Shown here: one piece after another, positions 1 through 54,180 of the stretch
Numbering within the stretch: position 1 is the stretch's first letter
How the letters are laid out: each line of letters begins with the position of its first letter
From: an uncultured Lachnospiraceae bacterium
Lineage (GTDB): Bacteria; Bacillota; Clostridia; Lachnospirales; Lachnospiraceae
Direction of reading: 5' to 3'
NCBI GenBank assembly: GCA_947625015.1
Contig: CANQMR010000024.1
Coordinates: 1 to 54,180 of the forward strand
DNA: 54,180 nucleotides
Notes under the pieces: generated by a model
Database searches by the model: none
What the model saw: the letters and a program-made list of their open reading frames with translations, nothing else
What the model was told of the DNA's origin: nothing
Translations under genes and position numbers: made by a program

Positions 1-83
1 ATTCAAAAATTTTGCAGATTGGTACGTTTAGGAAGATATACTCAATTTTTTTACAGTTTGCGGAAACTCAAGAATATTAAATA

Positions 84-112
84 TTGACAGGATATTAAAA
101 AAAAATTATAGT
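84..112 (+). promoter_or_regulatory. Sigma-A type promoter for the + strand island operon
   Basis: TTGACA at 84-89 and TATAGT at 107-112 are separated by 17 bases, close to the vegetative consensus. The surroundings are very A/T rich. It lies about 70 bases before the first start codon, and no comparable promoter was found in the tight gene train that follows. It probably drives much of 184-26301. Bases 1-83 show nothing that I can call. Confidence 0.75.
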
Positions 113-183
113 TAATTATAAATATACAAAAATTATTTTTTTACTGTGTGTGTCAGCAAAAAAATCATAGGAGAGAAGGACAT

Positions 184-927
184 ATGGGGATTTTAACTGG
201 AAAAACAGCGGTTGTAACCGGAAGCAACCGCGGCATTGGCCGGGAGCTTGTCACACGATTTGCAGAAGAAGGAGCCGATATATGGGCTTGTGCAAGGACG
301 GAGACAGAGGAGTTTACTGGATTTATTGAGGAACTGGCGGGAAAACGGCAGGTCTTAATAGAACCGGTATATTTTGATTTGTCTGACAGCAATCAGATTA
401 AAGATGGAATCCAGAGGATTATTAAGAAAAAGAAACCTGTTGATATTTTGGTGAATAATGCGGGAATCGCCTATGGCGCAACATTTCAGATGACATCTCT
501 TGATAAACTGCGGGAAGTTTTTGAGATTAATTACTTTGCTCAGATTCAGATTATGCAGTTAATTTCCCGCTGTATGATGAAACAAAAGTCAGGCTCCATT
601 ATTAATATTGCGTCTGTGGGAGGCATAGAAGCGAATCCCGGTTATCTGGCTTATGGCTCCAGCAAGGCGGCGTTGATCTGGGCAACGAAGTGTCTTTCCA
701 AAGAAATGGGCAGCTACGGGGTGAGAGTAAATGCAGTGGCGCCCGGACTGACAGAAACCAGTATGGGACATTATAAATCCGAAGAGGAATTAGAACAGGT
801 TGTAAAGAGGACAAGTCTTAGGCGTATGGGGTCGCCGAAGGAGATTGCGGACGCTGTGCTGTATCTTGCGTCAGAGCAGGCTTCTTTTGTAACCGGGCAG
901 ATATTACAGGTAGATGGAGGCAGATAG
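184..927 (+). CDS. SDR-family oxidoreductase, FabG-like (Lux module 1)
   Basis: A 247-residue classical short-chain dehydrogenase/reductase, predicted to reduce a ketone or oxidise an alcohol with NAD(P)H in the cytoplasm. Visible features are the nucleotide motif TGSNRGIG near the N terminus, the NNAG motif, an active-site YGSSK (Tyr-x-x-x-Lys) and the C-terminal VDGG. The ATG at 184 is chosen over the GTG at 148 because GGAGAGAAGG ends 6 bases before it and because the length then equals the 247-residue paralogue at 6422. It is the first gene of the operon and sits 2 bases before the transketolase subunits. It resembles FabG, but no fatty-acid synthesis genes are near. A role in reducing a product of the adjoining transketolase/LuxC enzymes is inference. 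The family is certain, the substrate unknown. Confidence 0.9.
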   Translation: MGILTGKTAVVTGSNRGIGRELVTRFAEEGADIWACARTETEEFTGFIEELAGKRQVLIEPVYFDLSDSNQIKDGIQRIIKKKKPVDILVNNAGIAYGATFQMTSLDKLREVFEINYFAQIQIMQLISRCMMKQKSGSIINIASVGGIEANPGYLAYGSSKAALIWATKCLSKEMGSYGVRVNAVAPGLTETSMGHYKSEEELEQVVKRTSLRRMGSPKEIADAVLYLASEQASFVTGQILQVDGGR

Positions 928-929
928 CG

Positions 930-1793
930 ATGAGTGAAATGGTATCGGATAAGCACAGAACAATCGACTGTTCGGCACAAAAGGCGGAAGAATTGCGGGA
1001 GATGGCAAAGAGAATGAGGCTGGATGCTTTAGATATGGCCTTGTCAACCGGACAGAAGGGTTCTCATCTGGGCGGAAGCCTGTCCTGTATTGAAATCCTG
1101 GCGGTTTTGTATGGAGAGGTATTAAGAATTGATCCAAAGTGGCCACAATGGGAGGAACGGGATCGGTTCATCCCCAGTAAAAATCATTGTACATTGGCGC
1201 ATTTCCCGGCATTGGCTGAGGCCGGATATATTGATAAGTCGGAATTGGTTGAATTTACGAAAGATGGGGGAAGAATGACCGGATATCCCCGCAATTTAGA
1301 GATTGGGTTGGAATATTCCGGCGGAAGTCTGGGGATGGCTATTTCTGTTGGAATCGGTATTGCTCTGGCCTCCAGGGAACAGGGAAGAAGCAATCGGGTC
1401 TATGTAATGATGGGAGATGGCGAACTGAATGAGGGTTGCATTTGGGAAGCCTTTATGTCTGCCTATCAGTACCGTCTGGATAATCTGGTGGTAATCATTG
1501 ACCGTAACCACTTGTCTTATGATGGGGATACGGAGGAAGTTATGGCATTGGAGAGTCTGGAAGATAAAATGAAAGCATTTAACTGGCATACCATATGTTG
1601 CAACGGACATGATACAGGCGATTTATTGAGGGCATTTTCGGCAATCAAAGAGGGTGTGCCGAACATTATTATTGCAGATACGGTAAAGGGAAAGGGCGTT
1701 TCCTTTATTGAAAACCGGCGGGAGTGGCATCATTCCCGCATCAGTCAGGAACAGTATGAACAGGCAAGGCAGGAAGTGTTAGCCGCCGATTAA
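930..1793 (+). CDS. Transketolase N-terminal subunit (TPP-binding)
   Basis: A 287-residue homologue of the thiamine-diphosphate domain of transketolase, which moves a two-carbon ketol unit from a ketose to an aldehyde acceptor. The TPP/Mg motif GDGELNEG lies at residues 152-159, with the downstream Asn of the same motif near 173. The HLGGSLS segment near 46-52 is typical of transketolase. Full-length transketolase is about 650 residues, so this is the N-terminal part of a split enzyme whose partner is next. GGAGG at 916-920 precedes the ATG. Split transketolases occur in central metabolism of many anaerobes but also in special pathways, such as the Rif15A/15B pair of aminoshikimate synthesis. 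Position between an SDR and LuxE/LuxC argues for a dedicated role (inference). Confidence 0.9.
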   Translation: MSEMVSDKHRTIDCSAQKAEELREMAKRMRLDALDMALSTGQKGSHLGGSLSCIEILAVLYGEVLRIDPKWPQWEERDRFIPSKNHCTLAHFPALAEAGYIDKSELVEFTKDGGRMTGYPRNLEIGLEYSGGSLGMAISVGIGIALASREQGRSNRVYVMMGDGELNEGCIWEAFMSAYQYRLDNLVVIIDRNHLSYDGDTEEVMALESLEDKMKAFNWHTICCNGHDTGDLLRAFSAIKEGVPNIIIADTVKGKGVSFIENRREWHHSRISQEQYEQARQEVLAAD

Positions 1794-1815
1794 TGTGTTG
1801 ATGGAGGTTTTACAG

Positions 1816-2787
1816 ATGAATATAAGCAGAGCAAACATCAGGGCATGGTCAAGATTGGGACAACGGGGTTCCTTTTTTGGCATTGCCATGCCGGAGATTG
1901 CAAAGGATCGGGATAATTTAAAATTACTGACGGCGGATCTTTCCCTGTTGTCCGGAATGGACCGGTTTATTTCCGCGTATCCGGATAAGTTTTTGCAGGT
2001 GGGAATTGCAGAACAGAATATGATAGGCATTGCGGCGGGCCTGGCGATGGAGGGAGACTGCGTGTTTGCCACAACGTATGCTTCTTTTATTGCGGTGCGG
2101 AGTCTGGAGCATATCCGTCAGCATTTAGCGCACCTTCAGTGTAATGTAAAGATTATCGGCTCGGCTGCCGGCGTGGTGGCGGCGCGCTCCGGCGTGTCTC
2201 ATTGGGCCACAGAAGATCTGGCTTTTATGCGGGTACTGCCTAATCTTACGGTGCTGTCGGCGGCAGACAGTTTAGAGGCCATTAAAATGGCGATAAGCGC
2301 AGCCAATATGGAAGGTCCGGTATATATACGATTAAGCGGCGGGCTGGATTGTCCGGTGGTTTATCAGGAAGACTATGATTTTGAAATTGGGAAAATGATT
2401 ACGCTTCGGGAGGGCAGCGATGTGGCGATTCTTGCTACCGGATTAATGGTGGCGGAGGCATTAGAGGCGGCCCGCTTATTGGAAGAAAAAGGCATTTCCT
2501 GTACAGTGCTGAATGTTCATACGATTAAGCCGTTGGATAAGGAGCGGTTAGACCAGATATTTGACAATCACAAATTGTTGGTGACAGTTGAAGAGCATAA
2601 TGTATTGGGCGGCATGGGAAGTGCAGTGGCAGAATATAAAGCGACAAAGGAGAATGTACCCCGTCAGGTATTTCTGGGATTTCAGGATGCTTTTGCCAAG
2701 GCGGGTACGCAGAGATATATATGGGAACAGACGGGTCTGACCGGACCTCAGATTGCAGAACGGATTGAAAAAGAGGTTTTCTTATGA
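1816..2787 (+). CDS. Transketolase C-terminal subunit
   Basis: A 323-residue protein combining the pyrimidine-binding and C-terminal domains of transketolase; it completes the enzyme begun by the preceding gene. The VGIAEQNM segment carries the conserved catalytic Glu (residue 66), and the ATTYASF and GVSHWATED segments are typical of the family. The ATG at 1816 is preferred over in-frame GTG/TTG codons from 1795 because GGAGG (1803-1807) is well spaced before it. Its stop overlaps the next start as ATGA at 2784-2787, so translation is probably coupled to the LuxE gene. That coupling is the best sequence argument that transketolase and the acid-reducing pair act in one pathway. Confidence 0.9.
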   Translation: MNISRANIRAWSRLGQRGSFFGIAMPEIAKDRDNLKLLTADLSLLSGMDRFISAYPDKFLQVGIAEQNMIGIAAGLAMEGDCVFATTYASFIAVRSLEHIRQHLAHLQCNVKIIGSAAGVVAARSGVSHWATEDLAFMRVLPNLTVLSAADSLEAIKMAISAANMEGPVYIRLSGGLDCPVVYQEDYDFEIGKMITLREGSDVAILATGLMVAEALEAARLLEEKGISCTVLNVHTIKPLDKERLDQIFDNHKLLVTVEEHNVLGGMGSAVAEYKATKENVPRQVFLGFQDAFAKAGTQRYIWEQTGLTGPQIAERIEKEVFL

Positions 2788-3860
2788 TAGAGGATTTTTA
2801 TCAATATGAACCCTACCAATTGAATAAAGAGGAGAAATCGGCTTTGCTGACGGAAGAATTAAAAAGACTGGTAGCTCATCATATGCAAAACTGCCAGCCT
2901 TACAGAAATATGTTAGATGGACTGGGATTTTCTCTCTCGACGGTGAATACAGTAGAAGATATTCCATTTCTGCCGGTTCGTCTGTTTAAGGAGCTGGATT
3001 TGCTGAGTATTCCTAAAGATCAGGTGTTTAAGACGATGACATCATCAGGAACTACCGGCCAGGCAGTATCAAAGATATATGCGGATAAAGAGACGGCGAT
3101 GATGCAGCAGAAGGTAATGATTAAGATTCTTTCAGACTATTGGGGGAAAAAACGGCTGCCTATGCTGATTATTGATTCGCCGGCAGTAGTAAAAGACCGG
3201 AATAGCTTTACGGCCAGAGGGGCGGCAATTATCGGTCTACGGATTATGGCATCGGGAATGACATATGTGTTAAATGAGGATATGTCTTTAAATGTTCCGG
3301 CGCTCATGGATTTCCTGGAAAAAAATAAAGGCAGACGCTTTCTGATTTTTGGATTTACTTTTATGGTCTGGCAGCATTTTTATAAAGAACTTTGTAAGCT
3401 GGGAGGGGATATAGACCTGTCATTGGCCTGGCTGATGACCGGAGGCGGCTGGAAGAAATTGGAGACAGAGCAGATATCCCGTCAGGAGTTTAAGAAGTGT
3501 TTTAAGGAGTTGTGCGGTATAGAGCATTTTCTGGATCACTATGGCATGGTGGAGCAGACTGGATGTATTTATGCAGAGTGTGAATACGGGCATTTGCATG
3601 CCAGTATCTATTCGGATGTGATACCGAGAAGATATGAAGATTTCTCTCCCTGTGAAATAGGAGAAACGGGAATTTTGCAAACCGTTTCCGTTCTTCCTCA
3701 CTCCTATCCCGGACATTCTCTTCTGACGGAGGACGAGGGGCTGATTCTGGGAGAGGATGATTGTCCTTGTGGAAGAAAGGGCAAATATATTCAGATTCTC
3801 GGGCGGATAAAAAAGGCGGAACTGCGGGGGTGCAGCGACACCTATGCCGCCACAATATAG
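2784..3860 (+). CDS. LuxE-type acyl-protein synthetase
   Basis: A 358-residue member of the LuxE acyl-protein synthetase family. In luminous bacteria LuxE activates a fatty acid with ATP, holds it as a thioester on a cysteine near its C terminus and passes it to the LuxC reductase. Seen here: the Ser/Thr/Gly-rich adenylate loop TSSGTTG (86-92), the DHYGMVEQTG segment, and a C-terminal GCSDTYAA in which Cys350 lies 8 residues from the end, matching the position of the acylated Cys in Photobacterium LuxE. There is no luciferase (luxAB) or LuxD thioesterase in the window, so the substrate is probably not a light-reaction fatty acid. The start overlaps the previous stop. It is a paralogue of residues 1-360 of the 763-residue fusion at 7188. 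Confidence 0.85.
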   Translation: MIEDFYQYEPYQLNKEEKSALLTEELKRLVAHHMQNCQPYRNMLDGLGFSLSTVNTVEDIPFLPVRLFKELDLLSIPKDQVFKTMTSSGTTGQAVSKIYADKETAMMQQKVMIKILSDYWGKKRLPMLIIDSPAVVKDRNSFTARGAAIIGLRIMASGMTYVLNEDMSLNVPALMDFLEKNKGRRFLIFGFTFMVWQHFYKELCKLGGDIDLSLAWLMTGGGWKKLETEQISRQEFKKCFKELCGIEHFLDHYGMVEQTGCIYAECEYGHLHASIYSDVIPRRYEDFSPCEIGETGILQTVSVLPHSYPGHSLLTEDEGLILGEDDCPCGRKGKYIQILGRIKKAELRGCSDTYAATI

Positions 3861-3910
3861 ATTCATATATAAAAGGGCGTTTACATCGACAGGGTTTGGA
3901 GGGAAGCTGC

Positions 3911-5134
3911 ATGGGCGACACGATTAATACGGATGGGCAGGAGGCCCTGATTAATAAATTAAGATTTCTGGTAGGGAACGGGGATATACTTTGCGCCATG
4001 GAACAGATACCGGCAATGCCTGCGTTTTCAGATACCGTTATTTGCTTTTTGGACGCTTTGTCCCGGCGGCTGCGCCAGAATTTTCGGGCCAAAGAATACA
4101 ACGATATTTTGTCCTATGCATTCTGGGTGCGGAAGGCTTCTGTACAAAAAGAAAAGGAACGGCATATTAACTGGGAGAACCGCATGGGCAGAGGCGTCGC
4201 TTTTCATATTGCGCCCTCCAATGTGCCTGTTAATTTTGCAGTGTCTATGACTTCTGCGCTTTTGGCGGGAAACGCATGTATCCTTCGGGTTTCCAATAAG
4301 GAATTTCAACAGGTGGACATTGTCTGTGACGCCATAAATGCGCTATTGAAAGAGGAGTATAAGTCTTTACAGGGATATATCTGTATTGTAAAATATGAAC
4401 ATGATGGAGCGGTTACGCAGATGCTGTCCAATCTATGTGATGTTCGTGTCGTATGGGGAGGCAATCAGACCATTGGCCTGATTCGACAGGCTGCGCTGCC
4501 ACCCCGGGCAATCGAGATGGCTTTTGCAGACAGGTATTCAATCGCTTTGATTGACGCAGATTATTACTTAGGGCAGGATGCGGCGCAGGTTGCCAAGGAT
4601 TTTTATACCGATACTTATTACAGCGACCAGAACGCGTGCAGTTCTCCCAGACTGGTAATCTGGTTTGGGAACAAAAAGGCAGAGGCAAGAGAACGCTTTT
4701 GGCATGAATTGAGCGCGCTGGCTCATCGGCAATATGAGCTTTCCCCGGTGCAGGCAGTGGACAAACTGGATTCTTTTTTGCGGTTGGCGGCAGCCTGCGG
4801 AGAAGGTCAGATTATAGAAAGGGATTTGGAAGATAGTTATTTATATCGTATAGAAATGTCTGTGTTATATCCTGCAATTATGGATTATAAAGAGGCAGGC
4901 GGGTATTTCTTTGAGTATGAGGCAGATTCTTTAGAGGAGATGATTCCCGTATTAGGAAAAGCATGTCAAACTGTAGCGCTTTGCGGCGTTGATGAAGAAA
5001 CTGTGAGAACGATGATAAAGCAGAAAGGGGTCCGGGGAGTGGACCGGATTGTTCCTGTGGGCAAGACCATGGAACTATCTTTTCGCTGGGACGGATATGA
5101 TATGATTGAGACCATGAGCCGGATTGTCGGTTAA
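3911..5134 (+). CDS. LuxC-type acyl reductase (aldehyde-forming)
   Basis: A 407-residue member of the LuxC acyl-CoA/acyl-thioester reductase family, related to aldehyde dehydrogenases. It is expected to take the acyl group from LuxE onto its own cysteine and reduce it with NADPH to an aldehyde. Seen: the IAPSNVPVN segment near residues 100-108, and the catalytic-Cys motif QNACSSPR with Cys243. The frame is open from 3761, but GGAGGG at 3898-3903 sets the start at ATG 3911, 50 bases after the luxE stop. The extra N-terminal reading would have no counterpart in the fused paralogue. It lacks a partner luciferase. The aldehyde product may be the acceptor for the adjoining transketolase (inference). 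Confidence 0.85.
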   Translation: MGDTINTDGQEALINKLRFLVGNGDILCAMEQIPAMPAFSDTVICFLDALSRRLRQNFRAKEYNDILSYAFWVRKASVQKEKERHINWENRMGRGVAFHIAPSNVPVNFAVSMTSALLAGNACILRVSNKEFQQVDIVCDAINALLKEEYKSLQGYICIVKYEHDGAVTQMLSNLCDVRVVWGGNQTIGLIRQAALPPRAIEMAFADRYSIALIDADYYLGQDAAQVAKDFYTDTYYSDQNACSSPRLVIWFGNKKAEARERFWHELSALAHRQYELSPVQAVDKLDSFLRLAAACGEGQIIERDLEDSYLYRIEMSVLYPAIMDYKEAGGYFFEYEADSLEEMIPVLGKACQTVALCGVDEETVRTMIKQKGVRGVDRIVPVGKTMELSFRWDGYDMIETMSRIVG

Positions 5135-5160
5135 TTTATTATAATAGGAGGATACAAAAA

Positions 5161-6354
5161 GTGTTAGAAGAACAGATTATCTATCAAAGTATATTGCAGC
5201 AATTAGAAGATGATGTCAAGAAAGATTATCAGCAACTGTCAGATATTTGTAAAAGACAGCATAAGCAAATAGTCATATTTGGTGCGGGCACATATGGGAA
5301 GTATCTTTTGGAGCAAATTAAACAATATGGTTTAGTCCAGTACTTGTTAGGGTTTAGTGATAACGACAAAAATAAATTGGGGGGGGTGTTGGAAAATGTG
5401 CCAATATATTCTTTAGATTATTATATAGCGTCAAAAGAAAATTTGATTTTTTTGATTGGGTGTCAGAATAGTTGGTATGAAGAAATTTTACAACAATTAC
5501 AAAATGTAAAACAGGATGTATTTAAGTTTTCAAGGGAGCAAAAGTTACTGGCTTTGACTGCTGTAAGGAAAGACTTAATAATTAAAGAGTGTCCATGTGG
5601 AAGTGTACCATATTATTTATCTTACGGAAAAACATTATATGAAACGGAAGAAGGAAAAGAAAAATTAGACAAAGTATATACTATGCTAGAGGATGATATA
5701 AGTAAGAGGTTATATGATTTAAGAATTTCTTTTGTGCGCGATTGTAATATGAAAGCATTATTTCAAATGTATGATTTGTCAGCCAGATATGGATTTGATA
5801 AAGATTTATTAGAGTTTACTGAGCAAGAAGTATTTGTGGATTGTGGTGCGTTTATAGGAGATTCCATTCAGAACTTTTTACATAAGACGGGCGGACATTA
5901 TAAAAAAATATATGCCTTTGAACCCGATTTTGATAATTATAATAAGCTATTAGATTACCTTGAAAGGGAAAATATTTCTGCAATAACATATATGGCGGGT
6001 GTAGGTGAAAAAAATGAAAATTTAAGTTTTGACAATAGTGGACATGGGGGAGCTCTTTTTACGGAAGCTGGAGCGGATATTGTTCCTATTATGTCTTTAA
6101 ATGAAACATTCAAGTCAAATAGTGTTACCTATATAAAGATGGATATTGAAGGATTTGAAATGAAAGCGTTGCAAGGGGCAAAAGACATTATTGTGAGAGA
6201 CAAACCTAAACTTCATATTTCAATATATCATAAGCCTGAAGATTTATATGAAATTCCGTTATATTTATCTGAATTAGTTCCAGAATATCATTACAAACTT
6301 TGTCATCATACGGAAGCACCATGGGATACAGATTTATATGCTTGGACGGAATAA
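5161..6354 (+). CDS. FkbM-family SAM methyltransferase with N-terminal Rossmann-like domain
   Basis: A 397-residue protein. The C-terminal half (about 225-385) is an FkbM-type O-methyltransferase: VDCGAFIGDS is the SAM motif, YAFEPD follows, and KMDIEGFEMKALQGA is the family's signature. The N-terminal part contains IVIFGAGTYGKYLL (near residues 38-51), a nucleotide-binding-like segment often joined to FkbM domains in glycan loci. It probably methylates a sugar hydroxyl of the glycan. The start is GTG at 5161 behind AGGAGG (5146-5151). Base use is clearly more A/T rich than in the flanking luxC and SDR genes, which suggests separate acquisition. It is a paralogue of the gene at 13389. Confidence 0.8.
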   Translation: MLEEQIIYQSILQQLEDDVKKDYQQLSDICKRQHKQIVIFGAGTYGKYLLEQIKQYGLVQYLLGFSDNDKNKLGGVLENVPIYSLDYYIASKENLIFLIGCQNSWYEEILQQLQNVKQDVFKFSREQKLLALTAVRKDLIIKECPCGSVPYYLSYGKTLYETEEGKEKLDKVYTMLEDDISKRLYDLRISFVRDCNMKALFQMYDLSARYGFDKDLLEFTEQEVFVDCGAFIGDSIQNFLHKTGGHYKKIYAFEPDFDNYNKLLDYLERENISAITYMAGVGEKNENLSFDNSGHGGALFTEAGADIVPIMSLNETFKSNSVTYIKMDIEGFEMKALQGAKDIIVRDKPKLHISIYHKPEDLYEIPLYLSELVPEYHYKLCHHTEAPWDTDLYAWTE

Positions 6355-6421
6355 TGGATATTATCAATAATGCATACAGAAAATTATGTATAAATAAAAC
6401 ATAGATTAGGAGTGTGACAAA

Positions 6422-7165
6422 ATGTTGCTGGAAAAGAAATGTGCAGTGATTACAGGCTGTAACCGGGGAATTGGAAAGGCAATTTTGGATGCTTTTGTAA
6501 AAGCTGGGGCCGATGTATTTGCAGTGATTAGAAAAGAAAATACGGAATTTACAGAACACTGTCAGGCGCTTTCCAAGCAATATCATGTAGCTGTGGAGAT
6601 TGTGTATGCTGATTTTTTATCTGAGGAAGAGGTATTAAGCGCCGCAAAGGAGATTCTTAAGACAAAGAAAAAGATAGATGTGCTGGTAAATAATATTGGG
6701 ATTTCCAATCCACTTAACTCACTGGCGATGACCCGTATGCAGACTATACATGAAGCGTTTCAGATTAATTTGTTCTCTTCTATTCTGTTTACGCAGCAGA
6801 TTAGTAAAAGCATGATGCGAAAACAATCGGGGAGCATTGTATTTATTTCTTCCTCCGCTGCATTTGACGGAGGGGCAAATATTGAATATTCTGCAAGCAA
6901 GGCGGCAATTAACGGAGCAGTTAAGCGGCTGGCCATTGAACTGGGGAATTTTGGAATCCGGGTTAATGCAGTGGCGCCGGGGCTTACGGCTACGGATATG
7001 GGTAACTCCATGAGCGAGGAGGATGAAGCGATTGCTTTGAGTATGAATGTGATGAAACGAAAAGGCGAGCCTGAGGAGATTGCAGATGTGGTATTATTTT
7101 TGGGTTCGGATATGTCCAGATTTATGACCGGACAGGTGCTGCGGGTTGATGGCGGCCTGCGGTGA
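6422..7165 (+). CDS. SDR-family oxidoreductase, FabG-like (Lux module 2)
   Basis: A 247-residue short-chain dehydrogenase, the same length as the paralogue at 184. It shows TGCNRGIG for cofactor binding, NNIG, the YSASK active-site Tyr/Lys and a VDGG C-terminal segment. AGGAG at 6408-6412 precedes the ATG. It stands 22 bases before the LuxE-LuxC fusion and so repeats the SDR-LuxE-LuxC arrangement of the first module, but without transketolase. It probably reduces a carbonyl made by, or related to, the fusion enzyme's product (inference). The Campylobacter flagellar gene ptmA also encodes an SDR, so a sugar substrate is an alternative. Confidence 0.88.
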   Translation: MLLEKKCAVITGCNRGIGKAILDAFVKAGADVFAVIRKENTEFTEHCQALSKQYHVAVEIVYADFLSEEEVLSAAKEILKTKKKIDVLVNNIGISNPLNSLAMTRMQTIHEAFQINLFSSILFTQQISKSMMRKQSGSIVFISSSAAFDGGANIEYSASKAAINGAVKRLAIELGNFGIRVNAVAPGLTATDMGNSMSEEDEAIALSMNVMKRKGEPEEIADVVLFLGSDMSRFMTGQVLRVDGGLR

Positions 7166-7187
7166 GATTGAATGAAGAGGAGTACAC

Positions 7188-9479
7188 ATGGCATTTGAAG
7201 ATATTTTAGCGGTTCCGCCATATTCGCTGAATCGGGAAGAGAAGAATAAAATATTGACTGAACGACTGACCGAATTGACAGACAGACATAGAAATGCCTG
7301 TGTGGAATATGACAGGATTTTGCGGGCGGTGGGATACGAACATGCGGTTACTTATAAAGACATCCCTTTTCTTCCCGTCCGCCTGTTCAAGGAGCGTTCA
7401 TTGAGAAGTGTGCCCGAAGAGGAGGTTGTCAAGACCATGACTTCCTCCGGTACATCCGGTCAGCAGGTGTCACAGATATATTTAGATAAGATTACAGCAT
7501 CTAACCAGCAAAAGGTCATGGCGAAAATTGTGGCAGACTTCACTGGTTCTTCCAGAATGCCCATGATTATATTGGACTGTCCGTCGGTACTTAAGGATCG
7601 TAAAAAATTCTCTGCCCGGGGAGCCGGGATACTGGGTTTTTCTATTTTTGGCTCAAAAAAAATTTACGCGCTCAATGATGATATGCAATTAGATATAGAA
7701 GGGTTGAAAGCGTTTTTAGAAAAGTATAAGGGACAGCGCATATTACTCTTTGGCTTTACCTTTATGATCTGGCAGCATTTTTATCAGGAGTTGGTAAACT
7801 ATAAAGAAAAGACGGGTGAGTCTATAGACTTATCCAATGGAATACTGATTCATGGCGGCGGTTGGAAAAAGCTGATTTCCGAGGCGGTAAGCCCGGAAGA
7901 ATTTCATGACAGATTAAAGGAAATCTGTGGCTTGGAGCATATTCATGATTATTATGGCATGGTGGAACAGACAGGGTGTATCTATATGCAGTGCGAATGT
8001 GGACATCTGCACGCCAGTAATTTTTCAGATGTGATTATCCGGAACCCTGTAGATTTTTCCGAATGTCAGATAGGAGAAAAGGGAATCATACAGGTAGTAT
8101 CTACAATTCCTGAATCTTATCCGGGACATTCCCTGTTGACAGAGGACGAGGGGATTATTGTAGGGGAGGATGACTGTGCCTGTGGACGGAAAGGCAAATA
8201 TTTCCGGGTTCTCGGCCGAATAAAAAATGCCGAGATACGCGGCTGTAGTGATACCTATGCCGCAGACCACAGCAGAGGGGCGGCGGACGCCCCAGATCAC
8301 CGGATTGCTTTTCTAATCGGAGATGAAACACAGCTTGAGGAGATGAAGGAACTGCCACCCATGAAACCATTCTCGCCGGAGATATTGGATTTTTTGGCGG
8401 ATTTATCGAGAGAACTTATGTCCTCTTCCGAGGCAAAATCATATCCCGATATTATGACATTAGGGTTTTGGTTGAGAAATTCTTCTTTGGAGCAGTTGAG
8501 AAAAAGATTTATAAAGGATTCTTTGCTCCGGTTTGGAAGAGGCGTTGTCTTTCATGTGGCGCCATCCAATGTTCCGGTTAACTACGCCTATTCGTTGTTT
8601 GCCGGGTTGCTTTGTGGAAATGCGAATATTGTCCGGGTGCCGTCAAAAAATTTTCCGCAGATAAATATCATTAATCAGGCGATGACAAAGGTTTTTCAGC
8701 GGCATGAAAATATAAAGCCTTATATCATGCTGGTTCGTTATGAGAGAGACAAAGAAATTAACGACCGGCTTTCTGCGCTTTGCGATGTGAGAGTGATTTG
8801 GGGAGGGGATATGACAATTTCCGCCCTGCGGGAATCTGCCCTGCCGCCTAGAAGTACGGAAATTACTTTTGCCGACAGATATTCGCTGGCAGTGATAGAT
8901 GCAGATGCTTATTTGGAAATTGCCGATAAGGAAAGGACTGCCGCAGATTTCTATAATGATACCTACCTTTCCGATCAAAATGCCTGTACAAGTCCCAGAC
9001 TGGTGATTTGGACCGGCAGACAGAAAGCGGAGGCAGGGCAGAAGTTTTGGGAGGAGCTTTTGAATGTGGCAAAGGAAAAGTATTTATTCCAGCCGATACA
9101 GAGCATTAATAAACTTTCAACAATATATAAAGCAGCCATGGATCATGCAGGGGGAATTAAGGTATTGTCCGGAGGCGGCAATATGTTAATGCGGGTACAA
9201 CTGGAGAGCCTGCCGCCGGATATTATGGATTATCGGGGAGATTCCGGCTGTTTTTATGAGTACGAATGTGACGATATACTGGATTTAAAAGCTTTATGTA
9301 AGGATAACCGATGTCAGACTATCGGATTGGTGGGGGATTTGAACATATTGCAGCCTTTGTTGGAATCGGGCATTAAGGGCATAGACAGGGTGGTTCGGCT
9401 GGGTAGGACAATGGATTTCGATCTTCTTTGGGACGGATATGATCTTACTGAGAGACTGACCAGGACCATTACAATATAA
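7188..9479 (+). CDS. LuxE-LuxC fusion: acyl-protein synthetase joined to acyl reductase
   Basis: A 763-residue single chain holding both halves of an acid-to-aldehyde reductase. Residues 1-360 are LuxE-like (TSSGTSG loop, DYYGMVEQTG) and end with GCSDTYAA, keeping the acyl-accepting Cys353. A hydrophilic linker of about 15 residues follows. From about 380 the chain is LuxC-like, with VAPSNVPVN and the catalytic motif QNACTSPR (Cys600). Both catalytic cysteines survive, so the fusion is probably active and hands the acyl group over within one chain. AGGAG (7178-7182) precedes the ATG. The two domains match the separate genes at 2784 and 3911 along their lengths, with divergence starting exactly after GCSDTYAA. 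It is preceded by an SDR and followed by an AMP-forming ligase. Confidence 0.88.
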   Translation: MAFEDILAVPPYSLNREEKNKILTERLTELTDRHRNACVEYDRILRAVGYEHAVTYKDIPFLPVRLFKERSLRSVPEEEVVKTMTSSGTSGQQVSQIYLDKITASNQQKVMAKIVADFTGSSRMPMIILDCPSVLKDRKKFSARGAGILGFSIFGSKKIYALNDDMQLDIEGLKAFLEKYKGQRILLFGFTFMIWQHFYQELVNYKEKTGESIDLSNGILIHGGGWKKLISEAVSPEEFHDRLKEICGLEHIHDYYGMVEQTGCIYMQCECGHLHASNFSDVIIRNPVDFSECQIGEKGIIQVVSTIPESYPGHSLLTEDEGIIVGEDDCACGRKGKYFRVLGRIKNAEIRGCSDTYAADHSRGAADAPDHRIAFLIGDETQLEEMKELPPMKPFSPEILDFLADLSRELMSSSEAKSYPDIMTLGFWLRNSSLEQLRKRFIKDSLLRFGRGVVFHVAPSNVPVNYAYSLFAGLLCGNANIVRVPSKNFPQINIINQAMTKVFQRHENIKPYIMLVRYERDKEINDRLSALCDVRVIWGGDMTISALRESALPPRSTEITFADRYSLAVIDADAYLEIADKERTAADFYNDTYLSDQNACTSPRLVIWTGRQKAEAGQKFWEELLNVAKEKYLFQPIQSINKLSTIYKAAMDHAGGIKVLSGGGNMLMRVQLESLPPDIMDYRGDSGCFYEYECDDILDLKALCKDNRCQTIGLVGDLNILQPLLESGIKGIDRVVRLGRTMDFDLLWDGYDLTERLTRTITI

Positions 9480-9498
9480 CAGGACAGGATGTGATTAA

Positions 9499-10911
9499 AT
9501 GTGGGATTTAGAAAAATATAACGAAAGACCGGCAATAATTGATGAATTTCATCCGGCATTGTCTTATGGGCGGCTTTACGACATCGGGAATGAAATCGCA
9601 GAAATAGTGGGCGGCCGGGCCTTGGTGGTATCTTTGTGCAGTAATACCATCGGTTCTGTAGCAGGTTATATATCATTTATTAATCATCGGATTGTACCGA
9701 TTATGCTCAGCGTGCATTTGGAAAAAGATATGCTTGACAATTTATTGGGCATTTATTGTCCGCAGTTTATATGGCTGCCTAAGGACATAGCAGAGGATTT
9801 TTCTGCTTTCGAGGCGGTTTATGAATTATATGATTATGTGCTGTTAAGAACTTCTTATGAAAAAGTCTACGAATTATATTCTGAACTGGGGCTGTTATTG
9901 ACTACTTCCGGCTCTACGGGAAGTCCTAAATTTGTCCGCCAAAGCTATACAAATATTCTGGCTAATGCCAGATCTATTGCCCAATATCTCAATTTGGATG
10001 AAAAGGAACGGCCCATAACAACACTGCCAATGAATTATACCTATGGACTGTCCATTATCAACAGTCATCTTTTGGTAGGAGCAACTCTTTTGGTGACGGA
10101 TTGTTCTTTGATGCAGAAGGAGTTTTGGAGTTTCTTTAAGGCGCAGGAGGCTACTTCCTTTGGCGGGGTTCCGTATACCTATGAAATGCTTGATAAGTTA
10201 AGATTTACGAGAATGGAGCTGCCAAGTCTTAAGACGATGACTCAGGCAGGAGGCAAGCTGATTCCGGAACTTCATGCGAAGTTTGCAGAATATGCAAAAA
10301 AGAATCACAAACAGTTTGTGGTAATGTATGGACAATGTGAGGCGACCGCCCGGATGGGGTATCTCCCTCCGGAGAAGGCGGTTGAGAAATGCGGCTCAAT
10401 GGGAATTGCCATACCCGGCGGCAAATTTAAATTAATTGATGTTGACGGACGGGAGATCGTAACGCCGCACACTACCGGCGAGTTGGAATATGAAGGGGAA
10501 AATGTTACTCTGGGTTATGCAGAGTGCGGTGAGGATTTAAAGAAGGCAGACGAGCGGAAAGGGATTCTTCAGACTGGGGATATGGCCCAATTTGATGAAG
10601 ATGGATATTATTATATTGTGGGAAGGAAGAAGCGGTTTCTGAAAATATATGGAAACCGGGTTAATCTTGATGAAATAGACCGTATGATTAAAGGGGCTTT
10701 TTCATGTTTAGACTGTGCCAGTACCGGGGTGGACGACCATATGTATATTTTCCTGACAGACCAAAAAAAAGCAGAAGAGGTAAAAGCCTATGTTGTGGGG
10801 AAAACAGGATTGAATCCGGCGGCGTTTCAAACGGTTATAATAGATGAAATTCCTAAGAATGACGCAGGTAAAGTGTTATATAAAGAATTAAAATACGGAG
10901 GCAGAGTTTAG
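9499..10911 (+). CDS. AMP-forming acyl/aryl ligase (adenylate-forming family)
   Basis: A 470-residue ANL-superfamily enzyme that should join a carboxylic acid to AMP and then to a thiol or amine acceptor. Seen: the P-loop TTSGSTGSPK (135-144), the YGQCEATARMGY segment (the usual YGxTE), QTGDMAQFDEDGYY, and the C-terminal KNDAGK with the catalytic Lys458. At 470 residues it is shorter than CoA ligases (about 520) and close to the ligases that load carrier proteins or amino groups. No acyl carrier protein was found in the window. It starts 19 bases after the LuxE-LuxC fusion and ends 3 bases before pseF, linking the acyl modules to nonulosonic acid genes. The substrate is unknown. Confidence 0.85.
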   Translation: MWDLEKYNERPAIIDEFHPALSYGRLYDIGNEIAEIVGGRALVVSLCSNTIGSVAGYISFINHRIVPIMLSVHLEKDMLDNLLGIYCPQFIWLPKDIAEDFSAFEAVYELYDYVLLRTSYEKVYELYSELGLLLTTSGSTGSPKFVRQSYTNILANARSIAQYLNLDEKERPITTLPMNYTYGLSIINSHLLVGATLLVTDCSLMQKEFWSFFKAQEATSFGGVPYTYEMLDKLRFTRMELPSLKTMTQAGGKLIPELHAKFAEYAKKNHKQFVVMYGQCEATARMGYLPPEKAVEKCGSMGIAIPGGKFKLIDVDGREIVTPHTTGELEYEGENVTLGYAECGEDLKKADERKGILQTGDMAQFDEDGYYYIVGRKKRFLKIYGNRVNLDEIDRMIKGAFSCLDCASTGVDDHMYIFLTDQKKAEEVKAYVVGKTGLNPAAFQTVIIDEIPKNDAGKVLYKELKYGGRV

Positions 10912-10914
10912 TTT

Positions 10915-11613
10915 ATGGACGGAAGAAAAATTGCAGTGATCACCGCCAGAGGCGGCAGCAAACGGATACCTAAAAAAAACATTAAGGATTTCTGCGGCAA
11001 ACCAATCATTGCTTATTCTATAGAAGCCGCTATAGATTCACAGGTATTTGACGAGGTTATGGTTTCCACAGACAGCGGGGAGATTGCCGAGATTGCCAGA
11101 CAATATGGCGCTAATGTGCCCTTTATGCGGAGTGCAAAGACAGCGGATGACCATGCCACAACCAATGATGTGTTGGTGGAGGTATTTTCCGAATATGAAA
11201 AGCGGGGACAGCATTTTGAACTGGCAGTATGTATATATCCCACTGCGCCGTTCGTCACAGCGGAGAAATTGAGGGAGGCAGTTGCGTTGATGGAAAGTGA
11301 ACAGGTGGACGCCATTACTCCAGTGGTACGATTTTCTTTTCCTCCGCAGCGTGCTTTTGTGGTAAGGAACGGTTATTTGCAGTATCAGTTTCCGGAAAAT
11401 GCACCTGTCCGTTCTCAGGATTTAGAACCAATCTATCATGACTGTGGACAGTTCTATGTGATGAAGGTCGACAATGTTCTTAATGGGAAACCGGTTGTTA
11501 AAAATGTACCGCTTATTGTGTCCGAATTAGAGGTTCAGGATATTGATAATGAGGAAGACTGGAAGATTGCGGAGATGAAGTACAGATATATGAGGGAACG
11601 GTATGGAAAGTGA
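10915..11613 (+). CDS. pseF: Pseudaminic acid cytidylyltransferase PseF
   Basis: A 232-residue CMP-sugar synthetase of the NeuA family; it activates a nonulosonic acid with CTP. The N-terminal ARGGSKRIPKKN (11-22) is the nucleotide-binding signature. SIYSIEAA-like and YPTAPF segments and FPPQRAFV are typical of the pseudaminic branch. Assignment to PseF rather than LegF rests on this similarity and on its place in the same operon as pseI, pseC, pseG and pseB; the second CMP-transferase in the window (32561) sits with the leg genes. GGAGG lies 13 bases before the ATG. Its end overlaps the next gene by 11 bases, so translation is probably coupled. Confidence 0.85.
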   Translation: MDGRKIAVITARGGSKRIPKKNIKDFCGKPIIAYSIEAAIDSQVFDEVMVSTDSGEIAEIARQYGANVPFMRSAKTADDHATTNDVLVEVFSEYEKRGQHFELAVCIYPTAPFVTAEKLREAVALMESEQVDAITPVVRFSFPPQRAFVVRNGYLQYQFPENAPVRSQDLEPIYHDCGQFYVMKVDNVLNGKPVVKNVPLIVSELEVQDIDNEEDWKIAEMKYRYMRERYGK

Positions 11614-12268
11614 AATGCAGATAGATGGAACAGAGGTATACCGGTATGTGTTTCATCCCATAGATTCCAATATGTATATGATGATAAAAAATGGGGAGGC
11701 GCTGGTTGTTGATCCCCATGTAAATGCTAAGGCAGATGCCCTGTTAGAAAAATGCGGGATTCATAAGGTATGTATTTTATTGACGCACGAGCATTTTGAC
11801 CATATATCGGGCGTGAATCATTTTCAGGAGAGGTGGGACTGTACGGTAATCTGTTCCGAGGCGGCCAGAGAACGGCTGCCGGAACCGGATAAGAACCTTT
11901 CCGCCTATTGTGATGTGCTGTTAATGGACAAGGTTAAGGGCGGAACTGATTTTGATAAATCATATAGCTGTTATGGAGATACAGGCTTTGAAGGAGAGTA
12001 TGAGATGGAATGGAACGGCTGGCATATCCGAATGGTGCATACGCCGGGACATTCTAAGGGCAGCATATGTATTATAATTAACGGGAGTTATATCTTTACC
12101 GGGGATAGTCTGGTGGACGGCAATCCGATTATTACCCGGCTGCCCGGGGGCAGCAAAGAGGAATATCTGGCGGTAACGAAGCCCTTTTTGGAGGGCTTGG
12201 AAAAGGATATGTTTGTATTTCCGGGACATGGTAAGGAGCATCCCTTAAGCTGTTTTGAGATTGCGTAA
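11603..12268 (+). CDS. Metallo-beta-lactamase-fold hydrolase (glyoxalase II-like)
   Basis: A 221-residue member of the metallo-beta-lactamase superfamily. The zinc motif THEHFDH lies at 61-67, followed by HTPGHSKG, FTGDSLV and FPGHGKEHP, which together supply the usual metal ligands of thioester or ester hydrolases such as glyoxalase II. It overlaps the end of pseF and precedes pseI, a place not filled by a known step of pseudaminic acid synthesis. GAGG at 11591-11595 favours the first ATG, with a second in-frame ATG at 11615. Possible roles, both inferred, are clearing misloaded acyl thioesters from the LuxE/ligase enzymes or removing an acyl group from the sugar. Confidence 0.8.
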   Translation: MESEMQIDGTEVYRYVFHPIDSNMYMMIKNGEALVVDPHVNAKADALLEKCGIHKVCILLTHEHFDHISGVNHFQERWDCTVICSEAARERLPEPDKNLSAYCDVLLMDKVKGGTDFDKSYSCYGDTGFEGEYEMEWNGWHIRMVHTPGHSKGSICIIINGSYIFTGDSLVDGNPIITRLPGGSKEEYLAVTKPFLEGLEKDMFVFPGHGKEHPLSCFEIA

Positions 12269-12310
12269 GTTAGACATAAGGATATTGTGAGAGACAGGGA
12301 GGTGTTGGAT

Positions 12311-13363
12311 TTGAACAAGGAGATTCAAATTGATGGGCGGATGATCAGTGAAAATGCGCCTGCTTATATTATTGCGGAGATGTCGGCCAATCATCTGATG
12401 AGTTTTGACAGGGCAAAGGAGATCATATACCGGCTGAAGGATACGGGTGCGGATGCGGTTAAACTACAGACCTATACGGCGGATACCATTACGATTGACT
12501 GTGATAATGAAGAATTTCAGCTGCATGGCGGCCTGTGGGACGGAGAAACCCTGTATACGCTGTACCAAAAGGCGTATACGCCCTGGGAGTGGCAGAAGGA
12601 ATTGATGGAATATGCCAACAGCTTAGGCCTTGCCTGTTTTTCTTCTCCTTTTGACCTTACCGCTGTGGATTTTATGGAGGAAATCGGGATGCCCGCATAT
12701 AAGGTGGCATCTTACGAAATCAACGATATCCCTATGATTCGCAAGATTGCAGCAACCGGCAAACCGGTTATCATCTCTACGGGAACAGCTCATTTAGAGG
12801 ATATGGAAAGAGCATTGCAGACTTGTAAACAGGAGGGAAATGAAAATGTAATCCTGTTAAAATGTACCTCCGCTTACCCCTGTCCCTATGAGGATATGAA
12901 TCTGAGAACAATTCCGTTGATGGAGAGCACCTTTGATTGCATGGCGGGACTTTCCGACCATACGCTGGGCAGCGAGGTTGCTTTGGGCGGCATTGCTTTA
13001 GGGGCGAAGGTAATTGAAAAGCATGTAACCATAAAGCGTTCGGATGGCGGTCCGGACGGCGCTTTCTCGATGGAGATGGAGGAGTTTGCGGATATGGTAC
13101 GGCAGATTCGCAATCTGGAAAAGGCGCTTGGGAAGGCTACCTTTGAGTTGACGGCAAAGCAGGAGGACGCAAGAAATGGCACCCGTTCCCTTTATGTGGT
13201 AAAGGATATGGAGGCCGGGGAAGAATTTACCGCTGAAAATGTCCGCTCCATCCGCCCGGGAAGGGGAATGCATACGATGCATTATGAGGAGATTTTAGGG
13301 AAAAAGGCGGTTAAGGCGTTGAAAAAGGGTACGCCTTTGTCGTGGAATGTAGTAAAACCATAA
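12311..13363 (+). CDS. pseI: Pseudaminic acid synthase PseI
   Basis: About 350 residues; a NeuB-family synthase condensing a 6-deoxy-2,4-diacylamino hexose with phosphoenolpyruvate to give the nine-carbon acid. Near the N terminus is IIAEMSANH; SSPFDLTAVDF and STGTAH follow, then LSDHTLG and EKHVTIKRSDGGPDGAFS. GGPDGAFS is typical of PseI, whereas NeuB/LegI read GPDHKAS, as the second synthase in this window does. The C terminus has an antifreeze-like SAF domain (ENVRSIRPGRG). The frame is open from GTG 12287. I favour TTG 12311 because GGGAGG ends 8 bases before it; this start is uncertain. Confidence 0.88.
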   Translation: MNKEIQIDGRMISENAPAYIIAEMSANHLMSFDRAKEIIYRLKDTGADAVKLQTYTADTITIDCDNEEFQLHGGLWDGETLYTLYQKAYTPWEWQKELMEYANSLGLACFSSPFDLTAVDFMEEIGMPAYKVASYEINDIPMIRKIAATGKPVIISTGTAHLEDMERALQTCKQEGNENVILLKCTSAYPCPYEDMNLRTIPLMESTFDCMAGLSDHTLGSEVALGGIALGAKVIEKHVTIKRSDGGPDGAFSMEMEEFADMVRQIRNLEKALGKATFELTAKQEDARNGTRSLYVVKDMEAGEEFTAENVRSIRPGRGMHTMHYEEILGKKAVKALKKGTPLSWNVVKP

Positions 13364-13388
13364 AAAGATTTTGAAAAGGAGATATAAG

Positions 13389-14525
13389 ATGAATATTGAA
13401 AAGTTTCATAAGGAATTAATTGAAGAATTGGATAATTTGATAAATATATTTATTCATACTTTGAAGGAAAAGAATAAAAAAATTGTGATTTGGGGAACAG
13501 GAAAATTCGGAAGAGTCGTTTATAATTCATTAAAAACAGTTTCCGAAATCCCAGAGATAATAGGTTTTGGAGATAATAATATAGCAAATAATAAAAAGAA
13601 GTTGTATAATCTTACAATAAACAATGTTGATGCTTATGTAAATCATCCTGAAATATTATTTGTAATATGCAGTAAATGGGAAAATGATATAAGAAAGCAA
13701 TTTGACAAACTTAATTTAGAATATACTGTTGATGCATGGGCTTTTTTGTTTAAAGATATGTTAATTGAATACTATCAAAATTATGGACGAGATGTATTTC
13801 CGCATAGTAATAATTTTTATTATTTTTGTAACAAAGCCTCTTTACTTTATATAAAAAACGATGTAAAAGAGCAGTTAAAATCTGTTATGGAATTGACAGC
13901 AGAAAATAAGTACATTTCTATTTATCAAAAGCGATTGGATTTAATTTTAAAGGGAGAATTGTCGTTAGCTCGAGATTATTATTCAAAAGAATTAGAATAT
14001 TTTGATAAAAATTTTTATAATTCTAAGCATATAACTAATGCAGAAACCTATGTGGATTGTGGAGGTTATATAGGTGATACAGTTGAAGATTTTATAAATA
14101 TGGTAGGAAATAATAACTATCGTAAAATATATGTGTATGAGCCAGATCCCGATATTTATCAGAAACTTACACAATGTGTTACGGCGCATCACTTTAAAAA
14201 TGTTATTTTAAAACAATGTGCTGTTGGAAATAAAAAAATAGATAATTACTCAGAATTTCCTACAGTAAAGCTAGATGATGATATAGATGAAGAAGTTACG
14301 TGGATTAAAATGGATATAGAGGGATTCGAATTAGCTGCATTGCAAGGAGCAAAAGAAATAATTACGAAGTATCATCCTAAATTAGCAATTTGCTTATATC
14401 ATTGTGTAGAGGATATTTATAAAATTCCTTTGTATATACATGAATTGGTTCCGGAATATCGATTTAAATTTGGACAGCATTTTAGGGGACATTGGGATTT
14501 TGTTTTATATGCTGATATATATTGA
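13389..14525 (+). CDS. FkbM-family SAM methyltransferase, second copy
   Basis: A 378-residue paralogue of the gene at 5161 with the same order: an N-terminal nucleotide-binding-like segment (IVIWGTGKFGRVVY) and a C-terminal FkbM domain with VDCGGYIGDT, YVYEPDPD and KMDIEGFELAALQGA. It probably O-methylates a glycan sugar. AGGAGAT (13377-13383) selects ATG 13389 over the in-frame TTG at 13371. Base use is strikingly A/T rich beside pseI and pseC. It splits the pse genes, and the bases after its stop hold a deletion scar of another gene, both signs of local rearrangement. Confidence 0.8.
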   Translation: MNIEKFHKELIEELDNLINIFIHTLKEKNKKIVIWGTGKFGRVVYNSLKTVSEIPEIIGFGDNNIANNKKKLYNLTINNVDAYVNHPEILFVICSKWENDIRKQFDKLNLEYTVDAWAFLFKDMLIEYYQNYGRDVFPHSNNFYYFCNKASLLYIKNDVKEQLKSVMELTAENKYISIYQKRLDLILKGELSLARDYYSKELEYFDKNFYNSKHITNAETYVDCGGYIGDTVEDFINMVGNNNYRKIYVYEPDPDIYQKLTQCVTAHHFKNVILKQCAVGNKKIDNYSEFPTVKLDDDIDEEVTWIKMDIEGFELAALQGAKEIITKYHPKLAICLYHCVEDIYKIPLYIHELVPEYRFKFGQHFRGHWDFVLYADIY

Positions 14526-14569
14526 ATACTTTAATTAATCAGTGAATATGGTAGGCGGAGGTGAACGCA

Positions 14570-14657
14570 TTGGCAAGAACGGTTTCCATCGGAACGCAGG
14601 ATTTCCAACAACTTATATGGTTTTGCTTTTGAGGGAAAAACTGTGCTGATTGGATAA
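14570..14657 (+). pseudogene. Deletion remnant of an AAA-ATPase/PD-(D/E)XK nuclease-like gene
   Basis: A good ribosome site (GGAGG, 14557-14561) stands 8 bases before a TTG that begins MARTVSIGTQDFQQL, the hallmark N terminus of the roughly 530-residue 'AAA-ATPase-like plus PDDEXK' proteins common in Lachnospiraceae. From 14616, in another frame, comes YGFAFEGKTVLIG followed by TAA (14655-14657), which matches the usual C terminus of the same family. Everything between has been lost, with the junction at about 14611-14618. The product would be a 20-residue peptide, so the gene is dead. Family recognition is from memory of these termini, not a search. Confidence 0.72.
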
Positions 14658-14677
14658 AAAAGGAAGGGTGGAAGATC

Positions 14678-15808
14678 ATGTATATACCTTATGGAAGACA
14701 ATCGATCGGAGAAGAGGATATAGAAGAAGTAGTCAGGGTTCTGCGTTCGGATTATTTGACGACAGGCCCTAAGGTTGCGGAATTTGAAAAGAGCGTTGCC
14801 GATTATGTAGGGGCAGAGTATGCAGTGGCTGTATCGAACGGGACGGCGGCTTTGCACATTGCCTGTCTGGCAGCGGGAATCGGCGCCGGGGACGAGGTGA
14901 TTACTTCTCCCATTACCTTTGCCGCATCTGCCAACTGCGTGTTATACTGCGGCGGGACGCCGGTCTTTGCCGATATTAAAAAAGATACCTATAATATTGA
15001 CCCGGAGGATATTGAGCGGAAGATAACCCCTAAGACAAAGGCCATTATTCCCGTACACTATACGGGGCAGCCCTGTGAAATGGACGCCATTACAGAGATT
15101 GCAAAAAAGCATAACCTGATTGTAATTGAGGATGGAGCCCAGGTAATCAGCGGGGAATATAAGGGGAAGAAGATTGGTTCTATCTCGGATATGACCACAT
15201 TCAGCTTTCACCCGGTAAAGCCGGTTACCACAGGGGAAGGCGGCATGGTGACGACCAACAATAAGGAGTTGTACGAACGGTTGAAACTGTTTCATACCCA
15301 TGGCATTACCAGGGAACCGGAGCTTATGGATAAGCAGGACGGCCCATGGTACTATGAGCAGTTAGAGCTTGGCTTCAATTACCGGATTACCGATATCCAA
15401 TGCGCCCTGGGAATTTCCCAGATGAGACGGCTGGACGCCTTTGCGGCACACAGAAGGATGCTAGCGGCAAGATACAATGAAGGCTTCGCCGGTTGTAAGA
15501 ATGTTATTACGCCCTATCAGCATCCGGACTGCTTAAGCAGCTGGCATTTATATATGATTCAGGTGCCTGCGGATATGCGAAAAGCTGTATTTGAAAAACT
15601 CCGGCAGGCAGGTATCGGCGTAAATGTACATTATATACCGGTTTACAAACACCCATATTATCAGGCGCATGGGTATCAGGATATATGCTGTCCCAACGCA
15701 GAAACATTCTATGCCGGAGCGATTACCCTGCCTTTGTATGCAGATATGACAGAAGAGCAGGTGGATTATGTGGTGGAGAAGGTTAAAGAATCTATAGGGG
15801 GTTATTGA
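14678..15808 (+). CDS. pseC: Pseudaminic acid pathway aminotransferase PseC
   Basis: A 376-residue DegT/DnrJ/EryC1-fold PLP enzyme that puts the 4-amino group on UDP-2-acetamido-2,6-dideoxy-4-keto-altrose. The start MYIPYGRQSI is typical of PseC (usually PYSRQSI). SNGTAALH and EDGAQVISGEY line the cofactor pocket, and the PLP lysine is Lys181 in FHPVKPVTTGEGG. Length and motifs are normal for the family. GGAAGGGTGG precedes the ATG. It follows the AAA-ATPase remnant and sits 3 bases before a glycosyltransferase-methyltransferase gene. The next enzyme of the pathway, the acetyltransferase PseH, is not recognised in the window. Confidence 0.9.
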   Translation: MYIPYGRQSIGEEDIEEVVRVLRSDYLTTGPKVAEFEKSVADYVGAEYAVAVSNGTAALHIACLAAGIGAGDEVITSPITFAASANCVLYCGGTPVFADIKKDTYNIDPEDIERKITPKTKAIIPVHYTGQPCEMDAITEIAKKHNLIVIEDGAQVISGEYKGKKIGSISDMTTFSFHPVKPVTTGEGGMVTTNNKELYERLKLFHTHGITREPELMDKQDGPWYYEQLELGFNYRITDIQCALGISQMRRLDAFAAHRRMLAARYNEGFAGCKNVITPYQHPDCLSSWHLYMIQVPADMRKAVFEKLRQAGIGVNVHYIPVYKHPYYQAHGYQDICCPNAETFYAGAITLPLYADMTEEQVDYVVEKVKESIGGY

Positions 15809-15811
15809 TAT

Positions 15812-17161
15812 ATGGAATATAGAGAAATATGTATAGTAATGATTGCACATAATCAGTTAAACGAAGTACAGGTAGCTGTTAAAAATTTAAAAATGGTAGG
15901 TCGGAATATTCTTTGTAAATTGGTTGTTGTAGATAATGGATCAGAGGATGAGTTGGCTGAGTGGTTAAAGAACCAAAAAGAATTTGACTATATACTCTGT
16001 GAGAATGAAGTAGAGAACTATGCAGATATTTTGAATACAGTAATTAGTGAGTTTTGTATAGATTGTGATTTGATGCTGTTGAATCCGAATATGCTGTTTT
16101 TGCCGGGGTGTTTGGAAACACTGCAGAAAGTGTTATATCAGGAAGAATCTATCGGAGTGGTTTGTCCTGTTATTGGTGCCAATAGCACAGAGATGGATTT
16201 AGCTGCTGTTACAAAAGCAGCGGCAGAATGTCAGAATAATAACTGCGAGCAAATTATGAGTTTTAACGAGAAGGCAGCGCTGATAAAGCTTGATTTTCTG
16301 AAGAGCATAGGCGAATTTGACGATAAATTAATATTGCCTTCTAATGTTGCCATAGATTATTCTTTTCGTGGAAGGCTGAAAGGATTCCAGTTTTTGGAAG
16401 TGGAATATGCTTTTTTATACCAGATAGCGAGTGCGAGTGTGGATGATATCTATACATTAGAAAATGATAAAGATGTTGACCGTAAATGGTTAAAAGAAAA
16501 GTGGCAGATGAATTATTTTGGCTGTTCGGCTAATGAAATTTTGTTGGATTTAATTGTAAATAGAGAAGGCCAATCTATGAACATTTTGGAAATAGGTTGT
16601 GACTGTGGAGAAAATTTATTATATTTGTCAAATCGTTTTCCAGATGCCAGACTTTTTGGCGCAGAGATTAACCCGATGGCTGCTAAGATTGCAGCTACTG
16701 TTGGAAATGTAGTAATTGCAGATATAGACCAAAAAAATTTACAGTTTGATCATATCCAATTTGATTATATTTTTTTTGGAGATGTTTTAGAACATTTAAG
16801 AGATCCGGAAGGAGTATTGGAATATTGCAGAGATCTTTTAAAAGAGGATGGCAGAATACTAGCCTGTATTCCTAATTTGATGCATTTTTCTGTTATGATG
16901 GAATTGTTTCGAGGGAATTTTACATATAAAGATTATGGATTACTTGACCGTACTCATATTCATTTGTTTACTTACAAGGAAATCCTTCGGATGTTTCAGG
17001 AGGCAGGATATCAGATAGAGCAAATGGAATGTTTGGATGCGAAAAAAGAACTGCTTCCGGAGTGGCAGGAATTTATTGATAAGCTTATGTCGCTTTCGCA
17101 AGATGTAGAAGAGCATGAATGGTATGCGTATCAATATTTTGTGGGGGCTAGGAAACTTTAG
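15812..17161 (+). CDS. Fusion: GT2-like glycosyltransferase domain plus SAM methyltransferase
   Basis: A 449-residue two-domain protein. Residues 1 to about 230 look like a GT2 (GT-A fold) domain: IVMIAHNQLNEV at the start, VVVDNGSEDE, and a region where the metal DxD would be but reads MLLNPNM, so metal binding there is doubtful. Residues about 245-449 are a class I methyltransferase with motif I ILEIGCDCGEN, then FGDVLEHLRDPEGVL and IPNLMHFSV. It could add a sugar and methylate it, or the GT-like half may only bind the substrate. It lies between pseC and pseG, a GGGGG tract providing the ribosome site. Confidence 0.75.
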   Translation: MEYREICIVMIAHNQLNEVQVAVKNLKMVGRNILCKLVVVDNGSEDELAEWLKNQKEFDYILCENEVENYADILNTVISEFCIDCDLMLLNPNMLFLPGCLETLQKVLYQEESIGVVCPVIGANSTEMDLAAVTKAAAECQNNNCEQIMSFNEKAALIKLDFLKSIGEFDDKLILPSNVAIDYSFRGRLKGFQFLEVEYAFLYQIASASVDDIYTLENDKDVDRKWLKEKWQMNYFGCSANEILLDLIVNREGQSMNILEIGCDCGENLLYLSNRFPDARLFGAEINPMAAKIAATVGNVVIADIDQKNLQFDHIQFDYIFFGDVLEHLRDPEGVLEYCRDLLKEDGRILACIPNLMHFSVMMELFRGNFTYKDYGLLDRTHIHLFTYKEILRMFQEAGYQIEQMECLDAKKELLPEWQEFIDKLMSLSQDVEEHEWYAYQYFVGARKL

Positions 17162-17169
17162 GTAATTGT

Positions 17170-18240
17170 ATGGAGTATACGAATATAATGAGGGAAATAT
17201 ACATTCGGGTAGACGGCAACGAAATAATTGCAACAGGTCATGTCATGCGGTGCCTGTCCATTGCGGAACAGGTGAAAAAACTGGGCGCAGAGGTGGTTTT
17301 TCTGACCGCAGATGAAAGGCCCTGTTCCCTGATTGAAAGCAGGGGATTTTCTGTGGAGGTACTAGATACCATATGGGACGATTTAGATGCAGAGACAGAT
17401 ATGCTCATCCGGTATATTCAAGAGCATAATGTGGAACAGTTGTTGATTGACAGTTATTATGTGACGAAGGAATATTTGCAAAAATTAGCAGAGTGTACTA
17501 AAATAGTTTATATTGATGATTTATGCAGGTTTTTATATCCGGTTCATGCCTTAATACATTATTGGGTTTTTTCTGATGAGACAGCCTATCGGAAACCTTA
17601 TCGTGACAGGGAACAAGATATGGATTTTCTTGTGGGAGGGAACTATATTCCTTTGCGTGAAGAATTTACATATCAGCCTTATCAGGTGCATGATAGTGTG
17701 AAGAAGGTGTTGGTTACTACCGGAGGAACAGACCGGCTGAATGTGGCCGGTAATCTGTTGAACCGGGTTATGCAAAATTCTGTATTGCGAAAATTGGAAT
17801 ATCATGTAATTGTGGGCTGTTTTAATCTGAATAAAGAGAAGCTTTACCACTTGGCAGAACAGTATTCCAATGTTTGTATCCATGAGAATGTAACAAATAT
17901 GTCGAAGTGGATGCGGGAATGTGATATCGCAGTTTCCGCTTCCGGTACAACGATATATGAGCTGTGCGCCTGTGGTATTCCCACTGTGTGTCTGGAAATT
18001 GCGGATAATCAGAAGGGGGCGGAAATCTGGGAGCAGTCCGGCTATATGCTGTATGCTGGTAATGCCGATACGGATATGGAAGATTGTATGCAAAGGTGTG
18101 AAAAAGCACTTTTACAATATAACAACAGTTATGACCTGCGGAGAGAGAAATCTGTCCGGGTTCAATCCCTAGTGGATGGATGTGGTGCAAGGCGGATTGC
18201 ACAGTATTTGACTGACGGAGGGTTGGATAATGCTGAATGA
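17170..18240 (+). CDS. pseG: UDP-sugar hydrolase PseG
   Basis: A 356-residue GT-B-fold nucleotide-sugar hydrolase that removes UDP from the 2,4-diacylamino altrose before PseI. The N-terminal ATGHVMRCL (21-29) corresponds to the family's GTGHVMRC with its catalytic His (His24); SASGTTIYELCACG in the second domain is typical. Some PseG proteins carry a fused PseH acetyltransferase; this one ends at about the length of PseG alone, so it has no acetyltransferase. A second in-frame ATG at 17188 would give the more usual N terminus (MREIYIRVD), so the start is not settled. It overlaps pseB by 11 bases. Confidence 0.88.
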   Translation: MEYTNIMREIYIRVDGNEIIATGHVMRCLSIAEQVKKLGAEVVFLTADERPCSLIESRGFSVEVLDTIWDDLDAETDMLIRYIQEHNVEQLLIDSYYVTKEYLQKLAECTKIVYIDDLCRFLYPVHALIHYWVFSDETAYRKPYRDREQDMDFLVGGNYIPLREEFTYQPYQVHDSVKKVLVTTGGTDRLNVAGNLLNRVMQNSVLRKLEYHVIVGCFNLNKEKLYHLAEQYSNVCIHENVTNMSKWMRECDIAVSASGTTIYELCACGIPTVCLEIADNQKGAEIWEQSGYMLYAGNADTDMEDCMQRCEKALLQYNNSYDLRREKSVRVQSLVDGCGARRIAQYLTDGGLDNAE

Positions 18241-19219
18241 TAAGGTGATTTTGATTACCGGAGGAACAGGCTCCTTTGGTAAGAAATTTTTGGAGATGAT
18301 TTTTGCAAAGTATACGCCGAAGAAGGTAATCATTTATTCTAGAGATGAGTACAAGCAGAGTGTCATGCAGACAGAGTATAAGAGTAAGCTGGATATGCGG
18401 AGGGTACGGTTTTTTATCGGAGATGTCCGAGATAAGGACAGGCTGTACAGGGCTTTGGACGGCGTCGATTATGTAATTCATGCGGCGGCGATGAAGCAGG
18501 TTCCCACCTGTGAATATAATCCTATGGAGGCGATTAAGACCAATATTCATGGAGCGCAGAATGTAATTGAGGCGGCACTGGACCGGGGAGTTAAGAAGGT
18601 GGTTGCCCTTTCTACAGATAAGGCAGTAAATCCCATTAATTTATACGGCGGAACGAAGCTGGTGTCAGATAAATTATTCATTGCGGCCAATGCCTACAGC
18701 GGAGAGAAAGGCACTGTGTTTTCTGTGGTGCGTTATGGCAATGTGGCAGGCAGCCGCGGTTCCGTAATCCCTATCTGGAAACGGATTATTGAAGAGGGCG
18801 GTACAACTCTAGGCGTGACGGATTTGCGTATGACCCGCTTCTGGATTACTTTGGAACAGGGGGTGGAATTGGTATTTAAGGCGTTGGAGGAATCAAGAGG
18901 CGGGGAGACCTATATTTCCAAGATTCCCTCCTTCCACATTGGGGATTTGGCAAAGGCTATGCTGCCGGGCTGCACCATTGACGAGTTTGGAATCAGAGAA
19001 GGAGAAAAGCTTCATGAGGTTATGGTGACCAAAGACGATTTCCGCACTACTTACGAATATGATAAACACTACATTATATATCCCAATTATTCCTGGGCAA
19101 AGGATAAGGCTATTCTGCCCGGCGGTAAGCTGGTAGCGGACGGATTTGAATATAATTCAGGGAACAATGTGGAGTGGCTGGGTGTGGAAGAATTGAAAGA
19201 AGCATTAAAACATATATAA
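18230..19219 (+). CDS. pseB: UDP-GlcNAc 4,6-dehydratase (inverting) PseB
   Basis: A 329-residue SDR-extended enzyme for the first step of pseudaminic acid synthesis: 4,6-dehydration and C5 inversion of UDP-GlcNAc. It has the NAD motif GGTGSFG (11-17), the catalytic STDKAVNP (Asp130, Lys131) and YGGTK (Tyr139, Lys143). The Tyr form separates it from the Met-type dehydratase at 34543. GGAGGG precedes the ATG inside the end of pseG. Pse genes are in the order F-I-C-G-B here, so the first enzyme is coded last. A hairpin follows the stop. Confidence 0.92.
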   Translation: MLNDKVILITGGTGSFGKKFLEMIFAKYTPKKVIIYSRDEYKQSVMQTEYKSKLDMRRVRFFIGDVRDKDRLYRALDGVDYVIHAAAMKQVPTCEYNPMEAIKTNIHGAQNVIEAALDRGVKKVVALSTDKAVNPINLYGGTKLVSDKLFIAANAYSGEKGTVFSVVRYGNVAGSRGSVIPIWKRIIEEGGTTLGVTDLRMTRFWITLEQGVELVFKALEESRGGETYISKIPSFHIGDLAKAMLPGCTIDEFGIREGEKLHEVMVTKDDFRTTYEYDKHYIIYPNYSWAKDKAILPGGKLVADGFEYNSGNNVEWLGVEELKEALKHI

Positions 19220-19225
19220 GTTATG

Positions 19226-19254
19226 TTAGCCGTTTGATTTGATAGAACGGCTAA
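19226..19254 (+). terminator. Hairpin between pseB and maf (possible attenuator or weak terminator)
   Basis: TTAGCCGTT at 19226-19234 and AACGGCTAA at 19246-19254 form a perfect 9-bp stem around an 11-base loop. Only a short T tract follows (TGCTGTTTAAAGG), so it is at best a partial terminator. It could lower expression of maf relative to the pse genes or stabilise the upstream message. This is the clearest hairpin seen within the + strand train. Confidence 0.5.
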
Positions 19255-19276
19255 TGCTGTTTAAAGGAGATACGGG

Positions 19277-20926
19277 ATGAAAAATTTGATTATGTTGATT
19301 GCCGAAAACCTGACGCAGGCGGAAAGCTGTGTGTATAATCTGAGAAGACAGAATTTTCAGGTAGGTCTAAGGGGAATTAATGTATTAAGCAGGCAGTTGA
19401 TGCAGATTGTCAGCCGGATGATGGAGCAGGCGGAAACGCTTCAGGAATGGGGCTATAATGCAGATATGGGATATGTCGCCTCAGTGATTTCCGGCATAAC
19501 GGACGCTCAGGAAAAGCAGGATTATGTCCTGATTGCAGATTTATTAGAGTTACAGCTTCGCCCTATGCTGTTACAGCTTCAAGAGGTGTTGATCGCCAAT
19601 GCGGCTGACTTATCGCAGGAAAACAGATTGGAAGATAATATAAAAGGGCTTTCTGCGGCAGATAAAAAACTGGCAGAGGAGATAAAAGCATATAAGGAAA
19701 CAGGTATCTGCGTGGCAGAGCCCACCTCCTCGGGATTTCTTACCATGGCGGTAACGGATGAGACAGGAACCTATTATTTTCATTCCAATGTGAATCCGGT
19801 AACGGAAGGAAGGATTTTTGCAGAGCAGTATTATTCTCTGGAGCATAGCCATTATGTTGTTTTTGGCTTAGGGCTTGGATATCACATTAAAGCGTTGCTT
19901 GATTTGGATGATGGTCTGTACATAGATATTATTGAGCCGGATATGGAGATTATTCGCACAGCGTTTACGGTAATGGATATGGAATGGCTTTATGGAAATT
20001 CCAGAATCCGGCTGATATGGGATAAGGATTATAGGAACTGGCATAAGATTTTGGGAGAGGGGAAGAGTCTGGTAATACACTATCCGTCGCTCCGCCACAT
20101 TCAAAACGCTGAAACGAAATTCTCTGTGGAGAAATTCTTCATCCATGACAGCGGTGTCCGCAATATGCAGATTCAGTTTGAAAATAATTTTCGGGACAAT
20201 ATTGTTAACTGTACCCGTTATGTTGATGAATTGAAAGCGGTATTTCAAGATAAAAAAGCGGTGATTGTGGCGGCAGGGCCATCACTGGATAAAAATGTAG
20301 AACTGCTAAAAGACAGGGCAGAGGATACCATTATAGTTGCTGCGGGAACCGTATTCCGTAAACTGATAAATATGGGAATCCGTCCGGATTATGTTATATT
20401 TCTCGACGCTCAGCCCCACCTGTATCAGTTACAGCTCAAAGGTTTGGAGCATATGGATATTCCGATTATATGCGCTTCTACGGCTTGCAAGAAAATTGCC
20501 GCAGCATATCAGGGAGAGAAATATCTGATTTGCCAGCGGGGATATGACCGGGCAGAGGATTATGCATTAGAGAAGGGATATCAATTGTATGAAACCGGTG
20601 GTTCCGTCAGTACCATCGCATTGGATTTATGCATTAGACTGGGATGCAGGGCAATAGCCTATATAGGCTTGGATTTGGCTTTTACGGATAATCATTCTCA
20701 TGCAGCGGATACATCTGCTTATAAGGAAGAATCAGAGGAGAACAAGATTAGGACGTCTGCTGTGGACGGTGGGACAGTACCAACCAGCCGGATATTTATG
20801 ATCTATAATAAGTGGATTGCAGACAGGGCAAAGAAAGAGGATGTAAAAGTGCCGGTATATGATGCTACAGAGGGAGGGGCGTTGATACCGGGGTTAAAAG
20901 TAATTTGCCTGAGTGAATTTTTATAA
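19277..20926 (+). CDS. maf: Maf-type flagellin nonulosonic acid transferase (motility-associated factor)
   Basis: A 549-residue member of the Maf (DUF115, 6-hydroxymethylpterin pyrophosphokinase MptE-like) family. Maf proteins transfer pseudaminic or legionaminic acid from CMP donors to Ser/Thr of flagellin in the cytoplasm. The core is at about 320-480: VAAGPSLDKN (AGPS 333-336), IRPDYVIFLDAQP, YETGGSVSTIALD and IGLDLAFTDNHSHA. It is somewhat shorter than many Maf proteins (600-700), mainly in the N-terminal part. AAAGGAG precedes the ATG. Its presence after a complete-looking set of pse genes indicates that the glycan target is flagellin. Whether it prefers the Pse or Leg donor cannot be told. 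Confidence 0.9.
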   Translation: MKNLIMLIAENLTQAESCVYNLRRQNFQVGLRGINVLSRQLMQIVSRMMEQAETLQEWGYNADMGYVASVISGITDAQEKQDYVLIADLLELQLRPMLLQLQEVLIANAADLSQENRLEDNIKGLSAADKKLAEEIKAYKETGICVAEPTSSGFLTMAVTDETGTYYFHSNVNPVTEGRIFAEQYYSLEHSHYVVFGLGLGYHIKALLDLDDGLYIDIIEPDMEIIRTAFTVMDMEWLYGNSRIRLIWDKDYRNWHKILGEGKSLVIHYPSLRHIQNAETKFSVEKFFIHDSGVRNMQIQFENNFRDNIVNCTRYVDELKAVFQDKKAVIVAAGPSLDKNVELLKDRAEDTIIVAAGTVFRKLINMGIRPDYVIFLDAQPHLYQLQLKGLEHMDIPIICASTACKKIAAAYQGEKYLICQRGYDRAEDYALEKGYQLYETGGSVSTIALDLCIRLGCRAIAYIGLDLAFTDNHSHAADTSAYKEESEENKIRTSAVDGGTVPTSRIFMIYNKWIADRAKKEDVKVPVYDATEGGALIPGLKVICLSEFL

Positions 20927-20973
20927 AATATGCGGAGAGAAGAAAAAATAAAATGCTAAAAAAGGGGATTGCA

Positions 20974-22539
20974 ATGAATCAGACAAGTACTGTGGACGAG
21001 GTTTTAAGAGAAATTAAAAAATTTTGTAAAGGTACATCACAGGATGGAAAAACATTGGTAAACACATTGGTTAATTATACGAATAATAATGAGGAGTATA
21101 AGGAAGAGCAGGCAGAATATCTAAGTGAGCAGGGCTTAGATATGCTTACTACAAATAATGTAGGTCAGTTGTATTATTACATAATGACCTTTTTACTTCA
21201 GGCAACGCATCAGAAGACAATTTATAAGGAATTGCTAAATTATTGTATTGCAGATAACAATGTAACAAAAGAGACAAAATATTTTTTATACAATCAAATT
21301 ATAGGATATCGTTTTATGAACACTTTTACATCAGATAGCGAGATAGAGAATCTGATTGATGACCTGTATAGCCATATATATCTGGAATATAAGAAAGAGT
21401 TTACGGAGGAATTATCATATATCCCACGAGAAGACCGGAATACAGAGTTTGTTATGGTTATCATATCACAAGTGTTAAATACAGGGCATGGGCCGACAAA
21501 AACCTTGTTGGATCGTTGCTATATTTTAGAAAAATATCTCAATAAAAAGGTATATATTATTAATACCGCAGAATTGTTAACACAATATTGCTCGATACCC
21601 TGCTTTGACAGAAAATCAGGCAGCTATATTGATAATTTTTGCCAGCTTGATTATTTGACCTGGCGGGATAAGCGGTTTGCTTTCCTGCAGTGCCCCAGAG
21701 AAATGCCAGATGTATCTGTTATAAAAGAGATATTAGCTGTAGTTAAATCGGAGAAGCCGTACTTTATATTGAATATAGGCGGTGGAAGTATCGTAAATGA
21801 CGTATGCAGCAATATTGTACCTACGCTTACTATTGGAACCGTCCCTTCCGGAAGGACAATGACGAGGGGACAATTTCAGACAATTGGCAGAAAAATAACG
21901 GATGATGATCGTAGATGGATGCATAAACATTCAATGTCTGATGATGCAATTATTGAAAGTCTCTTTACTTCCGCATTCAAAGAACAGACGCACCATTATA
22001 CAAGAAAGGATATAAGACTACCGGAAAATCGCTTTATTTGTATAATAGTGGGAGGCAGACTGGATGTGGAAATTGATGAAAAATGTATGTATTTGTTAGA
22101 ACGCTTGTTAAGAGCGGATATTTTTATTGCGTTTATGGGGTATTTTGATAAATATATGGAATATGCAGATAAGAGCAGTTTATTCAGGGAGAATACGATA
22201 TATATTGGATTTCAGGATGATGTGTTGGCAGTGAATGAATTATGCGATCTATACATAAATCCCAAAAGAGTTGGCGGAGGAACCTCTGCGGCAGAAGCGC
22301 TATATAAAGGATTGCCGGTAGTAACTTTTGATTTTGGAGATGTGGGTCTTGGCGCAGGGGCAGATTTTCATGTGAAGGATTATGATGATATGTACAATCA
22401 GGTCTTACGATATGCCAGTGATAAGAATTATTATGCTGAGATGAGCCGGAAAGCAAAAGAAAGGGCGGCGCAGCTGACGGACAGTAAGACAGAGTTTATG
22501 CGGGTGGTTCGTATTATGGAACAGAGTGAGCAGTTTTGA
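20974..22539 (+). CDS. GT-B fold glycosyltransferase
   Basis: A 521-residue protein. The N-terminal third is helical and unrecognised. The C-terminal half looks like the donor domain of GT4/GT41-like transferases: ICIIVGGRLD, FIAFMGYFDKY, IYIGFQDDVLAV and NPKRVGGGTSAAEALYKGLPVVTF, the last being the usual donor-binding loop. Hence a cytoplasmic glycosyltransferase that extends the flagellar glycan is likely. ATG 20974 has AAGGGG 7 bases upstream and is preferred to ATG 20953. Its end overlaps or abuts the next gene. The sugar is unknown. Confidence 0.7.
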   Translation: MNQTSTVDEVLREIKKFCKGTSQDGKTLVNTLVNYTNNNEEYKEEQAEYLSEQGLDMLTTNNVGQLYYYIMTFLLQATHQKTIYKELLNYCIADNNVTKETKYFLYNQIIGYRFMNTFTSDSEIENLIDDLYSHIYLEYKKEFTEELSYIPREDRNTEFVMVIISQVLNTGHGPTKTLLDRCYILEKYLNKKVYIINTAELLTQYCSIPCFDRKSGSYIDNFCQLDYLTWRDKRFAFLQCPREMPDVSVIKEILAVVKSEKPYFILNIGGGSIVNDVCSNIVPTLTIGTVPSGRTMTRGQFQTIGRKITDDDRRWMHKHSMSDDAIIESLFTSAFKEQTHHYTRKDIRLPENRFICIIVGGRLDVEIDEKCMYLLERLLRADIFIAFMGYFDKYMEYADKSSLFRENTIYIGFQDDVLAVNELCDLYINPKRVGGGTSAAEALYKGLPVVTFDFGDVGLGAGADFHVKDYDDMYNQVLRYASDKNYYAEMSRKAKERAAQLTDSKTEFMRVVRIMEQSEQF

Positions 22540-22555
22540 GAGGATAAAGAATAGC

Positions 22556-23917
22556 ATGTCTAATGAAGAGGTGTCAAAATTATATTTTGGGAATCTATAT
22601 GATTTTTCTAATGAAAATGATGTGCATCAATTACAGGAGAGGAATAAAGATTTAGTTTTGAGCGATAAACCTGTATTTTCTTTTATGATGTGCGTTTATA
22701 ATGATATGAGTTTGTTTAACAGTGCCGTAAATTCTCTTCTTAAGCAGAGCTTTACAGATTGGGAACTGGTTATTTTAGATAATAGTGACAGCAATCCTAT
22801 GGCATGGGAAATAATTTGCAATGCAGTTAGAGCAGACTCCAGAATCAAAGCATATAAAAGTGAGACGAATGTAGGCTGGCCGAAAGGTGCATCCATACTA
22901 TTGCAATATGTAAAGGGAGAATACACTACCTTTTTGGCAGCGGATGACTGTATTAATCTTGGGGCGTTAGAATGGATTTACAAAGAAATTGTCAATGAGG
23001 AGCCGGATATAATTTGGGTCGGCAACATATATGTCAACCGGATTGCAGATGAGAAAATGGGATATATTAATCAGAATATTCCATCGCATAGGGTGATAAA
23101 AGGGGAAAGGATAAATCAATCAGAAATTGTTTTTCAAATTATGAGTACGGTTTATTATAATTCTTTTTTTCATTATATGAAGGTGGCTTTTCTCAAAGAG
23201 CAGGGGATTGATTTTTTTGAACCGTATTATGCAGATTGTGCAGGGATGACGAGGGCAATGGTTAAAGCGGGCAGTATGGTTATATTAGACAAGCCTGTGT
23301 ATGCACTGACTTTAAATACATCACAGACGGTTGGAAGATATACCTGGGGAAGCTGGGATTATATTTTTTGCAGTCAATGGCGCAGTGTTTGTGAAGTTTT
23401 TCAAAAAGAACAAGATAAAAATGTAGAACAGATAGGATATATTTCCGAAAGGATTTTAAATAATTTAATTGGTAATATTGTCACGTTGTGTCAGGCGCAT
23501 TGCAGAGATAAATATATGCGTCCCATTGAAAAGAGTACAAATGAAATTATTGCAGAATTGGAAGCCTGTTTGTCCAGTGACGAAGTTGGGCAAATGTTTC
23601 AAGTTGCCGGGATTCAATATTTTAAAAAATTGCTTGATGCGTTGGCGCATTTTATAATTCCCGATATTAAGAAATATAAAGACAGTTGGATTTACTCTTG
23701 TTTGGTTCTGGCTTTATATAGAGAACAATTATCAATAGAACAATTGCTTGGCATGGTTTTTGATTGGCTGCTACAGGAGAATAATGCAAAATGCATAGGT
23801 TTTGCTTACTGCATAGCAATTTTAAATGAATTGGATGATTCTGTATTAATACCGTATTATGCAGATATCCAAAGATTAATAAAAAAGTATGATGAAGCTT
23901 CTGAAAGATTTTTGTAA
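22556..23917 (+). CDS. GT2-family glycosyltransferase
   Basis: About 453 residues. The GT-A domain begins after a 40-residue lead: FSFMMCVYNDMSLFNSAVNSLLKQSF, with WELVILDNSDSN, then the metal-binding stretch TTFLAADDCIN (AADD replacing DxD). The C-terminal 200 residues are helical without known motifs. It is probably a cytoplasmic sugar transferase for the flagellar glycan. An in-frame GTG at 22526 would overlap the preceding gene; AGAGGAT upstream of ATG 22556 makes the latter slightly better. A/T rich compared with maf. Confidence 0.78.
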   Translation: MSNEEVSKLYFGNLYDFSNENDVHQLQERNKDLVLSDKPVFSFMMCVYNDMSLFNSAVNSLLKQSFTDWELVILDNSDSNPMAWEIICNAVRADSRIKAYKSETNVGWPKGASILLQYVKGEYTTFLAADDCINLGALEWIYKEIVNEEPDIIWVGNIYVNRIADEKMGYINQNIPSHRVIKGERINQSEIVFQIMSTVYYNSFFHYMKVAFLKEQGIDFFEPYYADCAGMTRAMVKAGSMVILDKPVYALTLNTSQTVGRYTWGSWDYIFCSQWRSVCEVFQKEQDKNVEQIGYISERILNNLIGNIVTLCQAHCRDKYMRPIEKSTNEIIAELEACLSSDEVGQMFQVAGIQYFKKLLDALAHFIIPDIKKYKDSWIYSCLVLALYREQLSIEQLLGMVFDWLLQENNAKCIGFAYCIAILNELDDSVLIPYYADIQRLIKKYDEASERFL

Positions 23918-23940
23918 GTTGATAGAAAGGAAGAAAAGAT

Positions 23941-25059
23941 TTGAAGGTATTGATGCCAATATTTTATGATGATTTTAAATGTAGTGCGGATAAATGTACC
24001 TATACCTGCTGCAAGGACTGGGATATATTGGTTGATAAGAATACATATCAAAAGTATGAAGAATTAGGATTGGCAGTTCGTCATCAGGAATACTTCATGG
24101 AAGATAATCAAGGAAACAAAAAAATGAAATTGCTTAATGGCAATTGCCCTTTTTTAAGTGAGCAGGGTTTGTGTAAATTAGTTATTGAATATGGAGAAAA
24201 TATTTTATGCCATACATGCGAAACCTTTCCACAACAGACATTTGTCAGAAAGGGAGTCTTGGAATTGGGACTGAGCAATGCCTGTCCGGAGGTTTTGCGT
24301 TACTTAAATAGTATAAAGCCGCCATTATCTTTTTTGGAAGATGAGGTGGATATGAATTTGGATGGCACAATAATAAGTGAATTAGTTATTCGGTATCGTG
24401 ATTCAGCCATTGATATTTTGCAGTTACAGGAATTCCCATTATGGGCTAGATTATATATTTTATATATGTATTCCAAGCGGATTAATGTTAAAAATGAGGT
24501 AGAAACAAATTACTATATAGAGCAATATACAACAATGGAATATTTAAATGAAACATATCAACAGCTTATTAAGTTAGATAACCCATTGGATTACAAGATT
24601 CCCGCAACGTTTGAATTGTTTTTTGGCTTTAGCAGTAAAGTATCAAGGGATATTGGAGATATCCGCTATATAGTGCCAATATTGGAGTATGTAAGCAATG
24701 TAGAGATGGATGTGTTGGTTGAATCGTGGGAATGTTTTGAGGAATATTTTAGATACAGTTATAATTATTTCGAGAATTTTTGTGTGAATTATGTGTTTGT
24801 GAAAGGTATACAGGGAGAAAATGAATTAAAGGAGAGGATAGAAATACTTTTGCTGGAAATCAGTCTAATACGATTTGCGTTGTTTTTGCAATGGCATAAA
24901 AATGCGCACCGACTGAACGAGGAAGACATTATGGGAATATCGTGTTATTATGCAAGGATAATTGAGCACCGTTCGTTGCAGCAAATTATAAAGATTATTG
25001 AAGAGATTGGTGATGGCGAATGGTTTCAACCAGGAAATCTGTTTACTTTAATTAGATAG
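23941..25059 (+). CDS. fliB: Flagellin lysine-N-methylase FliB
   Basis: A 372-residue protein of the FliB family, which methylates lysines on flagellin. The N-terminal cysteine cluster is diagnostic: KCSADKCTYTCC (Cys14, 19, 23, 24), followed by NGNCPFLSEQGLCKL and CHTCETFPQ. In Salmonella and relatives FliB is needed for N-methyl-lysine in flagellin, and the family is thought to bind an iron-sulfur centre. The TTG start at 23941 follows GAAAGGAAG with good spacing. Together with Maf it shows that the island serves flagellin modification, although no flagellin gene is in the window. Confidence 0.85.
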   Translation: MKVLMPIFYDDFKCSADKCTYTCCKDWDILVDKNTYQKYEELGLAVRHQEYFMEDNQGNKKMKLLNGNCPFLSEQGLCKLVIEYGENILCHTCETFPQQTFVRKGVLELGLSNACPEVLRYLNSIKPPLSFLEDEVDMNLDGTIISELVIRYRDSAIDILQLQEFPLWARLYILYMYSKRINVKNEVETNYYIEQYTTMEYLNETYQQLIKLDNPLDYKIPATFELFFGFSSKVSRDIGDIRYIVPILEYVSNVEMDVLVESWECFEEYFRYSYNYFENFCVNYVFVKGIQGENELKERIEILLLEISLIRFALFLQWHKNAHRLNEEDIMGISCYYARIIEHRSLQQIIKIIEEIGDGEWFQPGNLFTLIR

Positions 25060-25095
25060 AGTTATAATTTGCTGGGGGGAGAAATTTCAGGGACT

Positions 25096-25233
25096 ATGGA
25101 TTTAGCATTGTGGGAGGATAGACTGCCGTTAAATGGTGGATTGTGGACTTACAGGCAAATATTATTCAAGATGAGAAATAAATATTTCGGTATTATTCTT
25201 AAGCATATTGCGCCTATTTTGATTTATGAATAA
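25096..25233 (+). CDS. Possible 45-residue small protein or gene remnant
   Basis: Between fliB and the next glycosyltransferase lies a 213-base gap with one short open frame starting MDLALWEDRLPLNG and ending HIAPILIYE. AGGG is close upstream of the ATG, but it is a weak ribosome site. I do not recognise it. It may be a small protein or the tail of a decayed gene. No promoter or terminator is evident in the rest of the gap. Confidence 0.25.
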   Translation: MDLALWEDRLPLNGGLWTYRQILFKMRNKYFGIILKHIAPILIYE

Positions 25234-25272
25234 GCGAGGCAGCAATTAAAATAATTTTAAGGGAGACAGAAA

Positions 25273-26301
25273 ATGAAGTGGATAAGTGTAATTATTCCCT
25301 GCTATAATGTAGAGAAATACATAGACCGTTGTATGGAGTCACTTGTAAATCAGACCTTAGGTGTTGAACATATGGAGCTAATATTCGTCAATGATGCTTC
25401 TACGGACGCCACTTATGAGAAGCTGTGTCAGTGGGAAACAAAATATCCTGAATCCATACTGGTTGTTAATTGTGAAAAAAATGGAAAGCAAGGAACTGCC
25501 CGAAATATAGGAATCCGTTATGCCAGTACAGATTACATAGGCTTTGTAGATTCTGATGACTGGGTGGAACTGGATATGTATGAAAAAATGTACGAAAAGG
25601 CGATTTCTACTGGCGCAGATGTTGTAGGAGTTATGCAACGGAGAGTAGATGAATATGGGAAAATCCTGTATACGGAAAATTCTTATAGCATAAAATTTAA
25701 TACATTTTGCAGAGTAGAAGAGGAAGATTATAAAGGACTTCCCGGCGGCGTTGTTTGTGGATTGTTTCGTAAACAGTTAATTGTACAAAATAACATTTGG
25801 TTTCCCGAAGGGTTGGCATATGAGGATAATTATTGGGGACCGATAATCAGCTGTTATATAAAGAGCTGGTATGTTATTGGGGAACCACTTTACAATTATT
25901 TTGTTAATCGAAATTCAACGACCCTGCAATGGGGGGCGATGCATCATTTTGACCGATTGAAAATAGAAAAAATGAAGCTGGAGGAGTTGAAAAAGCGGGG
26001 ATTTTATGAAAAAAATAAAGACCGTATTGAATTTAATTTTTTACAGCTCTACTATATTAATACATTGTATATTGTTATAACCAGAATGGGAAGGTTCCCT
26101 TATGATATAGTATGTCAGATGCAAAAGGAACTCCGTGAGCTTTTTCCTGATTTTGAGAATAATCCATACTTGTCGGAATTGGGGCAAAGGCAGCGGCTTT
26201 TGCTTACCACTGCCAAGATGGATATGACAAAAGAGGACTGGGAGCGCATTAGGAAGGCCTACTTGAAGGATATGGAAAGAGAGAAGAACAATATTAAATA
26301 A
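25273..26301 (+). CDS. GT2-family glycosyltransferase
   Basis: A 342-residue GT-A enzyme: VIIPCYNVEKYIDRC at the start, IFVNDASTD for nucleotide binding, and FVDSDDWVE carrying the metal-binding DSDD. It probably transfers one sugar in the cytoplasm. It is closely related along its full length to the - strand gene at 38215 and, in the first 120 residues, to the gene at 47058. GGGAG precedes the ATG. Its stop overlaps by 8 bases the end of the convergent gene on the other strand, so no terminator separates the two transcripts and they overlap tail to tail. Confidence 0.88.
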   Translation: MKWISVIIPCYNVEKYIDRCMESLVNQTLGVEHMELIFVNDASTDATYEKLCQWETKYPESILVVNCEKNGKQGTARNIGIRYASTDYIGFVDSDDWVELDMYEKMYEKAISTGADVVGVMQRRVDEYGKILYTENSYSIKFNTFCRVEEEDYKGLPGGVVCGLFRKQLIVQNNIWFPEGLAYEDNYWGPIISCYIKSWYVIGEPLYNYFVNRNSTTLQWGAMHHFDRLKIEKMKLEELKKRGFYEKNKDRIEFNFLQLYYINTLYIVITRMGRFPYDIVCQMQKELRELFPDFENNPYLSELGQRQRLLLTTAKMDMTKEDWERIRKAYLKDMEREKNNIK

Positions 26302-28348
26302 TTCGCGCAATAATCTGGCTCTCATACACAGGATTATGAATATCTTCCACTATATAACCGTCTTTTACTTCGTTTACATATTTATTGTGGATAGCAACCT
26401 TGCCTCCGGCACGCATCCACTCGTATTCGATATCAATGTGGCCGATATCCAAAGCCTGAAATCCCGCATTAGCCAGATCATAGGCGAGCACTGTAGCGGC
26501 AGCGCCTAAAGCAATCAGAACCAGACGGTCTTTCTCCTGCTTAAGCGCTTCTGCGAGGATATCGTCGTAGCGGTCAAAAGCGGATTCAGCCGGACCAAGG
26601 ATGCGGATAATATCAGCGGCATTATCAAATAAATCGTTGCCAATACCCATTCGGGTTTTTTCTCCTTCAATAATCAATAGTTTTCGGTTGTCCCATATTT
26701 TTTTCAGAGCGGCAAAACGTTCTCTGGGCGCAGAGGTATGGTTGTCCGTATAGATGGCATATGGGCGGGTAATATGGGTATTGTGGTAATGACGGTTCAT
26801 GTCCAGAAGGGCATAGTGCTGTGCCCGTATCTCATTTGTTAAATACAGGCGCATATTGTATTTGCCGTCCTGATTGTATTGCGATAGATCGCCGTATATG
26901 TCGGAAATGCAGATTAATATGTCAGGATTGTCTGAGTGAAGAACCTCCAAAAGCCGTTTCGTAAGCTTGGGACTGGGTGCATGAAAACGGTGCCGTTGTT
27001 CCCCGGCAATCAGAGAAAATTCCCCATCCCCAAAACGGCACATAGACTTCCCCTCATTGATAATCTGGGAAATGGTATTTTCAATAGGTTCAATAATCGG
27101 ATAGACCGGTTTATCAGCATCTAATATTTCATATTGCAGATTGTCTATAGTGCAATCTAAAGCGGCCTGGTTTCTGGACATCTGAATGATGGTGTTTTGC
27201 AGATGTTCCTGATTATCCTGCAAGTTTCCTAAGGTTTTGGTGATGGTTTTTAAGGTGTCCAGGTTCAGACTGTTATTTGGCGTCTGCGTTGCGGGTTTAC
27301 GCACCATATGGGATATGGCAGTCTCATGAAAGATTGGCATATCCACTGAAGAATAGACTGGCAGATGAAATAAATCAGCCATATCCATACAGGCTACGTT
27401 ATTAAGGCTGCGGTTGGTGATGTAGGCGTCTGTCTGGCATATAATTGTCCGCAAATCCTCTATATTGCCAACATACAGATTGATGTAACAGTTGGCGTCT
27501 TCATATTTGGAAAATAGTTCATCTAATAAAGCCAGTTTATGTTGGAGAAAATCGTCCTCCTCAACATATAATAATAATTCATAATTGGTATCAGCATAAG
27601 ATTGAGTATAGGCCTCGATTACCCTTGGCCAGGTCGGATAATCCTGCTCAAAGTCCGGGATATACAAAAGGCGCTTTTCTTCGCCCCGGTTATGTTTTTC
27701 AATCGGGGCAATATCAACTGGGTTTATGGCGGAGAGCTCCTGTTTTGCCTCGTCAATATGCCTGCTGATAAAAGCATCAATGTTGCCGTATAATTCTTCT
27801 GCGCAGGAGGTTATTTTTTCCGGAGACCAATTCCACCAGCGGATAAGCTGCAAAGCCTCAATCTGTTGTGGCTCAAAACGATAACCGATTATATGAGCAG
27901 GATTCCCGGCAACAATGGCATAGGGTGGGACATCCTTGGACACAACGGCTTCCGCAGACACAACTGCGCCGTTTCCAATGGTAACGCCGCTCATTATGGT
28001 AGCCTTTGCCCCAATCCAGCAATCATTCATAATAATGATTTGCCCTTTTCGTCTGCTTAATTCAGGCCGTCTATAGGGAATGCCATAGATCCTGCCTTGG
28101 CACACTTTTTTATAATCGTGGTTTAAATCTATGATGAATGTAACATCAGAGGCAATGGAGGAATGACGGCCAATCTGCAGGTTATAGATAAGCTGGGAAT
28201 CCAGTGCATTTTCTACAATGGCTTCTACTATATAGCTGTCTTTTCCAATAGTGAGAAATGGAAACATTTTTTGTTCATTTAAGACATCATGAGTATAAGC
28301 AAATTCTGTTGCTATACTGTATTCTGGTACATTTAATTTAATGCGCAT
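26294..28348 (-). CDS. Three-part protein: CatB-like acyltransferase, GT-like domain, GT-D (DUF1792) glycosyltransferase
   Basis: A 684-residue fusion. Residues 1-200 are a left-handed beta-helix acyltransferase of the xenobiotic acetyltransferase type: IGRHSSIASDV, MNDCWIGAKATIMSGVTIG, VPPYAIVAGNPA and the WWNWSPEKI tail. About 215-335 (LLYIPDFEQDYPTW, DAYITNRSLNN) resembles part of a glycosyltransferase. A helical linker follows. About 405-640 is a DUF1792/GT-D domain with CRFGDGE (437-443), the D-x-E metal motif described for dGT1 in Streptococcus Fap1 glycosylation. It may add a sugar and acylate it. The ATG at 28348 is chosen because AGGAGG lies 12 bases upstream; it follows the legI stop by one base. 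Confidence 0.8.
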   Translation of the reverse strand: MRIKLNVPEYSIATEFAYTHDVLNEQKMFPFLTIGKDSYIVEAIVENALDSQLIYNLQIGRHSSIASDVTFIIDLNHDYKKVCQGRIYGIPYRRPELSRRKGQIIIMNDCWIGAKATIMSGVTIGNGAVVSAEAVVSKDVPPYAIVAGNPAHIIGYRFEPQQIEALQLIRWWNWSPEKITSCAEELYGNIDAFISRHIDEAKQELSAINPVDIAPIEKHNRGEEKRLLYIPDFEQDYPTWPRVIEAYTQSYADTNYELLLYVEEDDFLQHKLALLDELFSKYEDANCYINLYVGNIEDLRTIICQTDAYITNRSLNNVACMDMADLFHLPVYSSVDMPIFHETAISHMVRKPATQTPNNSLNLDTLKTITKTLGNLQDNQEHLQNTIIQMSRNQAALDCTIDNLQYEILDADKPVYPIIEPIENTISQIINEGKSMCRFGDGEFSLIAGEQRHRFHAPSPKLTKRLLEVLHSDNPDILICISDIYGDLSQYNQDGKYNMRLYLTNEIRAQHYALLDMNRHYHNTHITRPYAIYTDNHTSAPRERFAALKKIWDNRKLLIIEGEKTRMGIGNDLFDNAADIIRILGPAESAFDRYDDILAEALKQEKDRLVLIALGAAATVLAYDLANAGFQALDIGHIDIEYEWMRAGGKVAIHNKYVNEVKDGYIVEDIHNPVYESQIIARII

Positions 28349-28349
28349 A

Positions 28350-29351
28350 TTATTCAATTCCCTCCTCAATCCAATAATTTTTTGTTGCTATACTTCCGAC
28401 TACCTTGTCCCATTGACTGCAAGACAAGCCAGTATCATTTCTTTTAACGCAAATATCTTCAGATGTTATGATCTGTCCTTCCTGTATAGGTCGTTTGGCT
28501 ACAATTCGTTTCAGGACGACATTGGAAATCTCTTTTTCAGTCGGGGTGGGAACCTTTTCTCCGTTTCCAAGAGCAATTTCTGTATTGCGGATAGCATGGA
28601 CCAGTTTTTTGAACTCTTCCGGAGTAGAACTTGCTTTGTGATCCGGACCATCCATATTTCGGTCAAGGGTAAAATGTTTTTCAATGATCTGCGCGCCCAT
28701 AGCTACAGCAGCTACGGCTACAGTATTGCCCAGGGTATGGTCTGAGTATCCTACTGGCAATTGAAAGGTATCCTGCAAGGTCTGCATTGCCCGAAGATTC
28801 ACATTTTCGTAGGCGCATGGATAGCTGGTAGTACAGTGGAGTAAGGTGATATCTGTAGCTCCGCCTTCTTTTAATGCCTGCAAAGACAGTTCAATGTCGG
28901 ACAAACTGCTCATGCCGGTACTCATAATAATCGGTATATTTTTGGCACCGATATGTCGCAGAAAGGGTATGTTTCCCATGTCACCGGAACCAATTTTAAT
29001 AAAAGGGATGCCTATCGAAATCAAAAAGTCCAGACTTTCCAGCTCGTCTGCTGTAGAGGCAAAGATGATTCCAATGGAATCGCAATATTCCTTTACCTGT
29101 CGAAATTCTTTCTGAGTTAATTCGAGTTCTTTTAACATATCAAACTGAGATTCCTGTAGTCCTGTATTTTCCATCTGGTACTGAGCCTGGGCAACATTTT
29201 GAGTGATGAGCGCCTCTGTCTTCCAAGTTTGAAATTTGACGATATCTGCCCCTGATGCTTTTGCTGCATCACATAGCTTAAAAGCAAGATTTACATCACC
29301 GTTGTGATTAACGCCGGCTTCCGCAATAATAAGACATTTTGACTGATTCAT
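28350..29351 (-). CDS. legI: N,N'-diacetyllegionaminic acid synthase (NeuB/LegI family)
   Basis: A 333-residue PEP-condensing synthase. IIAEAGVNHNGD opens the barrel; FASTADELESLDFL, IGSGDMGNIPFL and MSTGMSSL follow; LGNTVAV, EKHFTLDRNMDGPDHKAS marks it as the NeuB/LegI branch rather than PseI. A C-terminal SAF domain (EDICVKRNDTG) is present. Genes for LegB, LegC, LegG and LegF upstream make legionaminic acid the likely product; a sialic acid product cannot be excluded from this sequence alone. In-frame starts TTG 29369, ATG 29360 and ATG 29351 exist; the last matches the family length best. The stop is coupled to the next gene. Confidence 0.87.
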   Translation of the reverse strand: MNQSKCLIIAEAGVNHNGDVNLAFKLCDAAKASGADIVKFQTWKTEALITQNVAQAQYQMENTGLQESQFDMLKELELTQKEFRQVKEYCDSIGIIFASTADELESLDFLISIGIPFIKIGSGDMGNIPFLRHIGAKNIPIIMSTGMSSLSDIELSLQALKEGGATDITLLHCTTSYPCAYENVNLRAMQTLQDTFQLPVGYSDHTLGNTVAVAAVAMGAQIIEKHFTLDRNMDGPDHKASSTPEEFKKLVHAIRNTEIALGNGEKVPTPTEKEISNVVLKRIVAKRPIQEGQIITSEDICVKRNDTGLSCSQWDKVVGSIATKNYWIEEGIE

Positions 29352-29365
29352 ATTCACCATACCTT

Positions 29366-30394
29366 TCAATATCTATAGCATAAAAGGAGATTCCCGAATT
29401 TTTCTATTTTATCCGGATTGTTTGTTATCCATATATCTCTTAGTTCCGTATATTTCACTGGATTAAACATCCATTTTCCTATATAAAAATTTTTAAAGTG
29501 ATTATTAAAAGCCTTTTTAAATTTTAAGAGAGAATTATCAGGATTGGCATCATATCCTCCGCCCAAGTGAAATTCTTTTATGCCCAGAGTTTTTAATTCC
29601 AATGCAGTTTTCCACAGAAGGTAATTGTTAGCGCCAAGGTTGGAATAAGCGTGATTGCTTCCTTCCAGATGATAATGTCCGTATTCTGCAGAGTACATAA
29701 ACAACGCTGCGCAAATAAGTTGCCCATCTTTTCTGACAGTACCTAAAAAAGCCTGATTTTTAAAACTGGTAACGAATGTCTTATAGTATTTTCTGTCAAA
29801 AAAATAAAAATCTTCCGCTTTCAAGCGTTTCATGGTAGCATTGTATAATTCTATAAATTCATCAAGAGAAGAAAAATCGTATTCTGCTTTATAAACCAGA
29901 CCGTTTTTTTCTGCTTTTCGAATCATATTTCTGTTTTTAGAAATGATTTGATCAGACCATATTTCAGATTCTGATTTCCGAGTGTCCATAGCAACCGTAT
30001 TCCGATCAAATAAGGTTGTCATATGGCCGTTGCAAAATTGAGCATTATCTAACATAGGATGAAAACGGATAAATCCACAGACATAATTTTCCTTTTGAAA
30101 CAGATATTGCATGGCATTCAGGGCAATGGTAATCCAATTGGCATCCTCTGTATTGGTTATGGGGCCGCCATATCCATATGCTGTTTCAAAGTCATAAAAC
30201 CCATTGATTTCCCTTCGGATAAAAGGCATGAGAAGGATAAGGTCTCCTTCGATGCATATTGCGCACAAGGCTTTGCTGTCTTGTGTTTCATATAATTTTA
30301 CATATTCTTCATAGTAATATATATCTTTTTGAGAAGGATGAAACATAGATAAATAATTGTTCCATTTTTCAGTGATTTTTGCTATCAATGGCAT
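29366..30394 (-). CDS. FemAB/BioF2-like GNAT acyltransferase
   Basis: A 342-residue protein of the FemAB-like double-GNAT superfamily. Evidence is the pattern of SKNRNMIRKAEKNGL, the YNATMKRLKAEDFYFFDRKYY stretch, then FLGTVRKDGQLICAALFM and HYHLEGSN, and near the end KEFHLGGGYD and LLKFKKAF, all typical of peptidoglycan-bridge and capsule acyltransferases. It may acylate a sugar amine with an acyl or aminoacyl group, and it is the only candidate here for the LegH N-acetylation step (inference). The ATG at 30394 lies directly after GGGAG; a TTG two codons later is better spaced. It overlaps the upstream gene by 26 bases. Confidence 0.7.
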   Translation of the reverse strand: MPLIAKITEKWNNYLSMFHPSQKDIYYYEEYVKLYETQDSKALCAICIEGDLILLMPFIRREINGFYDFETAYGYGGPITNTEDANWITIALNAMQYLFQKENYVCGFIRFHPMLDNAQFCNGHMTTLFDRNTVAMDTRKSESEIWSDQIISKNRNMIRKAEKNGLVYKAEYDFSSLDEFIELYNATMKRLKAEDFYFFDRKYYKTFVTSFKNQAFLGTVRKDGQLICAALFMYSAEYGHYHLEGSNHAYSNLGANNYLLWKTALELKTLGIKEFHLGGGYDANPDNSLLKFKKAFNNHFKNFYIGKWMFNPVKYTELRDIWITNNPDKIEKFGNLLLCYRY

Positions 30395-31439
30395 CTCCCT
30401 TACTTATAAAATGTTTTAATATTTTAATTTGTCTTAACATATCTTCTATCCCATACCGCTGATCACAGATAAGGGATAGTTCTTTGTCATATAAAAGATT
30501 AGTACCGTTAATTGTTCTGCTGATATGAGGCCAGTGCGTTGGAGTAAAAATGTTATTTGACGCAAACAGTTTCTTAAGTTTATCTCTGGCGGTAATAAAA
30601 ATCGGGATAAACAAGGGGGTGGTATTTTCTACATATATGTGTTTAATCTTAAGTTTGTCTAATTCCTTATGCAGTAATTTTGCATTTTCTTGTCGGCACC
30701 GGGATATATTATCAAAATCTAAGGCGAAATAAATATTTTTCCCAGATTCATTCCAACAGGACAAATATTCTTTTTCTAATAATTTTTCTCCGGTTTTTAA
30801 TAACTCCAAGGCAATGCTGTCATCTACAAAAAGAGAATATTGCTTCAATATATTCCCTGCATATTTATATTCAGCCCATTTGCTGTGCGGTAAATTCAAT
30901 TCAATTATACTTCCTGACATATTTTTTATAACAGCAGCGCCATCTGGACAGGGAAACCATTTTCTAAAACTAGTGAATGAATAATCTGCATCATATTTAT
31001 TCATTGAGAAGAATGCCTGTACACAATCAGCAATAATAATTGCATCTGGCGATATTGATTTGATAAAAGCAATATCCTCTGTCAGGTCGGTCATTCCAAA
31101 ATAATCAATAAGTAAAATAACCTTATGATTTAAAAATTTTCCTTCGGTCAAAAATCGTTTGTCCATATGTAGGTTCGTTTTTATATGATAAAAATGATAC
31201 CCCCAAAACAGGTCTTTGACCGTTTTTGTAACGGATTCACACAAATAATCCGGCAGTAATATTTCACATTTGCCCAATTGATGTTCTATATCCTTAAGGA
31301 TTGCATATAGGGCGCATCGGCCAGAAGAATAAAAGGCAGTATATTCATTGTATATATTTGTTTTTTTACATTTACTATCAGTGAGCATTTCCTGTGATAT
31401 AGAAAATTCCCCACCCATAATTGTTTTTTTCTCAATCAT
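30369..31439 (-). CDS. DegT-like PLP aminotransferase, divergent
   Basis: A 356-residue protein with the fold-type I layout of DegT/DnrJ/EryC1 enzymes: FYSSGRCALYAIL (substrate/phosphate loop), LLPDYLCESV, IIADCVQAFF (cofactor Asp138) and SFRKWFPCPDG with the probable PLP Lys160. It differs from the sugar aminotransferases in the window, being shorter in the C-terminal half. The pair with the overlapping FemAB-like gene suggests one makes an amine and the other acylates it (inference). AGGTGA within the end of legG acts as the ribosome site. Confidence 0.7.
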   Translation of the reverse strand: MIEKKTIMGGEFSISQEMLTDSKCKKTNIYNEYTAFYSSGRCALYAILKDIEHQLGKCEILLPDYLCESVTKTVKDLFWGYHFYHIKTNLHMDKRFLTEGKFLNHKVILLIDYFGMTDLTEDIAFIKSISPDAIIIADCVQAFFSMNKYDADYSFTSFRKWFPCPDGAAVIKNMSGSIIELNLPHSKWAEYKYAGNILKQYSLFVDDSIALELLKTGEKLLEKEYLSCWNESGKNIYFALDFDNISRCRQENAKLLHKELDKLKIKHIYVENTTPLFIPIFITARDKLKKLFASNNIFTPTHWPHISRTINGTNLLYDKELSLICDQRYGIEDMLRQIKILKHFISKGDAIDSKNH

Positions 31440-31442
31440 AAC

Positions 31443-32564
31443 TTATTCACCTAACACCTTAGTTAGTATTTGAATGATTTTTTTACTGGTGTTCCCATCA
31501 CCCCAGTATTGAAGATCTGTTCCGGTTTTTCGACTCGTATCAAACACGAGGTTGATGGCATTTTTTATGTCTTCTGGCTGAGGGGAGCACTGGATTATAT
31601 TGCTGCACATATATCTGCCTTTTTGCCGGTTTCCTATGTTAATTACGGGAATATTTAAAAATGGTGCTTCCACAATACCGCTACTGGAATTTCCAATAAT
31701 AAATTTAACTTGACGCATATAGCTTAAATATCTTAGATGCCCCAGGGAAGGAATTATTTTTAATTGGTTCGGATATTTTCGCCCTTCTGTTTCAATATAT
31801 TCATTAATTTGTTTTCCACCGAAATCGGCATTGGCATAAGTAATAATGGTTTGTAAATTTGTTTGCGCAATTAGGGTATCTATGCAAAATTTTACAGCTT
31901 CAATGTTATATTCCAAAGATTTTCTTGTTTCCGCATGATAAGTCATCAGGGCCCAATTTTTATGCGAATCCAATTCCAGATTATGGGCAAGTTCTTTCCG
32001 GTTTAATAGATTTTCACGGCAAAAGGAATCTAATCCAGGTTCCCCTACAGTCCAGACATTTTTGTCACTATCTCGCATTCTCTTAATATTTTTTGCAGAA
32101 TTTTCTGTTCCTGGAAAGTGGTAATCTGCCAGCATGGTTATTGCATTTCGTATCCCATTATCAATAGCGCCTTCTGTAACATCTCCTCCGGATAAATGAA
32201 TAATGGGAATGCTCATTACAAAGGCGGTGTTGCATATGGGAAGCAGTTCATATCTGTCGCCTAATATAATCAGATAGTCAGGAGTCAGTTTCCTAAACGC
32301 ATCTGCAAATACTTGGCCAAGTTTCCCCATTGACTTTGCGATACTGGCGGTGGTAGTTGTGTCTAAGTCAGCATCTGCTATATAAGAAATGGGGATTCCG
32401 TCTTCTATAATCTGATCGATAGTGTGTCCCTGTTCATAGGATAAGTGTCCTCCAGTAACGACAAGTTGTAATTGAAAATCGGGACTTGTGTCAATATCAT
32501 GGATCAGCCATTTTAACAATCCGTATTCAGACCGGGCAGCGGTTACAACACATAATTTTTTCAT
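31443..32564 (-). CDS. legG: Hydrolysing UDP/GDP-N-acetyl-sugar 2-epimerase (NeuC/LegG family)
   Basis: A 373-residue GT-B-fold hydrolysing 2-epimerase. VVTAARSEYGLLKWLI at the start, ILGDRYELL, HLSGGDVTEGAIDN (catalytic region) and IGNSSSGIVEAPFL are family hallmarks. In the legionaminic acid route it removes the nucleotide and inverts C2 to give 2,4-diacetamido-2,4,6-trideoxymannose, the substrate for LegI. Sialic acid NeuC uses UDP-GlcNAc instead, but the neighbouring dehydratase and aminotransferase favour LegG. The start overlaps the legF stop as ATGA. Confidence 0.87.
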   Translation of the reverse strand: MKKLCVVTAARSEYGLLKWLIHDIDTSPDFQLQLVVTGGHLSYEQGHTIDQIIEDGIPISYIADADLDTTTTASIAKSMGKLGQVFADAFRKLTPDYLIILGDRYELLPICNTAFVMSIPIIHLSGGDVTEGAIDNGIRNAITMLADYHFPGTENSAKNIKRMRDSDKNVWTVGEPGLDSFCRENLLNRKELAHNLELDSHKNWALMTYHAETRKSLEYNIEAVKFCIDTLIAQTNLQTIITYANADFGGKQINEYIETEGRKYPNQLKIIPSLGHLRYLSYMRQVKFIIGNSSSGIVEAPFLNIPVINIGNRQKGRYMCSNIIQCSPQPEDIKNAINLVFDTSRKTGTDLQYWGDGNTSKKIIQILTKVLGE

Positions 32565-33253
32565 TCTATACCTGCTTTCATTATTGTCTCTGCAATCATA
32601 AAATCCAATGCGGTATCAATGTCGATGGACCTGTTTTGTGGCATAATGTAGGCATAACAATTTTTTTCAAACATATGCTTCTTATTTTGAAGCTCTTCTG
32701 CCGTCACTAAGTACAAGGCTCCATTATACCGATAAAAAATCGGCAGTTGCTGTCTGGGTAAATTTTTGTATTCTTTTCGGTCAAAGTTATCCATAGATAA
32801 GTCTTTTGGTAAAGTGTTACACCAAATTGGCGAATGATCACATTCTGTCACAGAAACCACGCCGGTACAACCTTTTTGGTGGAGTAAATTAACTGCATTG
32901 ATAATATCCTTAGAAGTTCGTAAAGGGGAGGTTGCCTGTAACAGCATAATTTCATTATAGCTTTCTCCATAGGCAACTAACTTATCAATCACTTCTCTTA
33001 CAACATCCCATGATCCCGCATTGTCACCGGAATTGGCTTCAGATCTAAGGAAAGGGGCCTCAGCTCCGTATTGAATGGCTATCTCTGCATATTTTTGTGA
33101 GTCTGTGGAAACAAAGACTTTATCAAACATATGGCTATTAAGGGCACACTCAATGGAATACGCCATTAAAGGCTTTCCGTTTAATTCTTTTATGTTCTTG
33201 TCTTTCAATCCTTTAGAGCCGCTTCTTGCAGGAATAATGGCAATTCTTCTCAT
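32561..33253 (-). CDS. legF: CMP-nonulosonic acid cytidylyltransferase (NeuA/LegF family)
   Basis: A 230-residue CTP:nonulosonate transferase with the N-terminal PARSGSKGLKDKNI motif, LQATSPLRT, and the conserved terminal IDTALDF region. It activates the acid made by LegI. It is clearly distinct from the pseF gene at 10915, so the island codes two CMP-sugar synthetases. GGGTGA upstream is the ribosome site. A separate promoter lies at 33295-33323 in the 107-base gap before it, so this gene and those downstream can be transcribed apart from legB-legC. Confidence 0.87.
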   Translation of the reverse strand: MRRIAIIPARSGSKGLKDKNIKELNGKPLMAYSIECALNSHMFDKVFVSTDSQKYAEIAIQYGAEAPFLRSEANSGDNAGSWDVVREVIDKLVAYGESYNEIMLLQATSPLRTSKDIINAVNLLHQKGCTGVVSVTECDHSPIWCNTLPKDLSMDNFDRKEYKNLPRQQLPIFYRYNGALYLVTAEELQNKKHMFEKNCYAYIMPQNRSIDIDTALDFMIAETIMKAGIE

Positions 33254-33294
33254 ACATAGTCACCCGATTATTTTTGTGTAAAAAAACTGATATT

Positions 33295-33323
33295 ATTATA
33301 TCGCAATTCCAGTTTGTATTCAA
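33295..33323 (-). promoter_or_regulatory. Internal promoter before legF
   Basis: On the - strand TTGAAT (33323-33318) and TATAAT (33300-33295) are 17 bases apart. The spacer and flanks closely resemble the promoter before legB: both read TTTTATTGAATAC before the spacer and end it with TTGCGA. The similarity suggests that this is a duplicated promoter block rather than chance. Confidence 0.7.
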
Positions 33324-33360
33324 TAAAATTGTCTTGTGGTTTGTTAGGTATGAAGATATT

Positions 33361-34530
33361 TTATGAAAGCTCTTTTAGGACAAGCATAATCTGCTCTGCT
33401 ACATATGCGATTTCTTCTTCTGTAATCTGTGTGCTGGAAGGGAAATTCAGTATCCGTTCGGCATAATAAGGAGCCTTTTCCAGCCGGTAGGCATATTCAT
33501 TAACATAGGGCAGTTGCTCGTTGATAAGTCCCCAGATAGCTCTGGTCTGAATACCTTTTTGTTCAAGACGCGTAATGATATCCCGTATGGGAGCGGTTAC
33601 CTTGTTCCGGTCAATTTCCAGGGAATAGAACCATTTATTAGAGGCGGTGCCTTTTCGGAAAGGTTTCAGTTTGGCAAGTTCAAAGTTGCTGAATAAAGTT
33701 TTATAGGTCTCATAGTTACGCTGCTTCCGGCGGATAAACTCAGGAAGCTCCTCCATTTGGGCGACCCCGAGAGCCGCTTGAACATTAGTCATTCTATAGT
33801 TATAGCCTACTTCATGATGGATATAATAGTGAGAATCATCCTTAGCCTGGGTGGACAGATAGCGTATGTGGTCTACAATTTTAGCATCATTGGCAGTAAC
33901 TGCGCCGCCCCCGCCGGTGGTGATAATCTTATTGCCGTTAAAAGAATAGCAGCCAAAATCCCCAATGGTTCCGGCAAACTTACCAGTCAGGGGGCCTTCT
34001 GTATATTTTGTTCCGAGGGCTTCAGTGGCGTCTTCAATTACCTTTATATTATACCTGTGTGCAATTTTTAAAATGGAAACCATATCGGCCATATTGCCAA
34101 ATACATGGACAACAATTAATGCCTTGATGGTTTTATCTTTGTAGGTGAGATTTTGGCCGTTAAACTGGCACTCACGCTCACAGAAATCCTGTAACTTAAC
34201 GGGATCCATGCAAAAACTGTCATCACAGTCAATAAAGATTGGCGTAGCGAACTGATATTTTACGGGATTTACCGCAGCAATAAAGGTAAGGGGCGGGACA
34301 AGAACCGCATCCCCCGGCCTGACGCCGGCTTCTATCAGAGAAAGATGCAGGGCGCTGGTACCGCTTTGGCAGGCGGCAACATTTTCCGTATGCAAAAAAC
34401 CAGCCATATTCTGCTCAAGTTTTGTGATGTAGGCTCCACCAGTAGAAACCCAGCCCTGGTCTATGGCATCATCTACATATTTTCTTTCGTTACCCTCAAA
34501 ATTAGGGACGGATAATGGAATCAATTTCAT
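33361..34530 (-). CDS. legC: Legionaminic pathway aminotransferase LegC
   Basis: A 389-residue DegT/DnrJ/EryC1 enzyme that aminates C4 of the keto sugar made by LegB. MKLIPLSVPNF opens it; CQSGTSALH, EDATEALGTKY and SFNGNKIITTGGGG (PLP Lys201) are typical of the LegC/NHT subgroup, as is the insertion before VHVFG. It starts 12 bases after the legB stop with AGGAG in the gap. The 107 bases after it hold a promoter for the rest of the operon. Confidence 0.88.
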   Translation of the reverse strand: MKLIPLSVPNFEGNERKYVDDAIDQGWVSTGGAYITKLEQNMAGFLHTENVAACQSGTSALHLSLIEAGVRPGDAVLVPPLTFIAAVNPVKYQFATPIFIDCDDSFCMDPVKLQDFCERECQFNGQNLTYKDKTIKALIVVHVFGNMADMVSILKIAHRYNIKVIEDATEALGTKYTEGPLTGKFAGTIGDFGCYSFNGNKIITTGGGGAVTANDAKIVDHIRYLSTQAKDDSHYYIHHEVGYNYRMTNVQAALGVAQMEELPEFIRRKQRNYETYKTLFSNFELAKLKPFRKGTASNKWFYSLEIDRNKVTAPIRDIITRLEQKGIQTRAIWGLINEQLPYVNEYAYRLEKAPYYAERILNFPSSTQITEEEIAYVAEQIMLVLKELS

Positions 34531-34542
34531 AGCAACGGCTCC

Positions 34543-35751
34543 TTACATTTTGCTGTCCAGGGATTTTCCGGTTTCTGTATGTTCAAAATCAGGTAAGTAA
34601 TCCGCAAGGATAGAAACCACTTCCTCTTTTGTGGTGTTCTCTTTGTCAAAGGCTGCATTTAACTGTGCGAATAACGCATCGAGTTTCCTGACATCTGGAA
34701 TTCTTTTTCCGGTTACAACGCCTAGCGCTTTTAGCCGCATCAGGTCTACGGATTCTTTTTCGGTATAAAATTCCTCATAGGCTTTCTCGCCGGATGTATT
34801 GGAAGCGGAGTAGTGAACCGGATACAAACGGCTGCCATTTTTAAGATTAGCGGCTTTTGCAATGGCTTCTTCATCGCTTTGGCAGGGAAGAACCTCATAT
34901 CCATGCGCCTCTAAAAATGCGGTGGCAATCCGGTCAAATGTCATCATCTGGGCTTCTTCTAAACGGGGAAAAAATATCTCCCGGTTTTGTCCCAATATAC
35001 AGGCAAGCATACAAATTTGCCCGCTTTCCTCCGGGGAGACGAAATACCGCTTCACATCAGAAGGAGCGCTGATGGGCTGTAACTTCTGCAACCGGGCAAG
35101 GAAACCGGCGGGCAGGGAGCCGTTAGAAAAGGCAACATTGGCAAACCGGGCGGTTTTTACGGGAAACTTGTCCGAGTATGCAAAGATAACATCTTCCATG
35201 ATCCGCTTGCTGGCGCCCATAATATTGACCGGGTTGGCGGCTTTATCCGTAGATACGCAGAAGTATTCCTCCGGGGGATACTTGGCAAGTAAGTCTAATA
35301 GCTTCTTTGCCTGAAGCACATTGTTCTGGAGAAGAGCCTCTACAGAGTAGATATCCTTTTCTGACCGGACATGCTTGTGGGCGGAAAAATTGGCTACGAT
35401 ATCAAATCCGCCCCGATGAACAAACATTTTTTCAAAAACAGGAGATGCAAAATTCATGGGATAAGGAATGTAATCTTCCGGGATATATAAGTTCCTGGTA
35501 GAACGCAAATCTCTGGTAAGCTCTGCTAAGGCGTTTTCGTTGATGTCAACAACTATCAAAGAAGCCGGCTGAAAGGGGAGAATGGCTTTAATAAAGGAGG
35601 AACCAATGGAGCCGGCTCCGCCAATTACCAAAACGGATTTTCCCTTGATTCTGGAGTTTAAAATTTCTCTGTTTGCTTCGATGTCATCAAGGAACATACT
35701 GTGTTCTCTTTTGGTAACATGTTGTGCAATAAATTTATCTAAATTAAACAT
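34543..35751 (-). CDS. legB: UDP-sugar 4,6-dehydratase LegB
   Basis: A 402-residue extended SDR of the CapD/FlaA1-related type: GGAGSIG (44-50), STDKAANPVN with STDK at 167-170, and MGASK (178-182), where Met replaces the Tyr of ordinary SDRs, as is usual for non-inverting dehydratases. It makes the 4-keto-6-deoxy intermediate for LegC. C-terminal 100 residues (VHYSASNTSGEKAYEEFY) are standard for LegB. A promoter lies about 50 bases upstream. Base use is more G/C rich than in legF-legG, as for legC. Confidence 0.88.
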   Translation of the reverse strand: MFNLDKFIAQHVTKREHSMFLDDIEANREILNSRIKGKSVLVIGGAGSIGSSFIKAILPFQPASLIVVDINENALAELTRDLRSTRNLYIPEDYIPYPMNFASPVFEKMFVHRGGFDIVANFSAHKHVRSEKDIYSVEALLQNNVLQAKKLLDLLAKYPPEEYFCVSTDKAANPVNIMGASKRIMEDVIFAYSDKFPVKTARFANVAFSNGSLPAGFLARLQKLQPISAPSDVKRYFVSPEESGQICMLACILGQNREIFFPRLEEAQMMTFDRIATAFLEAHGYEVLPCQSDEEAIAKAANLKNGSRLYPVHYSASNTSGEKAYEEFYTEKESVDLMRLKALGVVTGKRIPDVRKLDALFAQLNAAFDKENTTKEEVVSILADYLPDFEHTETGKSLDSKM

Positions 35752-35800
35752 TTATTATCCTCTTTCTTTAGTTAAATATCAGAATAAAATTTTCTTGTTT

Positions 35801-35829
35801 ATTATATCGCAACCTTAGTTGGTATTCAA
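35801..35829 (-). promoter_or_regulatory. Promoter of the leg operon
   Basis: Reading the - strand, TTGAAT (35829-35824), a 17-base spacer and TATAAT (35806-35801) give a strong sigma-A promoter about 50 bases before legB. It shares the TTGAATAC block and TTGCGA spacer end with the promoter at 33295. It diverges from the ptmE promoter in the same 249-base gap; the rest of that gap is plain A/T-rich sequence. Confidence 0.75.
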
Positions 35830-35934
35830 TAAAAATTATGGATCTTATTTATTATGAAAAATGTGAAACATTATAGGTATATGCATTTTTAAATTATATT
35901 TTTTGTAAATTTCATTAATTATATAAAAATATTC

Positions 35935-35963
35935 TTGTGATTTTAGCCATAACAAAATATAAT
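35935..35963 (+). promoter_or_regulatory. Promoter of ptmE
   Basis: TTGTGA (35935-35940) and TATAAT (35958-35963) are 17 bases apart, leaving a short leader of about 30 bases before the ptmE start. The leg operon promoter is back to back about 105 bases away, so both halves of legionaminic acid supply can be controlled from one gap. Confidence 0.7.
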
Positions 35964-36000
35964 AATAGTATGTATTATTACAAGAATGGGGAATAGTCTG

Positions 36001-37071
36001 ATGGCAAAAGAGAATATAAAAAATTTTTTGGGAACCCAAGGATTAAATATTGTTGAGGCTATGCAGCTTATAGATGATAATGCACAGGGAATTCTGTTTG
36101 TTGTGGATGATGAGGACAGGCTGTGCGGCTGTCTTACCGATGGTGATATAAGAAGATGGATTATCAAAACGGGAGGAATATCCGGGACAGTTGGGGAAAT
36201 AATGAACCCCAATCCCCGGTATGTTTCCACAAACAGTGCTGTAGATCCTTATGATTATATGAAATTAAACTCTATCAGAGCAATCCCTATGGTAGATGAA
36301 CAAAAAAGAATTATCAGTATCTTTTTGCTTGAGACTATACTAGAGACCGGGCAGCCGAATCAGAAATTGCTTATGGATATTCCTATAATAATTATGGCAG
36401 GAGGAAAGGGAACCAGGCTTTATCCCTACACCAAAATTCTCCCCAAACCTTTGATTCCAATCGGAGACACGCCTATTTTAGAGAGAATTATGAACCGCTT
36501 TTATGAATACGGGGCGAAAGAATTTTATCTTACAGTTAACTACAAAAAGGAAATGATAAAATCCTATTTTTATGATTTGGCTCCGGCATATGATATTCAT
36601 TTTATAGAAGAAGATAAGCCGTTGGGAACTGCCGGAAGTATAAGCCTTATAGAAGATAAATTTGATGAGCCGGTTATTGTAACCAATTGTGATATCCTGA
36701 TTGAGGCGGACTATAATAAGATTATTACTTATCACAAGGAATCTGGGAATGATATGACGATAGTATCATCGCTTAAGAACTTTGTTATACCCTATGGAGT
36801 TATTGATATAGGGGAGAACGGGGTAATACATGGGATGAATGAGAAACCGACGATGTCCCATTTTATTAACACCGGTATGTATATTGTGAATCCGGAATGT
36901 TTTAATTTGATACCCTCTAACCAGTTTTATCATATGACCGATTTGGCAGATGCATTAATGACTAATGGCAGGAGAGTCGGAACATTTCCAATCAGTGAGG
37001 CCTCTTTTCTTGATATGGGACAGTTTGAGGAGATGAAACGAATGGAAGAGATGTTAAATGCAGGTCAGTGA
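36001..37071 (+). CDS. ptmE: CBS-domain sugar-1-phosphate nucleotidyltransferase (PtmE-like)
   Basis: A 356-residue protein with a tandem CBS domain (about 10-115; GCLTDGDIRR, LNSIRAIPMVD) and a nucleotidyltransferase domain (about 125-350) with AGGKGTRLYP (GGKGTRL 134-140), PKPLIPIGDTPIL and NCDILIEADY. In Campylobacter, PtmE has this layout and makes GDP-glucosamine as the entry to legionaminic acid. ATG 36001 is chosen over 35986 because GGGGA is 8 bases upstream. The CBS pair suggests control by an adenylate. Divergent from legB, which supports the GDP-linked Leg route, though PtmF-like glucosamine synthase was not seen. Confidence 0.83.
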   Translation: MAKENIKNFLGTQGLNIVEAMQLIDDNAQGILFVVDDEDRLCGCLTDGDIRRWIIKTGGISGTVGEIMNPNPRYVSTNSAVDPYDYMKLNSIRAIPMVDEQKRIISIFLLETILETGQPNQKLLMDIPIIIMAGGKGTRLYPYTKILPKPLIPIGDTPILERIMNRFYEYGAKEFYLTVNYKKEMIKSYFYDLAPAYDIHFIEEDKPLGTAGSISLIEDKFDEPVIVTNCDILIEADYNKIITYHKESGNDMTIVSSLKNFVIPYGVIDIGENGVIHGMNEKPTMSHFINTGMYIVNPECFNLIPSNQFYHMTDLADALMTNGRRVGTFPISEASFLDMGQFEEMKRMEEMLNAGQ

Positions 37072-37089
37072 GCAGATTGGAGGGGAATT

Positions 37090-38166
37090 ATGGCAAAACA
37101 ATATATAATGAATGTATCGGGGCAAAGCTATTTTTCTACAGAAGCGGAAAGAACATTTCCTGTGGTTTTTACTGTGCCGGAGCAGGGACCTGATGAAAAT
37201 ACAGGATTATGCCTTTTGGTTGCGGGCTTTGCCGGCGATATTATGGCAAATGTCTATATAAAGATGCGCAACCAGTTTGCAGAAGATTATAATCTGATTG
37301 TAATTCAGTGTGAATATTTTGGATATGAATTTATGTCAAAGGAGACAGCAGACAATCTATTAAATGATTTGGGAAACTGGTTTACTGCGGAAGAAATCGG
37401 CTATTATGAAAAAGCGATAATAGAAAAACCTGTTACTATAGAAAAATCATTTAAGTTAGACGAATCCCCGGATAATTTTTGTGAGATGGGTATTTTTCAG
37501 GCACTTGACAATCTTCGGGCTATAAAAGCTGTCCAATATTGGATTGCTCACGAGGGATATACCTGTAATACTGATAAAATTATTGGCTATGGGCATTCTC
37601 ATGGCGCCTATCTGTTGTATATATGCAATGCGCTATTTCCCGGTTTGTTTTCAGCAATCATTGATAATTCTGCATGGATATTTCCATTATGGTTGGTAAA
37701 ACCAAGAATTCTCTTAAAAACATGGAAAAAGAATGTCTTTCTGGAATTAAAATTATTTTATCAGGGCATACAATTTTCTCAGGATAAAATGATATATTTG
37801 TTAAATACTTACTATTCTCAGACGGTAAATACTTGTAAAATCTATAGTTATCACAGCGAGAAGGATCAATTAGTTCCTCTAGCGGACAAGCAAAAACTGT
37901 TGTCAGGTATAGCACACAGCGTATTGCATCCCATAGGAGAGGACGATGTGGATGGCGAGATTTTTAAAGATTTAAATCATGGATTGGGTGCAGATTTTTT
38001 GAAGATGTTTGATATGGTATATAGAGAATATCATCTAGAAAATGCAGATAATGGCGGCAAATGGAATAAAAATACGATAGTAACGGAAATGTATGAATAT
38101 AAGAGCGGTATTGAAGGCGGCTATCCTTTTATCAGCAGAAGGAATGTGGGGAGGGGTGAAGATTAA
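37090..38166 (+). CDS. DUF2920 alpha/beta-hydrolase-like protein
   Basis: A 358-residue protein of the DUF2920 family, which recurs in Campylobacter and Clostridia flagellar modification loci. It has an alpha/beta-hydrolase core: VAGFAGD, a nucleophile elbow GYGHSHGAY with Ser170, a plausible acid in HSEKDQLVP (Asp259) and a His in LNHGLG (His297). It may deacylate or transfer an acyl group on a sugar; the family's function is not known to me. It follows ptmE by 18 bases with GGAGG and shares its promoter. The 48 bases after it, before the convergent gene, show no clear terminator. Confidence 0.7.
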   Translation: MAKQYIMNVSGQSYFSTEAERTFPVVFTVPEQGPDENTGLCLLVAGFAGDIMANVYIKMRNQFAEDYNLIVIQCEYFGYEFMSKETADNLLNDLGNWFTAEEIGYYEKAIIEKPVTIEKSFKLDESPDNFCEMGIFQALDNLRAIKAVQYWIAHEGYTCNTDKIIGYGHSHGAYLLYICNALFPGLFSAIIDNSAWIFPLWLVKPRILLKTWKKNVFLELKLFYQGIQFSQDKMIYLLNTYYSQTVNTCKIYSYHSEKDQLVPLADKQKLLSGIAHSVLHPIGEDDVDGEIFKDLNHGLGADFLKMFDMVYREYHLENADNGGKWNKNTIVTEMYEYKSGIEGGYPFISRRNVGRGED

Positions 38167-38214
38167 TTTAGGTGATATAAATCAAACCGTTATTTGTATT
38201 TTGCAGATTTATTG

Positions 38215-39237
38215 TCATATCGGATGTGGCAGATTCCAGGCTTTAAGATATGTATCTCTAAAATAATCCCAGTCTTCATTTGTCATATTTAATCTGGCTG
38301 TATGCAACAGAGCTTTCTGCCAGTCTGCTACTTTTAATACATAAGGATTATTTTCAAAGTCAGGAAACTGTTCACAAAGTTCTCTTTGCATTTGGCGCAA
38401 CGTATCATAGGGAAGTTCTTTCATTTTCACCAATATGCCATGCAATGTCCCAAAATAATACAAATGGACAAAATTAAATTCAATGCGATCTTTGTCTTTA
38501 TCGTAAAATCCTCTTTTTTTAAGTTCTTCAAGTTTCATGACTTCAATGGGAAGTCTGTCTAAATGCTGTAATCCCATCTGCGTAGTGGTAGAATTAGGGT
38601 TAAAATAATAATTGTAAAGAGGTTCTCCAATGATATACCAACTCTTTATATAATAATTCAGTATGTGTCCCCAATAATTATCCTCGTATAATAGTCTTTC
38701 CGGAAACCAAATATCATTTTCCAGAATTAATTGTTTTTTGTATAGACCACTCCATACACCTCCGGCTAATCCTCTAAAATAATCATCATCTGTAACCTCA
38801 CAAAATGTATCAAGAGGACCCTTATATGCATTTTCTACATACAATGCTTGTCCTGTATCATCCACCCGCTGAGAAAGAACGCCCACTACATCTGCTCCTG
38901 TACAAATGGTTTTATCATACATTTTCTGATACATGTTAAGGTCAATCCAGTCATCTGCATCTACAAAGCCAACATAATCGGTGGTCGCATATCGAATACC
39001 TATATTTCGGGCGGTTCCCTGTTTTCCATTTCTTTCACAATTAACTACAAGAATGGATTCCGGATATTTAGTTTCCCATTGACACAATTTCTCAAAGGTG
39101 GCATCCGTAGAGGCATCATTCACAAATATTAATTCCATATTGTCAATACCTAATGTTTGGTTTACCAGTGAATCTATACAACGGTCCAGGTATTTCTCTG
39201 CATTATAACAGGGAATGATTACACTAATCAGCTTCAT
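38215..39237 (-). CDS. GT2-family glycosyltransferase
   Basis: A 340-residue GT-A enzyme with VIIPCYNAEKYLDRC, IFVNDASTD and FVDADDWID (metal-binding DADD). It is a full-length paralogue of the gene at 25273 in opposite orientation. Similarity extends into the C-terminal helices (RIEFNF, FPDFENNPY). AAGGAGACC gives a clear ribosome site. It has its own promoter at 39337-39365. The acceptor and sugar are unknown. Confidence 0.88.
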   Translation of the reverse strand: MKLISVIIPCYNAEKYLDRCIDSLVNQTLGIDNMELIFVNDASTDATFEKLCQWETKYPESILVVNCERNGKQGTARNIGIRYATTDYVGFVDADDWIDLNMYQKMYDKTICTGADVVGVLSQRVDDTGQALYVENAYKGPLDTFCEVTDDDYFRGLAGGVWSGLYKKQLILENDIWFPERLLYEDNYWGHILNYYIKSWYIIGEPLYNYYFNPNSTTTQMGLQHLDRLPIEVMKLEELKKRGFYDKDKDRIEFNFVHLYYFGTLHGILVKMKELPYDTLRQMQRELCEQFPDFENNPYVLKVADWQKALLHTARLNMTNEDWDYFRDTYLKAWNLPHPI

Positions 39238-39336
39238 ATTTGGTCTCCTTGATTTTTATAATTCTTGTTGTTTTTGAAAAAGTATATGGCAATTTCTTCG
39301 TTTTCAATATAAAAGTATTATAAATCTTTATTTCAA

Positions 39337-39365
39337 AGTATAACATAACATCAACAGGTATTCAA
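39337..39365 (-). promoter_or_regulatory. Promoter before the 38215-39237 glycosyltransferase
   Basis: On the - strand TTGAAT (39365-39360), a 17-base spacer and TATACT (39342-39337). The -35 block reads GTTGAATACC, like the two leg promoters. It leaves an untranslated leader of roughly 90 bases, in which I see no obvious riboswitch. Confidence 0.65.
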
Positions 39366-39403
39366 CAAATGCTTGTAAGAAAAGAGTTAAATGTTAAAAT
39401 AGA

Positions 39404-41770
39404 TTATGATGATATGTTAAATGTTGTATTCATAACAATAGCATTGGCCAGTTTCTTTGTAAAGGCTACACTCCCGTCATGATTAAAATGCGTCATATCC
39501 CAGTAATAATCCGGATTACAGGACAAAGAGATATCTTCTTTGTAATTGAAATATATAAATGGAACCTTTTTTTGTACTTTGCTAAGCAGGTTTTCAAAAA
39601 ATTCTTTCCATACTGCAAACTGGCTTATTTCAAACTCTTCGACATCCCTGTACTTTGGAAGCAGACATAAAAAAATTACCAGATCGGGGTTTTTTGATTT
39701 GAGAAAGCGGAGAAATTCACAAAAATATTCTAAATTTCTTTCAATGCTTTCCCCAAATGTATTGATCTGTATGGATGTAATATTGGGATTATCGTGATAG
39801 CCCTGAATCGTATCTTGTTGTAATTTTCGTGTTCTGTCAGTCAGTGGATAATCACAGTATGCATGCTCATCATAATCCTTTGCGTTCTTAAATAGTTGTG
39901 AAAATACTGCCTGTTCCGTTGTTGTGGCATGTGGCCATTGTGTCTGGAGATAGGCATTAATTTCTTCGGCGGAAGCGGAAATATTTTTATTTCCGATTTT
40001 ATCAAAGAGTGCCGGACAATCCAATCCGCTTATTTGGAAAAAATTAATTGTTGCGTCTGTCAACATAGTTTCAAAATTAAAATATGTATAATCAAACATA
40101 TCAATAACAGCATATTTTAAGTCTGATACCTTTTCTGGAAATTCTTTCCATATTTTTTGAGCTGTTAAATAATTAAAATATATATCCTGCGAGGAAGATG
40201 CAAAATTAGCTGCCCGGCCAGGAAGAAGAGAGGATAAGATTCCAACCTCAGCATGAGATATTCCAAATACAATGCCATCCAGTTTGTCTATGTCTGGATT
40301 TGATAAGATCCTCGCATATTTTTCCTTTGGATAGAAAGACTGGTAGATGCGAAAACCATCAAAAAATTTGTATTTGGGGATGCCTATATGATCCAGTTCT
40401 TCTATAACCCAGTCTGCCAGTTCCTCCTCTGTTGGCATATAATGTCTGCTGACAAAAGAAAAGACATAATCAATTTCATCCATTTGGGACGAAATACTGC
40501 GTAACTGTTCCTTAAATACTTCTTTGTCCGCTTTTTGTTCGTCAGGGGATTTGCCCTGATAATTTTCAAAGTCCAGATATAGTAAAACACAGGCATCCGG
40601 AGAAAGCGCTTGTGTGAGCATTTTACTGTAGATATTATCTGTAATCAAAATGATATTATTTCTCTGTTCATGTGTTGCTGTTTCAGTATTATGTAAATAT
40701 TGTATTTTCTGCATTAAATCATTAATTATAGTATTTTGTTTTTCAATTATTTTGGTTTTATCCTCCAAGGTATTCTGGAGGAATTGTTCTACCTGTCCAG
40801 GATTTTTCCCGCCTGTAAGTTGATGAAAATCTTTTCTTGAAAAACCATAGTCTTTTTCAATATGTTTTTCAAAGTCTGATTCTTCTATATGTTTAAAATA
40901 ATACATAATTGCGCTGTTTACATCAACATATGAGTTATTATGGAGCAACACCATGAATTTTTCACAGTTCAGACAGTATTTTGTTGAATCCGCCGGATAT
41001 TTAATCTGATCATCAAAGGCCTTTAAAAAGAAAGCCTCATTTAGTTGTTCCATTATATCCAATAACATATATATTTTTTCAGTGGCGATTCGCCGAAGAT
41101 TTTCCCAACTTGCCATGCTGAGATTATTGTTGTGCCACCTATAGTAGATTGGAATGCTTCCCTTTTCAAAAAACCGTATATCATATTTTTGAAGCAACTG
41201 TAACCATAAAGCATAATCTTGAAGCTGACGGTATTGAAATGGGTAGCCTCCCATTTCCTGCCAGACAGATCTCCTGATGATTATGGAAGGAGCGCAAATA
41301 AAATTGCCATAGCAGAAAAGTTGCTCAAATAACTTATGACGGCCAATATTAGGTGCTTTGAATGGAGAAGTGCCTTCAGGAACACCCTCCCATATAATTT
41401 CCGGATCACTGAATGCTGCGGCATACTCTTCGTGCTGTTCCATAAATTCTACATATTGTGCGACGGCAGTCTCTCCCCAGAAATCGTCGGCTGAAAAACC
41501 GACTAAATAATCTCCTTCTGCATTTTGATAAATCTCTTCCATTACAGAAAAGGTGGTATTGGTTTCGGAAAAAAAAGTCCGAATGTTTTTATCTGGATGT
41601 AACGCCACTATATCTTTGATAATTTCTTGTGAACCGTCTGTTGAACCATCATCTGAAATTAAAATTTGAATATTAGAATAGGTCTGGTTAATTGCACTTT
41701 CTAAAGCTTGTCTGACATATCCTTCGTGGTTGTAACAAGATATACAAATACTTACTAATGGTTGTTTCAT
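39404..41770 (-). CDS. Fusion: GT2 glycosyltransferase plus SGNH-type acyl hydrolase/transferase
   Basis: A 788-residue protein. Residues 1 to about 260 are GT2: SICISCYNHEGYVRQALESA, ISDDGSTDGS, FSADDFWGE (metal site) and LQDYALWLQL. About 340-375 is a short coiled coil (EDKTKIIEKQNTII). About 480-788 looks like an SGNH-like domain: IVFGISHAEVGI with probable nucleophile Ser505 and a terminal DMTHFNHDG with Asp758 and His761. SGNH domains in glycan loci often move or remove O-acyl groups, so it may add a sugar and O-acylate it (inference). GAAAGGGATC precedes the ATG. The 127-base gap upstream shows no convincing promoter. Confidence 0.75.
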   Translation of the reverse strand: MKQPLVSICISCYNHEGYVRQALESAINQTYSNIQILISDDGSTDGSQEIIKDIVALHPDKNIRTFFSETNTTFSVMEEIYQNAEGDYLVGFSADDFWGETAVAQYVEFMEQHEEYAAAFSDPEIIWEGVPEGTSPFKAPNIGRHKLFEQLFCYGNFICAPSIIIRRSVWQEMGGYPFQYRQLQDYALWLQLLQKYDIRFFEKGSIPIYYRWHNNNLSMASWENLRRIATEKIYMLLDIMEQLNEAFFLKAFDDQIKYPADSTKYCLNCEKFMVLLHNNSYVDVNSAIMYYFKHIEESDFEKHIEKDYGFSRKDFHQLTGGKNPGQVEQFLQNTLEDKTKIIEKQNTIINDLMQKIQYLHNTETATHEQRNNIILITDNIYSKMLTQALSPDACVLLYLDFENYQGKSPDEQKADKEVFKEQLRSISSQMDEIDYVFSFVSRHYMPTEEELADWVIEELDHIGIPKYKFFDGFRIYQSFYPKEKYARILSNPDIDKLDGIVFGISHAEVGILSSLLPGRAANFASSSQDIYFNYLTAQKIWKEFPEKVSDLKYAVIDMFDYTYFNFETMLTDATINFFQISGLDCPALFDKIGNKNISASAEEINAYLQTQWPHATTTEQAVFSQLFKNAKDYDEHAYCDYPLTDRTRKLQQDTIQGYHDNPNITSIQINTFGESIERNLEYFCEFLRFLKSKNPDLVIFLCLLPKYRDVEEFEISQFAVWKEFFENLLSKVQKKVPFIYFNYKEDISLSCNPDYYWDMTHFNHDGSVAFTKKLANAIVMNTTFNISS

Positions 41771-41897
41771 AATGATCCCTTTCTAATTTGATTGTTTTGT
41801 GCTATTTGGTTTGTTTGCTTTTTTATTTGGATAAGACGTAGTCAAATCTAATAGTTTTTAAGAGGAGAAAAACCTTCATATTCTAAAACATCTTAAA

Positions 41898-43178
41898 TTA
41901 TATTTTAACAACCTGTGATATACTTTTAATTATTGCCTGTTGCAAAAAATCTATCTCGCTCTCAGTAATATAATAGTTGGGCATTACTCTAAAAGTTCTA
42001 CCTTGACGTATAGCCTGTATTAACACTCCGTTATGTTCCATTTCTTTAATAAACTTTTTGCTAAAATTTCTATAATCGGTAACAATTGTGTCATCAATAT
42101 CAAATGCGCACATTAATCCATCACCACGTGCATTTATCAATGTATCTGATTCCTTACATGCCATTTCCAATGCATCTTTTAAATAAAGTCCCTTTTCCCT
42201 GTTACTTTCTAAAAGATTATTATTTTTTATTTCATCTATAACAAACGATACTATTGCGGCTGCAAGCGGATCATTTTGATGTGAACTGAAATGAACTAAT
42301 TTCCCTTCAATTTTTTTAGCCGTTTCTTCCGAAAATGTAACAGCACTTACAGGCAATCCCATTCCCATTGTCTTTGCAGTTACCAATATATCCGGAACGA
42401 CATTTGCTTTTTGATAGGCATACCATTTTCCGCTTCTGCCAAATCCGCATTGACATTCATCAAATATCAAAAGCACACCATACTTATCGCAAAATTTACG
42501 AATCTCCTTTAGATATTCCATTGAAAGCGAAATCATGCCACCAACGCCGATCACCGGCTCTAAAATAAAGGCAGCAAGGTTATTTCCATACTCATTAAAT
42601 TTTTCTTTCAAATCTTTAAAACATTCCGCATAAAATTCTTCTTGTGTTTTATTTTTATCTGAATGTAAATAATCAGGTGTTTTGACGGAAACTGCATCTG
42701 GCACATATGGTCTGGCCCATAAGCCGCCCATGGTATTTCCCTGGGCGGCTAATGTCAGACCATGATAACCATGATCCAGCCCCATAATCCCTGTTTTTCC
42801 TGTTATGTATTTTGCATATCTGAATGCGGCTTCATTTGCCTCCGAGCCGGTGGATAAAAACATGGTTTTGCTCAGTTTATAATCAGTAGTCGCTGCCATT
42901 TTTTCTGCCGCTTCAAAAACCTCTGGTGAAAGAGTTGCCGTATTCGTATGGTAAATTTTATTCATTTGTTTAGTAATGCACTCAATAAATGGCACATATC
43001 CATGACCAAAACTCATGCAGAATTGTCCGGAATTCACATCAAGGTATTTATTACCATCTACATCCCAGACAAAGGAACCGCTTCCATGCTCAATAATTGG
43101 CTTTGCATAAGAAGTTGCTTCAAATAAATATTTTATTCTATCGTTAAATAACTGTTTTGACACTTCCATATTACTCAT
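41898..43178 (-). CDS. Class III PLP aminotransferase (glutamate-1-semialdehyde aminomutase-like)
   Basis: A 426-residue class III aminotransferase or aminomutase: STGSEANEAAFRYAK (phosphate site), DHGYHG, FDECQCGFGRSG (cofactor Asp240) and TAKTMGMGLP (PLP Lys269). Relatives include glutamate-1-semialdehyde aminomutase, but the gene lies in a glycan cassette and not with haem genes, and D-E-C replaces the usual D-E-V. It overlaps the epimerase gene by 8 bases and has AGGAGGG before its ATG. It may aminate a side-chain aldehyde or a keto sugar, or make an amino acid for the ATP-grasp enzyme (inference). Confidence 0.82.
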   Translation of the reverse strand: MSNMEVSKQLFNDRIKYLFEATSYAKPIIEHGSGSFVWDVDGNKYLDVNSGQFCMSFGHGYVPFIECITKQMNKIYHTNTATLSPEVFEAAEKMAATTDYKLSKTMFLSTGSEANEAAFRYAKYITGKTGIMGLDHGYHGLTLAAQGNTMGGLWARPYVPDAVSVKTPDYLHSDKNKTQEEFYAECFKDLKEKFNEYGNNLAAFILEPVIGVGGMISLSMEYLKEIRKFCDKYGVLLIFDECQCGFGRSGKWYAYQKANVVPDILVTAKTMGMGLPVSAVTFSEETAKKIEGKLVHFSSHQNDPLAAAIVSFVIDEIKNNNLLESNREKGLYLKDALEMACKESDTLINARGDGLMCAFDIDDTIVTDYRNFSKKFIKEMEHNGVLIQAIRQGRTFRVMPNYYITESEIDFLQQAIIKSISQVVKI

Positions 43179-44103
43179 GGCTGCCCTCCTTCGCTTTTTT
43201 TAATCCCTCTTCCAAACATACCTCCGGATAAAATCCTAATAGTTTTTTTGCTTTTGTAATATCAGGCACATTATCTACACCGGAAATTTTGTTAAGTATA
43301 TTGTAATGAAACTTCTCATTGTATATTTCGGCCATCATATCTACAAGTTGTTCCATAGATATGCTCTCATTTCCGGCAATATTATATATCCCCTCTGGTG
43401 CAGTACAATTCATACTAATCATAATAGCTTGTACCGCATCATCAACATACAAAAAGCGTCTTTTTTCTTTTCCGTCACTCCATATATCAAATTTTTCTTT
43501 ATTTAAAATTGCCTTTCTTATAATAGGAATAACCCGGACAATCGGTTCGTCCGGGCCGTATACCTGAGCAAACCGCAACATAATACATTTTGCCTCGTTC
43601 TCTTGGCAAATAGCTTTCGCATAAAATTCACCACAATATTTAGCTAATCCATAAGGAGTTGCCACCTGCGGTGCCATTTCCTCGGTAAAATTATATATAT
43701 CACATTTTCCCAAAACATCTACACTACTTACATATATTAGCGTTGATGATTTTTGCACAAAAGTCATAGCAAAATTTACGAATGGCTGAAGCGTTGATAC
43801 AAAAGCGTCCTGATAATTTTCTTTTTCTTGTCCCTTAAGGGGAATATTGGCCGCTAAATAAATTAATATATCATATGTACCTTGAAAATCTTTTAATATT
43901 TTTTCATCACATAAATCTGCGGTTATATATTTAGTATATTTCCCATCGTCTATTTTTTTTCTCGTGATAACTGTAGAAGATATTTTATATTCTTCTAACA
44001 TTTTTATTAACTGTTTTCCTATAAAACCCGTCCCGCCGGCTATCAAAATATTTTTATCTTTTAAATCATCCCAATCAATTTTTTCTTCCCATTTATATTT
44101 CAT
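43171..44103 (-). CDS. NAD-dependent nucleotide-sugar epimerase/dehydratase
   Basis: A 310-residue extended SDR: IAGGTGFIGKQL binds NAD, YVSSVDVLG, YGLAK is the catalytic Tyr-x-x-x-Lys, then RFAQVYGPDEP and RRFLYVDDAVQA. It likely epimerises, reduces or dehydrates a nucleotide sugar. The start ATG at 44103 is preferred to upstream in-frame codons; AGGAG lies 12 bases before it, within the end of the ATP-grasp gene, and the two coding regions overlap by 11 bases. It is the middle of a three-gene coupled cassette. Confidence 0.82.
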   Translation of the reverse strand: MKYKWEEKIDWDDLKDKNILIAGGTGFIGKQLIKMLEEYKISSTVITRKKIDDGKYTKYITADLCDEKILKDFQGTYDILIYLAANIPLKGQEKENYQDAFVSTLQPFVNFAMTFVQKSSTLIYVSSVDVLGKCDIYNFTEEMAPQVATPYGLAKYCGEFYAKAICQENEAKCIMLRFAQVYGPDEPIVRVIPIIRKAILNKEKFDIWSDGKEKRRFLYVDDAVQAIMISMNCTAPEGIYNIAGNESISMEQLVDMMAEIYNEKFHYNILNKISGVDNVPDITKAKKLLGFYPEVCLEEGLKKAKEGSHE

Positions 44104-45037
44104 AAGTTTCATATCTCCTAACATAATTTTTTCCAATAATTATATTGCCAAATTGGCATTTTGCATTATCTGCTATATTAATACTTTCTTGAGCAAGGTT
44201 GCAGCCGGCCAAAAAAGAATAATAACTTCCGGCAGAAAATCTCGGATTAATTTCGACAACTTGTACCCTGTCATCTAAAACAAAAAATTCTATGTTTATA
44301 ACACCGTTAAGGTTTAATTTTTCTGCTATTTCATAACAAATTTCCTCAACATGTTTATTTTTAACGGTTTTTACTGCTATCCCACAACCATTTTTGTTCC
44401 TGAGCAATTCCTCTCTTTGTATACAAGCAAATTGATGATATTGATAATTTTGTACCACATCCGCAGTAATAAATGCACCATGGGCAACCTCCTGCACAAT
44501 ACATTTTTGCAGATCCTCCTGCCTTTGCAATTCATTTTGATTATAAATTATTCTACAGCCATTACTTGCCCTGCCTTCTATTGGTTTGATAAAAACCGGA
44601 TATTCAATTTTTTCATTGCATACATCATATGTCTTAATGGCACATTCTGGCATATTTAAAGCCATCCATCTATTAAATTTATCTTTATAATGACATATAT
44701 TTATCAACTTTTGATTTGGTATACATAAATTAACACCATTATTTTTAAATTTTTCCCTGTTTTGGGAATAAATCATTACCTCTTCATCTATGCTCGGAAT
44801 TATATATTCCACTTGATGTTTTTTGCAAAAATCAAAAACAAATTCTAGAAATTCGCCTTGTCTTTCTACTGACGACGGGAATTTATAAAATTCATTAACA
44901 TCCTTTGAAGTGGCAATTAACGTCGCATCATTAATATCAGCACCTAAAATATAATACGATTCATTACTACTTTTTAATTCCTGCACTATAGATGTAGCAG
45001 TAATTGTTCCTAATGCAGTAACTAAAACCTTTTTCAT
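44093..45037 (-). CDS. ATP-grasp ligase
   Basis: A 314-residue ATP-grasp protein of the carbamoyl-phosphate synthase-like type: VLVTALGTITATSIVQEL at the start, the YKDKFNRW lid region, PVFIKPIEGRASNGC (ATP loop), and VQVVEINPRFSAGS with the metal-binding Glu and Asn. These enzymes join a carboxylate to an amine or thiol with ATP. In a glycan locus it may attach an amino acid or other acid to an amino sugar (inference). GGAGG precedes the ATG. It is the first gene of the cassette with the epimerase and aminotransferase. Strongly A/T rich. Confidence 0.8.
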   Translation of the reverse strand: MKKVLVTALGTITATSIVQELKSSNESYYILGADINDATLIATSKDVNEFYKFPSSVERQGEFLEFVFDFCKKHQVEYIIPSIDEEVMIYSQNREKFKNNGVNLCIPNQKLINICHYKDKFNRWMALNMPECAIKTYDVCNEKIEYPVFIKPIEGRASNGCRIIYNQNELQRQEDLQKCIVQEVAHGAFITADVVQNYQYHQFACIQREELLRNKNGCGIAVKTVKNKHVEEICYEIAEKLNLNGVINIEFFVLDDRVQVVEINPRFSAGSYYSFLAGCNLAQESINIADNAKCQFGNIIIGKNYVRRYETYEI

Positions 45038-45373
45038 TGTTTTCCTCCATCCACTTTTATATCACTAACTTCACAATATATAATAAACATGCTCTAAATA
45101 AAATATCTTTACATTCTTCTAATGCGATAAGTTGACATCGCAATTTTACTTGTAATTGCATTGGACAAGCGACGCAAATCACGCCGATATATTAAATAAA
45201 TAACAGAAGCATCATCTTATGAAATGGCAACGCACATATAACATTTAAGATCTTGATGTGCACATCTTGATTTTCTTATATTATACTATATCAAGTATAT
45301 CAATCAATTGTCAATAAATTGTGGATAGTGTAAATCCTACAGTAAATTTACGCTATCTCAAGTATACATATGG
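45038..45373. promoter_or_regulatory. Divergent intergenic region with palindromes
   Basis: Between the ATP-grasp gene (-) and the aminotransferase gene (+) lie about 400 non-coding bases. They contain a perfect 12-base palindrome GATGTGCACATC (45255-45266), an inverted repeat GATAGTGTAAAT/ATTTACGCTATC (45324-45335 and 45346-45357, one G-T wobble) directly upstream of the + promoter, and a direct repeat CTATATCAAGTATA/CTATCTCAAGTATA (45286-45299 and 45353-45366). This looks like operator sequence for an unknown regulator. No gene or RNA was recognised. Confidence 0.45.
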
Positions 45374-45402
45374 TTGAATATATCAGTTAATTTTGGTAAA
45401 AT
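45374..45402 (+). promoter_or_regulatory. Promoter of the dTDP-amino-sugar gene pair
   Basis: TTGAAT (45374-45379), 17 bases, TAAAAT (45397-45402), about 33 bases before the aminotransferase ATG. The inverted repeat at 45324-45357 ends 16 bases upstream of the -35, a usual place for an activator or roadblock repressor. Confidence 0.65.
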
Positions 45403-45434
45403 ATTGATAAAATAATATATGGAATGCGGTAGTA

Positions 45435-46529
45435 ATGAAAGTAAATTTTAATGTATTAGACAGACAATTTAATATGTATAAGCAAGAATATTTAGATGCG
45501 GTAGTCCATTGCCTTGAATCCGGCTGGTATGTGCTTGGAAAAAATGTTGAACAATTTGAAAAAAACTTTGCGCAATTTTTAGGGTGTAAGTATTGTATTG
45601 GCGTCAACTCAGGATTGGACGCATTAATTTTAAGTATACGGGCATTGGGGATTGGTAAAGGAGACGAGGTCATTGTACCAGCAAATACATATATTGCTAC
45701 CGTATTAGGTATTACGGAGAATGGTGCAACGCCGGTGTTTGTAGAGCCTGACGAATATTATAATCTGGATGCTGACAGAATTGAGGAAGCAATTACGGAA
45801 AGAACGAAAGCTATTTTGGTTGTTCATTTGTATGGACAGGCAGCGAATATGAACAAGATTTGTGAGATTGCCGATAAATACAATTTAAAGCTGGTGGAGG
45901 ATTGCGCCCAATCGCATGGCGCTTGCTTTGATGGAAAAATGACAGGAACGTTTGGAGACATAGGTTGTTTTAGCTTTTATCCGACAAAGAATTTAGGGGC
46001 CTTTGGTGATGGGGGCGCTTTGGTTACCAATAATTCAAAAATTGCAAAGACTTTGAAAATGCTTAGAAATTATGGAAGCGAGAAGAAATATTATAATGAA
46101 ATAGAGGGAATTAATTCCAGACTTGACGAGGTACAGGCGGCATTGTTAAATGTGAAATTAACACATTTAAAAGAGCTAAATTCAGAGCGGGAAAAGATTG
46201 CGAAGTATTACTTAACTCATATAGATAATGAACAAATAATATTACCTCAAATACGGGAAAAGGCAGATCATGTATGGCATGTGTTCGTAGTAAGAACACA
46301 GGAAAGGGATAAATTGCAGAATTTTTTGGCGGAGAAGGGAATAAGTACACAGATTCATTATCCGATTCCGCCGCATATGGCACAGTGTTATTCGTGGATG
46401 GGAATTTCAAAGGGGAGATACCCTGTTACTGAAGGATATGCCGACCAGATATTAAGCCTTCCGTTATACAATGGAATGCGTATTGAAGAAATGGAATATG
46501 TTTCAGATGCGCTGAATGATTATATGTGA
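45435..46529 (+). CDS. dTDP-3-keto-6-deoxyhexose aminotransferase (FdtB/QdtB-like)
   Basis: A 364-residue DegT/DnrJ/EryC1 aminotransferase: [40 protein letters not shown] and [15 protein letters not shown] with PLP Lys185. The [10 protein letters not shown] form is typical of enzymes acting on the 3-keto group, such as FdtB and QdtB. The next gene encodes the matching 3,4-ketoisomerase, so the product is probably dTDP-3-amino-3,6-dideoxy-glucose or -galactose. The dTDP-4-keto-6-deoxyglucose substrate needs RmlA and RmlB, not in the window. It has its own promoter. Confidence 0.87.
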
Positions 46530-46562
46530 CAGGCGGACTTTAGAAGGGAGTTATGAAAGGCT

Positions 46563-46964
46563 ATGCAGATTGTAAAATACCAATTTCAACAACATGGAGA
46601 TGAAAGAGGGCAATTGGTTGCACTGGAGGAATTTAATGATATTCCCTTTAAAATAAAAAGGGTTTATTATATGTATGATACAGGGGAAGGCGTGACAAGG
46701 GGATATCATGCTCACAAATCCTTAGAACAAATATTAATCTGTATACATGGCTCCTGTAAAGTTTTGCTTGATAATGGGAAAGAAAAGAAAAAGGTATTTT
46801 TGGAAAAGCCGTATGAAGGCCTTTATGTACCCAATAATATGTGGCGGGAAATGTATGATTTTTCTCCGGATGCAGTGCTTATGTGCCTGGCGTCAGAGGT
46901 GTATAATGAAGAAGATTATATTAGAGATTACGAAGAATTTTTAAAATTTATAAATAGAAAGTAG
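46563..46964 (+). CDS. dTDP-6-deoxy-hexose 3,4-ketoisomerase (FdtA/QdtA, WxcM-like)
   Basis: A 133-residue cupin of the WxcM/FdtA/QdtA family, which shifts the keto group of dTDP-4-keto-6-deoxyglucose from C4 to C3. It shows HGDERGQLVALEE near the N terminus, the active-site RGYHAHKSLEQ (His49, His51) and YVPNNMWREM. Length is normal. It follows the aminotransferase by 33 bases with GGGAG in the gap, and the pair ends at the terminator at 47047. No FdtC/QdtC acetyltransferase follows; the CatB-like domain at 26294-28348 is a conceivable substitute (inference). FdtA and QdtA cannot be separated by eye. Confidence 0.87.
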   Translation: MQIVKYQFQQHGDERGQLVALEEFNDIPFKIKRVYYMYDTGEGVTRGYHAHKSLEQILICIHGSCKVLLDNGKEKKKVFLEKPYEGLYVPNNMWREMYDFSPDAVLMCLASEVYNEEDYIRDYEEFLKFINRK

Positions 46965-47046
46965 GATGTTAGAGAGTCTGTTTCCCTTTCCCTTCCAGGC
47001 ATAATATTGAAAGCTACGGAAATGGCAGAAAAAGAATGTAAAAACA

Positions 47047-47079
47047 GGGCCTGCGCTTCACCGCGCAAGCCCTATTTTT
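47047..47079. terminator. Bidirectional terminator overlapping a coding end
   Basis: GGGCCTGCGC (47047-47056), loop TTCACC, GCGCAAGCCC (47063-47072), then TATTTTT. On the other strand the stem is followed by TGTTTTT, so it works both ways for the converging genes. The last codons and stop (47058-47060) of the - strand glycosyltransferase lie in the stem and loop. Confidence 0.85.
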
Positions 47080-49313
47080 AACATCTCCGCCAGCTTTATC
47101 TTATAGCTGTGTCTCTCCCGCACCTTTTTCTGGCCGTTAGCGGCAATTTCCATTCGCTCGTCTTCGTGCTCCAAATAATAGGCAATCTGGGCTAAGAGGT
47201 CTTCCTGGCTCTCATAGGCCGCAAGGTCCTTTCCAATCTCAAAAATCTCCGGAAGCTCTGCCTGGTAATTCGTGAGCAGGAATCCTCCGGCCCCCATAAT
47301 ATCAAAGATGCGTAAGGGCAGGCCGGTGCGGATTGGCCGGTTGGTCATATTCAGGTTAATCTTGCTGCATTTAAATATCTGGGGCATCATATTTACAGAA
47401 TCCGCCCCGCCCCGGTTGTGAATGTGGGGCAGCATGGATACATCGCTTAGGGTATAGATGTCCATGTTAAAATGCTCGGATATATTTTTAAGGGTTAAAA
47501 GCCGTTCCTGTTCGGTGCATTTGTAGCCGATATAGGTGTCTGCAATGATGGCTTTGGTATCCTCCTCATAGTCCGGTCCTAGAGGATACCAGTCGGCCCA
47601 TTCCTTAAACTGTCGGCAGAAATCCTCATTTAATGAATCTTCAATAAAGTTATATCCATAGACATTTAACTGGGCTTTAATCAGTCCGTCCACATATCCG
47701 GAAATATAATCCGGCACGTTTTCCAGCTGGTTGTAGCGGCATTTTTCCGCATAGGTGGAACCGATAAAGGAGATATCGCAGTCGTGCCGCTTATGGTCTT
47801 CTTCAGTCAGGCGGATGGAGTTCCAGGCTTCGTAATCGCAGGCCAACGGCATGTGGAAAATGCAGTCCGGGTTTTTGGGGTGAAATTTTTCGTACTGGCT
47901 TTTATCAAACATAAAAATCCGGTTCCATGGATTTTTAATGGTCTCGGAATACAGCTGAAAGCAGGGGTTGTCCACAGTCCAGCAGAGATAGGGCACCTTC
48001 ATGACGTTGCACACTCTGGATACGATCGGAATGAAATTGACGGTAAAGACGCAGTCGTACCGTTTTTTCTTAAGGGTGGCGGCCAGCTCGTTGAGATACC
48101 CCTGATCGTAATCCACGCTGTCAAACAGCCGCGTCATATAATCGATCCGGTGTCCTAACTGCTGGAAGCCATGGTCTATTCCGGTCTCGCATATGCTGGT
48201 CCATTTGCAGAACAGGATATGCAGGGGCCGGGCTTTGGAAGCCTTGTTCCTTCCTGCGGTTGAGCGCTCCGTTTTGGCGTTTTCGCCGGTTCCCCATTTT
48301 TCCAGCATTTGTTCCTTTAAGTCCAACAGGGTAGGTTCATCTAAAAGATGGTCGAGAAGCTTTAACATCAGATTGTCAAAGGCATTGCTCTCCCATTGCC
48401 GGTAAGGATTCGTCCGGTAGTCGGGTACCAGCTCCAGGACTGTTTCCCGCATTTGCAGATAACAGGAATAGGCGCGCTCCGGAAATTCCTGAAACACCTC
48501 CCACAGCATGTAGATATAGTATTTTTCCAGAAACAGCCATTCCACAGCAGCCTTGTTTTCTTTATCCAGTCCCCGCTCCCGGCAGGTCTGAAGGAAGCCT
48601 AAGGCAATATCCATCTTGTCAAACTGATACTCCTGGCTGCGCCGCTGTACCGTACCCTCCGGGTTGACAAAATAGTGATAAAGGGCTTCGTCGATGCGGT
48701 AATAGGATTTTGCATATAAGAAAGCCAGATAGCAGAAGAAGATATCCTCGTACCGGATCTGCTCCGGGCAGAAAATATCGTTCTCTACTAAGAAAGATTT
48801 CTTGAAGACCTTATTCCATAGGGCAGTCAGTCCCACCTGGGTGCCGATAAATTCATCTTTTGCGGCTTTGTCCGATAAATCCAGATAGCCGGGCTTGCCT
48901 AGCTTCTTCACAGGGGATTTGTGATTTTCGCTGCGGGCTAAATCCCAGCGGCATTCCACAAAATCGCAGTCGTATTTTTCCATGGCGGAGAGCATTTCCT
49001 CAAACATGGTAATGTCCACCCAGTCATCGGAATCCACATAGCCGATGTAAGGGGTGGAAGCGTATTCCAAGGCCACGTTTCTTGCGGCGCCCTGCCGCCG
49101 GTTCTCGGTAAAATTGATGACGATGATATTGTCGGGATATTGCTGCTCCAAATCCGTAAGCTTGTCAAGGGTGCCGTCTGTGGAGGCGTCATTGACAAAA
49201 ATCAGCTCCATATGCTCAAAACCCAAGGTCTGCCGGTGTAGGCTTTGAAAGCATCGGTCCAGATATTTCTCTACATTGTAACAGGGAATGATAATACTGA
49301 TTTTCTTGTCCAT
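47058..49313 (-). CDS. Two-domain glycosyltransferase: GT2 plus CgeB/DUF3880-like GT-B
   Basis: A 751-residue protein. Residues 1 to about 330 are GT2: IIIPCYNVEKYLDRC, IFVNDASTDGT and YVDSDDWVD, similar to the genes at 25273 and 38215. After a basic linker near 345-360, about 365-751 resembles CgeB/DUF3880-type GT-B enzymes: HILFCKWTSICETG, YLCWTVDNPCF, DISFIGSTYAEK, SKINLNMTNRPI and GLPLRIFDIMGAGGFLL with the terminal DLLAQIAYYLEH. Two transferase activities in one chain suggest synthesis of a disaccharide unit. GGAGG precedes the ATG. It is much more G/C rich than its neighbours in the island. Confidence 0.85.
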   Translation of the reverse strand: MDKKISIIIPCYNVEKYLDRCFQSLHRQTLGFEHMELIFVNDASTDGTLDKLTDLEQQYPDNIIVINFTENRRQGAARNVALEYASTPYIGYVDSDDWVDITMFEEMLSAMEKYDCDFVECRWDLARSENHKSPVKKLGKPGYLDLSDKAAKDEFIGTQVGLTALWNKVFKKSFLVENDIFCPEQIRYEDIFFCYLAFLYAKSYYRIDEALYHYFVNPEGTVQRRSQEYQFDKMDIALGFLQTCRERGLDKENKAAVEWLFLEKYYIYMLWEVFQEFPERAYSCYLQMRETVLELVPDYRTNPYRQWESNAFDNLMLKLLDHLLDEPTLLDLKEQMLEKWGTGENAKTERSTAGRNKASKARPLHILFCKWTSICETGIDHGFQQLGHRIDYMTRLFDSVDYDQGYLNELAATLKKKRYDCVFTVNFIPIVSRVCNVMKVPYLCWTVDNPCFQLYSETIKNPWNRIFMFDKSQYEKFHPKNPDCIFHMPLACDYEAWNSIRLTEEDHKRHDCDISFIGSTYAEKCRYNQLENVPDYISGYVDGLIKAQLNVYGYNFIEDSLNEDFCRQFKEWADWYPLGPDYEEDTKAIIADTYIGYKCTEQERLLTLKNISEHFNMDIYTLSDVSMLPHIHNRGGADSVNMMPQIFKCSKINLNMTNRPIRTGLPLRIFDIMGAGGFLLTNYQAELPEIFEIGKDLAAYESQEDLLAQIAYYLEHEDERMEIAANGQKKVRERHSYKIKLAEMLKIGLAR

Positions 49314-49341
49314 TGGCGCCTCCTTAAATCATTATGGATTC

Positions 49342-49350
49342 AGTATAGCA
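49342..49350 (-). promoter_or_regulatory. Possible extended -10 promoter for the two-domain glycosyltransferase
   Basis: On the - strand TGCTATACT forms an extended -10 element about 25 bases before the start codon region. No good -35 is visible (CTGGAA at best). It is back to back with the valS promoter. Confidence 0.35.
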
Positions 49351-49414
49351 CAGGCAGACCGATTTTTCCAGTAAGGTATGGCCGTTTTGCAATATAAAGT
49401 TTCTTCAACCCCTC

Positions 49415-49443
49415 TTGACATTTTATCTTCAATATTTTATAGT
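49415..49443 (+). promoter_or_regulatory. Promoter of valS leader
   Basis: TTGACA (49415-49420), 17 bases, TATAGT (49438-49443), identical in both hexamers to the promoter at 84-112. Transcription would begin near 49450, giving a leader of about 315 bases that contains the T-box. Confidence 0.8.
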
Positions 49444-49450
49444 TAAATCT

Positions 49451-49724
49451 GATTTGAAAAAGGTAGTGAGAAAGAGGAGTAGAAGCCGTTCCTTGCCAGA
49501 GAGAATAACCCGCAGGCTGGAAGGTTATTTCAAGAAGAAGACTTTGAAGGTAGCTTTTGAACTGCATGGCTGAAGGCTGTATTGCCGCCTTTGCAAAGCG
49601 TATAAGGAGCGTTTGCAGCATATAGGTCATGACGATTCGTCCCCGTTACAGGACAAGATGAGTGACAAATTAAGGTGGTACCGCGGATTTTCGCCCTTTA
49701 TCGGCAACGATAGAGGGCTTTTTT
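49451..49724 (+). promoter_or_regulatory. T-box leader (valine-tRNA sensing) of valS
   Basis: The conserved T-box sequence AAGGTGGTACCGCGG is at 49672-49686, followed directly by a terminator. The upstream leader is long enough for Stem I; a GTA (Val) at 49550-49552 after TTGAAG is a candidate specifier codon. T-box leaders read through only when the cognate tRNA is uncharged, so valS is induced by lack of Val-tRNA. The T-box is certain; the specifier position is my reading and was not folded. Confidence 0.92.
49693..49724 (+). terminator. T-box terminator hairpin
   Basis: GCCCTTTATCG and CGATAGAGGGC form an 11-bp stem with one U-G wobble around a short loop at about 49704-49707, followed by six T. 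The stem starts just after the T-box antiterminator sequence, the expected arrangement. Confidence 0.88.
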
Positions 49725-49766
49725 ATTGGCCGGAATACAGCGTTATATGTGAAAAGGAGAGAGATT

Positions 49767-52412
49767 ATGCCAAAGGAATTAGAAAAGACCTACAACCCTT
49801 CGGAAATCGAAGACAGGATTTACAAGAACTGGTTAGACAAAAAATATTTCCATGCCGAGGTGGATCGGAGTAAGAAACCGTTTACCATTGTCATGCCGCC
49901 GCCGAACATTACGGGACAGCTTCATATGGGACATGCCCTGGATAACACAATGCAGGATATTTTAATCCGTTATAAGAGAATGCAGGGCTATAATGCGTTA
50001 TGGCAGCCGGGAACGGACCATGCGGCCATTGCCACAGAGGTTAAGATTATCGAGTCCTTAAAGGAGCAGGGCATTGATAAGGAAGACCTCGGCCGGGAAG
50101 GGTTTCTGGAAAAGGCATGGGAGTGGAGAAGAGAGTACGGCGGACGGATTATCAATCAGTTAAAGAAGTTAGGCTCCTCCGCCGATTGGGACAGAGAGCG
50201 TTTTACCATGGACGAGGGGAACAACGAGGCGGTCAACGAGGTGTTCTGCAAGCTCTATGAAAAGGGCTGGATTTACAAGGGCTCCCGGATTGTCAACTGG
50301 TGTCCGGTGTGCCAGACCACCATATCCGACGCGGAAGTGGAGCATGTGGACCAAGACGGCTTTTTCTGGCATATTAATTATCCGATTGTCGGCGAGGAGG
50401 GCCGTTTCGTGGAGATTGCCACGACCCGTCCGGAAACCCTGCTTGGAGATACGGCGGTGGCGGTGAATCCGGAGGATGAGCGGTATACGGATATTATAGG
50501 CAAAATGTTGGAGCTGCCGCTTACGGGCAGGCAGATTCCGGTAATTGCAGACGCCTATGTGGATAAGGAGTTTGGAACCGGCTGTGTGAAGATTACCCCG
50601 GCGCATGACCCCAACGATTTCGAGGTGGGTAAGCGCCACAATTTAGAGGAAATCAACATAATGAATGACGACGCCACCATTAACGCCATAGGCGGCAAAT
50701 ACGCCGGTATGGACCGCTATGAGGCGAGAAAGGCAATGGTTGCAGATTTGGAGGCAGCGGGACTGTTGGTAAAGGTGGTTCCCCACAGCCATAACGTAGG
50801 TACGCATGACCGCTGTAAAACGACGGTGGAGCCGTTAGTCAAACCGCAGTGGTTTGTGAAAATGTCAGAGATGGCAAAGCCCGCTTTGGAAGCGGTGAAG
50901 AGTGGGGAATTGAAACTGATTCCCGAACGGATGAATAAAAATTACTATAACTGGCTGGAAAATATACGCGACTGGTGCGTATCGAGACAGCTCTGGTGGG
51001 GACACCGGATTCCGGCATATTACTGTCAGGACTGCGGCGAGATTACCGTAGCCAGAGAGGCGGTCTCTATCTGCCCGAAATGCGGTTCTTCCAATATGAA
51101 GCAGGATGAGGACACGCTGGATACCTGGTTTTCTTCCGCGCTGTGGCCGTTTTCAACGCTTGGCTGGCCGCAAAAGACGGAGGAGATGGATTATTTCTTC
51201 CCAACGGACGTGCTGGTAACGGGTTATGATATCATTTTCTTCTGGGTAATCCGAATGGTATTTTCTTCTCTGGAACAGACCGGCAAGCTGCCCTTCCATA
51301 CAGTGCTGTTCCATGGCCTGGTAAGGGATGAGCAGGGAAGAAAGATGTCTAAGTCCCTGGGAAATGGCATTGACCCGCTGGAGGTTATCGACAAATATGG
51401 CGCCGACGCCTTGCGGTTTACATTGATTACCGGAAATGCGCCGGGCAATGATATGCGTTTTTACTGGGAGAGAGTGGAGGCCAGCCGGAATTTTGCCAAT
51501 AAGGTGTGGAATGCCTCACGCTTTATTATGATGAATATGGAAAAGGCGGGGGAGAAAGATGTGGATTTGTCCTCGCTGACGCTGGCTGACCGCTGGATTC
51601 TATCCAAAGTCAATACGCTTGCTAAGGATATGACGGAAAACTTAGATAAATATGAGCTGGGAATTGCGGCCTCTAAGGTATATGATTTTATCTGGGAGGA
51701 GTTCTGCGACTGGTACATTGAGATGGTAAAGCCGAGACTTTACAGCGATACGGATAATACCAAGGCAGCGGCCCTCTGGACGTTGAAGACGGTGCTTGGC
51801 AACGCCTTAAAGCTGTTACACCCATATATGCCTTTTGTTACCGAGGAGATTTATACAAACCTCATGGAAGATGAGGAGTCCATTATGATTGCGCCATGGC
51901 CGGAATTTAAGGACGAGTGGAATTTTGCGCAGGACGAGCAGGCTGTGGACACGATTAAGGACGCGGTAAGGGGAATCCGGAATCTGCGGGCGGAAATGAA
52001 TGTGCCGAACAGTAAGAAGGCGACGGTGTATGTGGTCTCTGAAAAAGAAGAGGTCAGAAAAATCTTTGAGGATGCGAAAGTGTTCTTTGCCACATTGGGA
52101 TTTGCCTCAGAAGTGTTTGTGCAGGCGGACAAGGCGGGAATTGCCGATGACGCAGTATCAACGGTAATCCATGACGCAGTGGTCTATATGCCTTTTGCAG
52201 AGCTGGTGGATATTGCAAAAGAAATCGAGCGCCTCAAAAAAGAACAGAAGCGCTTAGAGGGAGAAATCAAGCGGTGTAGCAGCATGCTGAACAATCCGAA
52301 TTTTGTGGGCAAGGCGCCGGAGGCAAAGATTGCCGAGGAGAAAGAAAAGCTTGCAAAATACACAGGTATGCTGGAGACGGTGGAGGAACGGTTAAGTCAG
52401 CTTGAGAAGTAA
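49767..52412 (+). CDS. valS: Valyl-tRNA synthetase
   Basis: An 881-residue class I synthetase charging tRNA-Val. It has [13 protein letters not shown] with the HIGH motif as HMGH (53-56), the KMSKS motif (526-530), [16 protein letters not shown] of the editing domain, [16 protein letters not shown] and a zinc-like CQDCGE...CPKCGS pair, and a C-terminal coiled coil ([19 protein letters not shown]) usual in ValS. AAGGAGAG selects ATG 49767 over the in-frame GTG at 49749. It is controlled by the T-box upstream. This marks the housekeeping boundary of the glycan island. Confidence 0.97.
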
Positions 52413-52498
52413 TTCCGGCTTTTGCTTCGGGCACAGTACGGCCTGATGATATATGCTAAAAGTTATAAACAAACAATAGGAAGAAAAGGAGAGAAAAT

Positions 52499-54034
52499 AT
52501 GGCGATTAAGATTGTATTACTGGTTGTATTTTTTGCAGTCATGGTCGGCGTGGGAATTTATTCCAGAAAGAACGCCACCAATGTCAATGATTTTGTATTA
52601 GGAGGAAGAACGGTAGGCCCATGGCTTACGGCTTTTGCGTTCGGCACCTCGTATTTTTCATCTGTGGTATTTGTAGGCTATGCGGGACAGTTTGGCTGGA
52701 AATATGGTCTGGCCTCCACATGGATTGGCCTTGGCAACGCCTTTATCGGAAGCCTGCTGGCATGGCTGGTGTTAGGCCGGAGAACCCGCGTCATGACGCA
52801 GAAGTTAGACGCTAAGACGATGCCGGAATTTTTCGGCAAACGGTTTGATTCCAAGGCTTTGCGGGTTGCGGGCTCTGCGGTTGCCTTTGTATTTTTGGTG
52901 CCCTATACTGCATCGATTTACAATGGTCTGTCAAGATTGTTTGGCATGGCCTTTGACATTGACTACAAGGTGTGCCTGATTGTTATGGCGCTGTTGACCG
53001 GCGTCTATGTAATTGTGGGCGGCTACATGGCTACCGCCTTAAATGATTTTATACAGGGAATTATCATGCTGTTTGGTATCTGCGCGGTTATTGTTGCGGT
53101 ATTGAACGGACAGGGCGGTTTCTTAAATGCGGTGAAGGAGTTAGCGGCGATTCCGGCGGATGATGTGGCGGTACCGGCCCTTCAGGGAGGACAGGGACTT
53201 TTGACGAGCTTCTTCGGACCGGACCCGCTCAATTTGTTGGGCGTAATTGTCTTAACCTCTTTGGGAACATGGGGGCTTCCCCAGATGGTGCACAAATTCT
53301 ATGCGATTAAGGATGAAAAGGCGGTAAAGACCGGTACTGTGGTATCCACATTTTTTGCCATTATCATTTCCGGCGGCTGCTATTTCTTAGGTGGCTTTGG
53401 AAGGCTTTTTGACAATCCGGCAATCTATAATCCGGATGGCAGCATTGCCTTTGACTCCATTGTGCCCCAGATGCTTTCCACCCTGCCGGATATCTTAATC
53501 GGCATTGTAATCGTGCTGGTGCTTTCCGCTTCGATGTCCACGCTGTCTTCCTTAGTGCTTACCTCAAGCTCTACCCTGACGCTGGATTTCTTAAAGGAGT
53601 CGGTTGCCAAAAATATGAGCGATAAGACGCAGCTTATTGTCATGCGTGTGTTAGTGGCGGCGTTTATTATTCTGTCAGTGGTTCTTGCGCTGAATCCGCC
53701 GACATTTATCGCCCAGCTTATGGGTATTTCGTGGGGCGCTCTGGCAGTCGCATTTTTAGCGCCTTTTATGTATGGCCTGTATTCCAAAAAGATTACCAAA
53801 GCGGCAGTCTGGGCCAGTTACATTGTGGGCGTAGGCGTGACGGTTTCCAATATGTTCTTAAAGTTCATTGCCTCTCCGATTAATGCCGGCGCGATTACCA
53901 TGGTTTTAGGGTTGATTGTGGTTCCGTTAGTCAGTCTGGTTACGCCGAAGCTTAAAAAGGAATTTGTGGACGAGATATTTACATGCTATGATGAGACGGT
54001 AACGGTACATAAGACGCATTCTCTGGAGGAGTAA
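52499..54034 (+). CDS. Sodium:solute symporter family protein
   Basis: A 511-residue membrane protein of the SSS family with about 13 predicted hydrophobic segments. It starts with a transmembrane helix, then SRKNATNVNDFVLGGRTVGPW, FGTSYFSSVVFVGYAG and ALNDFIQGIIMLFG, patterns shared with proline, pantothenate and related Na+ symporters. LTSSSTLTLDFLKES matches the family's Na+-site region in the middle helices. The substrate cannot be told. AAAAGGAGAG precedes the ATG. The 86-base gap from valS has no clear terminator, so co-transcription is possible. Confidence 0.9.
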   Translation: MAIKIVLLVVFFAVMVGVGIYSRKNATNVNDFVLGGRTVGPWLTAFAFGTSYFSSVVFVGYAGQFGWKYGLASTWIGLGNAFIGSLLAWLVLGRRTRVMTQKLDAKTMPEFFGKRFDSKALRVAGSAVAFVFLVPYTASIYNGLSRLFGMAFDIDYKVCLIVMALLTGVYVIVGGYMATALNDFIQGIIMLFGICAVIVAVLNGQGGFLNAVKELAAIPADDVAVPALQGGQGLLTSFFGPDPLNLLGVIVLTSLGTWGLPQMVHKFYAIKDEKAVKTGTVVSTFFAIIISGGCYFLGGFGRLFDNPAIYNPDGSIAFDSIVPQMLSTLPDILIGIVIVLVLSASMSTLSSLVLTSSSTLTLDFLKESVAKNMSDKTQLIVMRVLVAAFIILSVVLALNPPTFIAQLMGISWGALAVAFLAPFMYGLYSKKITKAAVWASYIVGVGVTVSNMFLKFIASPINAGAITMVLGLIVVPLVSLVTPKLKKEFVDEIFTCYDETVTVHKTHSLEE

Positions 54035-54070
54035 ATGCTTCAGATGCTCCGGCAGATATGCAGATGATGA

Positions 54071-54103
54071 AATAAAGGTGGAAAATTTCTTTCCATCTTT
54101 ATT
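54071..54103 (+). terminator. Hairpin after the symporter gene
   Basis: AATAAAGGTGGAAA (54071-54084) and TTTCCATCTTTATT (54090-54103) form a 14-bp stem with one wobble and a 5-base loop. The following T tract is weak, but the position 36 bases after the stop suits a terminator. Confidence 0.6.
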
Positions 54104-54134
54104 GTTAGTGTATAATTTTAATTGGCAAAATAAA

Positions 54135-54159
54135 GGGAAGAAGTAAAATACCTCTTCCC
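54135..54159 (-). terminator. Hairpin, probable terminator of a gene beyond the window
   Basis: GGGAAGA (54135-54141) and TCTTCCC (54153-54159) form a 7-bp stem. On the - strand it is followed by TTTATTTT, so it more likely ends a - strand transcript entering from the right. No coding end can be assigned in the last 20 bases. Confidence 0.45.
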
Positions 54160-54180
54160 AATCATACAGTTTTTCTTTAT

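Follow-up and report, generated by a model that had tools for sequence, protein, structure and literature searches.

The gene run at 184-10911 of the window, a stretch of 54,180 nucleotides from an uncultured Lachnospiraceae bacterium, may constitute a dedicated two-stage pathway that supplies an amino sugar, most likely the pseudaminic acid of flagellin, with a short acyl side chain bearing hydroxyl groups. We propose this tentatively, as a reading that is quite possible but short of probable. Its observed base consists of the genes, their retained cysteines, a gene core recurring in relatives, the carboligase partners, two LuxE clades and the lack of a PseH match over the cut-off; the substrate, the order of steps, the product and the target sugar are what we infer. 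All features given below with coordinates lie on the plus strand.

The first module begins with SDR1, a FabG-like reductase (184-927, frame open from 148, Pfam adh_short_C2 199 bits) provisionally assigned to the later stage, stage B. A candidate sigma-70-like promoter 5' of it (84-112, TTGACA-17-TATAGT, 11/12 matches) was rated weak because promoter-type sites in 15 kb were no more numerous (36) than expected from shuffling (37). The next two genes encode a predicted split transketolase, with an N-terminal, TPP-binding subunit (930-1793, PF00456 127 bits) and a C-terminal subunit (1795-2787, PF02780 95 bits, PF02779 88 bits); the TPP-binding and pyrimidine domains are both present across the pair. 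The N-terminal gene reached 248 bits with the NCBIfam transketolase profile, below the cut-off, because this cut-off applies to the whole protein and the gene corresponds to a half. The pair is an extra copy, with a 314-residue frame (41% identical, contig C29) and a 626-residue frame (30%, contig C4) found elsewhere in the genome. LuxE1, an acyl-protein synthetase (2784-3860, PF04443 176 bits, cut-off 24.9), and LuxC1, an acyl-protein thioester reductase (3905-5134, PF05893 116 bits, cut-off 21), follow and are likewise predicted to act in stage B. The LuxC1 frame opens at 3761, and its start was placed at 3905 because LuxE1 ends at 3860. A gene for an FkbM-family methyltransferase (5161-6354, PF05050 60 bits, TIGR01444 68 bits), whose N-terminal stretch is weakly NeuD-like, separates the two modules. 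The second consists of SDR2 (6422-7165, adh_short_C2 189 bits), predicted to belong to stage A, and the LuxE2-LuxC2 fusion (7188-9479), the predicted core acid-to-aldehyde enzyme of that stage, in which LuxE (178 bits) forms the N-terminal and LuxC (101 bits) the C-terminal half of a single frame. An AMP-forming acyl ligase (9499-10911, PF00501 115 bits), the predicted ACP loader, is encoded between the fusion and pseF. According to Pfam, luxE, luxC, AMP-ligase and FabG-like SDR genes thus all occur together in the window. The two LuxE-LuxC pairs of the original prediction were real, as were the SDR, LuxE and LuxC genes of its first module, but it had missed the transketolase between SDR1 and LuxE1, which is the main clue to the use of the aldehyde. 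The island context that it described also held, but the modules do not run directly into pseF and the Maf locus, as the AMP-ligase gene, likewise overlooked, intervenes.

The cysteine in the LuxE motif RGCSD, presumably the acyl acceptor, was conserved in all 79 sequences aligned, both window LuxE included. The cysteine in the LuxC motif QNAC, which we take to be the catalytic residue, was kept in 86 of 87, the exception being a truncated sequence. Among the structures found, the only solved relatives were LuxE and LuxC of entry 7XC6, members of the same families from the LuxCDE system of luminous bacteria. The RGCSD cysteine aligns with GCS of this LuxE and the QNAC cysteine with this LuxC, with which LuxC1 could also be aligned. 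Unlike that system, the window has no luciferase, as had been expected: PF00296 (Bac_luciferase, luxAB) gave no match in the whole genome, whereas it gave matches in 10 of 14 control genomes. No luxD was called among the 20 proteins of run 184-23917 scanned, and a hydrolase of another family (metallo-beta-lactamase, MBL, fold) possibly fills its place. Further differences are the fusion of one pair, the AMP-ligase alongside and a predicted ACP elsewhere in the genome. The scores were far below the cut-offs of the NCBIfam long-chain equivalogs NF052244/NF052251 (LuxE 75.8 and 60.4 against 550; LuxC 54.7 and 46.7 against 750), although distance alone may explain this.

Genes for pseudaminic acid synthesis and flagellin modification follow the modules. 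PseF, CMP-pseudaminic acid synthetase (10915-11613, TIGR03584 284 bits), PseI, pseudaminic acid synthase (12287-13363, TIGR03586 482 bits), the PseC aminotransferase (14678-15808, TIGR03588 510 bits), PseG (17170-18240, TIGR03590 192 bits) and PseB (18230-19219, TIGR03589 524 bits) all scored above their cut-offs. Among them are encoded the MBL-fold hydrolase, a predicted thioesterase (11603-12268, PF00753 72 bits; GloB-like 59 bits, below cut-off), and, 3' of pseI, a second FkbM-family methyltransferase (13371-14525, TIGR01444 59 bits). A Maf-type flagellin glycosyltransferase (19277-20926, MptE-like PF01973 139 bits, Maf_flag10_N 27.5 bits; PseD-like 106 bits, below cut-off) and the flagellin lysine-N-methylase FliB (23941-25059, NF038110 216 bits, cut-off 85; no Pfam match) complete the flagellin-modification setting, in agreement with the original prediction. 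A profile search of the genome gave no PseH match over the cut-off. No ACP was found among the window frames to 26 kb. The closest ACP of the genome, and the sole close one, is 69% identical to the ACP-like gene of the module and is located on the flagellin contig (C31), downstream of flagellin and Maf-type genes. It is a putative ACP, called from a motif and a low-scoring NCBIfam match (23 of 66 bits), with no Pfam match. On its 3' side are an acyltransferase, weakly WecD-like (20 of 219 bits), then an HpcH/HpaI aldolase and an acetolactate-synthase (ALS)-like enzyme. These four genes are on a contig other than that of the window, and in locus L011 the upstream genes differ.

Stage A of the proposed pathway would comprise SDR2, the LuxE2-LuxC2 fusion, the AMP-ligase, the ACP of the flagellin contig and the MBL-fold hydrolase. 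The stage would start from a short acid with roughly four carbons, to be activated by LuxE with ATP and handed over as a thioester to LuxC, which would reduce it to the aldehyde; the hydrolase could take the LuxD role and release the acid from ACP. In stage B, made up of SDR1, the split transketolase and LuxE1-LuxC1, the transketolase would donate a two-carbon ketol unit to the aldehyde, SDR1 would reduce the ketone, and LuxE1-LuxC1 would reduce a second carboxylate. A free carboxylate after the transketolase step requires a starting acid with a second carboxylate, which we assume. The AMP-ligase would then load the finished acid on ACP, and the acyltransferase encoded beside the ACP might acylate the PseC product with it at the 4-amino group, replacing the missing PseH. 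The FkbM enzymes may O-methylate the side chain.

Relatives of the fusion are encoded in 160 stretches of named genomes, and the best 80 of 160 were kept, giving 79 loci. An AMP-ligase was found near 76 of these, against 4 of 20 control loci, and ACP (68), SDR (55), aminotransferase (40), thioesterase (38) and transketolase (34) genes were each found in none of the 20 controls. The five genes for ACP, SDR, AMP-ligase, LuxE and LuxC also occur in a Deinococcus glycan cluster and in Ponticoccus, and together with a transketolase in Rhizobium. This set is common to Firmicutes, Bacteroidota, Treponema, Deinococcus and alphaproteobacteria, an observation that is new here, as are the carboligase neighbours, the LuxE1 clade and the AbfD association described below. 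One or more of 15 glycan markers were present within about 10 kb in 59 of the 68 long loci (best 80 of 160), against 1 of 20 controls, an enrichment of acid-to-aldehyde genes at glycan loci consistent with the original prediction; p values on such counts ignore kinship between loci. Taking into account that fatty acids are the substrates of LuxE and LuxC in luminous bacteria, and that KASIII-like and FabZ-like genes lie near 6 and 17 of the 79 relatives (best 80 of 160), LuxE and LuxC might, with ACP, FabG and the ligase, process a fatty acid to give a glycan with a lipid-like chain. We consider this quite unlikely in view of the low equivalog scores and of the partners (transketolase, enzymes resembling NeuB and ALS, and in other loci 4-hydroxybutyryl-CoA dehydratase). 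Such a 'liposugar' has been suggested in print for the Aeromonas group II (PMC7874193) and Enterobacteriaceae (PMC4875605) islands.

The LuxE1 clade takes in 8 of 114 rows (the window, L011, L193, L081, L041, L036, L062 and L042), of which 5 were present also in a further LuxE clade comparison. It was seen only in loci with two complete LuxE-LuxC pairs (seven loci), and all 8 LuxE have a transketolase or divergent NeuB adjoining, or SDR genes alone between. From this distribution and these neighbours, the two modules look like two stages; their LuxE fall in different clades and have different partners, and a reading of the modules as equals is not supported. A thiamine carboligase (transketolase or ALS-like, both kinds in one locus only) was found near 43 of the 68 long loci (best 80 of 160). 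Among 92 LuxE+LuxC loci, transketolase (38) and ALS-like enzyme (12) coincide in just 1, the latter is accompanied by NeuB in 10 of its 12 loci, and MBL hydrolase (12) and type-II thioesterase (35) are never found together. Contrary to the general pattern, this genome has both transketolase and ALS-like genes. Neither kind of carboligase was present in the other 25 long loci, which counts against the proposed pathway, as does the absence of any glycan marker from 15 of the 24 LuxE+LuxC loci across the family. Among these 15, 7 adjoin 4-hydroxybutyryl-CoA dehydratase (AbfD) and 3 have LuxE outside the main branch.

AbfD, of the HpaB family, was encoded no more than 12 kb from LuxE in 7 genomes, against 0.14 expected. 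It stands beside the same core in 7 of the 24 family loci, with a CoA-transferase in 4 of the 7, hinting at C4 acids; a C4 substrate common to AbfD and glycan loci is an extrapolation, as those contexts differ. The AbfD loci, together with putative genes for a thiolase and a dehydrogenase in L203 and L155, could also indicate a module of energy or carbon metabolism that is in glycan islands by chance. This is very improbable, given the glycan markers of the long loci and the occurrence of AbfD in 0 of the 79 fusion-relative loci (best 80 of 160). The AbfD/AbfT context would also suit a simple omega-hydroxyacyl route, with LuxE/LuxC and SDR reducing a single carboxylate of a C4 diacid or hydroxy-diacid to the alcohol and giving a 4-hydroxybutyryl or dihydroxybutyryl group that is loaded on ACP and transferred, the transketolase belonging to another branch. 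The cores of Deinococcus and Ponticoccus have no annotated transketolase in reach, and the glycan of Aeromonas AH-3, a strain with the core in its island, includes a Pse derivative of 376.14 Da plus another moiety of 102 Da, compared with calculated values of 376.148 for Pse(Ac)(C4H6O3) and 102.03 for C4H6O3, a fit that is not unique. On the other hand, the window and many relatives have a transketolase, SDR is present in 37 of 38 transketolase loci (of 92 LuxE+LuxC loci), and LuxE1 is associated with carboligases. We therefore regard the direct alcohol route as rather unlikely.

The module is linked to surface glycans, flagella being one case only, and the earlier restriction to flagella is not supported. 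Fusion relatives occur in 8 loci titled Bacteroidales, Prevotella or Paludibacteraceae, to our knowledge groups without flagella, and in 1 titled Salinivirgaceae (best 80 of 160). Flagellin is within reach in just 2 of 119 loci, and a putative undecaprenyl-sugar transferase gene is found in 16 of 79 (best 80 of 160) and 2 of 40 loci. With these counts, and with Leg-type genes encoded on the window's minus strand, the module might decorate another, capsule-like or Leg-containing, glycan of the same island. The Maf-type and FliB genes of the island, the position of the ACP behind flagellin and Maf-type genes, and locus L194 of the family, where the module stands between flagellin and Maf in a single run, argue for flagellin instead, and make this alternative rather improbable.

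Islands for flagellin glycosylation with luxE and luxC have already been published for Aeromonas, Enterobacteriaceae and Dickeya (PMC7874193, PMC4875605, PMC7575072), so that the supposed novelty of the pathway type is not supported. The available parts of these papers contained no chemistry, and we found no report of the product of such gene sets. The Aeromonas group II polar flagella islands, reported in 98 strains, share 3-oxoacyl-ACP reductase, AMP-dependent synthetase, luxE, luxC, pse genes and maf-2 with our system by gene description and include an ACP, whose putative counterpart here is on the flagellin contig, but have one luxE and one luxC, with 0 occurrences of transketolase in the available text (PMC7874193), a point in favour of the direct alcohol route. 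The Enterobacteriaceae islands encode LuxE in 73 strains and LuxC in 80 strains, accompanied by Acp, FabG and CaiC ligases, and the accessible portion does not mention transketolase (PMC4875605). The Dickeya cluster has nearly all window genes, including the split transketolase, two FabG and FkbM, but a single luxE/luxC pair, adjoining vioA, maa and rfbC, and as published it lacks pse genes (PMC7575072). Shewanella oneidensis sfmABCDE resembles the window by description in a TPP enzyme, a FabG-like SDR and a methyltransferase, which with the NeuB-like gene are needed for flagellin modification; it differs in this NeuB-like gene and an ATP-grasp gene, with LuxE/LuxC occurring 0 times in the available text (PMC3765264). 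The modification adds C9H16O7, without nitrogen, to a nonulosonic acid of 274 Da (PMC3765264). The NeuB-like partner of the TPP enzyme has no counterpart in our genome, where divergent NeuB as query found only PseI and Leg-type NeuB.

A wider reading, which we hold to be doubtful, is that polyhydroxylated acyl groups are made by a route that is widespread but unrecognised. Reduction of carboxylates on protein thioesters by LuxE/LuxC, and lengthening of the aldehydes by thiamine carboligases (C2) or divergent NeuB (C3), would replace polyketide or fatty-acid logic, the two LuxE-LuxC clades being specialised for successive rounds. If so, it would explain flagellin substituents that mass spectrometry has detected and the available papers leave unassigned, namely those of Aeromonas (C4H6O3), Treponema denticola (450.2 Da, fitting C7H12O5) and Shewanella (C9H16O7), and masses such as 102 or 236 Da would gain named genes and testable chemistry. 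LuxE/LuxC, best known from bioluminescence, would be a general carboxylate-reducing device of bacterial surface chemistry, and gut bacteria would gain a way to vary flagella, which hosts may sense.

Profile searches of the window bore out the genes and coordinates named in the original prediction, which had described two LuxE-LuxC modules in a flagellin glycosylation island without luciferase. The genome bearing the window contig C24 is 2.82 Mb in size and 98% complete, and no luciferase-family match was present anywhere in it. On the plus strand from position 184, the gene order is SDR1 (184-927), the N and C halves of a transketolase (930-2787), LuxE1 (2784-3860), LuxC1 (3905-5134), an FkbM methyltransferase, SDR2 (6422-7165), a LuxE2-LuxC2 fusion (7188-9479), an AMP-ligase (9499-10911), PseF, an MBL-fold hydrolase, PseI, FkbM, PseC, a methyltransferase-like protein with weak matches (15812-17161, plus strand), PseG, PseB, a Maf-type protein, two glycosyltransferase-like genes and FliB. 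The original gene list was right on LuxE and LuxC and had overlooked the transketolase and the AMP-ligase. We considered whether this transketolase was the housekeeping copy, and rejected this because a second split copy is present in the genome. The LuxE cysteine was kept in 79 of 79 aligned sequences and the LuxC cysteine in 86 of 87, the remaining one being truncated. Promoter-like sites in the window region showed no excess over shuffled sequence; terminator-like sites were somewhat commoner (18 observed vs 10.7 in shuffles, sd 3.6).

Two further features of the window were observed. A second nonulosonic route lies at 28350-37071, mostly on the minus strand, with a NeuB-type synthase, NeuC and a LegC-type aminotransferase above cut-off, together with a dehydratase-like gene and a nucleotidyltransferase. 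Judging from its genes, this route probably makes legionaminic acid. At 26294-28369, a single protein of 691 aa joins a hexapeptide acyltransferase half to a glycosyltransferase half of SP_1767 type that scored slightly under cut-off.

We then examined how widely the module recurs. With the fusion protein as query against named genomes, 166 stretches and 160 relatives were obtained, and the best 80 of the 160 were kept, giving 79 loci. Their titles place most of them in Lachnospiraceae, Oscillospiraceae or other Clostridia, and others in Treponema (2), Bacteroidales, Prevotella or Paludibacteraceae (8) and Salinivirgaceae (1). The nearest named relative among them was L011, a locus from an uncultured Lachnospiraceae MAG whose fusion protein is 97% identical; the set may omit records from the closest kin of the window's genome. 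LuxE and LuxC scored as one frame in 16 of the 79 loci and were separate neighbours in most others. Bait searches covering about 10 kb around were carried out on this fusion set, on 40 LuxE loci from genomes of the same family, and on 20 control loci, which matched the same Pfam model only distantly and in part and were taken as other ligases. As the fusion served as query, LuxE and LuxC are present in the first set by construction (LuxC: 78, 24 and 0 loci in the fusion, family and control sets, respectively). In the same order, the counts were 76, 23 and 4 for the AMP-ligase, 68, 18 and 0 for ACP, 55, 11 and 0 for SDR, 40, 6 and 0 for aminotransferase, 38, 3 and 0 for thioesterase, 34, 6 and 0 for transketolase N, 29, 1 and 1 for GT2, 22, 6 and 0 for NeuB, 13, 0 and 0 for the acetolactate-synthase-like (ALS-like) enzyme, and 6, 6 and 1 for MBL. 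Counting the window's genome, LuxE reached E < 1e-30 in 50 of the 397 genomes of the same family, and a score of at least 164 bits in 6 of 398 genomes from the phylum. Named plasmids also carried the genes: ACP-SDR-AMP-LuxE in Ponticoccus, with LuxC a few genes further on the opposite strand; ACP-SDR-AMP-LuxE-LuxC-acetyltransferase in a glycan cluster of Deinococcus; and the core plus a split transketolase in Rhizobium. We conclude that this is a real, widespread and specialised module, whose predicted activity is carboxylate reduction.

A single role shared by all LuxE-family proteins was rejected. LuxC was absent within reach in 16 of the 40 family loci, and in a 75-row tree all 16 LuxE fell outside the branch (98/97) holding the glycan and 4-hydroxybutyryl-CoA dehydratase (AbfD) rows, as did the LuxE of L153, L156 and L164 although LuxC is present there. 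The loci without LuxC are L150, L151, L154, L157-L161, L163, L166-L169, L190, L191 and L209.

Two LuxE-LuxC pairs occurred within reach in seven loci, namely the window (together with its close relative L011), L193, L081, L041, L036, L062 and L042. Of these, L041, from the cultured strain Lacrimispora saccharolytica An861, also has a flagellin gene close by. A quick tree built from 114 rows grouped one LuxE from each two-pair locus into a single clade with 8 members (support 1.0 if L042 is included, 0.88 if not), and these LuxE have a transketolase or NeuB adjoining, or SDR genes alone intervening. The other LuxE lay outside this clade in all seven loci, near an AMP-ligase in 7 of 7 and near an ACP-like gene in 5 of 7. 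A slower LuxE tree, comprising 75 of 130 rows with 30 fusion-relative rows drawn at random and a bootstrap that had not settled, placed the five clade members present in one set (100/99). The possibility that the two window modules are recent duplicates was rejected, their LuxE being in separate clades. Because their LuxE sit inside and outside a distinct clade across the two-pair loci, the modules look like old, specialised partners. In L007 and L010, a second LuxC was seen in the first 2 kb, at the locus edge just before an ALS-like gene, and its LuxE is absent from the tree. These are probably two further two-module loci.

Members of the transketolase, ALS-like and NeuB families are able to join a donor to an aldehyde. 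Their distribution was examined in 92 loci with both LuxE and LuxC, consisting of 68 of the 79 fusion loci (those of at least 12 kb, 11 short ones being dropped) and 24 of the 40 family loci. Transketolase (38 loci) and ALS-like genes (12 loci) were found together just once (p 0.013, kinship ignored). SDR was present in 37 of the 38 transketolase loci, and NeuB in 10 of the 12 ALS-like loci (p 3e-5, kinship ignored), while transketolase and NeuB shared 6 loci. Type-II thioesterase (35 loci) and MBL hydrolase (12 loci) never occurred together (p 0.003, kinship ignored), and thioesterase accompanied LDH-like genes in 14 of 16 cases. Among the 68 long fusion loci, 43 had a thiamine carboligase, 25 had neither kind, and 50 had a thiamine carboligase or NeuB. 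The window's genome breaks the exclusion pattern: its flagellin-bearing contig, C31, has an ALS-like gene, and the window itself a transketolase. The NeuB adjoining an ALS-like gene, as it does directly in 8 loci, or an SDR belongs to a divergent subfamily; four tested, two of each kind, scored 293-335 where the NeuB cut-off is 400, and 249-277 where that for PseI is 340, whereas the ordinary NeuB-family proteins of the window and L047 pass a cut-off. The divergent form was absent from the window's genome. Members of this subfamily, which have the motifs NSSHNG and KFQSWS and fall under both NCBIfam cut-offs, were seen at L012:6556-7587, L047:6566-7597, L041:4285-5286, L031:3050-4117 and others.

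No ACP was seen in the first 26 kb of the window. The sole close ACP of the genome lies on C31, behind a flagellar gene run including flagellin and Maf-type genes (the other flagellar names being our own reading). After it come an acyltransferase weakly resembling WecD, a protein of the HpcH/HpaI family (aldolase), the ALS-like enzyme and a methyltransferase cut by the contig end. No PseH scored above cut-off in the genome, and the C31 acyltransferase is therefore the best candidate to acylate the PseC product. We do not claim that the end of C31 joins the window start at the SDR; no shared contig end and no bridging relative were found, and the genes upstream of the SDR in L011 differ, one being LicD-like and the other a regulator by our own labels. 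In L194, a single run on one strand contains flagellin, an aminotransferase, a radical SAM gene, LuxC, LuxE, AMP-ligase, ACP, transketolase, two SDRs, NeuC, NeuB, NeuD and Maf. A flagellar role in the window is well supported; the flagellum is not the sole role of the module. Behind the flagellin of C31, tandem genes (L148:1135-2322 and 2338-3552) have nearly identical C-terminal and different N-terminal halves, looking like a recombining pair.

The original prediction had also proposed a carboxylic-acid reductase step in flagellar glycan synthesis as a new pathway type. This is not supported, as LuxE/LuxC in flagellin glycosylation islands are already published, judging from excerpts of PMC7874193 and PMC4875605. 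Aeromonas group II islands hold acp, fabG, an AMP-dependent synthetase, luxE and luxC together with pse genes and maf-2 (PMC7874193), and the Enterobacteriaceae islands have LuxE in 73 strains and LuxC in 80 (PMC4875605). A liposugar was suggested for both (PMC7874193, PMC4875605), and no chemistry behind luxE/luxC was seen in these excerpts. Keyword searches of the open-licence literature gave no match pairing transketolase with a flagellin glycosylation island or with an acyl-protein synthetase, and papers dealing with the nonulosonic loci of Clostridium and of Vibrionaceae contained none for luxE or transketolase. As far as we found, the module is already known as genes, not as chemistry.

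The module most likely serves to decorate surface amino sugars with a short, hydroxylated side chain. For Pse bearing a single acetyl and a single C4H6O3 acyl group the computed mass is 376.148, and excerpts of PMC7874193 give a 376.14 sugar plus a further 102 Da moiety in Aeromonas piscicola AH-3. Pse with one acetyl (274.117) matches the inner unit in Shewanella, whose outer unit is given as C9H16O7 in the part of PMC3765264 consulted. With C7H12O5 added the mass becomes 450.185, and with C8H16O4 450.221, which fits too; the T. denticola glycan is given as 450.2 Da in the part of PMC9481697 consulted. These three fits are suggestive only, T. denticola and S. oneidensis being compared by mass alone.

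A clue to the substrate came from the family set, in which the dehydratase AbfD occurred near the core in 7 of 24 LuxE+LuxC loci, compared with none of the 79 fusion loci and none of the 20 controls. One tested scored 826 bits to 1U8V, and that of L200 is a partial gene at a contig end. A 4-hydroxybutyrate CoA-transferase was also present in 4 of the 7 loci (one tested, matching 3EH7 and 3GK7). Among 36 listed genes of the HpaB family, to which AbfD belongs, 7 lay within 12 kb of LuxE vs 0.14 expected, a rough figure that assumes uniform 3 Mb genomes and counts only genomes with both genes; six of the seven are among the dehydratase loci, genome G768 being the exception. L203 has an apparent full C4-CoA pathway by our own labels. 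These neighbours therefore point to C4 acids as putative substrates of the module, and in the dehydratase loci, which resemble gut C4 fermentation loci, the core would supply an aldehyde-forming step. In L203, L205, L206, L155, L162, L152 and L200, the AMP-ligase-LuxE-LuxC core and an ACP-like gene adjoin the dehydratase genes, with 0 of 15 glycan markers nearby.
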